From Gammaproteobacteria bacterium (GTDB lineage Bacteria > Pseudomonadota > Gammaproteobacteria > Steroidobacterales > Steroidobacteraceae), in assembly GCA_025359205.1 (NCBI GenBank), contig JANYHD010000012.1, forward strand, positions 1 through 56,685: DNA of 56,685 nucleotides, written 5' to 3'. Below, in pieces: positions 1-56,685 of the stretch. The position numbers and the translations under genes were made by a program. Every line of letters starts with the position of its first letter. Position 1 is the stretch's first letter. The notes under the pieces were generated by a model. The model was not told where the DNA came from and made no database searches. It saw nothing but the letters and a program-made list of their open reading frames with translations.

Positions 1-1365
1 CCCGGCGCCGGCAAGATCCCCTTCATCTGCTTCGACCTCGCCGGTGGCGCCAACATCGCCGGCTCCAACGTGCTGGTGGGCCAGCAGGGCGGGCAGCTCG
101 ATTTCCTGTCGACGGCGGGCTACAGCAAGCTGGGCCTGCCCGGCAACATGACGCCGAATGTCTCGATCGGCGCCGGCAGTTTCGTCGATCGGCAGATGGG
201 CCTCGCCTTCCACAGCGACAGCGCCTTCCTGCGCGGCATCCTCGAGCGCACGGCCGTGACCACGCGCGCCAACGTCAACGGCACGGTGATTCCGGCGCTG
301 AGCCAGAACGATACTGCCAACAATCCGCACAATCCGATGTACGGCATCTACTCGGCCGGCGCGCTCGGTGACCTGCTGGCGCTGATCGGCTCCAACAACA
401 CCGATTCAGGCGGCAATTCAATGGCGCCCTCGTACATGATGGATTTGACCGTCAGGCCGACCAAGGTGGACCGCTCGTCCGACGTGACCGGACTGGTCGA
501 TACAGGCAAGCTGGTCGGGCTGCTCAGCCAGGCCGACGCCACTGCGGTGCTCGAGTCGATGGAGCGCATCAGCAAGAAGAAACTCGACAACACCACGATA
601 CACACTGATGCTGGTGCCGACGCGGTGGTCAAGGACCTCGTGCAGTGCGGCTACGTGAAGGCCGCCGACCTGGCGGACCGCTACGGCAACGCCAAGCAGG
701 CGCTCGACCCGGATATCGATCCGCTCATCGTCGGGCCCACGGGCATCTTCACGCAGGCCGAGTACGACGGTGATGCCGAGATCCGCAAGACCGCAGCCGT
801 CATGAAGATGGTGGTCAACGGTTACGCGGGTGCCGGCACGATAGAGATGGGCGGCTTCGACTACCACACGGGTGACCGCTCGACCGGTGAAATGCGCGAC
901 TTCCGCGCCGGCCGCTGCATGGGCGCCTGCCTCGAATACGCGGCGCGGCGGCACATGCCACTGATGCTCTATGTGTTCAGCGACGGATCGCTCTCCTCGA
1001 ACGGCATGATCGACAATTCGGCCGCGGGCCGCGGCAAGGGTGTGTGGACCGGCGACAACCAGTCGACGGCGGCCGCATTCTTCCTCGTCTACAACCCGAA
1101 AGGCCCGACCACGGCGATCAGCAACCAGATCGGTTTCTATACATCGGACGGCTCCGTGGCGAGCACCGGCAGCCCGGGCGCAAACGCCGTCAACCTGCTG
1201 GCCGAGATGGTGGTGCTCAATTACATGGCGCTGCACGGCCAGGATGGCAGCTTCCAGAGCATGCATTGGGCCAGTGGCGTCAGCACGGGCCTCGGCAGCA
1301 GCGGCAGTTATTCCAGCCTCATCGCCATGCCGCAGATCGTTTCCGGGCCGGTCGCGCCGAGCTGA
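1..1365 (+). CDS. DUF1501-like exported protein, 5'-truncated
   Basis: The frame is open from the first base of the window to the TGA at 1363-1365, so the N-terminus, including any signal peptide, lies outside; an internal GTG at 70 is not the true start. About 454 residues are visible. The C-terminal half has GGFDYHTGDRSTGEMRDF (near residue 285), a pattern like the GG-x-D-x-H segment of DUF1501 proteins, which belong to the alkaline-phosphatase/sulfatase superfamily. The tail is rich in Gly, Ser and Asn, as in secreted proteins. The family name rests on this pattern only, and function is unknown. The next gene starts 187 bp downstream. Confidence 0.6.
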   Translation, partial: PGAGKIPFICFDLAGGANIAGSNVLVGQQGGQLDFLSTAGYSKLGLPGNMTPNVSIGAGSFVDRQMGLAFHSDSAFLRGILERTAVTTRANVNGTVIPALSQNDTANNPHNPMYGIYSAGALGDLLALIGSNNTDSGGNSMAPSYMMDLTVRPTKVDRSSDVTGLVDTGKLVGLLSQADATAVLESMERISKKKLDNTTIHTDAGADAVVKDLVQCGYVKAADLADRYGNAKQALDPDIDPLIVGPTGIFTQAEYDGDAEIRKTAAVMKMVVNGYAGAGTIEMGGFDYHTGDRSTGEMRDFRAGRCMGACLEYAARRHMPLMLYVFSDGSLSSNGMIDNSAAGRGKGVWTGDNQSTAAAFFLVYNPKGPTTAISNQIGFYTSDGSVASTGSPGANAVNLLAEMVVLNYMALHGQDGSFQSMHWASGVSTGLGSSGSYSSLIAMPQIVSGPVAPS

Positions 1366-1389
1366 CCCAAGGGTCGGCGCACGTTCCGC

Positions 1390-1420
1390 GCCGCGCCGTG
1401 ACCGCGTGCACAGGCGCGGC
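1390..1420 (+). terminator. GC-rich hairpin after the DUF1501-like gene
   Basis: GCCGCGCC at 1390-1397 is followed by its exact complement GGCGCGGC at 1413-1420, giving an 8-bp stem with a 15-nt loop 25 bp after the stop codon. There is no T-run, so it could be a transcript end structure or a weak terminator. The rest of 1366-1552 holds only the palindrome at 1503-1518. Confidence 0.3.
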
Positions 1421-1502
1421 GCTGTCGCGCATTTACGACGCCCGCGGTGGTTCCACCGGCGCGGATCTTCCCGCATCCTTCCCCGCTCAAAGCCGCATGC
1501 CG

Positions 1503-1518
1503 TGTGACCCAGGTCATA
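1503..1518 (+). promoter_or_regulatory. CRP/FNR-family-like palindrome upstream of the thioredoxin-fold gene
   Basis: The sequence TGTGACCCAGGTCATA matches the CRP half-site arrangement TGTGA-N6-TCACA with one mismatch. It ends 34 bp before the ATG at 1553. No -10 or -35 elements were convincing, so its role as an operator is inferred. Confidence 0.3.
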
Positions 1519-1552
1519 CGGCCGCCATGCGCCTATCGCTTCCGGAGCACAG

Positions 1553-2095
1553 ATGATGTCAAATGGGCGCAGTGTGCAGGAGCTATCGGTGATCCGCAGT
1601 ATTGGACGCGCGTGCGCGCTGGCGCTGCTGGCCGCCGTGCTGGGTGGCAATGCCGCCGGCGCCGCCACAGTCGGGGACCTGGCGCCCGATTTTGCGCTGC
1701 CAGCCGCCGCGGGTGGCAACGTGCGCCTGTCCGAACATCGCGGCGAAGTGGTACTGCTGACCTTCTGGAGCAGCCGCTGCTCGGTCTGCGTCGCGCAACT
1801 CGCTGCACTCGGCGACCTGCAGACCACTTATCGCTCGGCGGGCCTCGTGACCCTGGCGGTCAGTGTCGACGACGACCTGCCGCGCGCCCTGCGCTTCGCC
1901 CGCTCGCACCCGGCACGCTTCCCGCTGCTGCTGGACAAGCGCAAGGACGTCAGCCGCGACTACCGCATCGAACGGCTGCCCACCACGGTGCTGATCGACC
2001 GCCGCGGCCGGGTGCGCTACCTGGAATCCGACTATCGCGCTAGTGATAACTCGTACGTCGCACAGGTGCGCGAGTTGCTCGATGATCCGCTATGA
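1553..2095 (+). CDS. TlpA/ResA-like exported thioredoxin-fold protein
   Basis: A 180-residue protein with an N-terminal hydrophobic segment (about residues 18-38) followed by a redoxin domain opening with TVGDLAPDFALP. The redox motif is WSSRCSVC, with cysteines 76 and 79, and the cis-Pro region is RLPTTVLIDRRG. The family resembles TlpA, ResA and CcmG, which act as periplasmic thiol reductants or peroxidases. Ser-Val between the cysteines differs from the more common CxPC. The start ATG at 1553 has GGAG about 7 bp upstream; a second ATG lies at 1556. The stop overlaps an ATG in the next reading frame, but the following gene probably starts at 2143. A specific substrate cannot be assigned. 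Confidence 0.85.
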   Translation: MMSNGRSVQELSVIRSIGRACALALLAAVLGGNAAGAATVGDLAPDFALPAAAGGNVRLSEHRGEVVLLTFWSSRCSVCVAQLAALGDLQTTYRSAGLVTLAVSVDDDLPRALRFARSHPARFPLLLDKRKDVSRDYRIERLPTTVLIDRRGRVRYLESDYRASDNSYVAQVRELLDDPL

Positions 2096-2142
2096 CAGCG
2101 ACTTTGAACCGTGGTAACCGCAAGCCCTATGGACTTTTCACC

Positions 2143-2805
2143 ATGAGAACCGCATCGAACTGCTGGCGGCTCGCCGCGCTTCCCGCGCTGGCGCTGGCGC
2201 TCGCGCTCAGCCTGGCCATCCACATTGCGCCCAGCGCCGCGGCTGACGCGGCCGCACCGGCGGCGCCCACGGCAGCGCCGGCAGTGGCGCCTGCGCCGGC
2301 AACGACCGCGGCACCGGCGGGTGATGCGACAGCACCGGCGCCGGCCGCCGATGCCGGCACCCGCGCGCTGGATGAACAGATCCAGGACCTCAAACAGTCT
2401 GTGGTCGACCTGAACAAGGACCTGTTCGTGCTCGAGGAGGAACTGCTGTTCCCGGCGAACACGCAGGTTGCCGTGTTCGTGTCGATGGACGTCGGCCAGT
2501 TCTTCGGCCTCGATTCGGTGACCCTTAAGATCGACAATCGCGAGGTCAGCAATTACCTGTACACGCCGCGCGAAGTGGCGGCGCTGCTCAAGGGCGGCGT
2601 GCAGCGCCTGTACGTGGGCAACCTCAAGGCGGGCACGCACGAGCTCGTGGCCCTGTTCAGCGGCAAGGGGCCGAGCGAGCGCGATTACCGCCGCGGCGCC
2701 TCGATCAAGTTCGAAAAGGGTGTGGGCGCGAAATACCTGGAGCTGAAAATCTCCGACCGCGCGCGCCGCCAGCAGCCGGAATTCGAGATCAAGGACTGGG
2801 AGTAG
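2143..2805 (+). CDS. Exported coiled-coil protein, first gene of the TPR/ExbBD operon
   Basis: From the ATG at 2143 the protein begins with an ideal signal peptide (MRTASNCW, a long Ala/Leu core, cleavage near PSAAADA). An earlier in-frame ATG at 2092 overlaps the previous stop but would place 17 polar residues before the signal, so 2143 is preferred. An Ala/Pro-rich linker (mature residues 1-45) leads to a heptad-like segment (DEQIQDLKQSVVDLNKDLFV) and a mostly beta-strand C-terminal domain of about 120 residues that I do not recognise. Only 7 bp separate it from the TPR gene downstream. Its position suggests a periplasmic partner of the TPR proteins. Confidence 0.8.
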   Translation: MRTASNCWRLAALPALALALALSLAIHIAPSAAADAAAPAAPTAAPAVAPAPATTAAPAGDATAPAPAADAGTRALDEQIQDLKQSVVDLNKDLFVLEEELLFPANTQVAVFVSMDVGQFFGLDSVTLKIDNREVSNYLYTPREVAALLKGGVQRLYVGNLKAGTHELVALFSGKGPSERDYRRGASIKFEKGVGAKYLELKISDRARRQQPEFEIKDWE

Positions 2806-2812
2806 GGCGCCG

Positions 2813-4750
2813 ATGCGGCGGCTCGAAGCGCTGATCCTGCTGCTGCTCGGCGGCGCGCTGGCGGGTCCCGTGGCGTGGGCGGCGCACAAGGCCGATCCGG
2901 ACAACCTGCCCAAGCAGAAGATTCAGGACCTGCACTACGGCGACGTGCTGTTCCACTTCTACGCTGGCGATGATTTCGAGGCGCTGACGCGGCTGGAGGC
3001 CTACGAGCATTGGCGGCGCATGCCGCACAACGAGCAGGATGCCGCGCTGCTGGCTGGCGGACTGTATCTCTCTCTCGGCATGCACAATGAGGCTGGCAAA
3101 CGCTTCGCCGGCCTGCTCACCGACAAGGTACCGGCGGCCATCCGCAATCGCGCCTGGCTGTACCTCGCCAAGGTCTGGTATGCGCGCGGTTACTACGACC
3201 GCAGCGAACAATCGCTCGGCAACATCAGCGGCGAGCTCGCGCCGGACCTGGAAGCGGAGCGCCAGCACCTGCTGGTGAACGTGCTCATGCGCCAGGAACG
3301 CTTCGAAGAGGCAGCCGCGCGCCTCGCGCACTGGCAGGGCCCGCCCGACTGGATGGCTTTCGCGCGCTTCAACCTTGGCGTCGCACTGGTGCGGCAGAAC
3401 CGGCTTGCGGAAGCGGCCCCGGTGCTCACTGCGGTGGGCACCGCGGATGCCCCGGGGAGCGAAATGGCCGCGCTGCGCGACAAGGCCAACCTGGCGCTGG
3501 GCTATGCCTGGCTGCAGGCCAACAATCCGGCCGCCGCGCGCACCGCACTCGAGCGCGTGCGCCTGTCAGGGCCTTACTCGACGCGCGCACTGCTGGGCAT
3601 GGGCTGGGCCGAGGCGGCACTTGGCCAGTACCGCGAAGCGCTGACGCCCTGGACCGAACTTCACGATCGCAACCTGCTTGATGCGGCGGTGCAGGAATCC
3701 TACCTGGCGGTGCCGTATGCCTACGGCAAGCTCAACGCCAACGCGCAGGCTGCGCAGTTCTACGAATCCGCGATCAAGTCCTTCGACGACGAGGCGCAGC
3801 AGATCGACACCGCGGTGGCACGCATCGGTGACGGCCACATGATCGACGACCTGCTCGGTGCGGACCCGCAGGCCGACCAGCAGGGCTGGTTCTGGCAGCT
3901 CAAGCAGTTGCCCGATGCGCCGCAGTCGCGCTACCTCTACAGCCTGCTGGCTGACAACGATTTCCAGGAAGGCCTGAAGAACTACCGCGATCTCGGTTAC
4001 CTCGGCGGCACGCTCAAGCGCTGGGACGAAAGCATGGACGCATTTCGCGCCATGATCGAAACCCGCCAGCAGGCCTACAGCGAGCGACTGCCGCGCGCCG
4101 ACGCGCTGCTGGCCGGCAACGCGCCGGCGAAGCTGCTCGCGGCGCGGGCGGCGATCGATTCACGCCTGACGGCCATCGAGACCGGCGCCGACGTGGCGGC
4201 GCTCGGCACCGCTGACGAACGCGTGCAGTGGGCCAAGGTGCGTGCCCTTGAAGGCGCGGTGGCCGACACGGGCGGGGCTGATGCGGATGAGCTGCAGACC
4301 GAGCGCGACAAAATCCGCCTGATGAAGGGCGTGCTCTATTGGCGGCTCGACGCACAGTTCAAGGAACGCAGCTACGCCGAACGCCGCGCGCTGCGCTCGC
4401 TCGACGCGCTGCTCAACGAGACGCAGAACCGCTGGGTGCGTGTGCAACACGCGCGCGCCAGCGTACCGAACAATACTGGCGAGTTCGAGGCGCGCATCGC
4501 GGCGCTGGCGGCGCGCATTGCGCAGCTGCGCGAACAGCTGGCGCGGTCGGCGCAGCAGCAGAACCATTACCTGGAGCAGCTCGCGAGCGGAGCGCTGCTC
4601 GAGCAGAAAGACCGTCTCGCCGCCTACGAAGTGCAGGCGCGCTTCGCCCTGGCTGACATTTATGACCGGGCCACCACGCCCGCGCCCGCTGCGCCGCCAA
4701 CGCCCGCTGCGCCGCCGGCACCCACGGATTCCGGGGCAGGCGCCCAATGA
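2813..4750 (+). CDS. Periplasmic TPR protein (645 aa)
   Basis: The N-terminus MRRLEALILLLLGGALAGPV is a signal peptide with likely cleavage after AWA near residue 23. Much of the rest is helix-turn-helix repeats of TPR type (for example around residues 75-110, 190-290 and 300-330). A charged helical stretch near residues 480-610 is probably coiled coil, and an Ala/Pro tail ends the protein. Large periplasmic TPR proteins beside TolQ/TolR-type genes are known in the Agl/Glt gliding machinery of Myxococcus; resemblance here is by architecture and gene order, not alignment. The stop overlaps the next start by 4 bp, implying translational coupling and perhaps a complex of the two TPR proteins. 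Confidence 0.85.
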   Translation: MRRLEALILLLLGGALAGPVAWAAHKADPDNLPKQKIQDLHYGDVLFHFYAGDDFEALTRLEAYEHWRRMPHNEQDAALLAGGLYLSLGMHNEAGKRFAGLLTDKVPAAIRNRAWLYLAKVWYARGYYDRSEQSLGNISGELAPDLEAERQHLLVNVLMRQERFEEAAARLAHWQGPPDWMAFARFNLGVALVRQNRLAEAAPVLTAVGTADAPGSEMAALRDKANLALGYAWLQANNPAAARTALERVRLSGPYSTRALLGMGWAEAALGQYREALTPWTELHDRNLLDAAVQESYLAVPYAYGKLNANAQAAQFYESAIKSFDDEAQQIDTAVARIGDGHMIDDLLGADPQADQQGWFWQLKQLPDAPQSRYLYSLLADNDFQEGLKNYRDLGYLGGTLKRWDESMDAFRAMIETRQQAYSERLPRADALLAGNAPAKLLAARAAIDSRLTAIETGADVAALGTADERVQWAKVRALEGAVADTGGADADELQTERDKIRLMKGVLYWRLDAQFKERSYAERRALRSLDALLNETQNRWVRVQHARASVPNNTGEFEARIAALAARIAQLREQLARSAQQQNHYLEQLASGALLEQKDRLAAYEVQARFALADIYDRATTPAPAAPPTPAAPPAPTDSGAGAQ

Positions 4751-7700
4751 AGCCGCGCCATTGCCTTTGCCTGGCGCTGTTCGTGGCGCTCGCCGGCAGC
4801 ATGAATCCGGCCGACGCGGCGAGCAATGCGTCGAAGATTCCGTCCAAGAAGGCGGCCACGATCGCCGACCTTGCAAAGCAACAGGTCGCGGTGCATCCGG
4901 ACGCTGCCGTGAGCGGCGGCACCGCCAAGGCAATGCAGAGCTATCGGGACTTCCTCAACCTGCAAAATACCGACGCGCGATTGCGCGCCGAAGCGCTGCG
5001 GCGCCTTGGCGACCTGAACCTCGAGTCGGGCGAGCTCGAGCGCATGTCGAGCGAAGTGACGCAGATCGACATGCAGGGCGCCGAGGCCATCAAGCTCTAC
5101 AGCATACTGCTCAAGGCCTACCCGGACTATGCGCGCAACGACCAGGTGCTCTACCAGCTGGCGCGCGCCTACGAGACCACCGGGCAGGTGGACCAGGCGC
5201 TCGCGACGCTCGATCATATCGTGGCCTCGTATCCGCGCACGCGCGAAATTGCCGAGGTGCACTTCCGCCGCGGCGAACTGCTGTTCTCGGCCAAACGATA
5301 CGGCGATGCGGAGTCGAGCTACCAGCAGGTCATCTCGCGTGGCGCAGCCGGCTCGAGCTTCTACGATCAGAGTCTCTACAAGGACGGCTGGTCGCTGTTC
5401 AAGCAGTCCGAGCACGAAGCCTGCCTCAAGCCCTTCATGATGCTGCTCGATCGCACGCTGCTGGAACGCAAGACCGGCGCGCCGCGCCGCTGGGACAGTC
5501 TGTCGCGCGCCGACCGCGAGCTGAGCGATGACACGCTGCGCGTCATGAGCATCGCCTTCTCCTACCTGGATGGTCCGCAGTCGCTCGACCAGCTGCTCGG
5601 CAGCCATGGCCGCACCCCCTATGCCTGGCTGCTGTATTCGCGGCTTGGCGACCTGTACGTGACCAAGCAGCGTTACCAGGACGCGGCCACCACGTATCGC
5701 GCGTTCGTGGCGCGCGATCCGGTTGACGAACATGCGCCCACGCTGTCGAACCAGGCCATCGACGCCTACGGCAAGGGCGGTTTTGCCGACCTGGTGGTCG
5801 AGGGCAAGGCCGAGTATGTGCGCAGCTACGGCTTCAAGGCCGCGTTCTGGAAAGAGCGCGAGCGCAGCGCATTTCCCGAAGTCGTGGCCGAACTCAAGAC
5901 CAACCTCAAAGACCTGGCGCAGTTCTATCACGCGACCGCGCAGAAATCGAAACGGCCCGAGGACTACACGCGGGCGGCGAGCTGGTATCGCGACCTGCTG
6001 GCCTCGTTTCCGGACGACGCCGACACGGCCGAGAGCAATTACCTGCTGGCCGACGCGCTGTTCGAGAGTCACCAGTACGCCGACGCCGCCACCGAATACG
6101 AGCGCACGGCATACGCTTACCCGATCGGCGCGCGTTCGGCCGCCGCTGGGTACGCCGCGCTGGTGGCCATGCAGAAGCAGGAAGAGCTGGCGGCGCCGGC
6201 GGCGCGCGCGCAGATCCATACCCGCGCGATGGAATCAGGCGTGCATTTCGCGCAGGCCTTCCCGGCGCATCCTGAAAGCTCAGGAGTGCTGACGCGTGTG
6301 GCCCAGGATGTGTACGCGGCACACGATCTGCCGCGCGCCATCAAGCTGGCGGAATCCCTGCTGGCGCGCGAACCGCCGGTCGACGTCGCCAAGCAGCGCA
6401 TCGGCTGGACGATCATCGGCCAGTCCCATTTCGACCAGGCTGAATATGCGCTGTCCGAGCCCGCATATCAGCATGCGCTGCAGCTGACGCCGGCGGCGGC
6501 GGCCGAGCATGGCGATCTCACCGAACGCCTCGCCGCGGCGGTGTACCGCCAGGGCGAAGCGAAGCGCAAGGCCGGCGACGAGGCGGGCGCGGCGGCGGAT
6601 TTCCTGCGCGTGGCCAGCGCGGCGCCTGGCTCGAAGGTGGTGGTCACGGCGCAGTACGACGCCGCCGCCTCGCTGATCAACGCCAAGCAGTGGGACCAGG
6701 CGATCAGCGTGCTGGAGGCCTACCGGCGCGATTACCCGAAGACCGAATACGCCTCTGACATCACCCGTAAGCTCGCCGTGGCCTATGTCGAGGCCGGGCG
6801 CGGCGGACAGGCTGCGGTCGAGTTCGAGCGCATCGCGGGCACGCCGGGCGAGGATCCGGCGGTGGCGCGTGAAGCGACGCTGCGCGCCGCTGACCTGTAT
6901 GAAAAATCGGGCAACGCCGCGCGCACCACGGCCATGCTGGAGCAGTTCGTGCAGCGCTACTCGCAGCCACTGGTCGAGGCCGAGGAAGCGCGCGCGCGAC
7001 TCGCCGATTTCGCGCTCAAGTCCGGCGACCTGGCCTCGCTCGGGCGCTGGCGCAATGAAATCATCAAGACCGACGCCACCGCCGGTGCGCAGCGCACCGA
7101 CCGCACGCGCTTCCTGGCCGCGACAGCCCGGTTGGCGCTGGCGGAGCCGGCGCGCGACGCCTTCCGCGCCGTGCGCCTGACGGCGCCACTGAAGAAATCG
7201 CTGGTGGCGAAGAAGCAGGCGATGGAGACGGCGCTCGCGGGCTACAAGGCCGTGATTGCCTACGACGTTGCCACCACGACCACGGCCGCGACTTATGAAA
7301 TGGCGGAACTCTATCGCAGGCTCGGCCGCGATCTGCTGGCCTCGGAGCGGCCCAAGAAGCTCAGTGCCGATGAGCGCGAGCAGTTTGACGCCTTGCTGGA
7401 AGAGCAGGCCAACCCGTTCGAGGAGCAGGCCATCTCGATTCACGAGGTGAATGCCAAGCGCACGGTGGATGGTATATACGACGAGTCCGTGCGCAAGAGT
7501 TTCCAGGCACTGGCCGAGCTGAGCCCGGCGCGCTACGCGAAGACCGAACTGTGGTGCGACCTGCTGCGCTCGCTTGCCACGCCGGCGGGCGCCGCGCCGC
7601 CTGCCGGCGCCGTCGCGGATTTCACGCGCGCCGTGGCCAAGGCCCTGGCCGGCAAGGCCACTGACGCCGAACTTGATTTCAAGCAGATGGAGTTGCAGTA

Positions 7701-8190
7701 CCCGCAGCTCGGCGAAGCCTCGATCAACCTGGGTATCGTGCTGCAGGGAGACGGCAAGCTGGCGGAAGCCGCCGACGCCCTGCAGCGCGGCACCGAACGC
7801 GCCCCCGGCAATGTCGTCGCGTGGACCGAGCTCGGCCTGGTACGGCGCGCGCTCGGCAAGTTCGCCGACGCGAAGACGGCTTATACGCAGGCCATCGCGG
7901 CCGACGCCAGTTACGCGCCGGCGCATCGGAATCTGGCGGTGCTGCTCGATCTGTACCTGGCCGACCCCGCGGCGGCGCTGCCTGAGCTGGAACAGTACCG
8001 GCAGTTGAGCGGCGAAGACAAGCCGGCCAGCGGCTGGATTGCCGAGTTGCGCCATCGAACCGGCATCAAGGCGCCGGCACCTGCCAACGCGCCTGAGCCT
8101 GCAACGGCGCCCGCTGCTGCGACTGCGCCCGGCGCCACTCCGGCTGCTGCGCCCGCGCCGGCCGCTACGCCCAATGGAGGTGCCAAATGA
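4747..8190 (+). CDS. Very large periplasmic TPR protein (1147 aa)
   Basis: A signal peptide (MKPRHCLCLALFVALAGSMN, cleavage near residue 25) precedes a protein built almost wholly of TPR-like helical pairs. Early repeats (residues 60-230) resemble the YbgF/outer-membrane-lipoprotein type, with 'LKAYPDYARNDQVLYQLARA'. Canonical TPRs near residues 990-1080 contain 'AWTELGLVRRALGKFADAKT'. The last 50 residues are an Ala/Pro-rich low-complexity tail. It starts within the stop of the preceding TPR gene and ends in a 4-bp overlap with the next. The likely role is a scaffold in the periplasm driven by the downstream proton-channel module. No catalytic motif was seen. Confidence 0.85.
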   Translation: MKPRHCLCLALFVALAGSMNPADAASNASKIPSKKAATIADLAKQQVAVHPDAAVSGGTAKAMQSYRDFLNLQNTDARLRAEALRRLGDLNLESGELERMSSEVTQIDMQGAEAIKLYSILLKAYPDYARNDQVLYQLARAYETTGQVDQALATLDHIVASYPRTREIAEVHFRRGELLFSAKRYGDAESSYQQVISRGAAGSSFYDQSLYKDGWSLFKQSEHEACLKPFMMLLDRTLLERKTGAPRRWDSLSRADRELSDDTLRVMSIAFSYLDGPQSLDQLLGSHGRTPYAWLLYSRLGDLYVTKQRYQDAATTYRAFVARDPVDEHAPTLSNQAIDAYGKGGFADLVVEGKAEYVRSYGFKAAFWKERERSAFPEVVAELKTNLKDLAQFYHATAQKSKRPEDYTRAASWYRDLLASFPDDADTAESNYLLADALFESHQYADAATEYERTAYAYPIGARSAAAGYAALVAMQKQEELAAPAARAQIHTRAMESGVHFAQAFPAHPESSGVLTRVAQDVYAAHDLPRAIKLAESLLAREPPVDVAKQRIGWTIIGQSHFDQAEYALSEPAYQHALQLTPAAAAEHGDLTERLAAAVYRQGEAKRKAGDEAGAAADFLRVASAAPGSKVVVTAQYDAAASLINAKQWDQAISVLEAYRRDYPKTEYASDITRKLAVAYVEAGRGGQAAVEFERIAGTPGEDPAVAREATLRAADLYEKSGNAARTTAMLEQFVQRYSQPLVEAEEARARLADFALKSGDLASLGRWRNEIIKTDATAGAQRTDRTRFLAATARLALAEPARDAFRAVRLTAPLKKSLVAKKQAMETALAGYKAVIAYDVATTTTAATYEMAELYRRLGRDLLASERPKKLSADEREQFDALLEEQANPFEEQAISIHEVNAKRTVDGIYDESVRKSFQALAELSPARYAKTELWCDLLRSLATPAGAAPPAGAVADFTRAVAKALAGKATDAELDFKQMELQYPQLGEASINLGIVLQGDGKLAEAADALQRGTERAPGNVVAWTELGLVRRALGKFADAKTAYTQAIAADASYAPAHRNLAVLLDLYLADPAAALPELEQYRQLSGEDKPASGWIAELRHRTGIKAPAPANAPEPATAPAAATAPGATPAAAPAPAATPNGGAK

Positions 8191-8672
8191 GAATCCTGGC
8201 GACAGTGCTGTTGCTGTGCGTCGCGGCCGCAAGCCGTGCCGACGATCCCGAACCTGCTGTACAGACCTCACCAGGCGCTGCCACAGCTGCTACGAGCGGT
8301 GGCGTCAAGGCCGTAGCAAAACCTGCCGCTGCGCTGGCGGCGCCCACAGCGCCCACCAGGACGCCTGCCGGGCCCAAATCGCGGGCTATGGACCGGATTG
8401 ACCTGGGTGCGACCCAGGTCACGGGTAATCGCGAGCTGCCGAATGTGATGTACGTCGTACCCTGGAAAAGACCCGATCTCGGAGAATTCGCGGGCCGGCC
8501 TCCCAAGAGCCTGCTCGACGAACTGCTGGCCCCGGTGGATCGCGAGGTTTTCCGCAGGCAGAACCGTTATTTCGCGGCACTGCACCCCGATGCCGCGGTG
8601 CAGCCGGCGGCACCGGCCACGACACCAGCGGCCGGCGCAGCGACTACACTGCCGGCCGGGGATGAGAAGTAG
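8187..8672 (+). CDS. Small exported protein of the TPR/ExbBD operon
   Basis: 161 residues with a short signal peptide (MRILATVLLLCVAAASRA), an Ala/Pro/Thr-rich linker, a conserved-looking core (residues 65-125, including PNVMYVVPWKRPDLG and RPPKSLLDELLAPVDREVF) and another Ala/Pro tail. It overlaps the large TPR gene by 4 bp. I do not recognise the family. The core could be a docking segment for the TPR proteins, given the operon position. A good promoter lies just after it, so it marks the end of the first transcriptional block. Confidence 0.75.
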   Translation: MRILATVLLLCVAAASRADDPEPAVQTSPGAATAATSGGVKAVAKPAAALAAPTAPTRTPAGPKSRAMDRIDLGATQVTGNRELPNVMYVVPWKRPDLGEFAGRPPKSLLDELLAPVDREVFRRQNRYFAALHPDAAVQPAAPATTPAAGAATTLPAGDEK

Positions 8673-8676
8673 GTCT

Positions 8677-8705
8677 TTGGCATAAGATCGCGCATGGTCT
8701 TTAAT
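8677..8705 (+). promoter_or_regulatory. Sigma-70-like promoter upstream of the exbB-type gene
   Basis: A -35 box TTGGCA (8677-8682, five of six consensus bases) and a -10 box TTTAAT (8700-8705, five of six) are separated by 17 bp. Transcription would start near 8712, about 24 bp before the ATG at 8736. This lets the ExbB/ExbD/TonB block be expressed separately from the upstream TPR genes. Confidence 0.55.
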
Positions 8706-8735
8706 TCAACGGATTGATTCAGGCATGGGAGTCTG

Positions 8736-9383
8736 ATGATGAATTTTTTCAGCATGATTATCCGGTTCTTCCAGGGTGGCGGCATGATGATGTACCCGAT
8801 CGCGGTGGTACTGGTCATCGGCGCAGCCATCGCCATCGAGCGCTATGTCGTTCTTACACACACGGCGCTGCGCAATCGCAGCCTGTGGAACGAGATCGCT
8901 CCCCTGCTCGCGCAGGGCAACTTCAAGGGTGCCGTGCAGATTACCGGCAAGTCCGAGTCGGCGATCGGTCAGATCCTCAGCTACGGCCTGGCGCGCATCA
9001 GCTCGGCGCGCTCGCGTGATGACATCGAGAAGGCCATGGAAGAGAGCCTGATGGATGTCGTGCCGCGGCTCGAGAAGCGCACGCATTACCTCGCCACCTT
9101 CGCCAACCTGGCGACGCTGCTGGGACTGCTGGGCACCGTGGTCGGCCTCATCAACGCCTTCGCGGCGGTGGCGACGGTCAACCCGGCCGACAAAGCCAAC
9201 CTGCTCTCGGCCAGCATCTCGGTGGCCATGAACTGCACGGCCTTCGGCCTCATGACCGCGGTACCGCTGCTGGTCATCCACGCGGTGCTGCAGACCAAGA
9301 CCACCGAGCTGGTCGACAGCCTGGAGATGGCCTCGGTGAAATTCCTCAATGCCGTGACCGAACGCACCGCGGCGGCGGCCTGA
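8736..9383 (+). CDS. MotA/TolQ/ExbB-family proton channel subunit
   Basis: 215 residues with three membrane segments (about 18-37, 120-142 and 160-184), the layout of ExbB/TolQ. The second segment carries the family core 'LATLLGLLGTVVGLINAF'; the third contains 'NCTAFGLMTAVPLLVIHAVL'. Such subunits form the pentameric inner-membrane channel that uses the proton gradient to move TonB/TolA-like partners. A GGGAG ribosome-binding site lies 8 bp before the ATG; a second ATG follows at 8739. Two ExbD-type genes and a TonB-like gene follow, completing an energising module. Confidence 0.93.
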   Translation: MMNFFSMIIRFFQGGGMMMYPIAVVLVIGAAIAIERYVVLTHTALRNRSLWNEIAPLLAQGNFKGAVQITGKSESAIGQILSYGLARISSARSRDDIEKAMEESLMDVVPRLEKRTHYLATFANLATLLGLLGTVVGLINAFAAVATVNPADKANLLSASISVAMNCTAFGLMTAVPLLVIHAVLQTKTTELVDSLEMASVKFLNAVTERTAAAA

Positions 9384-9417
9384 AGCATCCGTCCTTGAGC
9401 CTTAAGCGAGAACGCGC

Positions 9418-9942
9418 ATGCGCCGCTCCCAAGCCCTGAGGAAGCTGATGCGCCGGCAACGCCGGCCATCGGAATTGCAGCTGGTGTCGATGATCGACAT
9501 CTTTACGGTGCTGGTGACATTCCTGCTGATGACCGCGATCTTTTCGCGCACCGTGGTGCTCGACCTGCGGCTGCCGTCCAACAATGCCAGCTTTCCCGAG
9601 CTCCCCAAGGGCCTCAACCTCGAGGTGATCGTGCGCGACAACTCCCTGACGGTCGCCGATCGCGGCACCGGGCCGCTGCGCGAATTGCCGAATACGGCCA
9701 AGGGCTACGACCTCGACGGCCTGACCGAGTACCTCAAGTTCGTGAAATCGCGCTATCCGGACAAGACCGAGGCGACCATCCTGCTCGAGCCGCAGACGCC
9801 GTATGACACGCTCATCCAGGTCATGGACCGCACGCGCATCGTCGAGGTCAACGCGGGCCTGAGCACGGTGCAGGCGGAACTGTTCCCGCAGGTCTCGATC
9901 GGCGACGCGCCGGTGCCCGTCAATGCGGGTGGCAAGCCATGA
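9418..9942 (+). CDS. ExbD/TolR-family protein, first copy
   Basis: 174 residues: a basic cytoplasmic N-terminus (MRRSQALRKLMRRQRR), one membrane helix (about 24-43) holding the essential-type aspartate D27 in LVSMIDIFTVLVTFLL, then a periplasmic ExbD domain. The Asp of ExbD/TolR takes part in proton passage inside the ExbB/TolQ pore. The periplasmic part is somewhat diverged from classical ExbD but keeps the size. It lies 34 bp after the channel gene and overlaps the second ExbD gene by 4 bp. Two copies next to one channel gene suggest an asymmetric ExbD pair in the pore, as two ExbD chains occupy one pentamer. Confidence 0.9.
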   Translation: MRRSQALRKLMRRQRRPSELQLVSMIDIFTVLVTFLLMTAIFSRTVVLDLRLPSNNASFPELPKGLNLEVIVRDNSLTVADRGTGPLRELPNTAKGYDLDGLTEYLKFVKSRYPDKTEATILLEPQTPYDTLIQVMDRTRIVEVNAGLSTVQAELFPQVSIGDAPVPVNAGGKP

Positions 9943-10466
9943 GCATGTCGAACCGCGCGCGGCGCATGCTGCAGCACCAGATCCGCAACAAGGCCGATGC
10001 GGAGCTGAACCTGATCCCGATGATCGACATCCTCAGCGTGATGGTGTCGTTCCTGCTGGTCTACTCGACTGAAGTCGAAGTCGTGCAGAACACCAAGAGC
10101 ATCGACATCCCGCAGTCGATCTCACAGCAGCGGCCGCGCCAGACCGTGGTGGTGATGCTCACCCGCGACGACCTGTTCGTGCAGGGCGAGCGCATCGCCA
10201 GCGTCGCCGAAGTGCGCGCCAGCGCCGCGGCCATCATCGCACCGCTCCGTGCCGCGCTGAAGCGCCCGACGCTGGTGGGCCAGGCGATGACCGACAAGGA
10301 CATCGCCGAGCGCGAAATCACCGTAATGGCAGACAAGCAGATTCCTTACGAGGTGCTGAAGAAAGTGATGAGCACCTGCACTGATGCCGACTACGGCCGG
10401 CTGTCCTTCGCCCTGGTGGAGAAGGAAAAGGCCGTCGACATAGACCAGCTGCGGCGGAAGTTCTAG
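9939..10466 (+). CDS. ExbD/TolR-family protein, second copy
   Basis: 175 residues with the same plan as its neighbour: cytoplasmic basic leader, membrane helix near 25-45 with D30 in NLIPMIDILSVMVSFLLV, and a periplasmic domain ending LSFALVEKEKAVDIDQLRRKF. It diverges strongly from the first copy outside the membrane segment, so it is an old paralogue rather than a recent duplicate. It starts by a 4-bp overlap and ends 7 bp before the TonB-like gene, so all are likely made together. Confidence 0.9.
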   Translation: MSMSNRARRMLQHQIRNKADAELNLIPMIDILSVMVSFLLVYSTEVEVVQNTKSIDIPQSISQQRPRQTVVVMLTRDDLFVQGERIASVAEVRASAAAIIAPLRAALKRPTLVGQAMTDKDIAEREITVMADKQIPYEVLKKVMSTCTDADYGRLSFALVEKEKAVDIDQLRRKF

Positions 10467-10473
10467 GCCAACC

Positions 10474-11367
10474 ATGCAGGCGCAACTGACACAGTTTTAC
10501 CGCAGCTTCGAGCTTCCCTGGGAGCCGGACCCGGAGGAGCAACAGCGTTTTCGCAAGCTGCTGCGCTTCGGTCTCGCTCTGGTGCTGGTGTTCGGCCTGA
10601 TTCTGCCGTTCGTGCACCTGGCGAAGCCCACGGCGGGCGAAGCGGAAGTGCCGCCGCGCCTGGCGCGGCTGATGCAGCAGGAGCAACCCAAACCCAAGCC
10701 GCCCAAGCCGGTCGAGACGCCCAAGGAAAAGCCCAAGCCCGAGGCCAAGCCGGTCGACACGCGCAAGAAGATGGAAAACTCCGCGGCGATGCGCGCGATC
10801 AAGGACGAGCTCGCCGACCTGCGCGACCAGCTCGATACCAAGGACCTGCAGAACCGCCAGCTCAAGGCCGACGTGGGCAAGGACGCGCGCTCCGAGCGCT
10901 CGCTGATTTCCTCCAAGGTGGGCGTCGGCTCGGCGGGCATCGTCACCGCCGCCTCGAGTCGCGGCTTCGGGTCCGGCGCCGGCGCGCTCTCCGATCACAA
11001 CACCGTGGGGGTCAGTTCGCGCATCGCAGCCGACGCGGCCGCCAGCCGCGTGACCCGCAACGGCACGAGCGGCAAGGCCTCGCGCAGCGAGGAAGAGATC
11101 GCCCTGGTATTTGACCGCAACAAGGGCGCCATCGATGCGCTGTATGCGCGTGCGCTGCGCGAACGCGCCGATCTGCAGGGCAAGATCGTATTGCAGCTGA
11201 CCATTTCGCCGGCGGGCGAGGTCACGGATTGCCGGCTGCTCAGCAGCGAACTCAACGACCCCGACCTGGAGCGCAAGATCGTCTTGCGCGTGAAGTTGTT
11301 CCGCTTCGAGGCCAAGGATGTCGAGGCGATCACCGCCCGCAAGACGCTCGAGTTCTTTCCAACCTAG
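10474..11367 (+). CDS. TonB-like protein with AgmX/PglI-type C-terminal domain
   Basis: 297 residues. The first 30 residues are cytoplasmic, one membrane helix spans about 31-50, a Lys/Pro-rich stretch (residues 70-92) resembles the TonB periplasm-spanning arm, a coiled coil follows (about 108-135), then a Ser/Gly-rich linker. The final 95 residues (IALVFDRNKGAIDALYARAL to LEFFPT) match the TonB-like domain called AgmX/PglI C-terminal, with 'GKIVLQLTISPAGEVTDC' as its core. It would transmit motion of the ExbB/ExbD channel to the periplasmic TPR proteins or an outer-membrane partner. The AgmX link comes from Myxococcus motility proteins; motility here is not shown. Confidence 0.85.
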   Translation: MQAQLTQFYRSFELPWEPDPEEQQRFRKLLRFGLALVLVFGLILPFVHLAKPTAGEAEVPPRLARLMQQEQPKPKPPKPVETPKEKPKPEAKPVDTRKKMENSAAMRAIKDELADLRDQLDTKDLQNRQLKADVGKDARSERSLISSKVGVGSAGIVTAASSRGFGSGAGALSDHNTVGVSSRIAADAAASRVTRNGTSGKASRSEEEIALVFDRNKGAIDALYARALRERADLQGKIVLQLTISPAGEVTDCRLLSSELNDPDLERKIVLRVKLFRFEAKDVEAITARKTLEFFPT

Positions 11368-11393
11368 CCGCGGTTGCGGCGCGTGGCACAGCC

Positions 11394-11756
11394 ATGAACT
11401 TGCAGTCGGAAATCGAATACTTCACCGACCTGGCGCCCATCGACCAGGCGCGGCTGCTGGCGATGTTCCTGCACGAGTTGAGCACCGAGGCACGCGTCAC
11501 CTACGGGCCGGGGCCCGAGCAGGTGCTGGATGGCGCGCGCCTGCGCTTCGTGAATGAAATGACCGCACGCCTGGCGCGCTACATCGAGCAGGTGCTGATC
11601 GACGAGCGCGGGCGGCCGGGCGAGGAAGTGCTGCTGCGCATGCTGCTGGCGCCGCGCGTCGACAAGGCGGCCGAGCGATTGATCGTCAACGCCTATCGCC
11701 GCACCATCCAGGGCTTCGATCGCAACGACACCACCGTGACCATGCTGCCGCGCTGA
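11394..11756 (+). CDS. Conserved-looking small cytoplasmic protein
   Basis: 120 residues from the ATG at 11394. A longer open frame begins at 11229 inside the TonB-like gene and is rejected because it would add Arg-rich shadow sequence. The protein is helical, charged and lacks a signal peptide or membrane helix (for example 'EYFTDLAPIDQARLLAMFLH'). It lies 26 bp after the TonB-like gene and is probably the last gene of the operon. No family recognised. Confidence 0.7.
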   Translation: MNLQSEIEYFTDLAPIDQARLLAMFLHELSTEARVTYGPGPEQVLDGARLRFVNEMTARLARYIEQVLIDERGRPGEEVLLRMLLAPRVDKAAERLIVNAYRRTIQGFDRNDTTVTMLPR

Positions 11757-11805
11757 GCGCGGCCCCGGTTGGACAACTCCGCGCCGAGCGCTTAAGTTCC
11801 TGCGT

Positions 11806-13788
11806 ATGCCTACGCAGCCGCTGACCCAGGTGCTGGTACTGCTGCTGGCCTCCGTCGTGGTGGTGGCCGTGGCGCGCCGCCAGGGCCTGCCGCCGATCCT
11901 TGGCTACCTGGTGGTGGGCCTGCTGCTCGGGCCGCTGGCCTTTGGCGTTTTACCGCATGGCGAGGCCACGCGGGCGCTCGCTGAAATCGGCGTGGTGTTC
12001 CTGCTGTTCACTCTGGGCCTCGATTTCCTGTGGGCGCGCATGCTCGCCATGCGACGCGAGGTGTTCGGCCTCGGTGCGGCGCAGCTGCTCGTGGTCGGCA
12101 TTGTGGCCATGGGGGTGATGCGCCTGCTGGGCGTCGACTGGGCGCCCGCGGTGGTGGTCGGCGGGGCCGTGGCGATGAGTTCCACGGCGATCGTGCTGCA
12201 GCAGCTCACCGACCAGTCGGAGCTCAACCGCACGCACGGCCGGCTGTCCTTCGCCGTGTTGCTGTTCCAGGACCTGGCCTTCGTACCGCTGCTGGCGCTG
12301 GCCACTGCGCTGGTGCGCGGCGGCGGTTCATTCACCAGCCTGAACCTGGCGCGGCTGGTGGTCGAGGGCTTGCTGGCGCTGTTCGCGGTGCTGGCGATCG
12401 GCCGCTGGCTGCTGCGCCCGCTGTTCTACGAGATCGCGCACAGCCGCCTGCGGGAGCTGTTCACGCTGACGGTGCTGCTGGTGGTGCTGAGCTGCGCCTG
12501 GGTCACGGCGCAGGTGGGCCTGTCGATGGCGCTGGGCGCATTCCTCGCCGGCATGATGCTGGCGGAGACCGAGTACCGTCACCAGGTGGAATCGGCGGTG
12601 CGACCGTTCCGCGAGTTGCTGCTGGGACTGTTCTTCATCTCGGTGGGCATGCTGCTGGACTTGCGGCTGCTGTACACGCATTTCCTGCTGGTCACGGGCG
12701 TGCTCGCGCTGCTGCTGGTCGCCAAGAGCCTGCTCATGTCGCTGGCCGCGCGCGCCTACGTCGGCAGCACTTTCAAGGCCGTGCGCACCGGCATCGTGCT
12801 GGCCGGCGGCGGCGAGTTTGGCGTGGCGCTGCTCACAATCCTGGTGCAGCACAATGACCTGCTGCCGGCGCGCGTCAGCCAGCCATTGCTGGCCGCGCTG
12901 GTGCTGAGCATGGTGCTGAGCCCGCTGCTGATCCGCTACAACCGGCACATTGCCCGCGCACTGCTGGGCGAGCGCGGGCCGCCGGCCACGGCGCTGGAGC
13001 GCGAAGCCGAGGCGGCGGGCGCGCTGGCGCGGCGCGAACACGTGGTGCTGTGCGGATTCGGGCGCGTCGGGCAGAACATTGCGCGGGTGCTCGAATCGCA
13101 GGGTTTCGAATACCTGGCCCTCGACCTGGATCCGGCGCGGATCCGCCTGGCGCGCCAGGCCGGCGACGCAGTCGTGTTCGGGGACAGCGCCGACGAAGAG
13201 CTGTTGCGCCAGGTCGGCATCGACAACGCCAGCGCGGTGATCATCACCTTTGCGAATCCCGCGGTCTCGGTGGGCATCGTGCGGGCCGTGCGCCGCATGC
13301 GCGCCGACGTGCCGGTGCTGGTGCGCACTCAGGACGACATCGGGCTCGCTGAACTGACCGAGGCCGGCGCGACCGACGTGGTCCCCGAGACCTTCGAGGC
13401 CAGCCTGATGCTGGTCTCGCAGGTGCTGCTGTTGCTGAATCTGCCGCCCGCCCGCGTGCTGCGCCTGGCCGGCGACATCCGCGCCAGCCGCTACGCCACG
13501 CTGCGCAGCATCTTCCGCCACGAAGGCGCGCAGGTGGTCGACGAGACCCATGCTTTCCGCGAGGAACTGCGTGCGATCGTGCTGCCGCCCGGCGCTTCGG
13601 CCGTCGGCCAGACGGTCGACGCGGTGCGCGCGCAGGGGGCCGAGGTGACCTTTACCGCCGTGCGCCGGCACGGCATCACCGGCCGGCAGCCCGCCGGCGA
13701 CACCGAGCTGCGCGACGGCGACGTGGTGGTGATCTACGGCACGCCCGAGGCGCTTGAGCATGCCGAGGCGGTGCTGTTGGCCGGTTGA
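11806..13788 (+). CDS. CPA2 (Kef-type) potassium/proton antiporter with RCK domains
   Basis: 660 residues. The first 390 form about 12-13 membrane helices of the Na+/H+ exchanger fold, including 'MSSTAIVLQQLTDQSELNRT' and 'LFQDLAFVPLL', which are typical of KefB/KefC/YbaL. A cytoplasmic RCK-N (TrkA-N) domain starts near residue 408 with the nucleotide-binding motif CGFGRVGQNIARVL, and an RCK-C domain occupies about 580-655. The protein would exchange K+ (or Na+) for protons under nucleotide or thiol control. KefB of E. coli is 601 residues; the extra length here is mainly the RCK-C part. It is preceded by a 49-bp gap and appears independent of the upstream operon. Confidence 0.92.
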   Translation: MPTQPLTQVLVLLLASVVVVAVARRQGLPPILGYLVVGLLLGPLAFGVLPHGEATRALAEIGVVFLLFTLGLDFLWARMLAMRREVFGLGAAQLLVVGIVAMGVMRLLGVDWAPAVVVGGAVAMSSTAIVLQQLTDQSELNRTHGRLSFAVLLFQDLAFVPLLALATALVRGGGSFTSLNLARLVVEGLLALFAVLAIGRWLLRPLFYEIAHSRLRELFTLTVLLVVLSCAWVTAQVGLSMALGAFLAGMMLAETEYRHQVESAVRPFRELLLGLFFISVGMLLDLRLLYTHFLLVTGVLALLLVAKSLLMSLAARAYVGSTFKAVRTGIVLAGGGEFGVALLTILVQHNDLLPARVSQPLLAALVLSMVLSPLLIRYNRHIARALLGERGPPATALEREAEAAGALARREHVVLCGFGRVGQNIARVLESQGFEYLALDLDPARIRLARQAGDAVVFGDSADEELLRQVGIDNASAVIITFANPAVSVGIVRAVRRMRADVPVLVRTQDDIGLAELTEAGATDVVPETFEASLMLVSQVLLLLNLPPARVLRLAGDIRASRYATLRSIFRHEGAQVVDETHAFREELRAIVLPPGASAVGQTVDAVRAQGAEVTFTAVRRHGITGRQPAGDTELRDGDVVVIYGTPEALEHAEAVLLAG

Positions 13789-13794
13789 TGCGGG

Positions 13795-13800
13795 TACAAT
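13795..13800 (+). promoter_or_regulatory. Putative -10 box of the ppc-like gene
   Basis: TACAAT lies 7 bp after the antiporter stop and matches the -10 consensus at five of six positions. The -35 region (TGCTGT at 13772-13777, 17 bp upstream) is poor. Transcription from here would give a leader of about 35 nt that contains the palindrome at 13811-13830. Confidence 0.4.
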
Positions 13801-13810
13801 GCGCGGCCCA

Positions 13811-13830
13811 AGGGCCTGTGCACAGGCCCT
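13811..13830 (+). terminator. Perfect 20-bp palindrome in the ppc-like leader
   Basis: AGGGCCTGTGCACAGGCCCT is its own reverse complement over all 20 bases. As RNA it can form a stem of up to 8 bp with a short loop. A TTTT run follows 8 bp later, directly before the ATG at 13843. It could end the antiporter transcript, control the ppc-like leader, or bind a dimeric regulator as DNA. Confidence 0.45.
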
Positions 13831-13842
13831 AGCCCCAGTTTT

Positions 13843-16572
13843 ATGAATCGCGACGACATCCATTTTCCGCCTCATCACCGGCCGCTGCGCGAAGACATCC
13901 ACACGCTGGGCGAGATCGTCGGCAGCGTGCTGCGCGAGCAGGGGGGCGACGAACTGTACGAATTTGCGGAGGGCAACCGGCAGGCGGCCATCCGCCGCCG
14001 TGGCGGTGCGGCTGCCACGGCTGGCGAACTGCGCGCACGCGTCGAGGGACGCCGCCCGCAGCTGGCGCGCGATCTGCTGCGCGCCTTTGCGGCCTACTTC
14101 CAGCTCGCCAACGTGGCGGAGAAGGTGCACCGGATCCGCCGGCGCCGCGAGTACTTCCAGGCCGACGGCGATCGTCCACAGCCGCGCGGCGTGCTCGATA
14201 CGCTCACCGAGCTCAGGGCCCAGGGCCTGGGGCTCAACGACGTGCTGCGACTGCTGGGCCAACTGCGCATTGAACCGGTGCTGATTGCGCATCCGACTGA
14301 ATCGGCGCGGCGCACGGGGCTGCGCCGCCAGCAGCACGTGGCCGACCTGCTGCTCGAACGCAGCAACCCGCTGCTGGCGCCGCAGGAGCAGCTGACGCTG
14401 CTGGCGCGGATCCGCGCCGACGTGACGCTCGATTGGCAGACCGCCGAGCATCCGCGCGAGCGGCTGACGGTCGCAGACGAGCGCGAGCACGCGGTGTTTT
14501 ACCTGGCCGAGGTGCTGTACCGCATCGTGCCGGTGTTCTACGAGGAAATCGCCACGGCACTCGCCCGGCTGTACGGGGCGGACGCCGAATCGCTTGAGCT
14601 GCCGTTGCTGGTGCGCTTCGGCACCTGGGTGGGCGGCGACATGGATGGTGCGGCGGACGTGCACGCCAAGAGCATCCGCGAGACCCTGGCGCGCCAGCAG
14701 CAGGTGATCATCAGCAACTACCGCGCCGAGTGCCAGGCGCTCTCCCAGCAGCTCTCGCAGAGCGCAGGACGCGTGGCGGTGAGCGCGGCCCTGACCCGCC
14801 GCATCACCGAGTACCGCACGCTCCTGCCCGGCGCGGAGGGGCTTGCGCCCGCGCGCCACGACGCCATGCCGTATCGCGCCTTCTTCGGCCAGATCGCCGA
14901 GCGGTTGCGCAATACGCTCGAAGGGCGGCCGAACGGCTATGAGCGGCCGGCGCAGTTTCGCGGCGACGTGGCGCTGGTGGCCGAGAGCCTGCGCGCCAAT
15001 CGCGGCTTGCACGCCGGGCATTTCCTGGTGCGCCGGCTGCTGACGCGCATCGATACTTTCGGCTTCCACCTGGCGACCCTGGACCTGCGCCAGCGGGCCG
15101 GCGTGCATCACGCCGTGATCGCGCAGGGGCTCGATGATCCGCAGTGGCGCGAACGCAGCGCTGCCGAGCAGCATGCGCGGCTGGTCGACGTGCTGGCGCG
15201 TGACGCGGGCCCGGCACGGCCCTTCGACGCGCTGGGCAAGCGCACGCTGGCCGTGTTCGAGGCGGTGATGCAGGGCCGGCACCGCTATGGGCCCGACGCG
15301 GTAGGGCTATATATCGTGAGCGCGGCGGCCACCGCGGCCGACGTGCTGGCGCCATTGGTGCTGGCGCACTGGGCCGGCGCGCGCGAACGCCGCACCGGCG
15401 CGGCGGCCATCGACGTCGCGCCGCAATTCGATTCGGTGGCGACCCTCGAGGGGTGCGGTGCGGTGATGCGCGAACTGCTGGCCGACCAGGTCTACCAGCG
15501 CCACCTGGCCGAGCGCGGTCGCCTGCAGACCGTGCTGATCGGCTACTCGGAGAGCAATCTCGAGAGCGGCATCGTGGCCTCGCGCCTGGCGGCCTACCAG
15601 GCGCAGCGTAACCTGACCGCCGCGCTCGATCGAGCCGACGAGCGCCATGTCATCTTCTACAGCCGCGGTGGCAGCATTCCGCGCGGTGGCGGGCGCATCG
15701 ACGAGTTGCTGCGCGCGGCGCCGGCCGAATCGGTCAGCGGCGTGCTGCGCTTCACCGAGCAGGGCGAGAGCGTCGCGCAGAATTTCGGGCTGCGCGCCAA
15801 TGCCATGCGCACACTCGAGCGTGCCTTCAACACGCTGGCGCTGGCGACGCTGGCGGTGCGCCGTGGCGTGGCGGTGCAGGAGGGCGCAGCGTTCGCGGAG
15901 GCAGCCGCGCAGGTGGCGGCTGCGAGCCGCGCGGCGTGGCGGCAGCTGGTGGACGGCCCCGGGTTCTTCGCGTATTTCCGCACCGTGACGCCGATCGACG
16001 TGATCGAGCGCATGCGCATCGGCGCCGCCCAGCGGCGCGAGCCACCGCCGGCGGAGAGCATCGAGGCCATTCCGGCAGCCGCGTGGGTCTACGCCTGGTC
16101 GCAGTCGCGGCACATGCTGCCGGGCTGGTATGGCGCCGGCTCCGGCCTCGAGGCGGTGCACGCGCTGCGTGGCCCGGAACTGCTGCGGCGTGCCTATGCA
16201 GGTTGGCCTTTTTTCCGCAGCCTCGTCGACGACATCGAGGCCATGCTGGCGCGCGCCGACATGGACATAAGCGCCTGCTATGACGCACTGGCGCCGCAGG
16301 AACTGGCGGGCGTCGCAGCGGCAATCCGCGCCGAATTCGCCCTGACGGTGGCCCGGATCGCGGAAATCAAGGGCAGCGCGGGGCTGCTCGATGCCGACCG
16401 CACACTCCAGCGCAGCATTGCGCTGCGCAATCCCTACGTCGACCCGATGAACCTGATGCAGGTGGACCTGCTGCGGCGCTGGCGGGCCGGCGGACGCTCC
16501 GATCCGGCCCTGCTGGAGGCCTTGCTGGCCAGCGTCGGGGGCATCGGCGCGGGGCTGCAAACCACGGGCTGA
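13843..16572 (+). CDS. ppc: Phosphoenolpyruvate carboxylase homologue with altered active site
   Basis: 909 residues that run the full length of bacterial PEP carboxylase (E. coli 883), with Xanthomonas-like sequence. Conserved: the AHPTE motif (H150), 'LDLRQ', the two arginines of the RGGSIPRGGG loop (R608, R614), TEQGE and RNPYVDPMNLMQVDLL. Altered: the GYSDSxKDxG motif reads GYSESNLESG (567-576), so the lysine equivalent to E. coli K546 is L573 and metal ligand D543 is E570. The residue matching metal ligand E506 is D530, FHGRGG reads FYSRGG (H579 to Y606), and the aspartate-binding Asn of the C-terminal NTG is Thr. The family reaction is PEP plus bicarbonate to oxaloacetate; whether this protein still does it is doubtful. 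No frameshift is seen. Confidence 0.88.
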   Translation: MNRDDIHFPPHHRPLREDIHTLGEIVGSVLREQGGDELYEFAEGNRQAAIRRRGGAAATAGELRARVEGRRPQLARDLLRAFAAYFQLANVAEKVHRIRRRREYFQADGDRPQPRGVLDTLTELRAQGLGLNDVLRLLGQLRIEPVLIAHPTESARRTGLRRQQHVADLLLERSNPLLAPQEQLTLLARIRADVTLDWQTAEHPRERLTVADEREHAVFYLAEVLYRIVPVFYEEIATALARLYGADAESLELPLLVRFGTWVGGDMDGAADVHAKSIRETLARQQQVIISNYRAECQALSQQLSQSAGRVAVSAALTRRITEYRTLLPGAEGLAPARHDAMPYRAFFGQIAERLRNTLEGRPNGYERPAQFRGDVALVAESLRANRGLHAGHFLVRRLLTRIDTFGFHLATLDLRQRAGVHHAVIAQGLDDPQWRERSAAEQHARLVDVLARDAGPARPFDALGKRTLAVFEAVMQGRHRYGPDAVGLYIVSAAATAADVLAPLVLAHWAGARERRTGAAAIDVAPQFDSVATLEGCGAVMRELLADQVYQRHLAERGRLQTVLIGYSESNLESGIVASRLAAYQAQRNLTAALDRADERHVIFYSRGGSIPRGGGRIDELLRAAPAESVSGVLRFTEQGESVAQNFGLRANAMRTLERAFNTLALATLAVRRGVAVQEGAAFAEAAAQVAAASRAAWRQLVDGPGFFAYFRTVTPIDVIERMRIGAAQRREPPPAESIEAIPAAAWVYAWSQSRHMLPGWYGAGSGLEAVHALRGPELLRRAYAGWPFFRSLVDDIEAMLARADMDISACYDALAPQELAGVAAAIRAEFALTVARIAEIKGSAGLLDADRTLQRSIALRNPYVDPMNLMQVDLLRRWRAGGRSDPALLEALLASVGGIGAGLQTTG

Positions 16573-16644
16573 TAACCCGGACGCACATTGGAGATAACCG
16601 CCATCCGGCTGCGCCCGGGGGCGTGCGCCCTGTAGAGTGGCGCG

Positions 16645-18303
16645 GTGTACCAATATGATGAAATCGACCGCAGCTTCGTCAACGAGCGGGTGGCGGAATT
16701 CCGCGACCAGACGCGCCGCTTCCTCGCCGGCGAGCTGACCGAGGACGAATTCCGGCCGCTGCGGCTGCGCAATGGCCTCTATATACAGACGCACGCGCCG
16801 ATGCTGCGCGTGGCGATACCCTACGGCCTGCTCAGTACGCGCCAGCTGCGCATGCTTGCGCACATTGCGCGGCGTTACGATCGGGGCTACGGTCACTTCA
16901 GCACGCGCCAGAATATCCAGTACAACTGGCCCAAACTCGCCGAGGTGCCCGATATCCTGGCGGAGCTGGCCACGGTCGAGATGCACGCAATCCAGACCAG
17001 CGGCAACTGCATCCGCAACGTCACCAGCGATCACCTCGCGGGCGTGGCCGCCGACGAGCTCGAGGACCCGCGGCCGTGGTGCGAGCTGATCCGCCAGTGG
17101 TCGACGCTGCACCCGGAATTCAACTACCTGCCGCGCAAATTCAAGATCGCGGTCACCGGCGCGCCGAATGACCGCGCCGCCTCCGCGGTGCACGACATCG
17201 GCCTGCACCTGGTGCGTGGCGCAGACGGCGCAGTGGGCTTCGAAGTGCTGGTGGGCGGCGGGCTCGGGCGCATGCCGATCATCGGCAAGCGCATCCGCGC
17301 ATGGCTGCCGCAGCAGGAGCTGCTCGCGTACCTCGAAGCGATCCTGCGCGTCTACAACCGCTATGGCCGGCGCGACAATATCCACCGGGCACGCATCAAG
17401 GTGCTGGTCAAGTCGCTCGGCACCGAAGAGTTCACGCGCCAGGTGGAGGCTGAGTATGCGGCCAACCGCGCGGTCGCACCCAATGTCGGCGCTGCCGAGA
17501 TCGCGCGGCTGCGCGCCAGTTTCGCGCCCCCCCGGTACAAGGAACTTGATGACACCGATCCCAGCGTATCTGCAGCACCGGATTTTGTGGCGTGGTACAG
17601 GCACAACACGCGCGCCCACAAAGTCGCGGGTTATCGCGTGGTGTTCGTTTCGCTCAAGAAGCACGGCGAGGCGCCCGGCGACATGACCGATGCGCAGATG
17701 GATGCGCTGGCCGAACTCGCCGACCGCCACAGCTTCGGCGAAGTGCGCGTGACGCACGACCAGAACCTGGTGCTGGCCGACGTGCCGCAACACGCATTGC
17801 GTACGCTGCATGCGGAACTCGCGCCACTGGGGCTGGCGACGCCCAACATCGGCACGCTCACCGACATGATCTGCTGTCCGGGCCTCGATTTCTGCAGCCT
17901 CGCCAACGCCGGCTCTATCGACATCGCCAAGCAGATCCACGAGCAATTCGATGACTTTGATTATCTGTACGACCTGGGGGAAATCCAGGTGAAAATGTCT
18001 GGCTGCATGAACGCCTGTGGCCACCACCATGTCGGTCACATCGGCATCCTCGGCGTCGACAAGCATGGCGAGGAGTGGTACCAGATCACGCTCGGAGGTT
18101 CGGCTACGGGCGAGGTGGCGCTCGGCGAAGTGATCGGCCCGTCGGTGCCAAAGGCGCAGGTCGCGGCCACGCTGGCGCGCATCGTCGGGGTTTACCTCGA
18201 ACGGCGCGATGGCGAGGCCGAGAATTTCCTGCAGGTGGTGCGGCGGCTCGGCATTGCCCCGTTCAAGGAGCGCGTCTATGCGACAGATACTGTGGCAGCG
18301 TGA
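16645..18303 (+). CDS. cysI: Sulfite reductase hemoprotein subunit (CysI)
   Basis: 552 residues from a GTG start. It has the duplicated ferredoxin-like and catalytic domains of the nitrite/sulfite reductase family. The [4Fe-4S]-siroheme ligands are visible as C-x5-C (C411, C417 in CCPGLDFC) and C-x3-C (C454, C458 in GCMNACG), and the siroheme-site stretch 'TSGNCIRNVTSDHLAG' is intact. It reduces sulfite to sulfide in the cytoplasm for cysteine synthesis. A DUF934 gene overlaps its 3' end by 26 bp, the arrangement found in Pseudomonas. Assignment to sulfite rather than nitrite rests on this neighbour and on cysG/cysK nearby. Confidence 0.92.
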   Translation: MYQYDEIDRSFVNERVAEFRDQTRRFLAGELTEDEFRPLRLRNGLYIQTHAPMLRVAIPYGLLSTRQLRMLAHIARRYDRGYGHFSTRQNIQYNWPKLAEVPDILAELATVEMHAIQTSGNCIRNVTSDHLAGVAADELEDPRPWCELIRQWSTLHPEFNYLPRKFKIAVTGAPNDRAASAVHDIGLHLVRGADGAVGFEVLVGGGLGRMPIIGKRIRAWLPQQELLAYLEAILRVYNRYGRRDNIHRARIKVLVKSLGTEEFTRQVEAEYAANRAVAPNVGAAEIARLRASFAPPRYKELDDTDPSVSAAPDFVAWYRHNTRAHKVAGYRVVFVSLKKHGEAPGDMTDAQMDALAELADRHSFGEVRVTHDQNLVLADVPQHALRTLHAELAPLGLATPNIGTLTDMICCPGLDFCSLANAGSIDIAKQIHEQFDDFDYLYDLGEIQVKMSGCMNACGHHHVGHIGILGVDKHGEEWYQITLGGSATGEVALGEVIGPSVPKAQVAATLARIVGVYLERRDGEAENFLQVVRRLGIAPFKERVYATDTVAA

Positions 18304-18763
18304 ACTGCGCGCCGACCCCTGGCGCTATCCGGGCGAGGATGGCGAGGGGCCGCTGGTGCAGACGCTGGCCGAGTTGCTTGCCGACGCGGGTGCCGTTGTG
18401 GCGGATGGTGCTGCCGCGGGCAGCGCAGCAGGCGTGCGCCTCGGTCCGACTGACGACGTGGCGCTGCTGGCGCCGCTCGTAGCGCGCCTGGCGTTGGTCG
18501 TGATCGAGTTCGAGACCAGCGGTGACGGCCGCGGCTACTCGCAGGCCCAGCTGCTGCGCCAGCGCCTGGGCTACCAGGGCGAGCTGCGGGCCGCGGGCGC
18601 CATCCGTCGCGATCACCTGTTCCTGCTGGCACGCTGCGGTTTCGATGCCTTCGATTTTGCGCCCGGCGAGGATGCGCGTGCGGCGCTGGCGCATCTGGAG
18701 AGTTACCGCGTGGCGTACCAGCCAGCTTCCGGGCGTCTGGTGCAGCCGCGCATGCGGCCGTAG
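18278..18763 (+). CDS. DUF934 protein, sulfite reductase partner
   Basis: 161 residues starting at the ATG at 18278, which lies inside the last 26 bp of cysI. An upstream in-frame start at 18209 is rejected because it would add only shadow sequence. The motif set 'VIEFETSGDGRGYSQAQLLR' and 'GELRAAGAIRRDHLFLLARCGFDAFD' is typical of DUF934, a family regularly encoded just after cysI. The function is thought to support sulfite reduction, possibly electron delivery or assembly; this is association, not proven activity. Confidence 0.88.
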   Translation: MRQILWQRELRADPWRYPGEDGEGPLVQTLAELLADAGAVVADGAAAGSAAGVRLGPTDDVALLAPLVARLALVVIEFETSGDGRGYSQAQLLRQRLGYQGELRAAGAIRRDHLFLLARCGFDAFDFAPGEDARAALAHLESYRVAYQPASGRLVQPRMRP

Positions 18764-18772
18764 CCCTGATCG

Positions 18773-18787
18773 AGGCGGGCGCCGCCT
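18773..18787. terminator. Hairpin between convergent genes
   Basis: AGGCGG-GCG-CCGCCT forms a perfect 6-bp stem with a 3-nt loop in the 25-bp gap between the DUF934 gene and the oppositely oriented cheX-type gene. It may act as a bidirectional terminator, though no clear T-run follows. Confidence 0.4.
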
Positions 18788-18788
18788 G

Positions 18789-19238
18789 TTACTGCAGACA
18801 GACGATCAGGCGTGCGTGGTAGTTGCGCCACTCGATCGGTATGACGATCGGCCGGCCGTGCGCCGGATAGTCGAGCGTGCCGCCCCGACCTGACACCACT
18901 GCCGGCACCGAGATCTGGAACAGGTGGCCAAAGTCGCGGCGCGCGTTGCCCGAGAGGGTGTTGGCGATCTCGCCCACCAGGTCGCACAGATTCTCGTGAC
19001 TCATGTCGGTTTCCTGCATGCGCATCAGCATGACGCTGAGCATGCTCTTGGGCGCCGTGAAGGCGACCAGCCCGGTGCGCTTGCCGCTGATCTGGATCAC
19101 GCCAGTGTAGTCGGAGATCTCCGGGTGCTCGCCGAGGGCCAGGTGTGGCGTGCCGCACTGTGCCGCCTGCTGCACGGTGCTGCCGAAGTAATGCAGCACG
19201 CCCGTGACAAATACGCCGACTTCCGCCTCCAAGGTCAT
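18789..19238 (-). CDS. CheX-type chemotaxis phosphatase
   Basis: 149 residues from the ATG at 19236-19238; a longer frame upstream is Arg-rich shadow sequence. The segment HENLCDLVGEIANTLSGNAR carries the ExxN pattern (EIAN) of the CheC/CheX/FliY phosphatases, and the fold order fits CheX. Such proteins remove phosphate from CheY. The gene is the last of the minus-strand signalling operon, 20 bp after the cheY-type gene, so its substrate is probably that receiver. The ending PIEWRNYHARLIVCLQ is typical of the CheX beta-strand core. Confidence 0.85.
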   Translation of the reverse strand: MTLEAEVGVFVTGVLHYFGSTVQQAAQCGTPHLALGEHPEISDYTGVIQISGKRTGLVAFTAPKSMLSVMLMRMQETDMSHENLCDLVGEIANTLSGNARRDFGHLFQISVPAVVSGRGGTLDYPAHGRPIVIPIEWRNYHARLIVCLQ

Positions 19239-19258
19239 CGCTGTCCCGCTGGCCGCTG

Positions 19259-19636
19259 TCAATCGGCGCCGATCAGTTTGCGCAGCGCGTCGTTGAGCTG
19301 GCGATCGGTGAAGGGCTTGCACAGGAACCCGCTGGCGCCTTTTTCGAGCGCGTCGATCGCCGTCAACTTGTCGGCCAGCGCGGAGATTACCAGAATGCGG
19401 ATCTGCGGATCGCGCTGCACGAGCTCGGCGACGCACTCGGCGCCGTCCATCTCCGGCATGGTCAGGTCCATGGTGACCAGCGTGGGCCGAAGCGCAGCAT
19501 GCAGTTCCAGCGCTTCACGCCCGTTGCGTGCCGCGCCCACGAATTCGATCTCGGGCAACTCGTTGGCGCGTTCGATGCGCTTGCGGATCACGTTCGAATC
19601 GTCGACCACCAGCAGTCGATGAAGTGGCGCGTCCAA
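19259..19636 (-). CDS. CheY-like single-domain response regulator
   Basis: 125 residues forming one receiver domain: acidic pocket D12/D13 (VVDDS), phospho-acceptor D57 in MDLTMPEMDG, switch Ser at 85 (ISAL) and Lys at 107 (FLCKPF). No output domain. The start codon is TTG at 19634-19636, 9 bp after the kinase stop, so translation probably depends on coupling to the kinase. It should accept phosphate from the upstream kinase and be reset by the CheX-type protein. The output is unknown; no flagellar genes are in the window. Confidence 0.9.
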   Translation of the reverse strand: MDAPLHRLLVVDDSNVIRKRIERANELPEIEFVGAARNGREALELHAALRPTLVTMDLTMPEMDGAECVAELVQRDPQIRILVISALADKLTAIDALEKGASGFLCKPFTDRQLNDALRKLIGAD

Positions 19637-19645
19637 GCAGGAGTC

Positions 19646-21835
19646 TCAGGCGGCCGAGGACTGGGCTGGATCGGTGGCGTCACGCCGCGGCAATAGCATC
19701 TTGAAACGCGTGTATTTGCCTGGCTGGGTCGAGATGCCGATGCGGCCGCCACACTCGCGTACCGTCGTGTTGACGATGTCGAGGCCCACGCCGCGGCCGG
19801 CGTGCTCGGTAACCTCGGTGGCGGTCGAGAAGCCGGGCTGGAAGATCATCCGGTAGGCGCCGGTCTGGTTCAGGGCTGCCGCCTGCTGCTCGTCGAGCAG
19901 CCCGCGCTCGAGGGCGCGGTCGCGGATCTGCGCCGGGTCGAGGCCCTGGCCGTCGTCCTCGACCAGCAGCGAGTACTCCTGCGGGCCCGCCTCGGCGAAG
20001 CGCACGCGGATTGTGCCAACGGGCGGCTTGCCGGCCGCGGCGCGCACCTCGCGCTCCTCGATACCGTGCGCAATCGCATTGCGCACCATCTGGATGCAGA
20101 TATCGCGCACGGTCGCCGCGTATTCGCCCGGGATGCGTTCCAGTCCTTCGCAGACCAGCCGCGCTTCGCGGCCGCTGGGAGTGCCCACTTCGCGGGCCAG
20201 CCGCTGCAGGATCTGCTCGAGGCCGGCCGGGCGGGCAGCAGGCGCAACAGAGGCGGCGCGGGTCGCGATGACCGCCGTGTCGCCGTGCTTTTCGGGTGGA
20301 ATGTCGTCAGCCGAAGCCGCCGCCGAGCGCGCGTGGTCGACGCGTTCCTGCATGGCGCCGATCAGCTGCTTGTGGCCCAGCAGTTCATCGAGCTTGACCA
20401 CCACCGGAACGAAATCATCGCCCGCCAGTGAGGCTCGTTCGCGCAGCGCGGCCAGCAGTTCTTCCACCGCGTGCGTGCGCTCCACGAAGCTGTCCATGCC
20501 GAGCGCCGCGGCCTCGCCCTTGAGCGCGTGCATTTCGCGAAACACGCCCTGCAGCTTCTGCTGCAGTTCCGCGCCGCCGATGCCGGGGCTGCGCAGCAGG
20601 GCGTTGCTGCGGCGCACTCCGACTTCGACATTGTTGAGGAAGGACTGCAGCTGCAGCGGCTCGGTCTGCAGGAGCTGCAACAGCAAGGCCGAACTCGAAT
20701 CATTGCTGGCGCGCAGCTGCTCGAGTTCGCGTTGCAGCAACACGCGCTCGGTCACATCGGCGACCACGCCGAGCACGAAGTCAGTGGTGGCATGTTCGCC
20801 GCGTGCACGGCGGAACGAGAACGAGAGAAAGCGCTGCTCGGCGCTGCCCTGGCTCTTGCGGAAAGTCACTTCGATCTGGTTGAGGGGATTGACCGATTCG
20901 ATCAGCTCCTCGTTGACCTTGTCCTTCCACAGCAGCCCGAGGAACTTGCCTGCGGCCAACAAGGTCTTTTCGTCGACCAATGGGCGCAGCAGGTCCTCAA
21001 AAGTCTGGCCGGACGGCGCCGGCGCGCGCAGCAACGCCACCAGCGAATCGGAGTGGGCGCCGCCGATGCGGCCGTCGGGCGCGATCAGGAACAGCCCCTC
21101 GCGCACCGTCCCGAGGATGTTGCCGATCTGGCGTTGCGCCTCGCCAGCCGCGCGCGCGGATTGGCCGGCGCGCCAGGCGAAGTACAGCATGGTGGCGAGC
21201 AGGAGCGAGGCCAGGGCCGCGCCGCCGAGCAGCAGCGTGCGCAGCGACTGGCCGTCGCGCACCACCGCGGCGCGCAGCAGCGCCGCCAGGTCGCCGAGTT
21301 CGCCCGCCAGTGAGGTGGTGTTGCGAGACTGGCTCGCCAGCAGTTCATCGACCGCGCGCTTGAGCGCGGTGCCTGCGCTGGTCAGCGTGGAACCGCCGGC
21401 CGTGTCCGCATACAGATCGGCCGAGCGGGTTTTTTCGAGCTTTGCCAGGCCGGTGTCGAGCGGCTGCCAATGCACGCGTGCCTGCGCGTACAGGGCTGCG
21501 GTGTCCGCGCGCGTGGCGAGGTCTGCATCCTGCATGGCCGAGGCCAGGTGTGCGTAGGCGCGATTGCTGGCCGTGCGGCCGGCGGCCAGCGAGCGCAGCG
21601 AATCGCCGACATAGGTCTGCGTCTCCAGGCCGCGCTGGATCAGCGTGAGCTCCGAGTGCAGGAGCTGCGGTTGCGACGTCAGGCTGGAGGCCAACTGCAG
21701 CGCCGAGGAGGCTGATTGCAGGCGCGCCGCCAGCCGCACGCCGCTAAACAGCAGCAGCGCGAGCGCCGCAGTACACAGTGCGGTGAGCGCAACTGGCAGC
21801 CATTGCACGCGTTGATTCAGTGACAGGCGGGCCAT
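19646..21835 (-). CDS. Membrane CheA-like hybrid kinase (PAS, Hpt, HATPase)
   Basis: 729 residues. Two membrane helices (about 11-32 and 200-222) enclose a helical periplasmic sensor of about 165 residues. A PAS-like domain follows (about 236-370), then an Hpt domain with H436 in MHALKGEAAALGM, and a CheA-type ATP-binding domain with N-box VRNAIAHGIE (N586), G1 box EDDGQGLD and G2 box GRGVGLDIV. There is no CheW-like regulatory domain and no classical dimerisation/phospho-acceptor helix, so it likely phosphorylates H436 as CheA does and passes the phosphate to the downstream CheY. It combines a histidine-kinase sensor half with a CheA output half. Confidence 0.88.
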   Translation of the reverse strand: MARLSLNQRVQWLPVALTALCTAALALLLFSGVRLAARLQSASSALQLASSLTSQPQLLHSELTLIQRGLETQTYVGDSLRSLAAGRTASNRAYAHLASAMQDADLATRADTAALYAQARVHWQPLDTGLAKLEKTRSADLYADTAGGSTLTSAGTALKRAVDELLASQSRNTTSLAGELGDLAALLRAAVVRDGQSLRTLLLGGAALASLLLATMLYFAWRAGQSARAAGEAQRQIGNILGTVREGLFLIAPDGRIGGAHSDSLVALLRAPAPSGQTFEDLLRPLVDEKTLLAAGKFLGLLWKDKVNEELIESVNPLNQIEVTFRKSQGSAEQRFLSFSFRRARGEHATTDFVLGVVADVTERVLLQRELEQLRASNDSSSALLLQLLQTEPLQLQSFLNNVEVGVRRSNALLRSPGIGGAELQQKLQGVFREMHALKGEAAALGMDSFVERTHAVEELLAALRERASLAGDDFVPVVVKLDELLGHKQLIGAMQERVDHARSAAASADDIPPEKHGDTAVIATRAASVAPAARPAGLEQILQRLAREVGTPSGREARLVCEGLERIPGEYAATVRDICIQMVRNAIAHGIEEREVRAAAGKPPVGTIRVRFAEAGPQEYSLLVEDDGQGLDPAQIRDRALERGLLDEQQAAALNQTGAYRMIFQPGFSTATEVTEHAGRGVGLDIVNTTVRECGGRIGISTQPGKYTRFKMLLPRRDATDPAQSSAA

Positions 21836-21865
21836 GCACTACTCCGCGGGTGTTTGCCTGGTCAT

Positions 21866-23719
21866 TTATTTGAAGCTGATGCGGATGCGCGCCCGCTCCG
21901 GCTTGGCCCGGTCGGCGAGCGCGCTGGCGTCATAGCGCCCGCTACGCACAGCCTGCAGCGCGGCGGCATCGAAGACCTTGGCGGGTTCAGCCTCAATCAC
22001 CTTGGGCTCGAGCGCCTTGCCCTTGGCATTGAGCATGAATTCCACGATCACGTAGCCGTGCACCCCGGCCTCGAAGGCCTTCTGCGGGTAGGCTACGGTG
22101 ATTGGCGCCAGTGCCCGGGCGCGGATGAAGTCCTCCGGGGCGTTCTTGCTGGCCGCGGCCTGCTGCTGGGCCTCGCGCGCGGCCGCCGCGGCCGTCGCCG
22201 TGCGATTCTGCGCCGCCTGCAGGTCATCCTGCAGCTGCTTGCGGGTATTGGTCAGATCGCTCCCATTGCCATAGTCGGCAGCCGTGGTCAGGAGCTGCTG
22301 CGCCAGGTCGAACTGGCCATTCTTGTCCGCGGTGCGTACCCGTGCCAGCAAGGCCGCCTGCAGCTCGCGCTGCGCGGACAGCGTGGAGGGATCGTTACGG
22401 TCGAGCTGCTGCATCGCCTGTACGCGCGCCTGGGCATTGTCCGGGTCCGGATTCAGCAGCGCGCCGGCACTGATCGCCGTGTGCACGCGTGCGGCGAGTT
22501 CCGCGAGTGAATTGTGGGTGTTGGCGGCGTCGAGTTCGTGGCGCAGTTCGGCGAGCACGTTGCGATCGCCGCCGCCTGCGGCCAGTTGCGCCATGAGTTG
22601 CATGGCCGTGGCGGTATCGCCGCTGGCGATGGCCGAGCGGGTCTGCGTGGCCAGCCAGCGCGGCCGCGCCGCCGCAATGGCCGACTCGAGCGTGGCCACT
22701 TCCCCGGCGGCAACGCCAGCGTTGCGGAATGCGACCAGCAAGTGGGTGGCCTCGTCCAGCTTGCCTGCGCCCAGGTCGCTCTGGATGCGGGAACGCGCCA
22801 TGGCAAACAGGCGGCGCAGGCCATCGCGCGCTTCCTCGTTCTGCGGATCCTGCGCCAGCACCTGCATGTAGAGCTCGAAAGCGCTGTCGCCGTGCGGCGG
22901 CTCGTCGGTGCGCGGCAGGAGCGACTTGCCTTCGCGAAAGGCGACGCGCGCGTCTGACAGCAGTTCGAGCACGGGTCTCGGCGCGGGCGCGGAGGGAACG
23001 GTGGTTGCGGCCTTAACTGGCGCGGGTGTGGCGACTGTAGAGGCGGGAGGCGCGGGCGGCGCTGCGCCCATGATCCCGGCTGTGCCAGTTGCTTTGTGGT
23101 TCGCGGCGACGGGCACTGCGGTGGTGGGGTGCTGGACGCCGCCTGCGAGCCCGCCCATCAGGTACCAGGCGAATGCGCCCGCTGCGAGCAACCCCAGGGC
23201 CAGCAGCAGCCAGCGCAGGCGCGTCGCCGCGCCCGCGCTCACGCTCGTGTGCGTGGCCGCGAGCGCGGCATCAAGCGCGTCCGAGGCGAGCTGGCGGTCC
23301 ATGGTATGGAGCGCTTCGGCGAATTCGCGGGACTGGAGCAAGCTGCGTTCGACCACCGCGCTGACCATGCCGCGCGAACGGGCACTGGCCCAATCAGCGG
23401 CGTTGCCGTCCGCGCAGATGATCAGCAGCGGGGCGAGCGGGTGTTGCTGCTCGAAGCGCGCGGCCTGCGCGCGCGCATCACTGCGCGTCGTGGCGTCGAT
23501 CAGCAGCGCCCACGGCACATCAGCGGGCACTTCGAGTTGCTCGGCGGAGTCTATCGGGCGGGTGCGGTAGCGATCGCCGAGCAGCGGCCCGAGTTCGATC
23601 AGCAGGCCGTCATCGCTGGAAAGCAGGAACAGGACCGGCCGGCGGCTGCCGCCCGCGCGCGTCGGCGTGGCCGGCGCATCCTGTGCGGCGCGCTGGCTGG
23701 TCACTCCAGGGCTCGCCAT
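21866..23719 (-). CDS. TonB-family protein with N-terminal receiver-like domain
   Basis: 617 residues. Residues 28-150 look like a degenerate receiver fold (PVLFLLSSDDGLL, LLIDATT with D75, LLIICADG) without the full acidic pocket. A single membrane helix spans about 168-189, an Ala/Pro linker follows, then a long helical TPR-like region (about 245-500) and a TonB C-terminal domain (about 530-617) with AYPQKAFEAGVHGYVIVEF. The cytoplasmic half therefore resembles a signalling domain and the periplasmic half an outer-membrane energy transducer. GGAG sits 7 bp before the ATG. It is the first gene of a four-gene operon with the kinase 30 bp downstream. Confidence 0.85.
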   Translation of the reverse strand: MASPGVTSQRAAQDAPATPTRAGGSRRPVLFLLSSDDGLLIELGPLLGDRYRTRPIDSAEQLEVPADVPWALLIDATTRSDARAQAARFEQQHPLAPLLIICADGNAADWASARSRGMVSAVVERSLLQSREFAEALHTMDRQLASDALDAALAATHTSVSAGAATRLRWLLLALGLLAAGAFAWYLMGGLAGGVQHPTTAVPVAANHKATGTAGIMGAAPPAPPASTVATPAPVKAATTVPSAPAPRPVLELLSDARVAFREGKSLLPRTDEPPHGDSAFELYMQVLAQDPQNEEARDGLRRLFAMARSRIQSDLGAGKLDEATHLLVAFRNAGVAAGEVATLESAIAAARPRWLATQTRSAIASGDTATAMQLMAQLAAGGGDRNVLAELRHELDAANTHNSLAELAARVHTAISAGALLNPDPDNAQARVQAMQQLDRNDPSTLSAQRELQAALLARVRTADKNGQFDLAQQLLTTAADYGNGSDLTNTRKQLQDDLQAAQNRTATAAAAAREAQQQAAASKNAPEDFIRARALAPITVAYPQKAFEAGVHGYVIVEFMLNAKGKALEPKVIEAEPAKVFDAAALQAVRSGRYDASALADRAKPERARIRISFK

Positions 23720-23751
23720 CGTTCAAGTCTCCGGGTTCATTGCTGTAAATG

Positions 23752-23765
23752 TGTGACCCGGCACA
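23752..23765 (-). promoter_or_regulatory. Palindrome near the TonB-receiver gene start
   Basis: TGTGA-N4-GCACA on the plus strand lies 33 bp upstream of the minus-strand ATG at 23719. It resembles the site at 23837-23852 but has a spacer two bases shorter. A regulator of the CRP/FNR family is possible but not established. Confidence 0.25.
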
Positions 23766-23836
23766 AAAATATGCCCCAAACGGGTTCACAGATCCGATGC
23801 GACAGAATGCGCGGGCGCGTCCGCGCATCGCGGCAA

Positions 23837-23852
23837 TGTGCCGCAGGTCACA
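23837..23852 (-). promoter_or_regulatory. CRP/FNR-family-like palindrome upstream of the TonB-receiver operon
   Basis: TGTGCCGCAGGTCACA matches TGTGA-N6-TCACA with one mismatch and lies about 120 bp upstream of the operon start on the minus strand. The rest of 23720-23894 contains the second palindrome at 23752 and a GC-rich hairpin-like segment near 23807-23824; nothing else was recognised. Confidence 0.3.
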
Positions 23853-23894
23853 CTATCGGATTGAACCGGCCGGGCTGGGCGCCGTGCCGCACCG

Positions 23895-25196
23895 TCAGGC
23901 GGTGGCGGCGCAGGTGGCGCGGATCGCAGTCGCCAGCGCGCTGATGTCGGCGCTGGTGTGTGCGGCGGAGATGAAACCAACTTCGAAAGCGCTCGGCGCG
24001 AGGTAGATGCCGCGCGCGAGCAAGGGATGATAGATCGCCACGTAGCGCTTGGCGCAGCCCTCGGGATAGTGCGCCGGGCTGCGCAGTATCGCGTGCTCGG
24101 CGCGCGTGCGGCGCGCCGCTTCGGCACTGCCGGCCAGGCACAGCCAGAAGACCGAAGCCTGGCGTTGCAGGATCAGCCCGGGCACCCCTTCGAGCTCGCG
24201 CTCGAGCTGCGCGCCGCGCGCTTCCAGCTGTGCATACACGGAACCGTCATCGAGCGCACGCAGCATTGCGAGCCCGGCGCACATCGCCACCGGATTGGCG
24301 CTCAGCGTCCCCGCCTGGTACACGGGGCCCACCGGCGCCACCAGCTGCATCAGATCGCGCCGGCCGCCATAGGCGCCGACCGGAAAGCCGCCGCCAATGA
24401 TCTTGCCGTAAGTGACCAGGTCGGGCGTGACCCCGGCAATGGGCGCGTAGCCCTGGAAGCCGACACGGAATCCGGAAATCACCTCATCGAAGAGCAGCAG
24501 CGCGCCGTGCCGCTGCGTGAGTCGCGCCAGGTGCTGCAGGAATTCATTGCGCTGGGGCAGCAGGCCGTAGTTCGCCGGCATGGGTTCGATGATCACGCAG
24601 GCGATCTGGGCGCCGTGGGCTTCGAATACTTTCTCAAGTGCCGCTGCGTCGTCGAGCGGCGCGACCAGCGTCTCGCTCGCAGCGAGCGCACCCAGGCCCG
24701 CGCTGTCGGGAAGCGGCGCGTCGGCCAGGCCAGAGCCCGCGCGCAGCAGCATGGCGTCAGCGTGGCCGTGGTAGCAGCCCTCGAATTTCAGGAGCTTCGA
24801 GCGCCCGGTCGCTGCGCGGGCCACGCGCAGCGCGGACATCACCGCTTCGGTCCCGGAATTCACAAAGCGCAGGCTTTCCACCCACGGAATGCGGCTGGTG
24901 ATGTACTCGCCCAGCTCCAGGCTGTAGGGCTCGGCCGTGCCTAGACTCCAGCCGCGATCGAGTGCCTCGATCACCGCCGTGCGCACCGCTTCGTTGCCGT
25001 GGCCAAGGATCATCGGTCCGAAGGCCATGCAGAAGTCGAGGAATTCGCGGCCGTCGACGTCGCGCAGCCGTGCACCGTGGCCGCCACTCATGAAAATCGG
25101 TGTGCCACCGACGCTGCGGAACGCGCGCACTGGCGAATGCACGCCGCCGGGCGCGACGCGCAGCGCACGCGCGTACAGTTCCTCGGAGCGCGTCAC
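23895..25196 (-). CDS. hemL: Glutamate-1-semialdehyde 2,1-aminomutase
   Basis: 433 residues, the usual length. The PLP-binding lysine is K265 in VTYGKIIGGGFPVGAYGG, the same number as in E. coli, and FDEVISGFR supplies the PLP-ring aspartate. The N-terminus (PGGVHSPVRAF) is diagnostic. It converts glutamate-1-semialdehyde to 5-aminolevulinate in the cytoplasm, the last step of the C5 route to tetrapyrroles. Its ATG overlaps the hemB stop by 4 bp, so the two are a coupled pair on the minus strand. Confidence 0.97.
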   Translation of the reverse strand: MTRSEELYARALRVAPGGVHSPVRAFRSVGGTPIFMSGGHGARLRDVDGREFLDFCMAFGPMILGHGNEAVRTAVIEALDRGWSLGTAEPYSLELGEYITSRIPWVESLRFVNSGTEAVMSALRVARAATGRSKLLKFEGCYHGHADAMLLRAGSGLADAPLPDSAGLGALAASETLVAPLDDAAALEKVFEAHGAQIACVIIEPMPANYGLLPQRNEFLQHLARLTQRHGALLLFDEVISGFRVGFQGYAPIAGVTPDLVTYGKIIGGGFPVGAYGGRRDLMQLVAPVGPVYQAGTLSANPVAMCAGLAMLRALDDGSVYAQLEARGAQLERELEGVPGLILQRQASVFWLCLAGSAEAARRTRAEHAILRSPAHYPEGCAKRYVAIYHPLLARGIYLAPSAFEVGFISAAHTSADISALATAIRATCAATA

Positions 25197-26179
25197 AGGC
25201 CCAGCAGCTCGCGCGCGTGTCGGGCGCCGTAGGTAATGATCATGGTCGCGCCGGCGCGCTTGAAGGCGGTGAGGATCTCGCGATGCAGCGCGGCGCGCGG
25301 CGCGAGTCCCTGTGCGGCCAGCGCCTCGAGCGCGGCGAACTCGCCGCTGGTGTGATACACGGCCCAGGGTTGCGGAAATTCGCGCGACAGTTCGCGCAGC
25401 AGGTCCAGGTAGGGCAGGCCCGGCTTGACCATGAGGATGTCGGCGCCCTCAGCGACGTCGCGCTCGGCGCACAGCCAGGCGTCGCCCGGCCGCGCCGGAT
25501 CAAGCTGGTAGCTGGCACGATCGCGCAGCGCGCTCTGCGTCTTGGGGGCGGAGTCCGCAGCGACCCGGAACGGGCCGTACAGGTTCGACTGAAACTTCAC
25601 CGAGTAGCTCATGAGCACCGTGCGCTCAAGGCCGTTGCCGTCGAGTGCGGCGCGGATCGCGGCGATGCGCCCGTCCATCATGTCGCTCGGCGCGACGCAA
25701 TCGGCGCCTGCCTCGGCATAGGCGCGCGCCGCGGCCGCCAGTTCCTGCACGCTCGCATCGTTGTCGACATGGTCGCCTTCGCGGTTGAGCACGCCGCAGT
25801 GACCGTGCGGGGTGGAGGAGCACAGGCACACGTCGGTGGCCAGCCAGATGTCCTTGCCGAAGCGTTCCTTGAGTGCGCGCACCTGGCCCGCCGTGAACGA
25901 CCAGTCGATGTGCCGCTCGGCGCGCGCGCGCGGCACGCCGAACAGCAGGAAGGCGTGCACGCCGGCGCGCAGGTCGGCCTCGGTCTGGCGCAGCAGCGAG
26001 TCGGGCGTCTCCTGCATGACGCCGGTGAGCCCAGGCACGGCCTCGGGTCCCTGGATGCCCTCTGCAACGAAGCAGGGCTGGATAAGCTGGTCGAGCTGCA
26101 GGTGAATCTCGCGCGTCAGCGCGCGCACATGCGCGTCCTGGCGCAGCCGGCGCAGGGTCGGGGGATAGCGGGTCGTCAT
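25193..26179 (-). CDS. hemB: Porphobilinogen synthase (ALA dehydratase)
   Basis: 328 residues. Active-site lysines K195 (SYSVKFQSNLYGPFR) and K252 (MVKPGLPYLD) are present. The metal site DVCLCSSTPHGHCG has all three zinc cysteines (C118, C120, C128), marking the Zn-dependent type rather than the Mg-dependent type with aspartates. It joins two 5-aminolevulinates into porphobilinogen. It lies upstream of hemL with a 4-bp overlap and diverges from cysG, so consecutive heme steps are co-expressed and siroheme formation starts from the other side of the same control region. Confidence 0.97.
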   Translation of the reverse strand: MTTRYPPTLRRLRQDAHVRALTREIHLQLDQLIQPCFVAEGIQGPEAVPGLTGVMQETPDSLLRQTEADLRAGVHAFLLFGVPRARAERHIDWSFTAGQVRALKERFGKDIWLATDVCLCSSTPHGHCGVLNREGDHVDNDASVQELAAAARAYAEAGADCVAPSDMMDGRIAAIRAALDGNGLERTVLMSYSVKFQSNLYGPFRVAADSAPKTQSALRDRASYQLDPARPGDAWLCAERDVAEGADILMVKPGLPYLDLLRELSREFPQPWAVYHTSGEFAALEALAAQGLAPRAALHREILTAFKRAGATMIITYGARHARELLGL

Positions 26180-26231
26180 CCCGTCATTGTGCCGTAGTCC
26201 GCACCGGGCCCGTCACGGCATTGTCAGGCCA

Positions 26232-26245
26232 GGCGCTTATGCGCC
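26232..26245 (+). promoter_or_regulatory. Divergent hemB/cysG control region hairpin
   Basis: GGCGC-TTAT-GCGCC forms a 5-bp inverted repeat in the 112-bp gap. About 20 bp further on, CATAAT (26267-26272) could be a -10 for cysG with no clear -35, which would suit an activator-dependent promoter such as those under CysB. The activator is inferred, not seen. Confidence 0.3.
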
Positions 26246-26291
26246 AAAGTTATAAGTTGGCTGAACCATAATAGCCTTACCAAAAACCCGG

Positions 26292-27704
26292 GTGCGGGGC
26301 CTTCCTTTGGACTATCTGCCGGTATTCCTCGATCTGCGCGGGCAACGTGTGCTGCTCGTCGGCGGTGGTGCGGTGGCGGCACGCAAGGCGGCCCTGCTGC
26401 TGGAGGCCGGTGCACAGCTGCGCATCGTGTCTCCCGAGCGTTGCGCGGAGCTCGTGCAGCTGTGCGAGCGCCCCAGCGTGCATTACCTGGCTGCCAGGTT
26501 CGAGCCCGCGCACCTGGATGCATGTGTCTTTGCGGTCGCCGCCACTGATGACGCGGCCGTGAACCTGCAGGTGGGCGCCGCCGGCCGTGCCGCGCGCGTC
26601 TTCGTCAATGCCGTGGATGATCCCGCCGCCAGTAGCTGCCTGATGCCCTCGATCGTCGATCGCTCGCCCGTGATCGTGGCCATCGGCACTGGCGGCGCGG
26701 CCCCTACGCTGGCGCGCAAGCTGCGGGCGCGCATCGAGTCGCTCCTGCCTGAACGCCTCGGCGAACTGGCGCGCGAGGCCAGCAACCGCCGTGCGCAGGT
26801 ACGTGCCGCGTTGCCAACGCTCGAATTGCGGCAGCGCTTCTGGGAGGATTTCTTCGACAGCGCGCTCGCGCAACGCCTGCTTGCAGGTCCGGTGAGCGCG
26901 GCCGACGCCGACGCGGGGTTTGACCAGCAAATCGGCGCGGCCAGGGCACGCGGCGCACTCCCGCGTGCGGGCGAGGTATGGCTGATTGGCGCGGGTCCGG
27001 GTGATCCGGATCTGCTGACACTGCGAGCCCAGCAACTGCTGCAGCAGTGCGACGTGGTGTTGTACGACCGGCTGGTGCCCGCTGCAGTGCTGGCGCGTGT
27101 GCGGCGCGACGCCGAGCGCGTGTTTGTCGGCAAGGAACCCGGCCGCCACCGCACCACGCAGCAGCGCATCCACGAACTGTTGATCGCGCACGCGCGGCGC
27201 GGGCTGCGCGTGGCACGGCTCAAGGGCGGCGATCCGATGGTGTTCGCGCGCGGCGGCGAAGAACTGGCGGCGCTGACTCAGGCGGGCATCGCGGTGATCG
27301 TAGTGCCGGGCGTGACCGCGGCGCTGGGTGCGGCTTCGGCCGCACGCATCCCGCTTACGCATCGTGGCGCCGCGCAATCGGTGTGCTTCGTCACCGCGAT
27401 GGGCGAAGCCGCCGCGGCGCTCGACTGGCGCGCGCTGGCCGCACCGCTCCAGACCGTGGTCTTCTACATGGGCGTGGCGCAGTTGCCGCAGATCGTGGCG
27501 CGGCTGGTGGAACACGGCGCGCCGCCACAGCGCCGCGCGGCGATCGTCGAGCATGCGACGCTGCCTGGTCAGCGCGTGATCGCCGGTACACTGGCGCAGA
27601 TCGCGGCGCTGGCCGCTGCCGCTGGCGTCGGTGCACCGGCACTGCTGATCGTCGGCGACGTCGCCGAATTTGCCGCAACCGTGGATTTGCCAGAACTGAA
27701 ATAG
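26292..27704 (+). CDS. cysG: Siroheme synthase (CysG)
   Basis: 470 residues from a GTG. A TTG at 26307 would give MDYLPVFLDLRGQRVLLVGGG, which aligns exactly with the E. coli start and may be the true one. The N-terminal half is the NAD-dependent precorrin-2 dehydrogenase/ferrochelatase (VGGGAVAARKAALLLEAGA). The C-terminal half (from about residue 225) is the SAM-dependent uroporphyrinogen III methyltransferase, with LIGAGPGDPDLLTLRA and GGDPMVFARGGEE. Together they make siroheme from uroporphyrinogen III, the cofactor of CysI. It is followed by cysK after 19 bp, forming a small sulfur-assimilation unit. Confidence 0.96.
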   Translation: MRGLPLDYLPVFLDLRGQRVLLVGGGAVAARKAALLLEAGAQLRIVSPERCAELVQLCERPSVHYLAARFEPAHLDACVFAVAATDDAAVNLQVGAAGRAARVFVNAVDDPAASSCLMPSIVDRSPVIVAIGTGGAAPTLARKLRARIESLLPERLGELAREASNRRAQVRAALPTLELRQRFWEDFFDSALAQRLLAGPVSAADADAGFDQQIGAARARGALPRAGEVWLIGAGPGDPDLLTLRAQQLLQQCDVVLYDRLVPAAVLARVRRDAERVFVGKEPGRHRTTQQRIHELLIAHARRGLRVARLKGGDPMVFARGGEELAALTQAGIAVIVVPGVTAALGAASAARIPLTHRGAAQSVCFVTAMGEAAAALDWRALAAPLQTVVFYMGVAQLPQIVARLVEHGAPPQRRAAIVEHATLPGQRVIAGTLAQIAALAAAAGVGAPALLIVGDVAEFAATVDLPELK

Positions 27705-27723
27705 CGCGAGGAGCGAGACGAGC

Positions 27724-28713
27724 ATGAAGATTGTGGCGGATTTTCTCGAGGCCATCGGCAACACGCCGCTGATCCGCCTGCGCGGCGCGAGCGAGGCCAC
27801 GGGCTGCGAAATCTACGGCAAGGCCGAGTTCATGAACCCGGGCGGCTCGGTCAAGGACCGCGCCGCGCGCGGCATCGTGACGGACGCCGAGCGGCGCGGC
27901 CTGCTGCAACCGGGCGGCACGGTCGTGGAGGGCACGGCGGGCAATACCGGCATCGGCCTGGCGCACGTGTGCCGCGCCCGCGGCTACCGTTGCGTGATCG
28001 TCATGCCCGACAACCAATCGCCGGAGAAATACGCGCTCATTGAGGCCCTCGGCGCCGAAGTGCACCGGGTAAAGACCGTGCCCTACAGTGATCCGAACCA
28101 TTACCAGAAGGTCGCCGGACGCATGGCCGCAGAGCAGGCGGGCGCTTACTGGACCAATCAGTTCGACAACACGGCCAATCGCCGCGCGCATTTCGAAACC
28201 ACGGGCCCGGAGATCTGGGGGCAGACCGCGGGCCGTATCGATGCCTTCGTCGCCGCGAGCGGCACCGGCGGCACGCTCGGCGGCGTGTCCGAATATCTCA
28301 AGTCGCGCAATCCGCGCGTGCGCACGGTGCTCGCCGATCCGCCGGGCAGTGCGCTGTACGAGTACATCCGCAATGGCACGCTGAAAGCCACCGGTTCGGG
28401 CTCGATCACCGAGGGTATCGGCATCGGCCGCGTCACCGCCAATATGCAGGACGCACCGGTGGACGATGCCGTGCACGTGCCCGACGCGGAAAGCGTGGCC
28501 TGCGTGTACCGGCTGCTGCGCCAGGAAGGACTGTTCCTCAGCAGCACCAGCGGCGTGAACGTCGCGGGCGCCATCAGCGTGGCACGCGAGCTCGGACCCG
28601 GACATGTAGTCGTGACCGTACTGTGCGACTCGGGCTCAAAATATCTCTCGCGCCTGTACAACCGCGAGTGGCTGGCGCAAAAAGGGCTGCTGGAAGCGGC
28701 GCTGGCGGGATAG
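27724..28713 (+). CDS. cysK: Cysteine synthase (O-acetylserine sulfhydrylase family)
   Basis: 329 residues of fold-type II PLP enzyme. The PLP lysine is K44 in MNPGGSVKDRAARG, the phosphate loop is GTAGNTG, and the glycine-rich SGTGGTLGG is intact. The family combines O-acetylserine with sulfide to give cysteine. The loop reads EGTAGNTGI rather than the CysK-typical TSGNTG, so this belongs to a subgroup often annotated simply as cysteine synthase A-like; cystathionine-beta-synthase-like activity is the main alternative. It is coupled to cysG and makes use of the sulfide from CysI. Confidence 0.88.
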   Translation: MKIVADFLEAIGNTPLIRLRGASEATGCEIYGKAEFMNPGGSVKDRAARGIVTDAERRGLLQPGGTVVEGTAGNTGIGLAHVCRARGYRCVIVMPDNQSPEKYALIEALGAEVHRVKTVPYSDPNHYQKVAGRMAAEQAGAYWTNQFDNTANRRAHFETTGPEIWGQTAGRIDAFVAASGTGGTLGGVSEYLKSRNPRVRTVLADPPGSALYEYIRNGTLKATGSGSITEGIGIGRVTANMQDAPVDDAVHVPDAESVACVYRLLRQEGLFLSSTSGVNVAGAISVARELGPGHVVVTVLCDSGSKYLSRLYNREWLAQKGLLEAALAG

Positions 28714-28746
28714 TGCGGCTGGACGCTGGGCAGCGGAGCCGCTACC

Positions 28747-29688
28747 GTGGCGCCACCAGCAATGAAAACACCGCGCCGCTCACCGCTTCCCTGGCAGTTG
28801 GCCAAATCACCGGCTGACGATCCGGCCGCGCCGGCGCGCGTGGCGGCCATCATGGCGAGCCCGAGTTATCTGCCGGGTGACGCTGACCCGGCATTCCTGC
28901 AGCGCGAGGACACGCGCTCCTCGCGCCTGCAGCTCGACTACCTCAAGCCCGAGCTGCTGCTGCAGGCTGCCGGCGTGCGCCACGTCATCGTGGTGTTCGG
29001 CAGCACGCGGATACCCGAGCCCGCGGCCGCCGTGCGCCGGCTCGAGGCGGCGCGGGTCGCAGCTGCAGCGGCCCCTGGCGATGCCGATCTGCTGCGGCGC
29101 GTGGCAGTGGCGGAACGACTGCATGCCAAGAGCAGTTACTACGAGGTGGCGCGCGAATTCGGGCGCCTGGTGGCCGGCTGCAATCCCGATCCACGCCACG
29201 GCAGCACGGTGGTCATGACCGGCGGCGGCCCCGGCATCATGGAAGCGGCAAACCGCGGTGCCTTCGACGCCGGCGCGCAGACCGTGGGGCTGAACATCGA
29301 GTTGCCGCACGAGCAGTTTCCGAATCCCTACGTCACGCCCGAGCTGTGCTTTCGCTTCCACTATTTCGCCATGCGCAAGCTCCACTTCCTGCAGCGCGCC
29401 CGCGCGCTGGTGGCCTTTCCTGGCGGCTTTGGCACGCTGGACGAGCTGTTCGAGGCGCTGACGCTGCTGCAGACGCGCAAGATGGGCATGCTGCCGGTGG
29501 TGCTGGTGGGCGAGCAGTACTGGCGGCGCGTGATCGACATTCCCTTCCTGTTGGCCGAGGGCGTGATCGATCCCGAGGATGCCGAGCTGTTCTGGTTCGC
29601 CGAGGACGCGGCTTCGATCTGGAGCGGCATCACCGGCTGGTATCGTCGCTCCGGCGTGGATATTTTCGGAAGCTGCGGAGTGGCCTGA
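28747..29688 (+). CDS. LOG-family Rossmann-fold protein
   Basis: 313 residues from GTG at 28747; ATG at 28762 is an equally possible start. The two LOG motifs are clear: GGGPGIMEAANRGA (from residue 159) and PGGFGTLDELFE (225-236). LOG enzymes release free bases from cytokinin ribotides or other nucleoside monophosphates (PpnN-like). An N-terminal extension of about 80 residues before the Rossmann core, with dispersed Arg and Lys, distinguishes this longer group from the 190-residue LOG proteins. Its TGA overlaps the next ATG by one base (TGATG). Confidence 0.85.
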   Translation: MAPPAMKTPRRSPLPWQLAKSPADDPAAPARVAAIMASPSYLPGDADPAFLQREDTRSSRLQLDYLKPELLLQAAGVRHVIVVFGSTRIPEPAAAVRRLEAARVAAAAAPGDADLLRRVAVAERLHAKSSYYEVAREFGRLVAGCNPDPRHGSTVVMTGGGPGIMEAANRGAFDAGAQTVGLNIELPHEQFPNPYVTPELCFRFHYFAMRKLHFLQRARALVAFPGGFGTLDELFEALTLLQTRKMGMLPVVLVGEQYWRRVIDIPFLLAEGVIDPEDAELFWFAEDAASIWSGITGWYRRSGVDIFGSCGVA

Positions 29689-31064
29689 TGCAACTATCCT
29701 TCCACGGCGCCGACCGCGACGTCACCGGCTCCTGCCACCTGCTCGAATGCGGCGGCAAGCAGCTGCTGATCGACTGCGGCATGTTCCAGGGCGGCCGCGA
29801 ACTCGAGGAGGAGAATTCCGCGCCGCTGGGTTTCGAGGCCGCGGCCGTGGATTTCCTGTTGCTGACGCACGCGCACCTCGATCACTGTGGCCGACTGCCG
29901 TTGCTGGCGCGCCGTGGTTTCCGCGGCGAAATCATCGCCACTGCTGCAACGCGCGAGCTGGCGCAGATCGTCATGCAGGATGCCGCGCACATGGCCGAGG
30001 ACGACGCGGCCTGGCGCACCCGCCAGGCGCGCGATGGCAGGCCCGTGGCAGCGTTGTATACGCAGGGCGACGTCGCCGCGGCGATGGCCTGCTTTGGCCG
30101 CCCGGCAGCCTACGGTGCGGAACTGGAGCTCGCGCCGGGCCTGCGCGTCAGCTTTCACGATGCCGGGCACATCCTGGGTTCGGCGCACGTGCTGGTGCAG
30201 GTGACGGAGAACGGCCGCGCGCGGCGCGTGCTGTTCTCCGGCGACATCGGCGGCGCCGGCCGCCCGATCATTCGCGATCCGGATCCGCCGGCGGCCGAGA
30301 TCGTCCTCATGGAGACCACCTATGGCGACCGGAGCCATCGCTCGCCGGCCGAATCGGTGGCCGAACTGATCGAGGTGATCCGCACGACCATTGCTCGCGG
30401 TGGCAATGTCGTGATCCCGAGTTTTGCGCTCGAGCGCAGCCAGGAGATTCTCTACTCGCTGCGCGCCGCGATCACCTCCGGCGCCCTGCCCGCACAGCTG
30501 CCCGTGTTCGTCGATTCGCCGATGGCCGTGTCGGCCACCGAGGTGTACCGCGCGCATCCCGAATGCTACGACGCGGAAGCGGCCGCGCTGATCGCCGGCG
30601 GCTCCGACCTGTTCGGCTTCCCCGGCCTGCGCCTGGTGCGCGCCACCAACGATTCGATGGCCATCAACCGCATCGCTGGCGGCGCGGTCATCATGGCGGG
30701 CTCGGGCATGGCCACCGGCGGTCGAGTGCGCCATCACCTGGTGAATAACCTGCCGTGCAGCGATGCCAGCATCGTATTCGTCGGCTTTGCCGCCCGCGGC
30801 ACGCCGGCGCGGCGCATCATCGACGGAGCACGCAGCATCATGTTATTTGGCGAAGAAGTTCCGGTGCGCGCACAGGTGCACACCATCAACGGCTTCTCGG
30901 CGCACGCCGACCAGGGCGAGCTGTTGCGCTGGCATGCGCGGGTCGGCGGTGGCGAGCGCACGGTGCTGGTGCACGGCGAACAGGCCGCGATGGCCGCATT
31001 CGCAGCGCTGCTGCCGGGCGTGCCGGTGTCGATGCCCGGGCCGGGCGAGAGGCTCACGCTGTGA
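29688..31064 (+). CDS. Metallo-beta-lactamase/beta-CASP RNase-type nuclease
   Basis: 458 residues starting at the ATG inside the upstream stop; a longer frame from 29346 is shadow. Zinc motif HAHLDH (61-66, within LLTHAHLDHCGRLPLL) starts the metallo-beta-lactamase fold, the beta-CASP insert contains VFVDSPMAVSATEVY, and the C-terminal RMMBL segment has HTINGFSAHADQGELLRW. These enzymes of the CPSF-73/RNase J-like group cleave or trim RNA; bacterial short forms like this are mostly uncharacterised. It is coupled by overlap to the LOG gene and to apbE, whose start lies in its stop. Confidence 0.88.
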   Translation: MQLSFHGADRDVTGSCHLLECGGKQLLIDCGMFQGGRELEEENSAPLGFEAAAVDFLLLTHAHLDHCGRLPLLARRGFRGEIIATAATRELAQIVMQDAAHMAEDDAAWRTRQARDGRPVAALYTQGDVAAAMACFGRPAAYGAELELAPGLRVSFHDAGHILGSAHVLVQVTENGRARRVLFSGDIGGAGRPIIRDPDPPAAEIVLMETTYGDRSHRSPAESVAELIEVIRTTIARGGNVVIPSFALERSQEILYSLRAAITSGALPAQLPVFVDSPMAVSATEVYRAHPECYDAEAAALIAGGSDLFGFPGLRLVRATNDSMAINRIAGGAVIMAGSGMATGGRVRHHLVNNLPCSDASIVFVGFAARGTPARRIIDGARSIMLFGEEVPVRAQVHTINGFSAHADQGELLRWHARVGGGERTVLVHGEQAAMAAFAALLPGVPVSMPGPGERLTL

Positions 31065-32098
31065 ACGTGCGCACGCACAGCCTGGCGCGGCTGGCGGCCG
31101 CGCCGCTGGTGGCGACGCTGGCGTTGGCCTCGCCGGCGCGCGCCGAATGGGTGTCGCGCACGGTCGATGGCATCATGGGCACGCGCATCGTGGTCGAGTT
31201 GTGGTCGGACGATCACGCTGCCGGCGAGCGTGCGATCGACGCCGTGATGGCCGAGATGCGCCACATCGACACCACCATGAGCACCTACAAGCCCGCCAGC
31301 GAGATCTCGCGCGTCAACGCGCACGCGGCGCAGGGGCCGGTGAAGATCAGTCGCGAGTTGTTCGGTCTGCTCGAGACCGCGCTCGAGTATTCGCGCATCA
31401 CCGACGGCGCCTTCGACATCACCTATGCCAGCGTCGGTTTCATGTACGATTTCCGCGCGCGCCACCGGCCCACCGAGCAGCAGATCAGCGCCGCGCTCCC
31501 GGCCGTGAACTACCACCACCTGCGGCTAGACCGCGCCACGCATACGGTGCGGTTTTCGCAGCCTGGCGTGCGCATCGACCTCGGTGGCATCGCCAAGGGC
31601 TACTCGGTCGACCGCGGCATTGAGATCCTGCAGAAACGCGGCATCCGCCACGCGATGGTCCAGGCGGGCGGTGACAGCCGCATCATCGGCGATCGTTTTG
31701 GCAAGCCCTGGATCGTCGGCATCCGCCACCCCGATCGCAAGGACGAGGTCATCGCCCGGCTGCCGCTGGTCGACACCGCGATCTCGACCTCGGGCGACTA
31801 TGAGCGTTACTTCGACGAGAACGGTGTGCGCTTTCACCACATTATCGACCCTCGCACCGGTCATTCTGCCAGCGCCGTGCGCAGCGCGACCGTGCTTGCG
31901 CCGACGGCAACGCGCACCGACGGCCTGTCGAAGACCGCGTTCGTGCTGGGTGCCGAGGCGGCCATCGCGATCTACGAGCGGCTCGGCGATGTCGATGCCA
32001 TCATCGTCAAACCCGATGGCAAGGTGCTCTACACCAAGGGGCTCGAACCGCCGCCGGCCGCCGAGCCGGATGCAAACGCCCCGGCGGGTTCGAAGTAG
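31061..32098 (+). CDS. apbE: FAD:protein FMN transferase (ApbE)
   Basis: 345 residues from GTG at 31061, overlapping the nuclease stop by 4 bp. The upstream extension to 30755 is shadow sequence. A signal peptide (MNVRTHSLARLAAAPLVATL, cleavage near SPARA) precedes the ApbE domain with GGIAKGYSVDRGIEIL, QAGGDSRIIG and the metal-binding HIIDPRTGH. ApbE attaches FMN covalently to threonines in extracytoplasmic flavoproteins such as NqrB/RnfG-type or FMN-binding-domain proteins, so it acts in the periplasm. No target with the usual S/T-G-A-T acceptor motif is obvious in this window. It lies about 5 kb from the cytochrome cluster. Confidence 0.92.
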   Translation: MNVRTHSLARLAAAPLVATLALASPARAEWVSRTVDGIMGTRIVVELWSDDHAAGERAIDAVMAEMRHIDTTMSTYKPASEISRVNAHAAQGPVKISRELFGLLETALEYSRITDGAFDITYASVGFMYDFRARHRPTEQQISAALPAVNYHHLRLDRATHTVRFSQPGVRIDLGGIAKGYSVDRGIEILQKRGIRHAMVQAGGDSRIIGDRFGKPWIVGIRHPDRKDEVIARLPLVDTAISTSGDYERYFDENGVRFHHIIDPRTGHSASAVRSATVLAPTATRTDGLSKTAFVLGAEAAIAIYERLGDVDAIIVKPDGKVLYTKGLEPPPAAEPDANAPAGSK

Positions 32099-32107
32099 GA
32101 GCAAGCC

Positions 32108-32944
32108 ATGCGCCTCGAAGACATGCGCCGCAGCGACAATGTGGAGGACCGGCGCGGGTTCCCGCTCGGACGGAGCGGTGCAGGTATCGGCATCGGCACG
32201 GTCGTGCTGCTGGTCGCGGGCTACTTCCTGGGCGTAAGCCCGAGCGACCTGATGAATCTCATCGGCACGGGTGGTGGCGCGACGCAGGATGCTGCGGGCG
32301 CGCCCCAGCAGGGCACCACAGGCCGGCCGCTGGATCCGCAGGGCGACTTCGCTGCCGCCGTGCTCGGGGAAACCGAGGACGTGTGGACGCAGTACTTCAA
32401 GGCCGCGGGCCAGCACTACACGGCACCAACGCTGGTGCTGTTCAGCGGCGAGGTGGCCTCGGCCTGCGGTGCGGCAAGCGCAGCCGCCGGGCCGTTCTAC
32501 TGCCCGGGCGACCAGAAGGTATACATCGATCTCGACTTCTTCGGCCAGCTCGCCCATGAATTCGGTGCGCCTGGCGACTTTGCGCGCGCCTATGTACTGG
32601 CGCACGAAGTAGGGCACCACGTGCAGAATCTGCTGGGCCTGGCCAGCGCTGGCGCGCGGCCGGGCGCCCAGGGCAGCTCAGTCGCGATCGAGCTGCAGGC
32701 CGACTGTCTCGCGGGCGTGTGGGCCATGCACGACCAGCGCATCATCGAGCCGGGCGAAGTACAGCAGGCGCTGGCTGCCGCCGCGGCGGTGGGCGACGAT
32801 ACGCTGCAACGGCGCACGCAGGGACGCGTGGTGCCCGACACCTTTACGCATGGCACTGCGGCGCAGCGGCAGCGCTGGTTCGAGCGCGGTTTCCAGGGTG
32901 GCCGGATCGAAAGCTGCGACACGCAATCCGTGTCGCAGCTCTAG
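32108..32944 (+). CDS. Neutral zinc metallopeptidase family (YpfJ-like) membrane protein
   Basis: 278 residues. An N-terminal cytoplasmic stretch (MRLEDMRRSDNVEDRRG) leads into one membrane helix (about 25-45), then a Gly-rich linker and the peptidase-like domain. The zinc motif is AHEVGHHVQNLLG (H166, E167, H170) followed by the partner region ELQADCLAGVWA. This pattern is the YpfJ/KPN_02809 family annotated as neutral zinc metallopeptidase. The peptidase domain probably faces the periplasm. Substrates are unknown. It follows apbE by 9 bp. Confidence 0.9.
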   Translation: MRLEDMRRSDNVEDRRGFPLGRSGAGIGIGTVVLLVAGYFLGVSPSDLMNLIGTGGGATQDAAGAPQQGTTGRPLDPQGDFAAAVLGETEDVWTQYFKAAGQHYTAPTLVLFSGEVASACGAASAAAGPFYCPGDQKVYIDLDFFGQLAHEFGAPGDFARAYVLAHEVGHHVQNLLGLASAGARPGAQGSSVAIELQADCLAGVWAMHDQRIIEPGEVQQALAAAAAVGDDTLQRRTQGRVVPDTFTHGTAAQRQRWFERGFQGGRIESCDTQSVSQL

Positions 32945-32953
32945 AGCGATCCC

Positions 32954-33355
32954 TCAGGGCTTGGTTGGCGCCGGCGCAGCTGCAGGCGCAGCCGCGGCAG
33001 TCTTGGCCTTGTAGGCCCGCACTTCCACGTTGAACTGGTCGGCGATCTTCTGCAGCTGCTCGGCCACGACGTTCTGACGTTTGACGTATTCGGCGCTGAT
33101 CTTCACCTTCTCTTCGTCCTTCATCTTGTCGCCGCCCGCGGCGATCTTCGCGTCCTGCTCTGCCTTGAGGCAATCGACGAACTGCTGGACGGCGGCATCG
33201 CTGTCGCGGATGGCGTGCTGCGTGGCGAGCATCTGCTCCATGCTCGCCTTGGAACCGTCCGGAACGGTGATGGCGATCGTGGGCGCGGTGCAGTCGGCAA
33301 AGGCGGGCGCCGCAATAGCGGCTGCCAGCAGGGTTAGGGGCAACAGGACTTTCAT
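32954..33355 (-). CDS. Small exported coiled-coil protein
   Basis: 133 residues. Signal peptide MKVLLPLTLLAAAIAAPAFA is clear, with cleavage after AFA. The mature protein has two Cys (at CTAPT and DCLKA), a charged helical region (for example 'AEYVKRQNVVAEQLQKIADQ') and an Ala/Pro/Lys tail. It converges on the metallopeptidase gene with a 9-bp gap. Family not recognised; the helix resembles small periplasmic proteins of unknown role. The 197-bp region upstream, shared with def, has no clear promoter signature. Confidence 0.7.
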   Translation of the reverse strand: MKVLLPLTLLAAAIAAPAFADCTAPTIAITVPDGSKASMEQMLATQHAIRDSDAAVQQFVDCLKAEQDAKIAAGGDKMKDEEKVKISAEYVKRQNVVAEQLQKIADQFNVEVRAYKAKTAAAAPAAAPAPTKP

Positions 33356-33490
33356 CAGTATGCTTCCTCTGTATCTGTTATCGGATGTGGGCGCGAGCGA
33401 CGCAGGATCCCCGGCTGGGACGCATGTTAAGATTCCCGAGCCGCCAATGCCATCCCTCGCGCCCTAACCTGCGGCAAAGGTGCGGGATTT

Positions 33491-33516
33491 CCCCCGGGGC
33501 GCTGGGCCCGCCGGGG
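33491..33516 (+). promoter_or_regulatory. GC-rich inverted repeat upstream of def
   Basis: CCCCGG near 33492-33497 pairs with CCGGGG at 33511-33516 across a 13-nt spacer. It lies 37 bp before the def ATG and could form an RNA hairpin in its leader. The surrounding region 33356-33552 has no other recognisable element. Confidence 0.25.
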
Positions 33517-33552
33517 CCGTTTCGAGGATTGAGTGTGAGCAGGCCCTAGACC

Positions 33553-34086
33553 ATGGCCATCAGACCCATACTGCGGATGGGTGATCCGCGCCTGTTGCAG
33601 GCGAGTGCGCCGGTGCGCGAATTCGGCACGCCTGGGCTCCTGGAACTGATCGCCGACATGGAAGAGGCCATGCGTGCCGCCCATGGTGCGGGCCTGGCGG
33701 CTCCGCAGATCGCCGTGCCATCGCGGGTGGTGATCTTCGGCGGCGCTCCGAGCAGCCGTTATCCCGACGCCGAAGTCGTGCCCTACACGGTGCTCGTGAA
33801 CCCGAAGCTGCGGGCCCTGCGCGGCGGCCGCGAGTCTGATTGGGAAGGGTGCCTGTCGGTGCCGGGCATGCGCGGCCTGGTGCCGCGCTACCGGCGCCTG
33901 CGCTACCGCGGCTTCGACCAGTGGGGCCGGCCCGTCGACCGGACGGTGTCAGGTTTCCACGCGCGGGTGGTGCAGCATGAAGTCGATCACCTGGACGGCG
34001 TGCTCTATCCGACCCGCATCGAAGATTTAAGCAAATTCGGGTTCGTCGAGGAATTGTTCCCGGGACAGCAACTGCGGGACGACTAG
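33553..34086 (+). CDS. def: Peptide deformylase
   Basis: 177 residues with all three motifs: GAGLAAPQI (residues 45-53), EGCLSVPG (metal ligand C100) and QHEVDHLDG (H142, catalytic E143, H146). It removes the formyl group from the initiator methionine of new proteins in the cytoplasm. The length fits class I, with a somewhat longer [10 protein letters not shown] insert. It is not next to fmt as it often is, so it may be a second, stand-alone copy. The ankyrin gene converges with a 2-bp gap. Confidence 0.96.
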
Positions 34087-34088
34087 GC

Positions 34089-36068
34089 TTAGCCCTTGCC
34101 CTCGATGGTTTGGGCGAGCGCGGCGAAGCCGCGGTCGCGCGCCACGTCGGCCGCCGTGGCCCGCTTGCTGTTGCGCAGGGCCGTGCTGGCGCCGCCCGCG
34201 AGCAGTGCCTTCACGGCCGGCACATTGCCGGCGCGGCTCGCGACCATGAGGGCCGTGTCCCCGTCCTGGTTCTGCTGGTTGATCGCCGACGAGCGCTGCA
34301 GGAGCGATTGCACCATGGCCTCGCTCCCGCGCAACGCGGCCAGGATCAGCGGCGTGTCGCCGCGGGCATTCCTGGCATCGGCGCGCGCATGCGCCAGCAG
34401 CAGCATCGAGACCAGCGCTTCATGGCCAGCGGCTATTGCGCACATCAGCGGCGTACGCCCGTCCCGGTCGGCGGCGTTCGCGTCCGCATTGGCCGCGAGC
34501 AGCGACTGCGCTGCTTCGGCAGCGCCGGCACGCGCTGCGCGCCACAGCGGGGATTCGCCCTGCCGGTCGGCCAGGCCCACGGCGGCTCCCGTGGCCAGCA
34601 GCAGTTTCACCAGCGGATCGTTGGCGGCGCTGGCCGCCGCCAGCAGTGGTGTCTCGCCGAGCTCGTTGGCCGCATCGACCTTTGCGCCCGCCGCAAGCAG
34701 GCTCTGCGCGACCTCGAGCCGCCCGGCGCGCACCGACGCCAGCAGCGGCGACGATTCCTTGTCGGCATGCGTGTCAGCGTTGATGCCACCGGCCAGCAGC
34801 GCGTTGACCACGGCGGTTTCGCCGCGCGTGGCCGCCAGCACCAGCACCGTGCGGCCGCGCTTGTCGGCCAGGTGCGGATTCGCGTGAGCGGCGAGCAGCG
34901 CCTTGACGCTCGCTTCCGCGCCGGCGTGCATCGCGATATGGAGCAGCGTATCGCCCTGGGGTGAACGGCTGTCGGGATCGGCGCCCGCAGCGAGCAGTTT
35001 CTGCACGCCCTCGGCATCGCCACGCGCGACCGCCAGCGCGATTGGCGGCCAGCCGCGGTAAATGTCGCCCGGCCGTGCTGCGTCGAACTTGCCCGCGCCG
35101 CTCTGGCGGCTGGCGTGCGCGACCTGAGTCTTCGCGCCAAGCGTACGCAGCTGGGCAGCGGCCTGGTCGGCGTCCACGGTGAGCGCGGCATCCAGGGCGC
35201 TGTAATCGCGGCTGTCGGCGGCGGTCAGTGTTGCACCGGCCTTGGCCAGCGCGGCAATGGCCGCGACGCGATTGGCGCGCGCGGCATAGAACAGTGCGGT
35301 GCGCTTCTGGTTGTCGGCTGCGTTGACGGACGCGCCGCGGGCCAGCAGTAGCGCGAGCACCTGCGGATCGGCGAGTTCTGCGGCGCGCATGAGCGGCGTG
35401 ACCCCGAAACTGTCCGCGCGATTCACATCGCTGCCGCCATCGACCAGGAACTGCACGGACGGGAGCGAGCCGGCCGCGGCCGCGTGCGCCAGCACCGTGG
35501 CGCCGAAGGCATCGCGCAGGTCCTTGAGGCCAGGCCCAAGCGATCGCAGGCAGGCGAGGTCGCCATTGCGCGCGCTGTAGATCGCGAGTTCCATCCGCAG
35601 CGTGGTCTCGCTCATGCCCGCCCACTCGGGGCTGAGCGGCATCCGGCCGGCGCGCTCGTCTTCGACCGCTGCCGGATAGCCGAGCGTCGCCGCCTTGTGC
35701 AGCAGCGCCTGCGCTTCGCCCGCTGGTGCGCCAGTGCGGTTGGCCACCAGCGCGGCCAGCACGTAGGCGGCTGTGGCATTGTTCTGCGCCGCGCTCTTGC
35801 CGAGCCAGGATGCCGCCGCCGTCCGGTCGATCGCCGTGCCTACTCCGTTGAGGTAAACGAGACCCAGCAGCAGCTGCGCCTCGGCATTGCCCGCGCCGGC
35901 GCCCTGCTGAAGCCTGGCAACGGCATTGGCAAAGTCGCGGGTGCGCAGTGCGGCCTTCGCGCTCTCGAGCGGGTCGGGCGCCTTGGACGCGGCGCCCGCC
36001 GCGCCAGCGGCCGACAGCATGGTGGTCAGCGCCAGCGCGGCCAGCCTGGTGCGCATTGCGGCGTTCAT
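34089..36068 (-). CDS. Exported Sel1/ankyrin-repeat protein
   Basis: 659 residues. A signal peptide (cleavage near AAGAA) is followed by Sel1-type repeats (about residues 45-140, GNAEAQLLLGLVYLNGVG) and then a long ankyrin array (about 190-655) with many G-x-TPLxxA units such as GETPLLAAASAANDPLV and GRTPLMCAIAAGHEALV. The ankyrin part suggests a protein-binding scaffold, here periplasmic. It starts at 36068, the last base of the Fe-S flavoprotein gene on the same strand, so the two are probably transcribed together. A structural role near the cytochrome cluster is possible but not shown. Confidence 0.85.
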   Translation of the reverse strand: MNAAMRTRLAALALTTMLSAAGAAGAASKAPDPLESAKAALRTRDFANAVARLQQGAGAGNAEAQLLLGLVYLNGVGTAIDRTAAASWLGKSAAQNNATAAYVLAALVANRTGAPAGEAQALLHKAATLGYPAAVEDERAGRMPLSPEWAGMSETTLRMELAIYSARNGDLACLRSLGPGLKDLRDAFGATVLAHAAAAGSLPSVQFLVDGGSDVNRADSFGVTPLMRAAELADPQVLALLLARGASVNAADNQKRTALFYAARANRVAAIAALAKAGATLTAADSRDYSALDAALTVDADQAAAQLRTLGAKTQVAHASRQSGAGKFDAARPGDIYRGWPPIALAVARGDAEGVQKLLAAGADPDSRSPQGDTLLHIAMHAGAEASVKALLAAHANPHLADKRGRTVLVLAATRGETAVVNALLAGGINADTHADKESSPLLASVRAGRLEVAQSLLAAGAKVDAANELGETPLLAAASAANDPLVKLLLATGAAVGLADRQGESPLWRAARAGAAEAAQSLLAANADANAADRDGRTPLMCAIAAGHEALVSMLLLAHARADARNARGDTPLILAALRGSEAMVQSLLQRSSAINQQNQDGDTALMVASRAGNVPAVKALLAGGASTALRNSKRATAADVARDRGFAALAQTIEGKG

Positions 36069-37378
36069 CAGGCCGTACCGAATTTGGTTTCGACGCGTAT
36101 GCCGACTTTGTTGAGGAATTCGTTGGGCAGCACGCCGCCGGCGCTGACGATGACCGCCTTGTTGCGGATTTCGTGCTTCTGGCCGCCCTGCTCGAGGATC
36201 ACGAGGTCGTCGTGGATGTGGCTGACGTTCGAAGACAGCATCAGTTTCAGGTTGCCGCGACCGGCCGCCGCCTCCACGCGCTGGCGGTTCTTCGGCTTGG
36301 CGCGGCCGAAGGCGTCGCCGCGGTAGGAGAGCGTCACCTGCGTGCCGCTGACCTCCGCAATGCTGGCCGCGGCCTCGAGCGCACTGTCACCGCCGCCGAC
36401 CACGAGCACTTCCTGGCCGATGTACTGGTCCGGGTCGATGAGCCGGTAGACGACCTTTGGCAAGTCCTCTCCCGGTACCGCCAGCTTGCGCGGTGTACCG
36501 CGGCGGCCGATGGCCAGCAGTACGGTGGCGGCGTGGTGCGTCGTCTTGGTGGTGCGCACGGTGAATCCGTCGCCCTCTTTAACCACGGCCTCGACGCGCT
36601 CGCTCGTCCGGATGCGCAGCTGCTGCTGCTGCATGATCTCGGTCCACTTGGCGAGCAACGCTTCCTTCGAGGTCTGGCGGAAGTGGAAATGGCCGACCAG
36701 CGGCAGTTCGACCGGCGCGGTCATCACCAGTTTGCCGCGTGGATACTTGTACACGCAGCCGCCGAGCGATTCCTGTTCGATGCAGTCGTAATTGAGGTTG
36801 AGCGACTTGGCCGTGAGCGCCGCGGCCATGCCGGCCGGTCCGGCGCCGACGATGAGCAGGTCCAGCTGCTTGCCCGGTGCGCTGTTGCGACGCTTGGCAA
36901 TGGACTGCACCGCCTGCACGCCCTGCGTCAGCGCGTTGCGGATCAGACCCATGCCGCCGAGCTCACCGGCGATGAACACGCCGGGCACGTTGGTCTCGAA
37001 ATTCGGATTGAGCACCGGCAGGTCGATGCCGCGTGTCTCGGTGCCGAACACCAGCGTGATCGCATCCACCGGGCAGGCCGATTTACAGGCGCCGTGGCCG
37101 ATGCATTCGGTCGGTGCGACCAGGTGCGCCTTGTTGTCGATGAGACCGAGCACGGTGTGCTGCGGATACTCCGGGCAGGCGCGCACGCAGGCGCCGCAGC
37201 CGAGGCAACGCGTGAGATCGATGGTCGGATGGAGCGACGCCGGTTCGAGCAGGCCCGCTTCCTTGGCCTCGTGATGCACCTCGCGGCTCTTATTCTCCAG
37301 CCGGTAGTGCCGACGCAGGTACCACAGCATGGTAAGCAGCAGCGGCGCGAAGTAGACGGCAATGAGGCTGTTATCCAT
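36068..37378 (-). CDS. Membrane-anchored ferredoxin/FAD-NAD(P) oxidoreductase
   Basis: 436 residues. A membrane helix (about residues 4-21) anchors the protein, followed by a two-cluster ferredoxin domain. Cluster 1 is C58-x2-C61-x2-C64-x3-C68. Cluster 2 is CIGHGACKSAC, where His95 stands in place of the second cysteine (C92, H95, C98, C102). After residue 150 comes a thioredoxin-reductase-like flavoprotein with two nucleotide motifs (IVGAGPAGMAAA and VVGGGDSALEAA). It could pass electrons between NAD(P)H or a ferredoxin and membrane carriers. It diverges from the cytochrome cluster across a 206-bp promoter region, so it is a plausible cytoplasmic entry or exit point for that chain. Confidence 0.85.
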   Translation of the reverse strand: MDNSLIAVYFAPLLLTMLWYLRRHYRLENKSREVHHEAKEAGLLEPASLHPTIDLTRCLGCGACVRACPEYPQHTVLGLIDNKAHLVAPTECIGHGACKSACPVDAITLVFGTETRGIDLPVLNPNFETNVPGVFIAGELGGMGLIRNALTQGVQAVQSIAKRRNSAPGKQLDLLIVGAGPAGMAAALTAKSLNLNYDCIEQESLGGCVYKYPRGKLVMTAPVELPLVGHFHFRQTSKEALLAKWTEIMQQQQLRIRTSERVEAVVKEGDGFTVRTTKTTHHAATVLLAIGRRGTPRKLAVPGEDLPKVVYRLIDPDQYIGQEVLVVGGGDSALEAAASIAEVSGTQVTLSYRGDAFGRAKPKNRQRVEAAAGRGNLKLMLSSNVSHIHDDLVILEQGGQKHEIRNKAVIVSAGGVLPNEFLNKVGIRVETKFGTA

Positions 37379-37513
37379 ACGGTTGGTTCAACGGACCCAG
37401 CGCGTTGTGGTACACATCAGGCGCAGACTAATGTACATCCGGCTAGGCTTCCGTGAGTCGGCGCACGTGTCAACATGTCGCCAAATTGTGAACTGTCCCG
37501 CACAAGCGACAGC

Positions 37514-37541
37514 GTGACGATACCGGGCGAGGCTTTACAAT
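37514..37541 (+). promoter_or_regulatory. Sigma-70-like promoter of the multiheme cytochrome cluster
   Basis: GTGACG (37514-37519, four of six) and TACAAT (37536-37541, five of six) are 16 bp apart, giving a transcript start near 37548 and a leader of about 37 nt before the ATG at 37585. The rest of the 206-bp divergent region (37379-37584) shows no clear operator. Confidence 0.45.
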
Positions 37542-37584
37542 CCGTGACAGTCCGCGTATGGCGAGTTAAGAACATCTTAATAGC

Positions 37585-38898
37585 ATGAATTCTGTTAACA
37601 CGTTTTTCTTTGCGGCCGGCGTGCTCGCCACGGTGGCGATGCTGTTCGTGCTGTATCCATGGCTCGCGGGCAAGGCGCGCAGCGAGCTGCTCGCGGCGCT
37701 GCCGCGCTGGGTACCGCTGGCCGGGGCCGCGGCCCTGGCGATCGTGCTGGCGGTCTACGTGGCACTGGGCAGGCCCCAGCTCAATGACCAGGATGCCACG
37801 CCCGGCAATACGCCGGCTGCCGTGGCAGCGGCGATGGCCACGCCCGGGGCCGCAGCCCCACCGCAGGCGGCCGGCTCAATGGATAGCGCGGTGACGGGGC
37901 TGGAGCGGCGCCTCGGCGCGGGCGGCGGGAGTGGCGGTGATTGGGAGCTGCTGGCGAAGTCCTACGAATTCCTAGGCAGGCCCGCTGACGCCGCGCTGGC
38001 GCGCCAGAAGCGCCTGCCGGCAGGCGCCGGCACCGCCGCCGTTCCAGGCGCAACGCCTGCACCTGCCGCGGGCCCTGCCGTTGCCGCGCCGCCGCCTGCG
38101 CCGCTGTCCGCCGAAGCAGCCCGGCTGGTGACGGCCGCCAATGCCGCCCGCAACAAACGCGATTTTGCCGCCGCCCGCGACCTGTACGCCAAGCTTGCCG
38201 CGCGCAATGAAATGAACGCCGACACTTGGGCGGACTATGCGGACGTCACGGCATCGCTCCATGGCCGATCGCTCCTGGGCAAGCCGGCGACGTATCTCGC
38301 CAGCGCACTGCGGCTCGATCCGCAGCATCCGAAGGCGCTGTGGCTGCAGGCGAGCATGGAGCACGAGGCCCACCAGTACCCGGCGGCCGCCGGTAGCTGG
38401 CAGCGGCTGGCCGCTGCGCTGGGTCCCAATTCTCCCGATGCGCAGGTCATTGCCGCCAACCTGGCCGAGGACCAGCGCCTGGCGGGCGCTGGCGCGGTCC
38501 AGCCCGTGGGCGCGGCGACGACAGGGACGGCGCCAGGCGCCGCCGCGAATGCCGTCATGGTGCGTGGCGAGGTCGTCCTCGCCGACTCGCTCAAGGGCAA
38601 GATTCCCGCCGGGTTGACGCTGTTCATCGTGGCCAAGTCGGTCAGTTCGCCCGGGCCCCCCGTGGCGATCTGGCGCACCACCACGGGCAGCTGGCCCGTC
38701 GCCTTCCAGCTCGATGATTCGCAGGCCATGATTCCGATGCGCAGGCTTTCCACGGCGGGAATGGTGACAATCGAGGCGCGCACCTCGCGCACCGGCCAGG
38801 CCATGCCCGCGCCCGGCGATTTTCAGGGGGTCAGCGCGCAGCTCGACCCGGCCGCAGGCAAGCCAGTGCGCATCGTGATCCAGAAGGTCATTAGCTAA
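37585..38898 (+). CDS. CcmI/CycH-like cytochrome c maturation protein
   Basis: 437 residues. Two membrane helices (about 7-28 and 44-62) sit at the N-terminus as in CcmI, followed by an Ala/Pro linker and a TPR region (about 175-290, 'NKRDFAAARDLYAKLAARNE'). The C-terminal domain (about 320-437, 'GEVVLADSLKGKIPAGLTLF') matches the CcmI C-terminal fold. CcmI holds apocytochromes for heme ligation by CcmFH. Its position as the first gene of the cytochrome cluster suggests a dedicated chaperone for the two multiheme cytochromes, including their unusual heme sites. It is 3 bp before the next gene. Confidence 0.85.
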   Translation: MNSVNTFFFAAGVLATVAMLFVLYPWLAGKARSELLAALPRWVPLAGAAALAIVLAVYVALGRPQLNDQDATPGNTPAAVAAAMATPGAAAPPQAAGSMDSAVTGLERRLGAGGGSGGDWELLAKSYEFLGRPADAALARQKRLPAGAGTAAVPGATPAPAAGPAVAAPPPAPLSAEAARLVTAANAARNKRDFAAARDLYAKLAARNEMNADTWADYADVTASLHGRSLLGKPATYLASALRLDPQHPKALWLQASMEHEAHQYPAAAGSWQRLAAALGPNSPDAQVIAANLAEDQRLAGAGAVQPVGAATTGTAPGAAANAVMVRGEVVLADSLKGKIPAGLTLFIVAKSVSSPGPPVAIWRTTTGSWPVAFQLDDSQAMIPMRRLSTAGMVTIEARTSRTGQAMPAPGDFQGVSAQLDPAAGKPVRIVIQKVIS

Positions 38899-38901
38899 GC
38901 C

Positions 38902-39750
38902 ATGGCGCTGCTCGCGCGGCATATCACGCCGGTGCGCGCCTTCGGGTTCGCGGTCGTCGCGGCACTGGCCTTCGGCTTCAAGGGCCACCTCGACCGCTAC
39001 CTCACCCCTGACCGGGGCCTGGGCTATTGGCTCGGCATCATCGGCGGTTCGATGATGCTGGTATTGCTGATGTACCCGGCCCGCAAGCGCGCAGCGTGGC
39101 TGAAGGTCTTTGGCGGTGTAGGCGGCTGGTTCCAGGCGCATATGACGCTGGGCGTAGTAGGGCCGCTGCTGGTGCTGTTTCATTCCAATTTCTCGCTCGG
39201 CGCCACCAACAGCAACGTGGCGCTGTTTTGCATGCTGGCGGTCTCGGGCAGCGGGCTGATCGGGCGCTACATCTATACGCGCGTGTACGCGGGCTGGGAC
39301 AGTCACGCCACCTCGCTTGAGGAGCTGCAGGCCACGGCCGAGCAACTGCGCAAGCAGACCACCACGGTGACGGTGCTGCCCAATTTCCTCACGGCCATCG
39401 AGACCGAGGAACAGCGCCTGTTCCGTCCGGCCAAGTCGGCGTTCGGCTCACTCCTGTACCCGCTCACCATTGGCCTGCGCTCGGTGCTGGCGCGCTGGCG
39501 CCTGGGGCAGCAGATTCGCCGCATGGTGCTCGAGGCCGCGCGCCAATCGCCCACGCTCGCGGCCAACGGGGCGCGGCTCACGGCCACCGCCATGGGCTAT
39601 GCCACGCGGCGCCTCGATGCCGCGCGGCGCGTGCGCGAGCACCGCATGTACGTGCGGCTGTTTTCACTCTGGCATTTTGCGCACGTGCCGGCCTTCATCA
39701 TGACGCTCGTGGCCGGAATCGTGCATGTGATTTCGGTCAACGTGTACTGA
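38902..39750 (+). CDS. Probable membrane di-heme cytochrome b
   Basis: 282 residues with about five membrane helices (near 12-30, 42-58, 76-98, 105-125 and 256-278). Two His pairs have the same spacing: H80 and H94 on one helix (QAHMTLGVVGPLLVLFHSN), and H261 and H275 on the last helix (HVPAFIMTLVAGIVH). A His-x13-His pair on each of two helices is the classical way to hold two b-type hemes across a membrane. A charged region (about 135-240) lies between them. Similar proteins pass electrons between quinol and periplasmic cytochromes. The annotation is inferred from this pattern; the family itself is not recognised. It sits 16 bp before the 21-heme gene. Confidence 0.7.
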   Translation: MALLARHITPVRAFGFAVVAALAFGFKGHLDRYLTPDRGLGYWLGIIGGSMMLVLLMYPARKRAAWLKVFGGVGGWFQAHMTLGVVGPLLVLFHSNFSLGATNSNVALFCMLAVSGSGLIGRYIYTRVYAGWDSHATSLEELQATAEQLRKQTTTVTVLPNFLTAIETEEQRLFRPAKSAFGSLLYPLTIGLRSVLARWRLGQQIRRMVLEAARQSPTLAANGARLTATAMGYATRRLDAARRVREHRMYVRLFSLWHFAHVPAFIMTLVAGIVHVISVNVY

Positions 39751-39766
39751 CGCCGGGTTCGATCCA

Positions 39767-41332
39767 GTGAAGCGGGCAGGAGGATATTGGTTCGTGCGAT
39801 GGGTGGCAGCAGCAAGCCTGATCAGTGGCACGGCCGCCCATGCGACGGCCGTGGAGAGCCTGCTCATGCCCGGCAAGGTCGCCACCGCGCATGCCAAGCT
39901 CGAGGACACCTGCAGCAACTGCCACGACCGCACCGATCGGAGCCGCCAGAGCGCGCTGTGCCTGGCCTGCCACAAGGCCATCGCCGCCGACGTGCGCGAC
40001 CGCCATGGCTTCCATGGGCGCATGCCCAACGCCGGAGCCGGCAAGTGCGTCGGCTGCCATACCGAACACCTCGGCCGCGACGGCGACATCGTGCGCCTGA
40101 ACAAGCTCGAATTCGACCATGAGCGCACGGAATTTCCGCTCGCGGGTGCGCACCGCGCACTGGCCTGCGCGAGCTGCCACAAGCAGGGCGAGGCCTATCG
40201 CAAGGCGCAACCCGGCTGCCTCAGCTGCCACAAGAAGGACGACTACCACGAGGGTCAGCTCGCCGCGACCTGCGCCGATTGCCACAACATGGACAGCTGG
40301 ACCGGCGCGCGCTTTGATCACAACAAGACCGCCTTCGCGCTCACCGGTGCGCACATGTCGGTGAGCTGCGGTGGCTGCCACCTGGGCGGCCGCTACAAGC
40401 CCGCGCCCAAGACCTGCGTCGGCTGCCACGCGACCGACGACGCGCACCGCGGCGAGCGCGGTGACGACTGCGGCAAGTGCCACACCACGACCGGCTGGAA
40501 GGAAGCCAAGTTCGATCACGAGAAGGAGACGGGCTTCGCGCTGCTAGGGCACCACTCGAAGATCGACTGCCTGGGATGCCATCGCAGCGGCAACTTCAAG
40601 GACAAGATCCCCAAGGACTGCTACGGTTGCCACAAGGCCGACGACTCGCACGCCGGGCGTTTCGGCAGCAAGTGCGACAGCTGCCACAACAACGAGGAAT
40701 GGCGGCCGGTGAAATACGACCACCTGGCAAAGACGAAATTCGCACTGCTCGGCATCCATGCGAAACTCGATTGCCACGTGTGCCACACGGCGAGCGTTGA
40801 CACGCAGAAGCTCGGCAGCGACTGCCTGTCCTGCCATCGCGCGGCGAACCCGCACGGCGCGAAGTTCAAGACCGCCTGCGATACCTGCCATGGACAGCAG
40901 GACTGGCACAGCGAAATCAGCTTTGATCACGACCTCACGAGCTTCCCGCTGCTCGGTTTACATAATGTCGTAAGCTGCGCGCAGTGCCATCGCACACAGG
41001 CCTTCAGCGATCTTAAATCGCGCTGCATCGATTGCCACAAGAAAGACGACGTACACAAGGGCGGCCTCGGCGATAAATGCGACAGTTGTCACACGCCCAA
41101 CGGCTGGTCCTTATGGGTTTTCGATCACCTTAAGCAAACAGGCTTCGGGCTCACTGGCGCGCACGCTAAAATCAAATGTGCCGACTGCCATCGCAAGCCT
41201 GCGGCCGAGGTGAAGCTTTCGAAGGACTGCGTGTCGTGTCACCAAAAGGATGACATCCATGCGGGCCAGTTCGGACGGCAGTGCCAGCGCTGCCACGGTA
41301 CCGTTACCTTCCAGGGTGGGCGCGCCAGGTAG
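39767..41332 (+). CDS. Periplasmic 21-heme cytochrome c
   Basis: 521 residues from a GTG start; the signal segment runs to about residue 27 (ISGTAAHA). I count 21 CxxCH heme sites, one heme per about 25 residues. After the first two sites the protein follows a three-heme repeat, six full copies, each containing FDH (a His likely to be a distal heme ligand), an F-x-L-x-G-x-H segment and C-x-x-C-H-x-x-D-D-x-H. No lipobox or membrane anchor is seen, so it should be soluble in the periplasm, where it could wire the inner-membrane cytochrome b to the outer-membrane complex. It is followed after 21 bp by the giant cytochrome. Confidence 0.95.
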   Translation: MKRAGGYWFVRWVAAASLISGTAAHATAVESLLMPGKVATAHAKLEDTCSNCHDRTDRSRQSALCLACHKAIAADVRDRHGFHGRMPNAGAGKCVGCHTEHLGRDGDIVRLNKLEFDHERTEFPLAGAHRALACASCHKQGEAYRKAQPGCLSCHKKDDYHEGQLAATCADCHNMDSWTGARFDHNKTAFALTGAHMSVSCGGCHLGGRYKPAPKTCVGCHATDDAHRGERGDDCGKCHTTTGWKEAKFDHEKETGFALLGHHSKIDCLGCHRSGNFKDKIPKDCYGCHKADDSHAGRFGSKCDSCHNNEEWRPVKYDHLAKTKFALLGIHAKLDCHVCHTASVDTQKLGSDCLSCHRAANPHGAKFKTACDTCHGQQDWHSEISFDHDLTSFPLLGLHNVVSCAQCHRTQAFSDLKSRCIDCHKKDDVHKGGLGDKCDSCHTPNGWSLWVFDHLKQTGFGLTGAHAKIKCADCHRKPAAEVKLSKDCVSCHQKDDIHAGQFGRQCQRCHGTVTFQGGRAR

Positions 41333-41353
41333 AATCTAACAGGTAGGATCTAT

Positions 41354-44300
41354 ATGAATACAGCAAAGCGATTCTCAAGGCGGTTGCGCGCCATGTCACT
41401 GGCGCGCTGGCGGCTGCTCGCGGGCATGGTAGTTGCCGTGCTGTGGTTACCCATCGGTGCGGTGCACTCAGCTGATCGTACACCCTTCGATCATCTGACC
41501 ACGGGCTTCGAGCTGATCGGCCAGCATCGTGATCTGCCCTGCGAGTCCTGCCACGTCAATGCCATCTTCAAGGGCACGCCCAAGGATTGCGCGGCCTGCC
41601 ACGGAGTCGGCACAGCGGTGCGCGCCACCGCCAAGCCTGTCAGCCACATCCTCTCCACAGATCGCTGCGAAGCCTGCCACACGCCGGTGGCCTGGAACCC
41701 GGCCGTGAACTTCGATCATGCGGAAGTGCGCGGGGCCTGTTCGAGCTGTCACAACAATGTGCAGGCGCAGGGCAAGGGCCCCCAGCACATCCAGACGGAC
41801 CTTGAGTGCAACCTTTGCCACTCGACCATCGGTTGGGGTGGTGCGGTCTTCAACCACACCAATGTGACCAGTGGCTGCGCGAGCTGCCACAACGGCCTGG
41901 GCGCCAAGGGGCCGCCTGCCACGCACATACCGACTGGGCTCTCGCCCAACCTGGCTGATCCAGGCAACGCACCCTGCGAGGCCTGCCATACGCCGACCAA
42001 CTATGTGACCTTCTCCGGTACGGCGATGAACCATCTGGCGGTGAGCCCGCCCATGCTGTGCGCTGTGTGCCACGAGAAGGGCATGTCCTTCTTCGGTGTG
42101 ACCATCGTGACGCGCCCGGCCACGGTGCGCGGCATAGTGCACCCGACCACCGGCGACTGCGGCCAGTGCCATCTGTCCACGGTGTCGTTCGCGACGGGCA
42201 ACCTGCAACCGCTGGGTCATATTCCCACCTCGCAACCTTGTGCGCTCTGCCACCTGGTGCCGGGGGATTTCATCACCAAGACCATGGATCACACCGGCAT
42301 CGCCAATGGCTGCGCCACCTGTCACGCCGACGGGTCGAGCTTCACCAACATGGCGCCGCTGGTGCTGGTAATGCCCAACTCGCCGAAATCCGGCCACATT
42401 GCCTTCGGCGGCGCGGCCTGCGAGAGCTGCCACTCGAACACCACGTTTACGATGCCCGGCGGATTCATTATCCCGAACATGAGCGGCGCGGCAGCGCCGG
42501 CGATGGTGCATGCCGCGGTGGCGGCCACGCCCTGCGCCACCTGCCACGGCGCAGCCGCGGCTGACTTCGGTCTGACGCCCAAGAAGACGGTGACCATTGC
42601 TGGCGTGAACCACATTCCGATCGGCAGCGCGACCTGCGACAGCTGCCACTCGAAGACGGATTTTTCGACTTTCGTGATCCCGAATGCGAGCACCACGACG
42701 GCGCCAGGCATGGTGCACACCGCGGTGACGAGCACGGCCTGCTCGGTTTGCCATGAGCGCAACCTGACCTGGGTGGGCACCGCGCCGACAACCGTCGTGA
42801 CACGGCCGTTGCTTGAGGCTTCAGGCGCGACGCATCCGACCAGCGGCGAATGTTCCGATTGCCACAAGTCGACCACCTCGTTCAAGGGTGCCAGCAATTT
42901 CCCGGCCACCCACATTCCGCTGCTCGCGGGACAGTCGGCCAACTGCAGCGTCTGCCACACGAACGCGAACGACTTTTCGGCATTCGTGATGAGTACCCCG
43001 GGCCATGCGCTGGTCGGCAGCGTGTGTGCGAGCTGCCACGCCACGGGCCTGACGTTTGCGAACATGCCGCCCAAGATTCTCACACATCCGAGCCCGACCC
43101 ATATTCGGGTCGGCGCCGCGGCCTGCGACAGCTGTCACTCCCCCACGGCCTTCGACAGTTTCCTGTTCACCAATGCAAGTGGCACCGTGCCGCCGGCGAT
43201 GGTGCACACGGCCGTGGCCGCGACGGTCTGCTCGACCTGTCACGAGAAGGGCAAGACCGACTCGGGTGCGCCGCCCACCGTCACGCGTCCGTTGACCGAG
43301 CCGCACCAGACTGGTACGCCGCCGCACCCGGTCAGTGGCGAATGCTCCGATTGCCACAAGTCGACCTCCACGTTTATCGGCGCGACGAATTTCCCCGCCA
43401 CGCACATCCCGCTCACCGCGGGCCAGTCGGCCCCCTGCGCCACCTGCCACACCGGCGGGGGAGACTTCAGTATCTATACGATGGGCTCGGCCGGCCACGC
43501 GCTGGTGAGCACCGCGTGCGCGACCTGCCATGCCACGGGCAAGAGCTTTGCGAACATGGTGACGCCGACGCTGGTACAGCCGCCGGCGACGCACGTGGCC
43601 TTCGGCAGTGCGGCCTGCGAGAGCTGCCACTCGGGCTCGACCTTCACGCAGCCGGGCGGGTTCAAGATCCCGAATGCCAGTGCGACGGCGCCGCCCGGTA
43701 TGGTGCACACGGCGGTGGCTGGCACCGCCTGCATCACCTGCCACGGAGCGGGCAAGACGGACTACGGCACGGTGCCAAAAGCGACGCTGACGATCTCGTC
43801 CGTGAATCACATCCCGACCGGCGCGATCGCCTGCGAGGGCTGCCATTCCAGCAGTTCGTTCACGAGTTTCAGCTTCACCAACGCGAGCGGCACGGCACCA
43901 TCCGCCATGGTGCACACGCTGGTGACCTCGATCGCCTGCTCGACCTGCCACGAGGCCGGCAAGAGCTGGGTGGGCACGCCCGCGACCAAGGTGCGGCCAG
44001 CACTGAAGGCGGACGGTACGGCGCACGTCGCTTCGGGTGAATGCAATACCTGTCATTTCAACACCACGAGTTTCAAGGGCGCGACCGACCTGCCCTCAAA
44101 TCACATTCCGTTGCCGACCGCGGACGCGAACAACTGCAAGCTGTGCCACCTGGACACGACCACTTACACCACGGCGACCATGAATCACGTCAACATCAGC
44201 AGCAACTGCATGCAGTGCCATGCCTATGGCCTGAGCTTTGCCAACATGGCGGCGCCGACGCTGAAGCAGCCCCCGTCGGGGACGACCGGGCATATCCCCA

Positions 44301-45529
44301 CCAATCCGCCCAATTCCACCACGCAGAATTTCGCCTGCGAGCTGTGTCATACGCCGACGGTGTTCACCAGCTTCTCGGGCACGGTCATGAAGCATGCGGT
44401 GGTACGTGGCATGACCTGCATGAGCTGCCACGAGATCGGTATGCAGTGGAAGACCAACACCGGCGCGCGGCTGTGGGTGCGCGACAGCGCCAACCACTAC
44501 AAGGGCCAGGATTGCGGCGGTTCAGGCTGCCACTCCGCGCGCGACAAGTACGCCGCGCGCCGCGCCACGGCCGCGAGTGCGACGGCCAAGGGTGGTGCGA
44601 GCGCATCCGCTCCGGCGCTGAGCGCCGCCGCGTCGGTCGGCGGTGGGGCAGTGGGCTTCAGCCACCGCCGCGTCGCGGGCACGGCTTGTGTGAGCTGCCA
44701 CGGCCCGACCAGCGGCATCGGCATGAGCGCGAATCACATCGCCACCAGTGATCGCTGCGAGAGCTGCCATATGACGGCCGCGTGGTCACCGGTCACGCAC
44801 GTCGATCACATGCAGGTGCAGGGCAGTTGCCTCAGCTGCCACAACGGCGTTGCCGCCACGGGCAAGGGCCGCAACCACATCGTCAGCAGCGACAGCTGCG
44901 AGACCTGCCATACCACCAACGCCTGGTCGCCGGCACGGTTCGATCACGTCGGCGTGGCGGCACACAGCTGCAAGAGTTGCCACGATTCGATTCATGCGAC
45001 TGGCTTGCCGACCAACCACGTGCCGACCAGCGCGCAGTGCGACACCTGCCATGGCACGCTCGGCTGGAAGCCGGCCAGGCTCGATCACACCACGCTGACC
45101 GCCGCTTGCGCGAGCTGCCACGACAACAATATCGCGCTCGGCGTGACGCCCACGCACATGATCACGACGCGTGACTGCGCCACCTGCCACAGCTATCCGG
45201 ACTGGACGATCCTGCACTTCGTCCACACCTCGGCCACCTATCCGGGCGACCATCGCACGGCACTGGCCTGCGCGGCCTGCCACAGCTCGAACACCGAGCA
45301 GATTCCCTGGGCCTCGCCCGCCAACGCCGGGAGCTGCGCGGGTTGTCACGCCAAGGATTTCCGGCCGGATCTGCACCCCAAGACGCTGGGCGGACTGAAA
45401 TACACGGCGAGCGAGCTGCGCAATTGCACGGGCGCCTGCCACGTGTACAGCGACGCGACCATGGGCACGGTGTCCAAGCCGATGCCAGGGCCGTACCACC
45501 GGGTGACGGATGCCGCGTTCAAGCACTAG
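41354..45529 (+). CDS. Giant multiheme cytochrome c with up to 44 heme sites
   Basis: 1391 residues with a long signal peptide (MNTAKRFSRRLRAMSLARWR, cleavage near HSA at residue 40). I count 42 CxxCH sites plus one CX4CH (44513-44533, CGGSGCH) and one CX3CH (45425-45442, CTGACH). Residues 60-190 and 1110-1310 use a two-heme repeat with W-x-P-x-x-x-D-H; the middle is made of five-heme repeats, partly duplicated as a 12-heme block. A Ser/Ala/Gly linker (about 1077-1100) divides the middle from the C-terminal part. No lipobox is visible. Its size and the barrel gene just downstream suggest an outer-membrane or extracellular conductor. The stop overlaps the next start by 20 bp. Confidence 0.95.
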   Translation: MNTAKRFSRRLRAMSLARWRLLAGMVVAVLWLPIGAVHSADRTPFDHLTTGFELIGQHRDLPCESCHVNAIFKGTPKDCAACHGVGTAVRATAKPVSHILSTDRCEACHTPVAWNPAVNFDHAEVRGACSSCHNNVQAQGKGPQHIQTDLECNLCHSTIGWGGAVFNHTNVTSGCASCHNGLGAKGPPATHIPTGLSPNLADPGNAPCEACHTPTNYVTFSGTAMNHLAVSPPMLCAVCHEKGMSFFGVTIVTRPATVRGIVHPTTGDCGQCHLSTVSFATGNLQPLGHIPTSQPCALCHLVPGDFITKTMDHTGIANGCATCHADGSSFTNMAPLVLVMPNSPKSGHIAFGGAACESCHSNTTFTMPGGFIIPNMSGAAAPAMVHAAVAATPCATCHGAAAADFGLTPKKTVTIAGVNHIPIGSATCDSCHSKTDFSTFVIPNASTTTAPGMVHTAVTSTACSVCHERNLTWVGTAPTTVVTRPLLEASGATHPTSGECSDCHKSTTSFKGASNFPATHIPLLAGQSANCSVCHTNANDFSAFVMSTPGHALVGSVCASCHATGLTFANMPPKILTHPSPTHIRVGAAACDSCHSPTAFDSFLFTNASGTVPPAMVHTAVAATVCSTCHEKGKTDSGAPPTVTRPLTEPHQTGTPPHPVSGECSDCHKSTSTFIGATNFPATHIPLTAGQSAPCATCHTGGGDFSIYTMGSAGHALVSTACATCHATGKSFANMVTPTLVQPPATHVAFGSAACESCHSGSTFTQPGGFKIPNASATAPPGMVHTAVAGTACITCHGAGKTDYGTVPKATLTISSVNHIPTGAIACEGCHSSSSFTSFSFTNASGTAPSAMVHTLVTSIACSTCHEAGKSWVGTPATKVRPALKADGTAHVASGECNTCHFNTTSFKGATDLPSNHIPLPTADANNCKLCHLDTTTYTTATMNHVNISSNCMQCHAYGLSFANMAAPTLKQPPSGTTGHIPTNPPNSTTQNFACELCHTPTVFTSFSGTVMKHAVVRGMTCMSCHEIGMQWKTNTGARLWVRDSANHYKGQDCGGSGCHSARDKYAARRATAASATAKGGASASAPALSAAASVGGGAVGFSHRRVAGTACVSCHGPTSGIGMSANHIATSDRCESCHMTAAWSPVTHVDHMQVQGSCLSCHNGVAATGKGRNHIVSSDSCETCHTTNAWSPARFDHVGVAAHSCKSCHDSIHATGLPTNHVPTSAQCDTCHGTLGWKPARLDHTTLTAACASCHDNNIALGVTPTHMITTRDCATCHSYPDWTILHFVHTSATYPGDHRTALACAACHSSNTEQIPWASPANAGSCAGCHAKDFRPDLHPKTLGGLKYTASELRNCTGACHVYSDATMGTVSKPMPGPYHRVTDAAFKH
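44513..44533 (+). other. Non-canonical CX4CH heme site
   Basis: The codons spell CGGSGCH, with four residues between the cysteines, in the stretch that ends the five-heme repeat region. All hemes around it use CxxCH. CX4CH sites are known in a few multiheme cytochromes (for example tetraheme cytochromes c3), so heme attachment is plausible. Confidence 0.6.
45425..45442 (+). other. Non-canonical CX3CH heme site
   Basis: The codons spell CTGACH near the C-terminus of the giant cytochrome. CX3CH is rare. Since the spacing and the following His look like a heme site (NCTGACHVYSDATMG), it is counted as a possible 44th heme. Confidence 0.5.
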
Positions 45530-47966
45530 GGGCGCCGCCGCCTCTGCCGGGTTCGCGCTGATCGCCTCGCTGGGCTTCGGCCCGGCCGCGCTGGCGCAGA
45601 TCACGGGCGCGGGTCCCGGGCGATTTGTTGACGTCATCGAAGTCGAGGACCACGACGACCAGGCCGACGTGGTCGTGCAGTTCACCTGCTCGCTGCGCTA
45701 CATCACGCACCAACCGGCGGCCGAATCGAAGGAGCTGCGCATCCAGCTCCAGCCGCTGGGTGACTGCCAGCTCGCGCCCGGTACGCAGATCCTCGGTGAA
45801 CTGCCGCCGGTTTCCGGCGGGGCGCACATCATCGACGCCGCACGTGTCGAATCCGATGTGCCCGGGCAGCTCACGCTGGTGTTCGATTTCCACAAGGGCG
45901 AGCGCTATGTGCTGGCGCAGGGCGTGGACCCGCGCGGCCTGCGGCTGCGTCTGATCGATCGCGCTCGCGGCCGCGGCAAGGTCATGGTCAATGAGCCCGC
46001 GGGCCCGGCGAGCACCTACGCGGTCAACCTGGAGTCGCAGCCCAAGGACTACACGCCCGAGACGCTGCAGCTGGCCCGTGACCGGCTCAAGGCCCCGGTG
46101 TTTGTCAGCCAGGCGGTGGTGGACGAGGAGACCTGGTACCGCCTGCGCGCGGGTCCTTACGACAAGCGCGGCGATGCCGAGCGCGTGCTCAACCAGGCGC
46201 TGGCCGACTATCCGCGCGCATGGCTCGCCATAGGGGATGACACTGCAGCAGCGGCGGCCGGTGGTACCAGCGAAGTTCTGCCGGCAGTCGAGCGCATCGG
46301 CGCCGATCCCGCGCTCGACCCCGCGACGCTTGCGAAGCTCGTGGGCGATGCGCGCGCCGCCATGACGGCACGGAATTATCCGGCTGCAATTGCCACGCTC
46401 ACCAAGCTGCAGCGCCAGCCGGAGTTCCCGCAGCGCGCCGCCATGCAGGAATTGCTGGGCCTGGCGCGCGAGCGTTCCGGGCAGCTGGCGCATGCCAAGG
46501 CTGAATACGAGGAATACCTGCGCCGCTATCCGGCCGGCGAGGCGGCCGAGCGCATCACGCGGCGCCTGGTGACGCTGCGCGCGGCCTCGACCAGCGCGCG
46601 CACCGGCACCGGCGGTGGCGGTGCCGCCGCCACGGGCTGGGACGTGAACGGCGGCGTCGCGCAGATGTACCGCTATGACGGCACCACGGTCAACAACACT
46701 GCCAACGCCGGCGGCACCGTCGTACCCAACGGCAGCCAGACGCAGAAACAGAATTCGCTCTACAACGATATCGACGTGCTGGCCAAGCGCCGCGGCCAGC
46801 GCTTCGACATGACCGCGCGCATCAGCGCGGGCTATGCCAAGAATTTCGCCGGCAGCTCTGCGACCAGCGCCAGCGATTCCACCAAGCGCATCAGCGTGGC
46901 CTCCTTTGAATTCGCCGACCGCCAGTGGGGCCTGCTGGCGCGCGTCGGCCGCCAGTCCCAGAACAGCGGCGGCGTGCTGGGCACCTTTGACGGTGCCTTT
47001 GCCTCGTGGCGGATCATGCCTTCGCTGGGCATCAACGTGGCCGCCGGCTATCCGGTGGAACGGACCAACGGCGGCATCGAGCGGCAGCGCAGTTTCTGGG
47101 CGCTCGCCATCCCCTACGCGCCGCCGGGCGCGCACTGGGACGCCAGCGTGTTCTTTGCGCAGCAACGATTCGACGGGCTCACCGACCGGCGCGGCACCGG
47201 CTTCGAGGCGCGGCTGCTGCTGCCGCACACGTCGTTCACGATGCTGTATGACTATGACATCTACTTCAAGTCGCTGAACGCCGCGGCGCTCCTCGGTACC
47301 GTGCAGTTGCCGGATCGCTGGAGCCTGAGTTTCGATGCCGAGCAGCGCAACGCGCCGGTTATATCCCTGCGCAACGCCCTGATAGGACAGGCTGCCACGA
47401 GCATCGCCGATCTGCAGACGGTGTTCTCGGACGATGAGATCCTGCAGTACGCGCGCGATCGCACGGCCGTCTCGTCCAACTACAGCCTGACGGCCACGCG
47501 GCCCCTGGGACAGCGCTACCAGTTCTCGGCGACCGTGGATGCCGCGAAGATCGGCGCAACGCCCGCCTCGGGCGGCGTGCCGGCGCAACCGGGAACGGGC
47601 CTGACGCTGTCGTACCAGGCGCAGATCTACGGCTCGAACCTGTGGCGCAATGGCGATTTCAACGTGTTGAGCGTGGCCTACGCCAATACCGAGACCGGCA
47701 AGATCGTTTCGGTGGCTGCAACCACCCGCAGGCCGGTCGGCGGCGACTGGCGCCTCGGTCCGCGCCTGACCATCGATCATCGGCAGCTGGCGAGCGATGG
47801 CAGCAAAGAGCTGTCGTTCCTGCCTTCGGTGTTGCTCGACTACCAGCGCGGCCGGCGCCTGCTGCAGTTCGAAGCGGGCGGGCAGCTTGGCAAGCGCGAC
47901 TCCACGCTGCAGACGCAGAATACAAAGCGCTATTATGTGAGCCTCGCTTACCGCATCGGATTCTGA
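45510..47966 (+). CDS. Outer-membrane beta-barrel with SPOR and TPR domains
   Basis: 818 residues starting inside the end of the giant cytochrome gene (ATG at 45510). Signal peptide to about residue 30 (GFGPAALAQ). A SPOR-like domain (about 165-245, with AGPYDKRGDAERVLNQALAD) is followed by a helical TPR segment (about 265-365). From about 375 to the end are alternating short beta strands rich in Tyr, Gly and Asn, ending YYVSLAYRIGF, the C-terminal Phe signature of barrel proteins recognised by BamA. The barrel has roughly the size of MtrB/PioB-type electron-conduit porins. It may host the giant cytochrome through the outer membrane. It overlaps the small gene downstream by one base (TGATG). 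Confidence 0.85.
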   Translation: MPRSSTRGAAASAGFALIASLGFGPAALAQITGAGPGRFVDVIEVEDHDDQADVVVQFTCSLRYITHQPAAESKELRIQLQPLGDCQLAPGTQILGELPPVSGGAHIIDAARVESDVPGQLTLVFDFHKGERYVLAQGVDPRGLRLRLIDRARGRGKVMVNEPAGPASTYAVNLESQPKDYTPETLQLARDRLKAPVFVSQAVVDEETWYRLRAGPYDKRGDAERVLNQALADYPRAWLAIGDDTAAAAAGGTSEVLPAVERIGADPALDPATLAKLVGDARAAMTARNYPAAIATLTKLQRQPEFPQRAAMQELLGLARERSGQLAHAKAEYEEYLRRYPAGEAAERITRRLVTLRAASTSARTGTGGGGAAATGWDVNGGVAQMYRYDGTTVNNTANAGGTVVPNGSQTQKQNSLYNDIDVLAKRRGQRFDMTARISAGYAKNFAGSSATSASDSTKRISVASFEFADRQWGLLARVGRQSQNSGGVLGTFDGAFASWRIMPSLGINVAAGYPVERTNGGIERQRSFWALAIPYAPPGAHWDASVFFAQQRFDGLTDRRGTGFEARLLLPHTSFTMLYDYDIYFKSLNAAALLGTVQLPDRWSLSFDAEQRNAPVISLRNALIGQAATSIADLQTVFSDDEILQYARDRTAVSSNYSLTATRPLGQRYQFSATVDAAKIGATPASGGVPAQPGTGLTLSYQAQIYGSNLWRNGDFNVLSVAYANTETGKIVSVAATTRRPVGGDWRLGPRLTIDHRQLASDGSKELSFLPSVLLDYQRGRRLLQFEAGGQLGKRDSTLQTQNTKRYYVSLAYRIGF

Positions 47967-48556
47967 TGATCCCGCGTAAAGGCCCACTGTGCGCGCTGTG
48001 GCTCGCGGCGCTGCTGATCAGCGCCGGAGTGGCCGGCCGTTCGCCCCCGCCGGAGCCCGAGGAATACCTGGACGAGCGGACCGGCGCCACGGTCGACCTC
48101 GTGGATGCGCCGCTGGTGTTCGCGCGCGACCGGAGTGAGCGGGCCGCCAACCTGCGTGACTACGTGACGCTGTCAGCCGCTTCCGTGAATCGTGGCGGCA
48201 AGCTGGAATACGTGCTGGTCGCCTATGTCTGGTCGACGCTCGACCCACGCTACGCGCCGGCCTCAGCGCTCGCCGACTCGATCCTGCTGATTGCCGATGA
48301 CCGGCGCATCCGGCTCGATGCGGCCGGCAAGTCGCCTACGGACCTCGGCATTGCGCGGCCGGTGCACGCGCCGGCGGGTCAGGACATCAAGCCGCTGGTA
48401 TTCCCGACCGACCTGGCGACGCTGCGCTTCATCGCGGCCGCACGGACCCTCGCGGTGCAGACCCAGCTCGGCGAAGACAGCGTGACCTACGATCTGTGGG
48501 ACGACCAGCGGCGCGCGCTCGATCGCTACGTGCGCTTCATGGACGGCGAACGCTGA
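47966..48556 (+). CDS. Small exported protein at the end of the cytochrome cluster
   Basis: 196 residues starting at the ATG in the barrel stop (TGATG); an upstream frame to 47642 is shadow. Signal peptide MIPRKGPLCALWLAALLISA without a lipobox cysteine; cleavage likely near residue 23. The mature protein is mixed alpha/beta with 'LEYVLVAYVWSTLDPRYAPA' and 'DSILLIADDRRIRLDAAGKS', which I do not recognise. No heme motif. Its overlap with the barrel gene suggests a periplasmic accessory of the conduit. It converges on the DUF3443 gene with a 10-bp gap. Confidence 0.75.
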   Translation: MIPRKGPLCALWLAALLISAGVAGRSPPPEPEEYLDERTGATVDLVDAPLVFARDRSERAANLRDYVTLSAASVNRGGKLEYVLVAYVWSTLDPRYAPASALADSILLIADDRRIRLDAAGKSPTDLGIARPVHAPAGQDIKPLVFPTDLATLRFIAAARTLAVQTQLGEDSVTYDLWDDQRRALDRYVRFMDGER

Positions 48557-48566
48557 GGGCAGGCGG

Positions 48567-49838
48567 TTAGAACGCGATGTACGGGCCGGTCGCGCCGGTG
48601 GTCGACTGGCCTTCGATAGCGACGTATACGTTGCGGCCATAGAAGAACGGCAGGCCCCAGTCGAAGGCGGTGGCGTCGCCGAGCGGCCCGCCGAAATTGC
48701 TGAATGCGTTGTAGGTGGGCTGGGCCTGCAGGAGCGTCAGTGCGTCACCGATCGCAAAATTGACCTGCTTGGTGCTGCCATCCGACCCTTGTACGGTGGC
48801 CGACAGGGGCAGCGGCGCCGACGCTCCCGGGCAGTAGAGCCCGCCTGCCGGCGAAGACGCATTGCACGCCGGGTAGAGGTCGTCGAAATACAGGCCTTTC
48901 GAGGCCGAGTCGATGTAGCTGTGCGCCAGCGTCTGGCCGTTGTATACGGTCGTCAGGAAACCCAGGGCATCGACCGGTAGCACGGTCGCTGTGCCGAGCG
49001 AGTTGTTGGCCTGGGTGTTGATGCCCAGTACCAGCGAGCCGCGCGCGCCGAACGAACCATTGGGCCCCACCGCCGGCAATTCGATGACCACACCGTTGTT
49101 GTTGCTGGCAAAGCGATACACCGGGTTCTGCAGCTGCAGGGCAGTACTGAGCGTGTCCCCGGTGCATGTCGCGATGCAGGTGTAGTACTGGTAAATCTGG
49201 CCGGCGCCAGGCGGCTGGGTGCAGCCGTTGCCGCAGTCTTCGCGGAACACGCCTACCCCTAAGATGCCGTTGGCGCTGAGCGCCGCGACTGTGTCCGCCG
49301 CCGGCAGGGGCTTGGCAGTCAGCGCGAGCGAGCATTCGCTCGGCGCGGTAGGCGCGGCGGAATCGCCGACCAGCTGCACCGGCAGGTTCAGCGCCTTGCC
49401 GTCGGCGATCTGCACGTCGGCCAGGCGCACGCTGCCCCAGGTGTAGCTGCGGTCGCCGAATTGCAGGCACTCGAACACCGGCTGGTTGGCGATGTCCATT
49501 TCCTGCGGCAACGCCAGGGACTTGTTGGCTACCGTTGCGAGCAGCCGCAGGCCGGTCGAGCCGGTGTCGAGCAGCACGTGATCGATGACCTGGCAATTGC
49601 TGCTCGAGCCGGGTTGGCAGATCGTGACCGAGACGTAGGGCGAGTTGACGCCATTGATCGCCGCGGCCGGCCCGCCATCGACCGTGATGGCCGCGACGTT
49701 GCTGCCGGGCACGGACTGCGCGCCGCCACTGCCGAGGTCGCCGCCGCAGCTGGCCAGCAGGCCCAGTGCGAACACCGGGGCAGCCAGAGCGAGGGTTCGT
49801 ATAACAGGGGAGCGCATCACCCGGCCATTTTCCACCAT
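48567..49838 (-). CDS. DUF3443-family lipoprotein
   Basis: 423 residues from the ATG at 49838, chosen for its GGAG site; GTG at 49850 and ATG at 49817 are alternatives. A lipoprotein signal ends LLASCGG. The domain contains VLLDTGSTGLRLL, which resembles the aspartyl-protease DTGST active-site loop, several Cys pairs and 'FYGRNVYVAIEGQSTTGATG' at the end; this combination is typical of DUF3443, common in Burkholderia and related genera. Function unknown. It lies between the convergent cytochrome cluster and typA and appears to be transcribed alone. Confidence 0.85.
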   Translation of the reverse strand: MVENGRVMRSPVIRTLALAAPVFALGLLASCGGDLGSGGAQSVPGSNVAAITVDGGPAAAINGVNSPYVSVTICQPGSSSNCQVIDHVLLDTGSTGLRLLATVANKSLALPQEMDIANQPVFECLQFGDRSYTWGSVRLADVQIADGKALNLPVQLVGDSAAPTAPSECSLALTAKPLPAADTVAALSANGILGVGVFREDCGNGCTQPPGAGQIYQYYTCIATCTGDTLSTALQLQNPVYRFASNNNGVVIELPAVGPNGSFGARGSLVLGINTQANNSLGTATVLPVDALGFLTTVYNGQTLAHSYIDSASKGLYFDDLYPACNASSPAGGLYCPGASAPLPLSATVQGSDGSTKQVNFAIGDALTLLQAQPTYNAFSNFGGPLGDATAFDWGLPFFYGRNVYVAIEGQSTTGATGPYIAF

Positions 49839-49896
49839 GCGGCGCTCCACCAGTGCCTGTCGCCACCAACCGACAGCGGCGGGGCATTAAGGTCAA

Positions 49897-51726
<1,830 letters not shown>

Positions 51727-51840
51727 GGGAACTCGGGAATGACAGGGTGGGCAGGGCAAAAAGGCCGTGCAGGGTACCAGAAGCGCCTGACAGGGGCTAA
51801 GCCTATAGCCACAGGCCAATTTATTGGGTTAGACTACCAC

Positions 51841-51860
51841 ATATAAAGAGTTGTTTATAT
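51841..51860 (+). promoter_or_regulatory. Perfect AT-rich inverted repeat at the methionine operon promoter
   Basis: ATATAAA (51841-51847) and TTTATAT (51854-51860) are exact complements separated by GAGTTG, immediately upstream of the ATG at 51868. The left arm contains TATAAA, a near-consensus -10 box, so a dimeric repressor bound here would block the promoter. Autoregulation by the ArsR-type protein it precedes is the likely meaning, by inference. Confidence 0.6.
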
Positions 51861-51869
51861 CTTTAAGAT
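51859..51869 (+). promoter_or_regulatory. Palindrome covering the ArsR-type start codon
   Basis: ATCTTTAAGAT reads as a palindrome around a central T and includes the first two bases of the ATG. No Shine-Dalgarno sequence precedes the ATG, so translation of a short or leaderless transcript is possible. It partly overlaps the larger repeat at 51841-51860. Confidence 0.35.
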
Positions 51870-52803
51870 GCACGCTGAAAGCCCGAATATTGGCCAGGTT
51901 GACCAGGTCGTCCAGGCGCTCAAGGGCCTGGCCGACCCCACGCGCCTGCGCCTGCTCTCGCTCCTGCGCCACGGAGAACTCACGGTGGGCGAGATCTGCC
52001 GGGTGGTGGGGCAGAGCCAACCGCGCGTTTCACGCCACCTGCGGCTGCTCAGCGAAGCCGGCTTCCTCGACCGTTTCCGTGAGCAGCAGTGCGTGTATTA
52101 CCGCACGCCGGCAACTGGAGCGCGTTCAGGCTGGGTGCGCGAATTGTTGGCTTCCGTCGATTCGCGCGACCCGGCGCTGCAACGCGACCAGGTGCGGATG
52201 GCCGTCGTGGTGAGCGATCGCGGGCGCACGGCAGCCGGGCAGCTCGGCCAGTCCTCGCCGTCGGAGGCGGGCGATGCGGGGCTGGCGGCGGTGCTACACG
52301 AAGAGCTCGGGCCCATGGCGCTTGGCGAGTTGCTCGACATCGGCACGGGCGCGGGGCGCATGCTGGAAATGCTGGGAGCGCAAACCTCGCACGCCGTGGG
52401 CATCGACCTCTCGTCCCCGGCTTTGCGGTTGGCCCGCACACGCGTCCACGGGCGCGGGCTGGCGCATTGCGAATTTCACCGCGGCGACATGTACGCGCTG
52501 CCGTTCGAATCTGCCGCCTTCGACACCGTGACCATCGATCGCGTGCTCGCCGCCGCCGAGCGCCCGGTGGCGGTGCTGACGGAGGCGGCCCGCACGCTGC
52601 GCGCCGCCGGCCGGCTCCTCGTGGTCGAGCGATTCGATGACATCGAGGCTTGCACCGGCGCCAACCCGCTGCAGAGCCTGCGGGCGTGGCTTGACGGCTC
52701 GGGACTGCGGCTCACGCGCTTGCGGCCCTGCGATCTGGCGAGCGGCCACCATCTGCTGGCGGTGGCACAGCACGCGGTGGCGAGCGCGGCGGGGGCACAA
52801 TGA
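51868..52803 (+). CDS. ArsR-family regulator fused to a SAM methyltransferase domain
   Basis: 311 residues. The first 90 form an ArsR-type winged helix (LADPTRLRLLSLLRHGELTV, then VGQSQPRVSRHLRLL as the recognition helix) without the usual metal-binding cysteines. From about residue 145 a class I methyltransferase fold begins, with motif I LLDIGTGAGRMLEML. Known ArsR-type regulators of methionine cycling (SahR, SamR group) bind SAH or SAM with such a domain. It starts a run with metF and metH joined by 4-bp overlaps, so it is the likely sensor of the S-adenosyl pool. It could also be an active methyltransferase with DNA-binding control; the sequence cannot tell. Confidence 0.88.
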   Translation: MHAESPNIGQVDQVVQALKGLADPTRLRLLSLLRHGELTVGEICRVVGQSQPRVSRHLRLLSEAGFLDRFREQQCVYYRTPATGARSGWVRELLASVDSRDPALQRDQVRMAVVVSDRGRTAAGQLGQSSPSEAGDAGLAAVLHEELGPMALGELLDIGTGAGRMLEMLGAQTSHAVGIDLSSPALRLARTRVHGRGLAHCEFHRGDMYALPFESAAFDTVTIDRVLAAAERPVAVLTEAARTLRAAGRLLVVERFDDIEACTGANPLQSLRAWLDGSGLRLTRLRPCDLASGHHLLAVAQHAVASAAGAQ

Positions 52804-53716
52804 ATACGCTCATCCAGTCCCGGCTGCAGGATTACCTAGAGCAGTCGGCGGGTGCTCTGGCTCGTCCACCGGCCGTGTCTTTCGAATTCTTTCCGCCGGG
52901 CGATGCCGCGATGGAAATGACCCTGTGGCGTTCGATCAAGCGGCTCGCGCCGCTGCAACCACGCTTCGTGTCAGTGACCTACGGCGCCGACGGCTCGACA
53001 CGCGAGCGCACGCACCAGGTCGTCACGCGCGTGCTGCACGACACGGCGCTCACGCCCGCGCCGCATCTCACCTGCGTGGGCACTGACCGCGAGTCCTTGC
53101 TGGCCATCGCGCGCGATTACTGGCGCGCGGGCGTACGCCACATCGTCGCGCTGCGTGGCGATCCGGCGGGCGGCGCCGGCGATTACCAGCCTCATCCGGG
53201 CGGATATGCTCACGCAGTAGACCTGGTGCGCGGGCTCAAGAGCGTGGCCGATTTCGAGATCTCGGTGGCGGCCTACCCCGAAACGCATCCGGAGGCGGCC
53301 AGCGTCGAGTCGGACCTCGCCGCGCTCCGCGCCAAGATCGACGCGGGCGCGAGCCGCGCGATCACCCAGTTCTTCTTCGACACCAGCGTGTTCCTGCGCT
53401 TCCGCGATCGCTGCGCCGCGGCCGGCATCGGCACGACGCTGGTGCCGGGCATCCTGCCGATCACGCGCCTGCCGCAGCTGTTGCGCTTCGCGGCACGCTG
53501 TGGTGCCTCGGTGCCCGACTGGCTGCGCGCGCGCTTCGAGGGGCTGGAGGACGACGCACGCACGCGTCGGCTGATCTCAGCCGCCGTGGCCATCAGCCAG
53601 GTGGAATCACTGGCCCGGGAAGGGGTCGATGAATTCCACTTCTACACGCTCAATCGCGCGGAACTGAGTTTCGCGATCTGCCACGCCCTGGGCCTGCGTG
53701 CCGGGGGAGTCGCAGC

Positions 53717-53720
<4 letters not shown>
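52800..53720 (+). CDS. metF: Methylenetetrahydrofolate reductase
   Basis: 306 residues (E. coli 296) with the FAD-binding barrel: FEFFPPGD near the start, [12 protein letters not shown], '[20 protein letters not shown]', and [14 protein letters not shown]. It reduces 5,10-methylene-THF to 5-methyl-THF, which MetH uses. Its ATG overlaps the regulator stop by 4 bp and its stop overlaps the metH start by 4 bp (ATGA), so all three proteins are translationally linked. Confidence 0.96.

Positions 53721-56685
<2,965 letters not shown>

Follow-up and report, generated by a model that had tools for sequence, protein, structure and literature searches.

A run of genes for a porin and two heme-rich cytochromes, carried on the 56,685-nucleotide stretch of DNA analysed here (the window), raises the questions of whether the locus belongs to a described electron-transfer system, what its additional genes might contribute and in which direction electrons would travel. 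The seven reading frames of the original prediction are all open at the places given for them, and they include the tight plus-strand run of six genes that it had claimed (37585–48556), in which two neighbouring pairs overlap (by 20 bp and 1 bp) and the other three are separated by 3, 16 and 21 bp. A gene for an Fe-S flavoprotein (36068–37378, minus strand) diverges from this run across 206 bp. The earlier part list was correct in its seven genes but incomplete, as it had missed a gene just outside the region considered, for a secreted Sel1/ankyrin-repeat protein of 659 residues (34089–36068, minus strand; Pfam Ank/Sel1). This gene overlaps the flavoprotein gene by 1 base and is the second of a two-gene minus-strand unit. 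The divergent intergenic region (37379–37584) has a core at about 37445–37545 that is conserved in an alignment of five related genomes. It contains a promoter-like TACAAT at 37536–37541, a type of site that shows no enrichment (2 found, 1.2 expected from shuffles). A regulon search with the conserved 15-mer of the region was negative: the pattern has one exact occurrence and four with two mismatches, where a reversed-pattern control has seven.

Judged by its sequence, the core of the locus, which consists of genes for a di-heme membrane protein, a 21-heme cytochrome, a 44-site cytochrome and a porin in that order, is a PCC3 cluster. The main text of He et al. 2017 (PMC5566968) describes PCC3 as a porin, extracellular and periplasmic multiheme cytochromes and an inner-membrane protein, gives median heme numbers of 21 (periplasmic) and 34 (extracellular), and assigns to the membrane protein a signature of about 300 residues, five helices, WX3HX13H on helices 3 and 5 and SGXXG on helix 4. 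In the window the porin gene lies beside the multiheme cytochrome genes, the cell locations of the products being predictions, and the heme sites number 21 in the periplasmic and 42–44 in the larger, extracellular cytochrome, compared with the published 21 and 34. For comparison we used 71 loci, which were selected with two peptide patterns from the membrane protein and group into 43 clusters at 70% identity. The set takes in porin-less relatives (a porin homologue is present in 32 of the 37 loci with long flanks), and therefore some of its loci are not full PCC3.

The inner-membrane protein (38902–39750, plus strand; 282 residues) is a predicted di-heme b protein (H80/H94 and H261/H275) that contains W76-H80-H94, SGLIG at 117–121 and W257-H261-H275. 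Across 47 sequences W76, H80, H94, S117, G118, G121, W257 and H261 are invariant, and H275 is conserved in at least 90%. Hydropathy alone places four segments above threshold, and the predicted structure has a helix for each of five spans, so that size, helix number, both WX3HX13H motifs and SGXXG are those of the PCC3 protein. Pfam assigns the window's protein to no family and finds Ferric_reduct (PF01794) in one of the 47 relatives, weakly (E 0.042); a profile search of PDB sequences returned a single chance match (E 0.99). Weak DUF4405 matches also occur in 22 of the 47 relatives (best E 0.00075).

The counts claimed for the two cytochromes were confirmed, with 42 of the 44 sites in the larger one being canonical. 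The periplasmic cytochrome (pMHC; 39767–41332, plus strand, GTG start) contains 21 CXXCH motifs, where 500 shuffles give a mean of 0.3 and a maximum of 3. The giant, predicted extracellular cytochrome (eMHC; 41354–45529, plus strand) contains 42 CXXCH (shuffle mean 0.36, maximum 4, again in 500), one CX3CH and one CX4CH. Both match Cytochrome_C7/Cytochrom_c3_2 in Pfam. Of 61 relatives, 55 have 21 CXXCH in the first complete cytochrome that follows the membrane protein, whereas in the surface cytochrome of relatives the number varies from 9 to 63. A head motif is common to short (9–13 hemes) and long eMHCs, being found by regular expression in 33 of 41, where some of the eight misses are near matches and one row (L092) is probably the periplasmic cytochrome of its locus. 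As to an MtrA-like plugging of the barrel by one end of the eMHC, the repeats leave the alignment uninformative on which end enters.

The porin (45510–47966, plus strand) has a SPOR match (PF05036, 1.4e-5) and a weak TPR match (TPR_16, 0.0003, below cut-off). Its AlphaFold2 model (mean pLDDT 79) shows a β-rich N-domain, the SPOR region, a TPR stretch with five helices and a barrel for which we counted 22 strands among those listed from residue 377 on. SPOR and TPR had been taken as an unusual feature of this barrel; they are present, but they recur in PCC3 porins, SPOR in 18 and TPR in at least 21 of 32. A literature search gave no match for a SPOR domain paired with a multiheme cytochrome. 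MtrB-type barrels and ferric reductases do not occur among the best 50 matches listed in the fold search, which is no evidence of their absence. The last gene of the run encodes a small exported protein of 196 residues (47966–48556, plus strand) that belongs to no family in Pfam and NCBIfam-type searches, and a gene of this kind directly follows the porin gene in 15 of the 35 loci that leave space for one. Composition, order, heme numbers and membrane-protein motifs thus fit PCC3 as the main text of PMC5566968 defines it, and because the core is PCC3 the claim of a locus without match to a described system is not borne out. That it is a porin-cytochrome locus for extracellular electron transfer is supported as a prediction, and the placing of one component in each cell compartment is itself predicted.

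What is new relative to the accounts of PCC3 consulted here is the list of partners, namely the Fe-S flavoprotein, the ankyrin protein, a dedicated CcmI-like protein and the small exported protein. CcmI, TPR, the SPOR domain, a flavoprotein and ankyrin are all unmentioned in the main text of PMC5566968, as distinct from its figures and supplementary tables. The flavoprotein, classed as a 2[4Fe-4S] FAD/NAD(P) oxidoreductase, matches Pyr_redox_3 (7.7e-43) and 4Fe-4S in Pfam, and its core matches the FAD/NADPH fold of YpdA/Bdr (7a7b, E 2.6e-31). In 58 aligned rows, which count the window's own sequence twice, C92, H95, C98 and C102 of a second cluster motif (CxxHxxCxxxC) are invariant, as are the glycine motifs and R353/R359; this second Fe-S cluster is probably His-coordinated. 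The same alignment shows no further conserved CXXC beyond the cluster motifs and no thioredoxin-reductase active-site disulfide. The TrxR/YpdA-like fold is apparently circularly permuted, with the C-terminal FAD motif ahead of the Rossmann start. The flavoprotein had been called a membrane protein; the window's sequence has no segment above the hydropathy threshold, but across the family the mean for residues 1–19 is just at that level (1.6), and an N-terminal membrane anchor is probable.

Linkage of the flavoprotein gene to PCC3 is close. It is present in 41 of 41 membrane-protein loci whose flanks reach at least 5 kb in both directions, and in 60 of 71 overall, where it lies divergently upstream in 41, upstream on the same strand in 8, downstream on the same strand in 6 and downstream on the opposite strand in 5. 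Among 274 genomes of the class, 35 have the flavoprotein, 49 the membrane protein and 33 both (Fisher p 4e-28), and a membrane-protein gene is found no more than 11 kb away from 31 of 38 flavoprotein genes. Among 398 genomes of the phylum, the six with the flavoprotein are exactly the six with a strong membrane-protein match (E at most 1.1e-76), by a strong/weak divide chosen after the data were seen. The ankyrin gene is within 150 bp of the flavoprotein gene in 47 of 71 loci, and a signal-peptide-like start is found in 43 of 43 ankyrin proteins, the window's included, by a permissive rule used without a control. Class-wide, 8 of 36 ankyrin matches lie away from flavoprotein or membrane-protein genes, in a check that used four membrane-protein positions only and in which two of the 25 near matches come from the opposite strand of a single record. 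The literature matches listed contain no ankyrin protein in PCC3 and nothing relevant linking PCC3 with a flavoprotein of this type. These data show that flavoprotein and ankyrin genes usually accompany the PCC3 membrane protein, and this suggests where electrons may enter or leave the chain.

The CcmI/CycH-like protein (37585–38898, plus strand) has two N-terminal membrane segments, a weak TPR middle (TPR_CcmH_CycH, 22.3 bits, cut-off 42) and a C-terminal Ig_CycH domain (PF23892, E 1.9e-26; 95.7 bits, cut-off 27). It had been proposed to be cluster-specific, and this is supported: it is a second copy, since another contig of the genome carries a full ccm operon that includes a CcmI, and PCC3 CcmIs form a single clade (100/99) separate from the housekeeping copies, which were drawn from one genus. 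By a stricter criterion such a gene is directly upstream in 38 of 68 loci.

From gene content, motifs, family membership and linkage we infer a PCC3-type conduit linking the cytoplasmic face of the inner membrane with the exterior, with dedicated parts beyond the published four, and consider this reading likely. NAD(P)H would reduce FAD and in turn both Fe-S clusters of the membrane-anchored flavoprotein, from which electrons would pass to the inner-membrane protein with its two b hemes, to a 21-heme periplasmic wire of fixed length, to an extracellular cytochrome held in the porin, and finally to an outside partner. The SPOR domain would tie the porin to the cell wall, the CcmI-like protein would supply the housekeeping Ccm machine with both heme-rich apocytochromes, and the secreted ankyrin protein would probably act as a scaffold or assembly factor. 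Flavoprotein and di-heme protein together would form a split analogue of NADPH oxidases and ferric reductases. More tentatively, PCC3 may be primarily a trans-envelope NAD(P)H oxidase and not an iron oxidase, combining this NOX-like pair (permuted flavoprotein, probably His-coordinated Fe-S cluster, di-heme protein) with the 21-heme wire, a variable surface cytochrome, SPOR anchoring to peptidoglycan and an ankyrin scaffold. Outward flow is slightly favoured over inward because a RuBisCO large chain was not found in the 97% complete draft genome, a result that concerns the RuBisCO route of CO2 fixation, and because both PCC3 clusters of ES-1 are lower on Fe(II) than on thiosulfate, according to passages of PMC8788666.

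That PCC3 works inward, oxidising Fe(II), minerals or some other external donor, with the di-heme protein feeding the quinone pool and the flavoprotein a separate accessory, seems to us rather unlikely. Passing electrons from Fe(II) to NAD(P) on the cytoplasmic side would be uphill in both redox and membrane potential, and the close linkage of an NAD(P)-type flavoprotein would be left unexplained. Inward flow is nevertheless the model in the main text of PMC5566968, passages of PMC10734462 report predicted PCC3 in genomes of Gallionellaceae iron oxidisers (26 complete, 11 partial), and the PCC3_2 inner-membrane gene is raised in iron-oxidising CL21 cells. The fall of the ES-1 clusters on Fe(II) and the RuBisCO result argue in the opposite direction.

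It is less probable still that flavoprotein and ankyrin protein are helpers that make or protect the cytochromes, through thiol reduction, heme handling or oxidative-stress defence, outside the electron path. Their separate divergent unit in the window, the TrxR/YpdA-like character of the flavoprotein and the heavy maturation load of about 65 heme sites per complex are consistent with such a role. Thiol reduction, however, would not be expected of a protein with two Fe-S clusters and no conserved CXXC outside their motifs, and in Bacteroidota and Thiobacillus/Aromatoleum-type loci the flavoprotein gene is in line with the membrane-protein and cytochrome genes. A wholly new system unrelated to PCC3, as the original prediction had suggested, is rejected as highly improbable: although the flavoprotein, ankyrin, CcmI-like and small proteins fall outside the main-text definition of PCC3, every testable core feature agrees with it, and Amphritea atlantica DSM 18887 (L078), listed there among the holders of PCC3, with 63 and 21 hemes (PMC5566968), has the flavoprotein, ankyrin and CcmI-like genes and 63 and 21 hemes by our count.

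PCC3 is widespread, and its cytochromes are among the largest known. The linked NAD(P)-type flavoprotein and secreted ankyrin protein offer handles on its direction and substrate and two extra markers for annotating PCC3, while the dedicated CcmI makes system-specific cytochrome maturation testable.

Compared with known systems, the locus is like PCC3 in its porin, its large extracellular and 21-heme periplasmic cytochromes, its membrane protein with WX3HX13H twice and SGXXG, and its adjoining genes, and relative to the main-text account it adds the four partners. PCC4 also has a di-heme membrane protein, and in one of its subgroups, according to the main text of PMC5566968, the gene for that protein is preceded by an Fe-S gene, which offers a precedent for pairing the two; PCC4 differs in having three smaller periplasmic cytochromes (4, 5 and 10 hemes) and no extracellular one, neither of which holds here. 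MtrCAB and MtoAB share a porin with periplasmic and (MtrC) surface cytochromes, but the DmsE/MtrA model matches part of the eMHC below cut-off (103 vs 192 bits) and no MtrB/PioB-family porin was matched in Pfam or NCBIfam at E 0.1. The flavoprotein shares its FAD/NADPH core with YpdA/Bdr and thioredoxin reductases and differs in the Fe-S domain in front, the apparently shifted FAD motif and the lack of an active-site disulfide. NrfG is a system-specific CcmI-like helper for one multiheme cytochrome, whereas the CcmI-like protein of the window carries Ig_CycH and would act on two cytochromes, one with 21 and one with 44 sites. NADPH oxidases and ferric reductases join two HX13H pairs to NAD(P)H/FAD input. 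The resemblance of the PCC3 HX13H pairs to these enzymes is remarked on in the main text of He et al. (PMC5566968), and in the window the corresponding functions would be split over two proteins, with Fe-S clusters.

The core of the locus is PCC3, a porin-cytochrome conduit class with predicted extracellular electron transfer, defined by a porin, extracellular and periplasmic cytochromes (median heme numbers 34 and 21, respectively) and a five-helix membrane protein of ~300 residues that carries two copies of WX3HX13H along with SGXXG (He et al. 2017, PMC5566968). The locus is a further PCC3 member because its membrane-protein motifs, gene order and heme numbers fit this definition. In particular, the window's membrane protein carries W76-x3-H80-x13-H94, S117-G-L-I-G121 and W257-x3-H261-x13-H275; across 47 membrane-protein sequences W76, H80, H94, S117, G118, G121, W257 and H261 never vary, and conservation of H275 is 90% or more. 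A hydropathy scan found four segments above threshold, and the AlphaFold2 model (pLDDT 85) places helices at residues 10–28, 39–54, 73–94, 102–129 and the end of 223–281. Fold comparison ranked unrelated helical proteins at the top, with cytochromes b561 and b6f lower. A second membrane protein, ~27% identical and keeping all four histidines, occurs in another genome that also holds PCC3 (sequence records L018/L102, G008:C38).

The genes, spacing, CXXCH numbers and domain assignments of the original prediction were all confirmed. The six-gene plus-strand run (37585–48556), with 3–21 bp between genes or short overlaps, encodes a CcmI-like protein with an Ig_CycH domain, the membrane protein, a cytochrome with 21 CXXCH, a giant cytochrome with 42 plus one CX3CH and one CX4CH, a porin with SPOR and weak TPR matches and a small exported protein; shuffled cytochrome sequences reached at most 3 (21-site protein) and 4 (42-site protein) CXXCH. 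The membrane protein and the small exported protein had no domain match in family searches. The divergent flavoprotein gene (Pyr_redox and 4Fe-4S domains) is separated from the run by 206 bp, and this intergenic region (37379–37584) has a non-coding core strongly conserved in five related genomes, whose alignment shows recurring TGTC/GACA elements; no other exact site was found elsewhere in the genome. On the minus strand an ankyrin gene (34089–36068), outside the predicted parts list, shares a single base with the end of the flavoprotein gene. A DUF3443 gene at 48567–49850 recurs beside the cluster or the ankyrin gene in records L023, L029–L032 and L035.

A membrane-protein scan of one genome per species (84,980 species) yielded 71 loci, labeled mostly Gamma- or Alphaproteobacteria with a few Nitrospinaceae, Nitrospirae, Ignavibacteria and Bacteroidetes/Bacteroidales. 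In 60 of these the flavoprotein is no more than 9 kb from the membrane protein, and none of the 41 loci with flanks of 5 kb or more on each side lacks it. Among the 11 loci without it, seven sit on contigs that end no more than 1.1 kb ahead of the membrane-protein gene on its upstream side, and the remaining four have less than 3 kb of downstream sequence. It is found in four arrangements, divergent upstream in 41 loci, upstream on the same strand in 8, downstream on the same strand in 6 and downstream on the opposite strand in 5; the link has therefore survived rearrangement. Evenly drawn samples of 274 class and 398 phylum genomes agree with this linkage. At cut-offs of E ≤1e-60 for the flavoprotein and ≤1e-10 for the membrane protein, the class sample held the former in 35 genomes, the latter in 49 and both in 33 (Fisher p 4e-28), with 31/38 flavoprotein genes within 11 kb of a membrane-protein gene on one contig (27 within 2.5 kb). 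The flavoprotein was present in 32/32 genomes with best-scoring membrane proteins versus 1/17 with weaker ones. The six flavoprotein genomes of the phylum sample were the same six with a strong membrane-protein match, and none of its 31 weak membrane-protein genomes (E 1.4e-27 or worse) held the flavoprotein.

The ankyrin protein occurs in 48/71 loci, 47 of which have it no more than 150 bp from the flavoprotein, and in 30/37 long-flank loci. In the class sample, 32 genomes held 36 ankyrin matches: 25 had a flavoprotein gene no more than 1.5 kb away, another 3 had a membrane-protein gene no more than 3.5 kb away, and 8 had neither nearby. Every one of the 12 near-full-length matches (>1.7 kb) was linked, in 10 cases to the flavoprotein and in the other 2 to the membrane protein. 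By a permissive home-made rule applied without a control, 43/43 ankyrin homologues, among them the window's own, begin with a signal-peptide-like segment. Six records of Thiobacillus/Aromatoleum-type and Bacteroidota/Ignavibacteria (L084, L087 and L089; L088, L090 and L091) hold the membrane protein, the flavoprotein and an 18–21-heme cytochrome, with no porin homologue detected.

The first 19 residues of the flavoprotein family are hydrophobic on average (1.6) and precede a basic stretch, a pattern suggestive of a membrane anchor and a cytoplasmic enzyme part; in the window's own protein, the N-terminus stays below the hydropathy threshold. Across 58 alignment rows, which count the window's sequence twice, cluster 1 reads CxxCxxCxxxC, its second Cys kept in 53, and cluster 2 reads CxxHxxCxxxC, with C92, H95, C98 and C102 invariant in all; no conserved CXXC lies outside these motifs. 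Among proteins of solved structure it comes closest to YpdA/Bdr and to ferredoxin-NADP or thioredoxin reductases, and the NCBIfam YpdA model matches at E 1.2e-48, below its cut-off. Residues 101–165 gave 20 weak matches (E 0.07–0.88) to TrxR-, FNR- and lipoamide-dehydrogenase-type chains, all in the later nucleotide-binding region. This stretch resembles the C-terminal FAD-binding stretch of TrxR/FNR-type enzymes but precedes the FAD Rossmann motif, and the fold thus looks circularly permuted. R353 and R359, which follow the NAD Rossmann and never vary, resemble NADPH-binding arginines.

The claim that the CcmI-like protein is cluster-specific held up: contig C25 (L093) carries a separate ccmABC-E-F-G-H-I series (names assigned by reading translations) that includes an Ig_CycH protein of its own, and a tree of 48 Ig_CycH proteins splits 33 PCC3 from 15 housekeeping copies (support 100/99). 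Within the genus, an Ig_CycH gene lies directly upstream of the membrane-protein gene in 9/9 genomes holding the latter, and a second copy occurs in 8/9, that of G007 being partial and below cut-off; the six genomes without the membrane protein have one Ig_CycH gene in five cases and two in G011. The second gene of G011 (L112, L120) is divergent, and no PCC3 membrane protein was detected there. Among 68 loci with room, the gene is directly upstream in 38 and in none labeled Alphaproteobacteria. From this second copy, separate clade and upstream place in part of the loci, the protein is a predicted dedicated helper of one PCC3 branch. The loci of L047, L067 and L049 (labeled Planktophila (Actinomycetota), Janthinobacterium and proteobacterium) are very similar, and judging by the CcmI tree the label of L047, and probably that of L067, seems to be an error of binning or naming. 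The barrel with SPOR and TPR, proposed as part of a system without a match, is a trait of the PCC3 family: among 32 PCC3 porins, 18 have SPOR and at least 21 have TPR. Bare peptidoglycan is what SPOR domains bind, and the porin's would fix the conduit in the cell wall.

Of 61 relatives, 55 have 21 CXXCH in the first complete cytochrome that follows the membrane protein, five have 18 and one has 27, whereas the cytochrome ahead of the porin ranges from 9 to 63 (41 loci), so that the inner wire is apparently of fixed and the outer of free length. An orphan paralogue of the outer cytochrome (L021:6300–13865, G000:C24, minus strand; 2521 aa) carries 78 CXXCH, one CX3CH and one CX4CH; the largest number given by He et al. 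is 85 (PMC5566968). No porin was recognized near it among surrounding ORFs of at least 150 aa, and the window's membrane protein is the only PCC3 one in this genome.

For Fe(II) to reduce NAD(P) directly would be a strongly uphill step; the pairing of flavoprotein and membrane protein therefore argues for electron export, or for uptake from low-potential donors only. Export also fits the absence of a detectable RuBisCO large chain from the 97% complete genome and the fall of both ES-1 PCC3 clusters on Fe(II) (PMC8788666). These points slightly favor export over electron uptake from outside donors such as Fe(II), although the PCC3_2 membrane-protein gene is described as rising in the iron-oxidizing Sideroxydans CL21 (PMC12442390). 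For export, electrons would pass from NAD(P)H through FAD, the clusters and heme b into the 21-heme wire, and from there to the outer cytochrome.

No earlier account of the extended parts list was found in the available text of the PCC3 literature searched; partial prior notice is possible, since ‘another redox protein’ is noted by He et al. next to related clusters, most of them without a porin (PMC5566968). The same authors point out a likeness of the PCC3 membrane protein to NADPH oxidases and ferric reductases. The four histidines of the membrane protein would hold one heme near each membrane face, and the linked flavoprotein would serve as its NAD(P)H/FAD input module. NADPH oxidases and ferric reductases have such a module at the cytoplasmic face; here its counterpart would be a separate flavoprotein chain.
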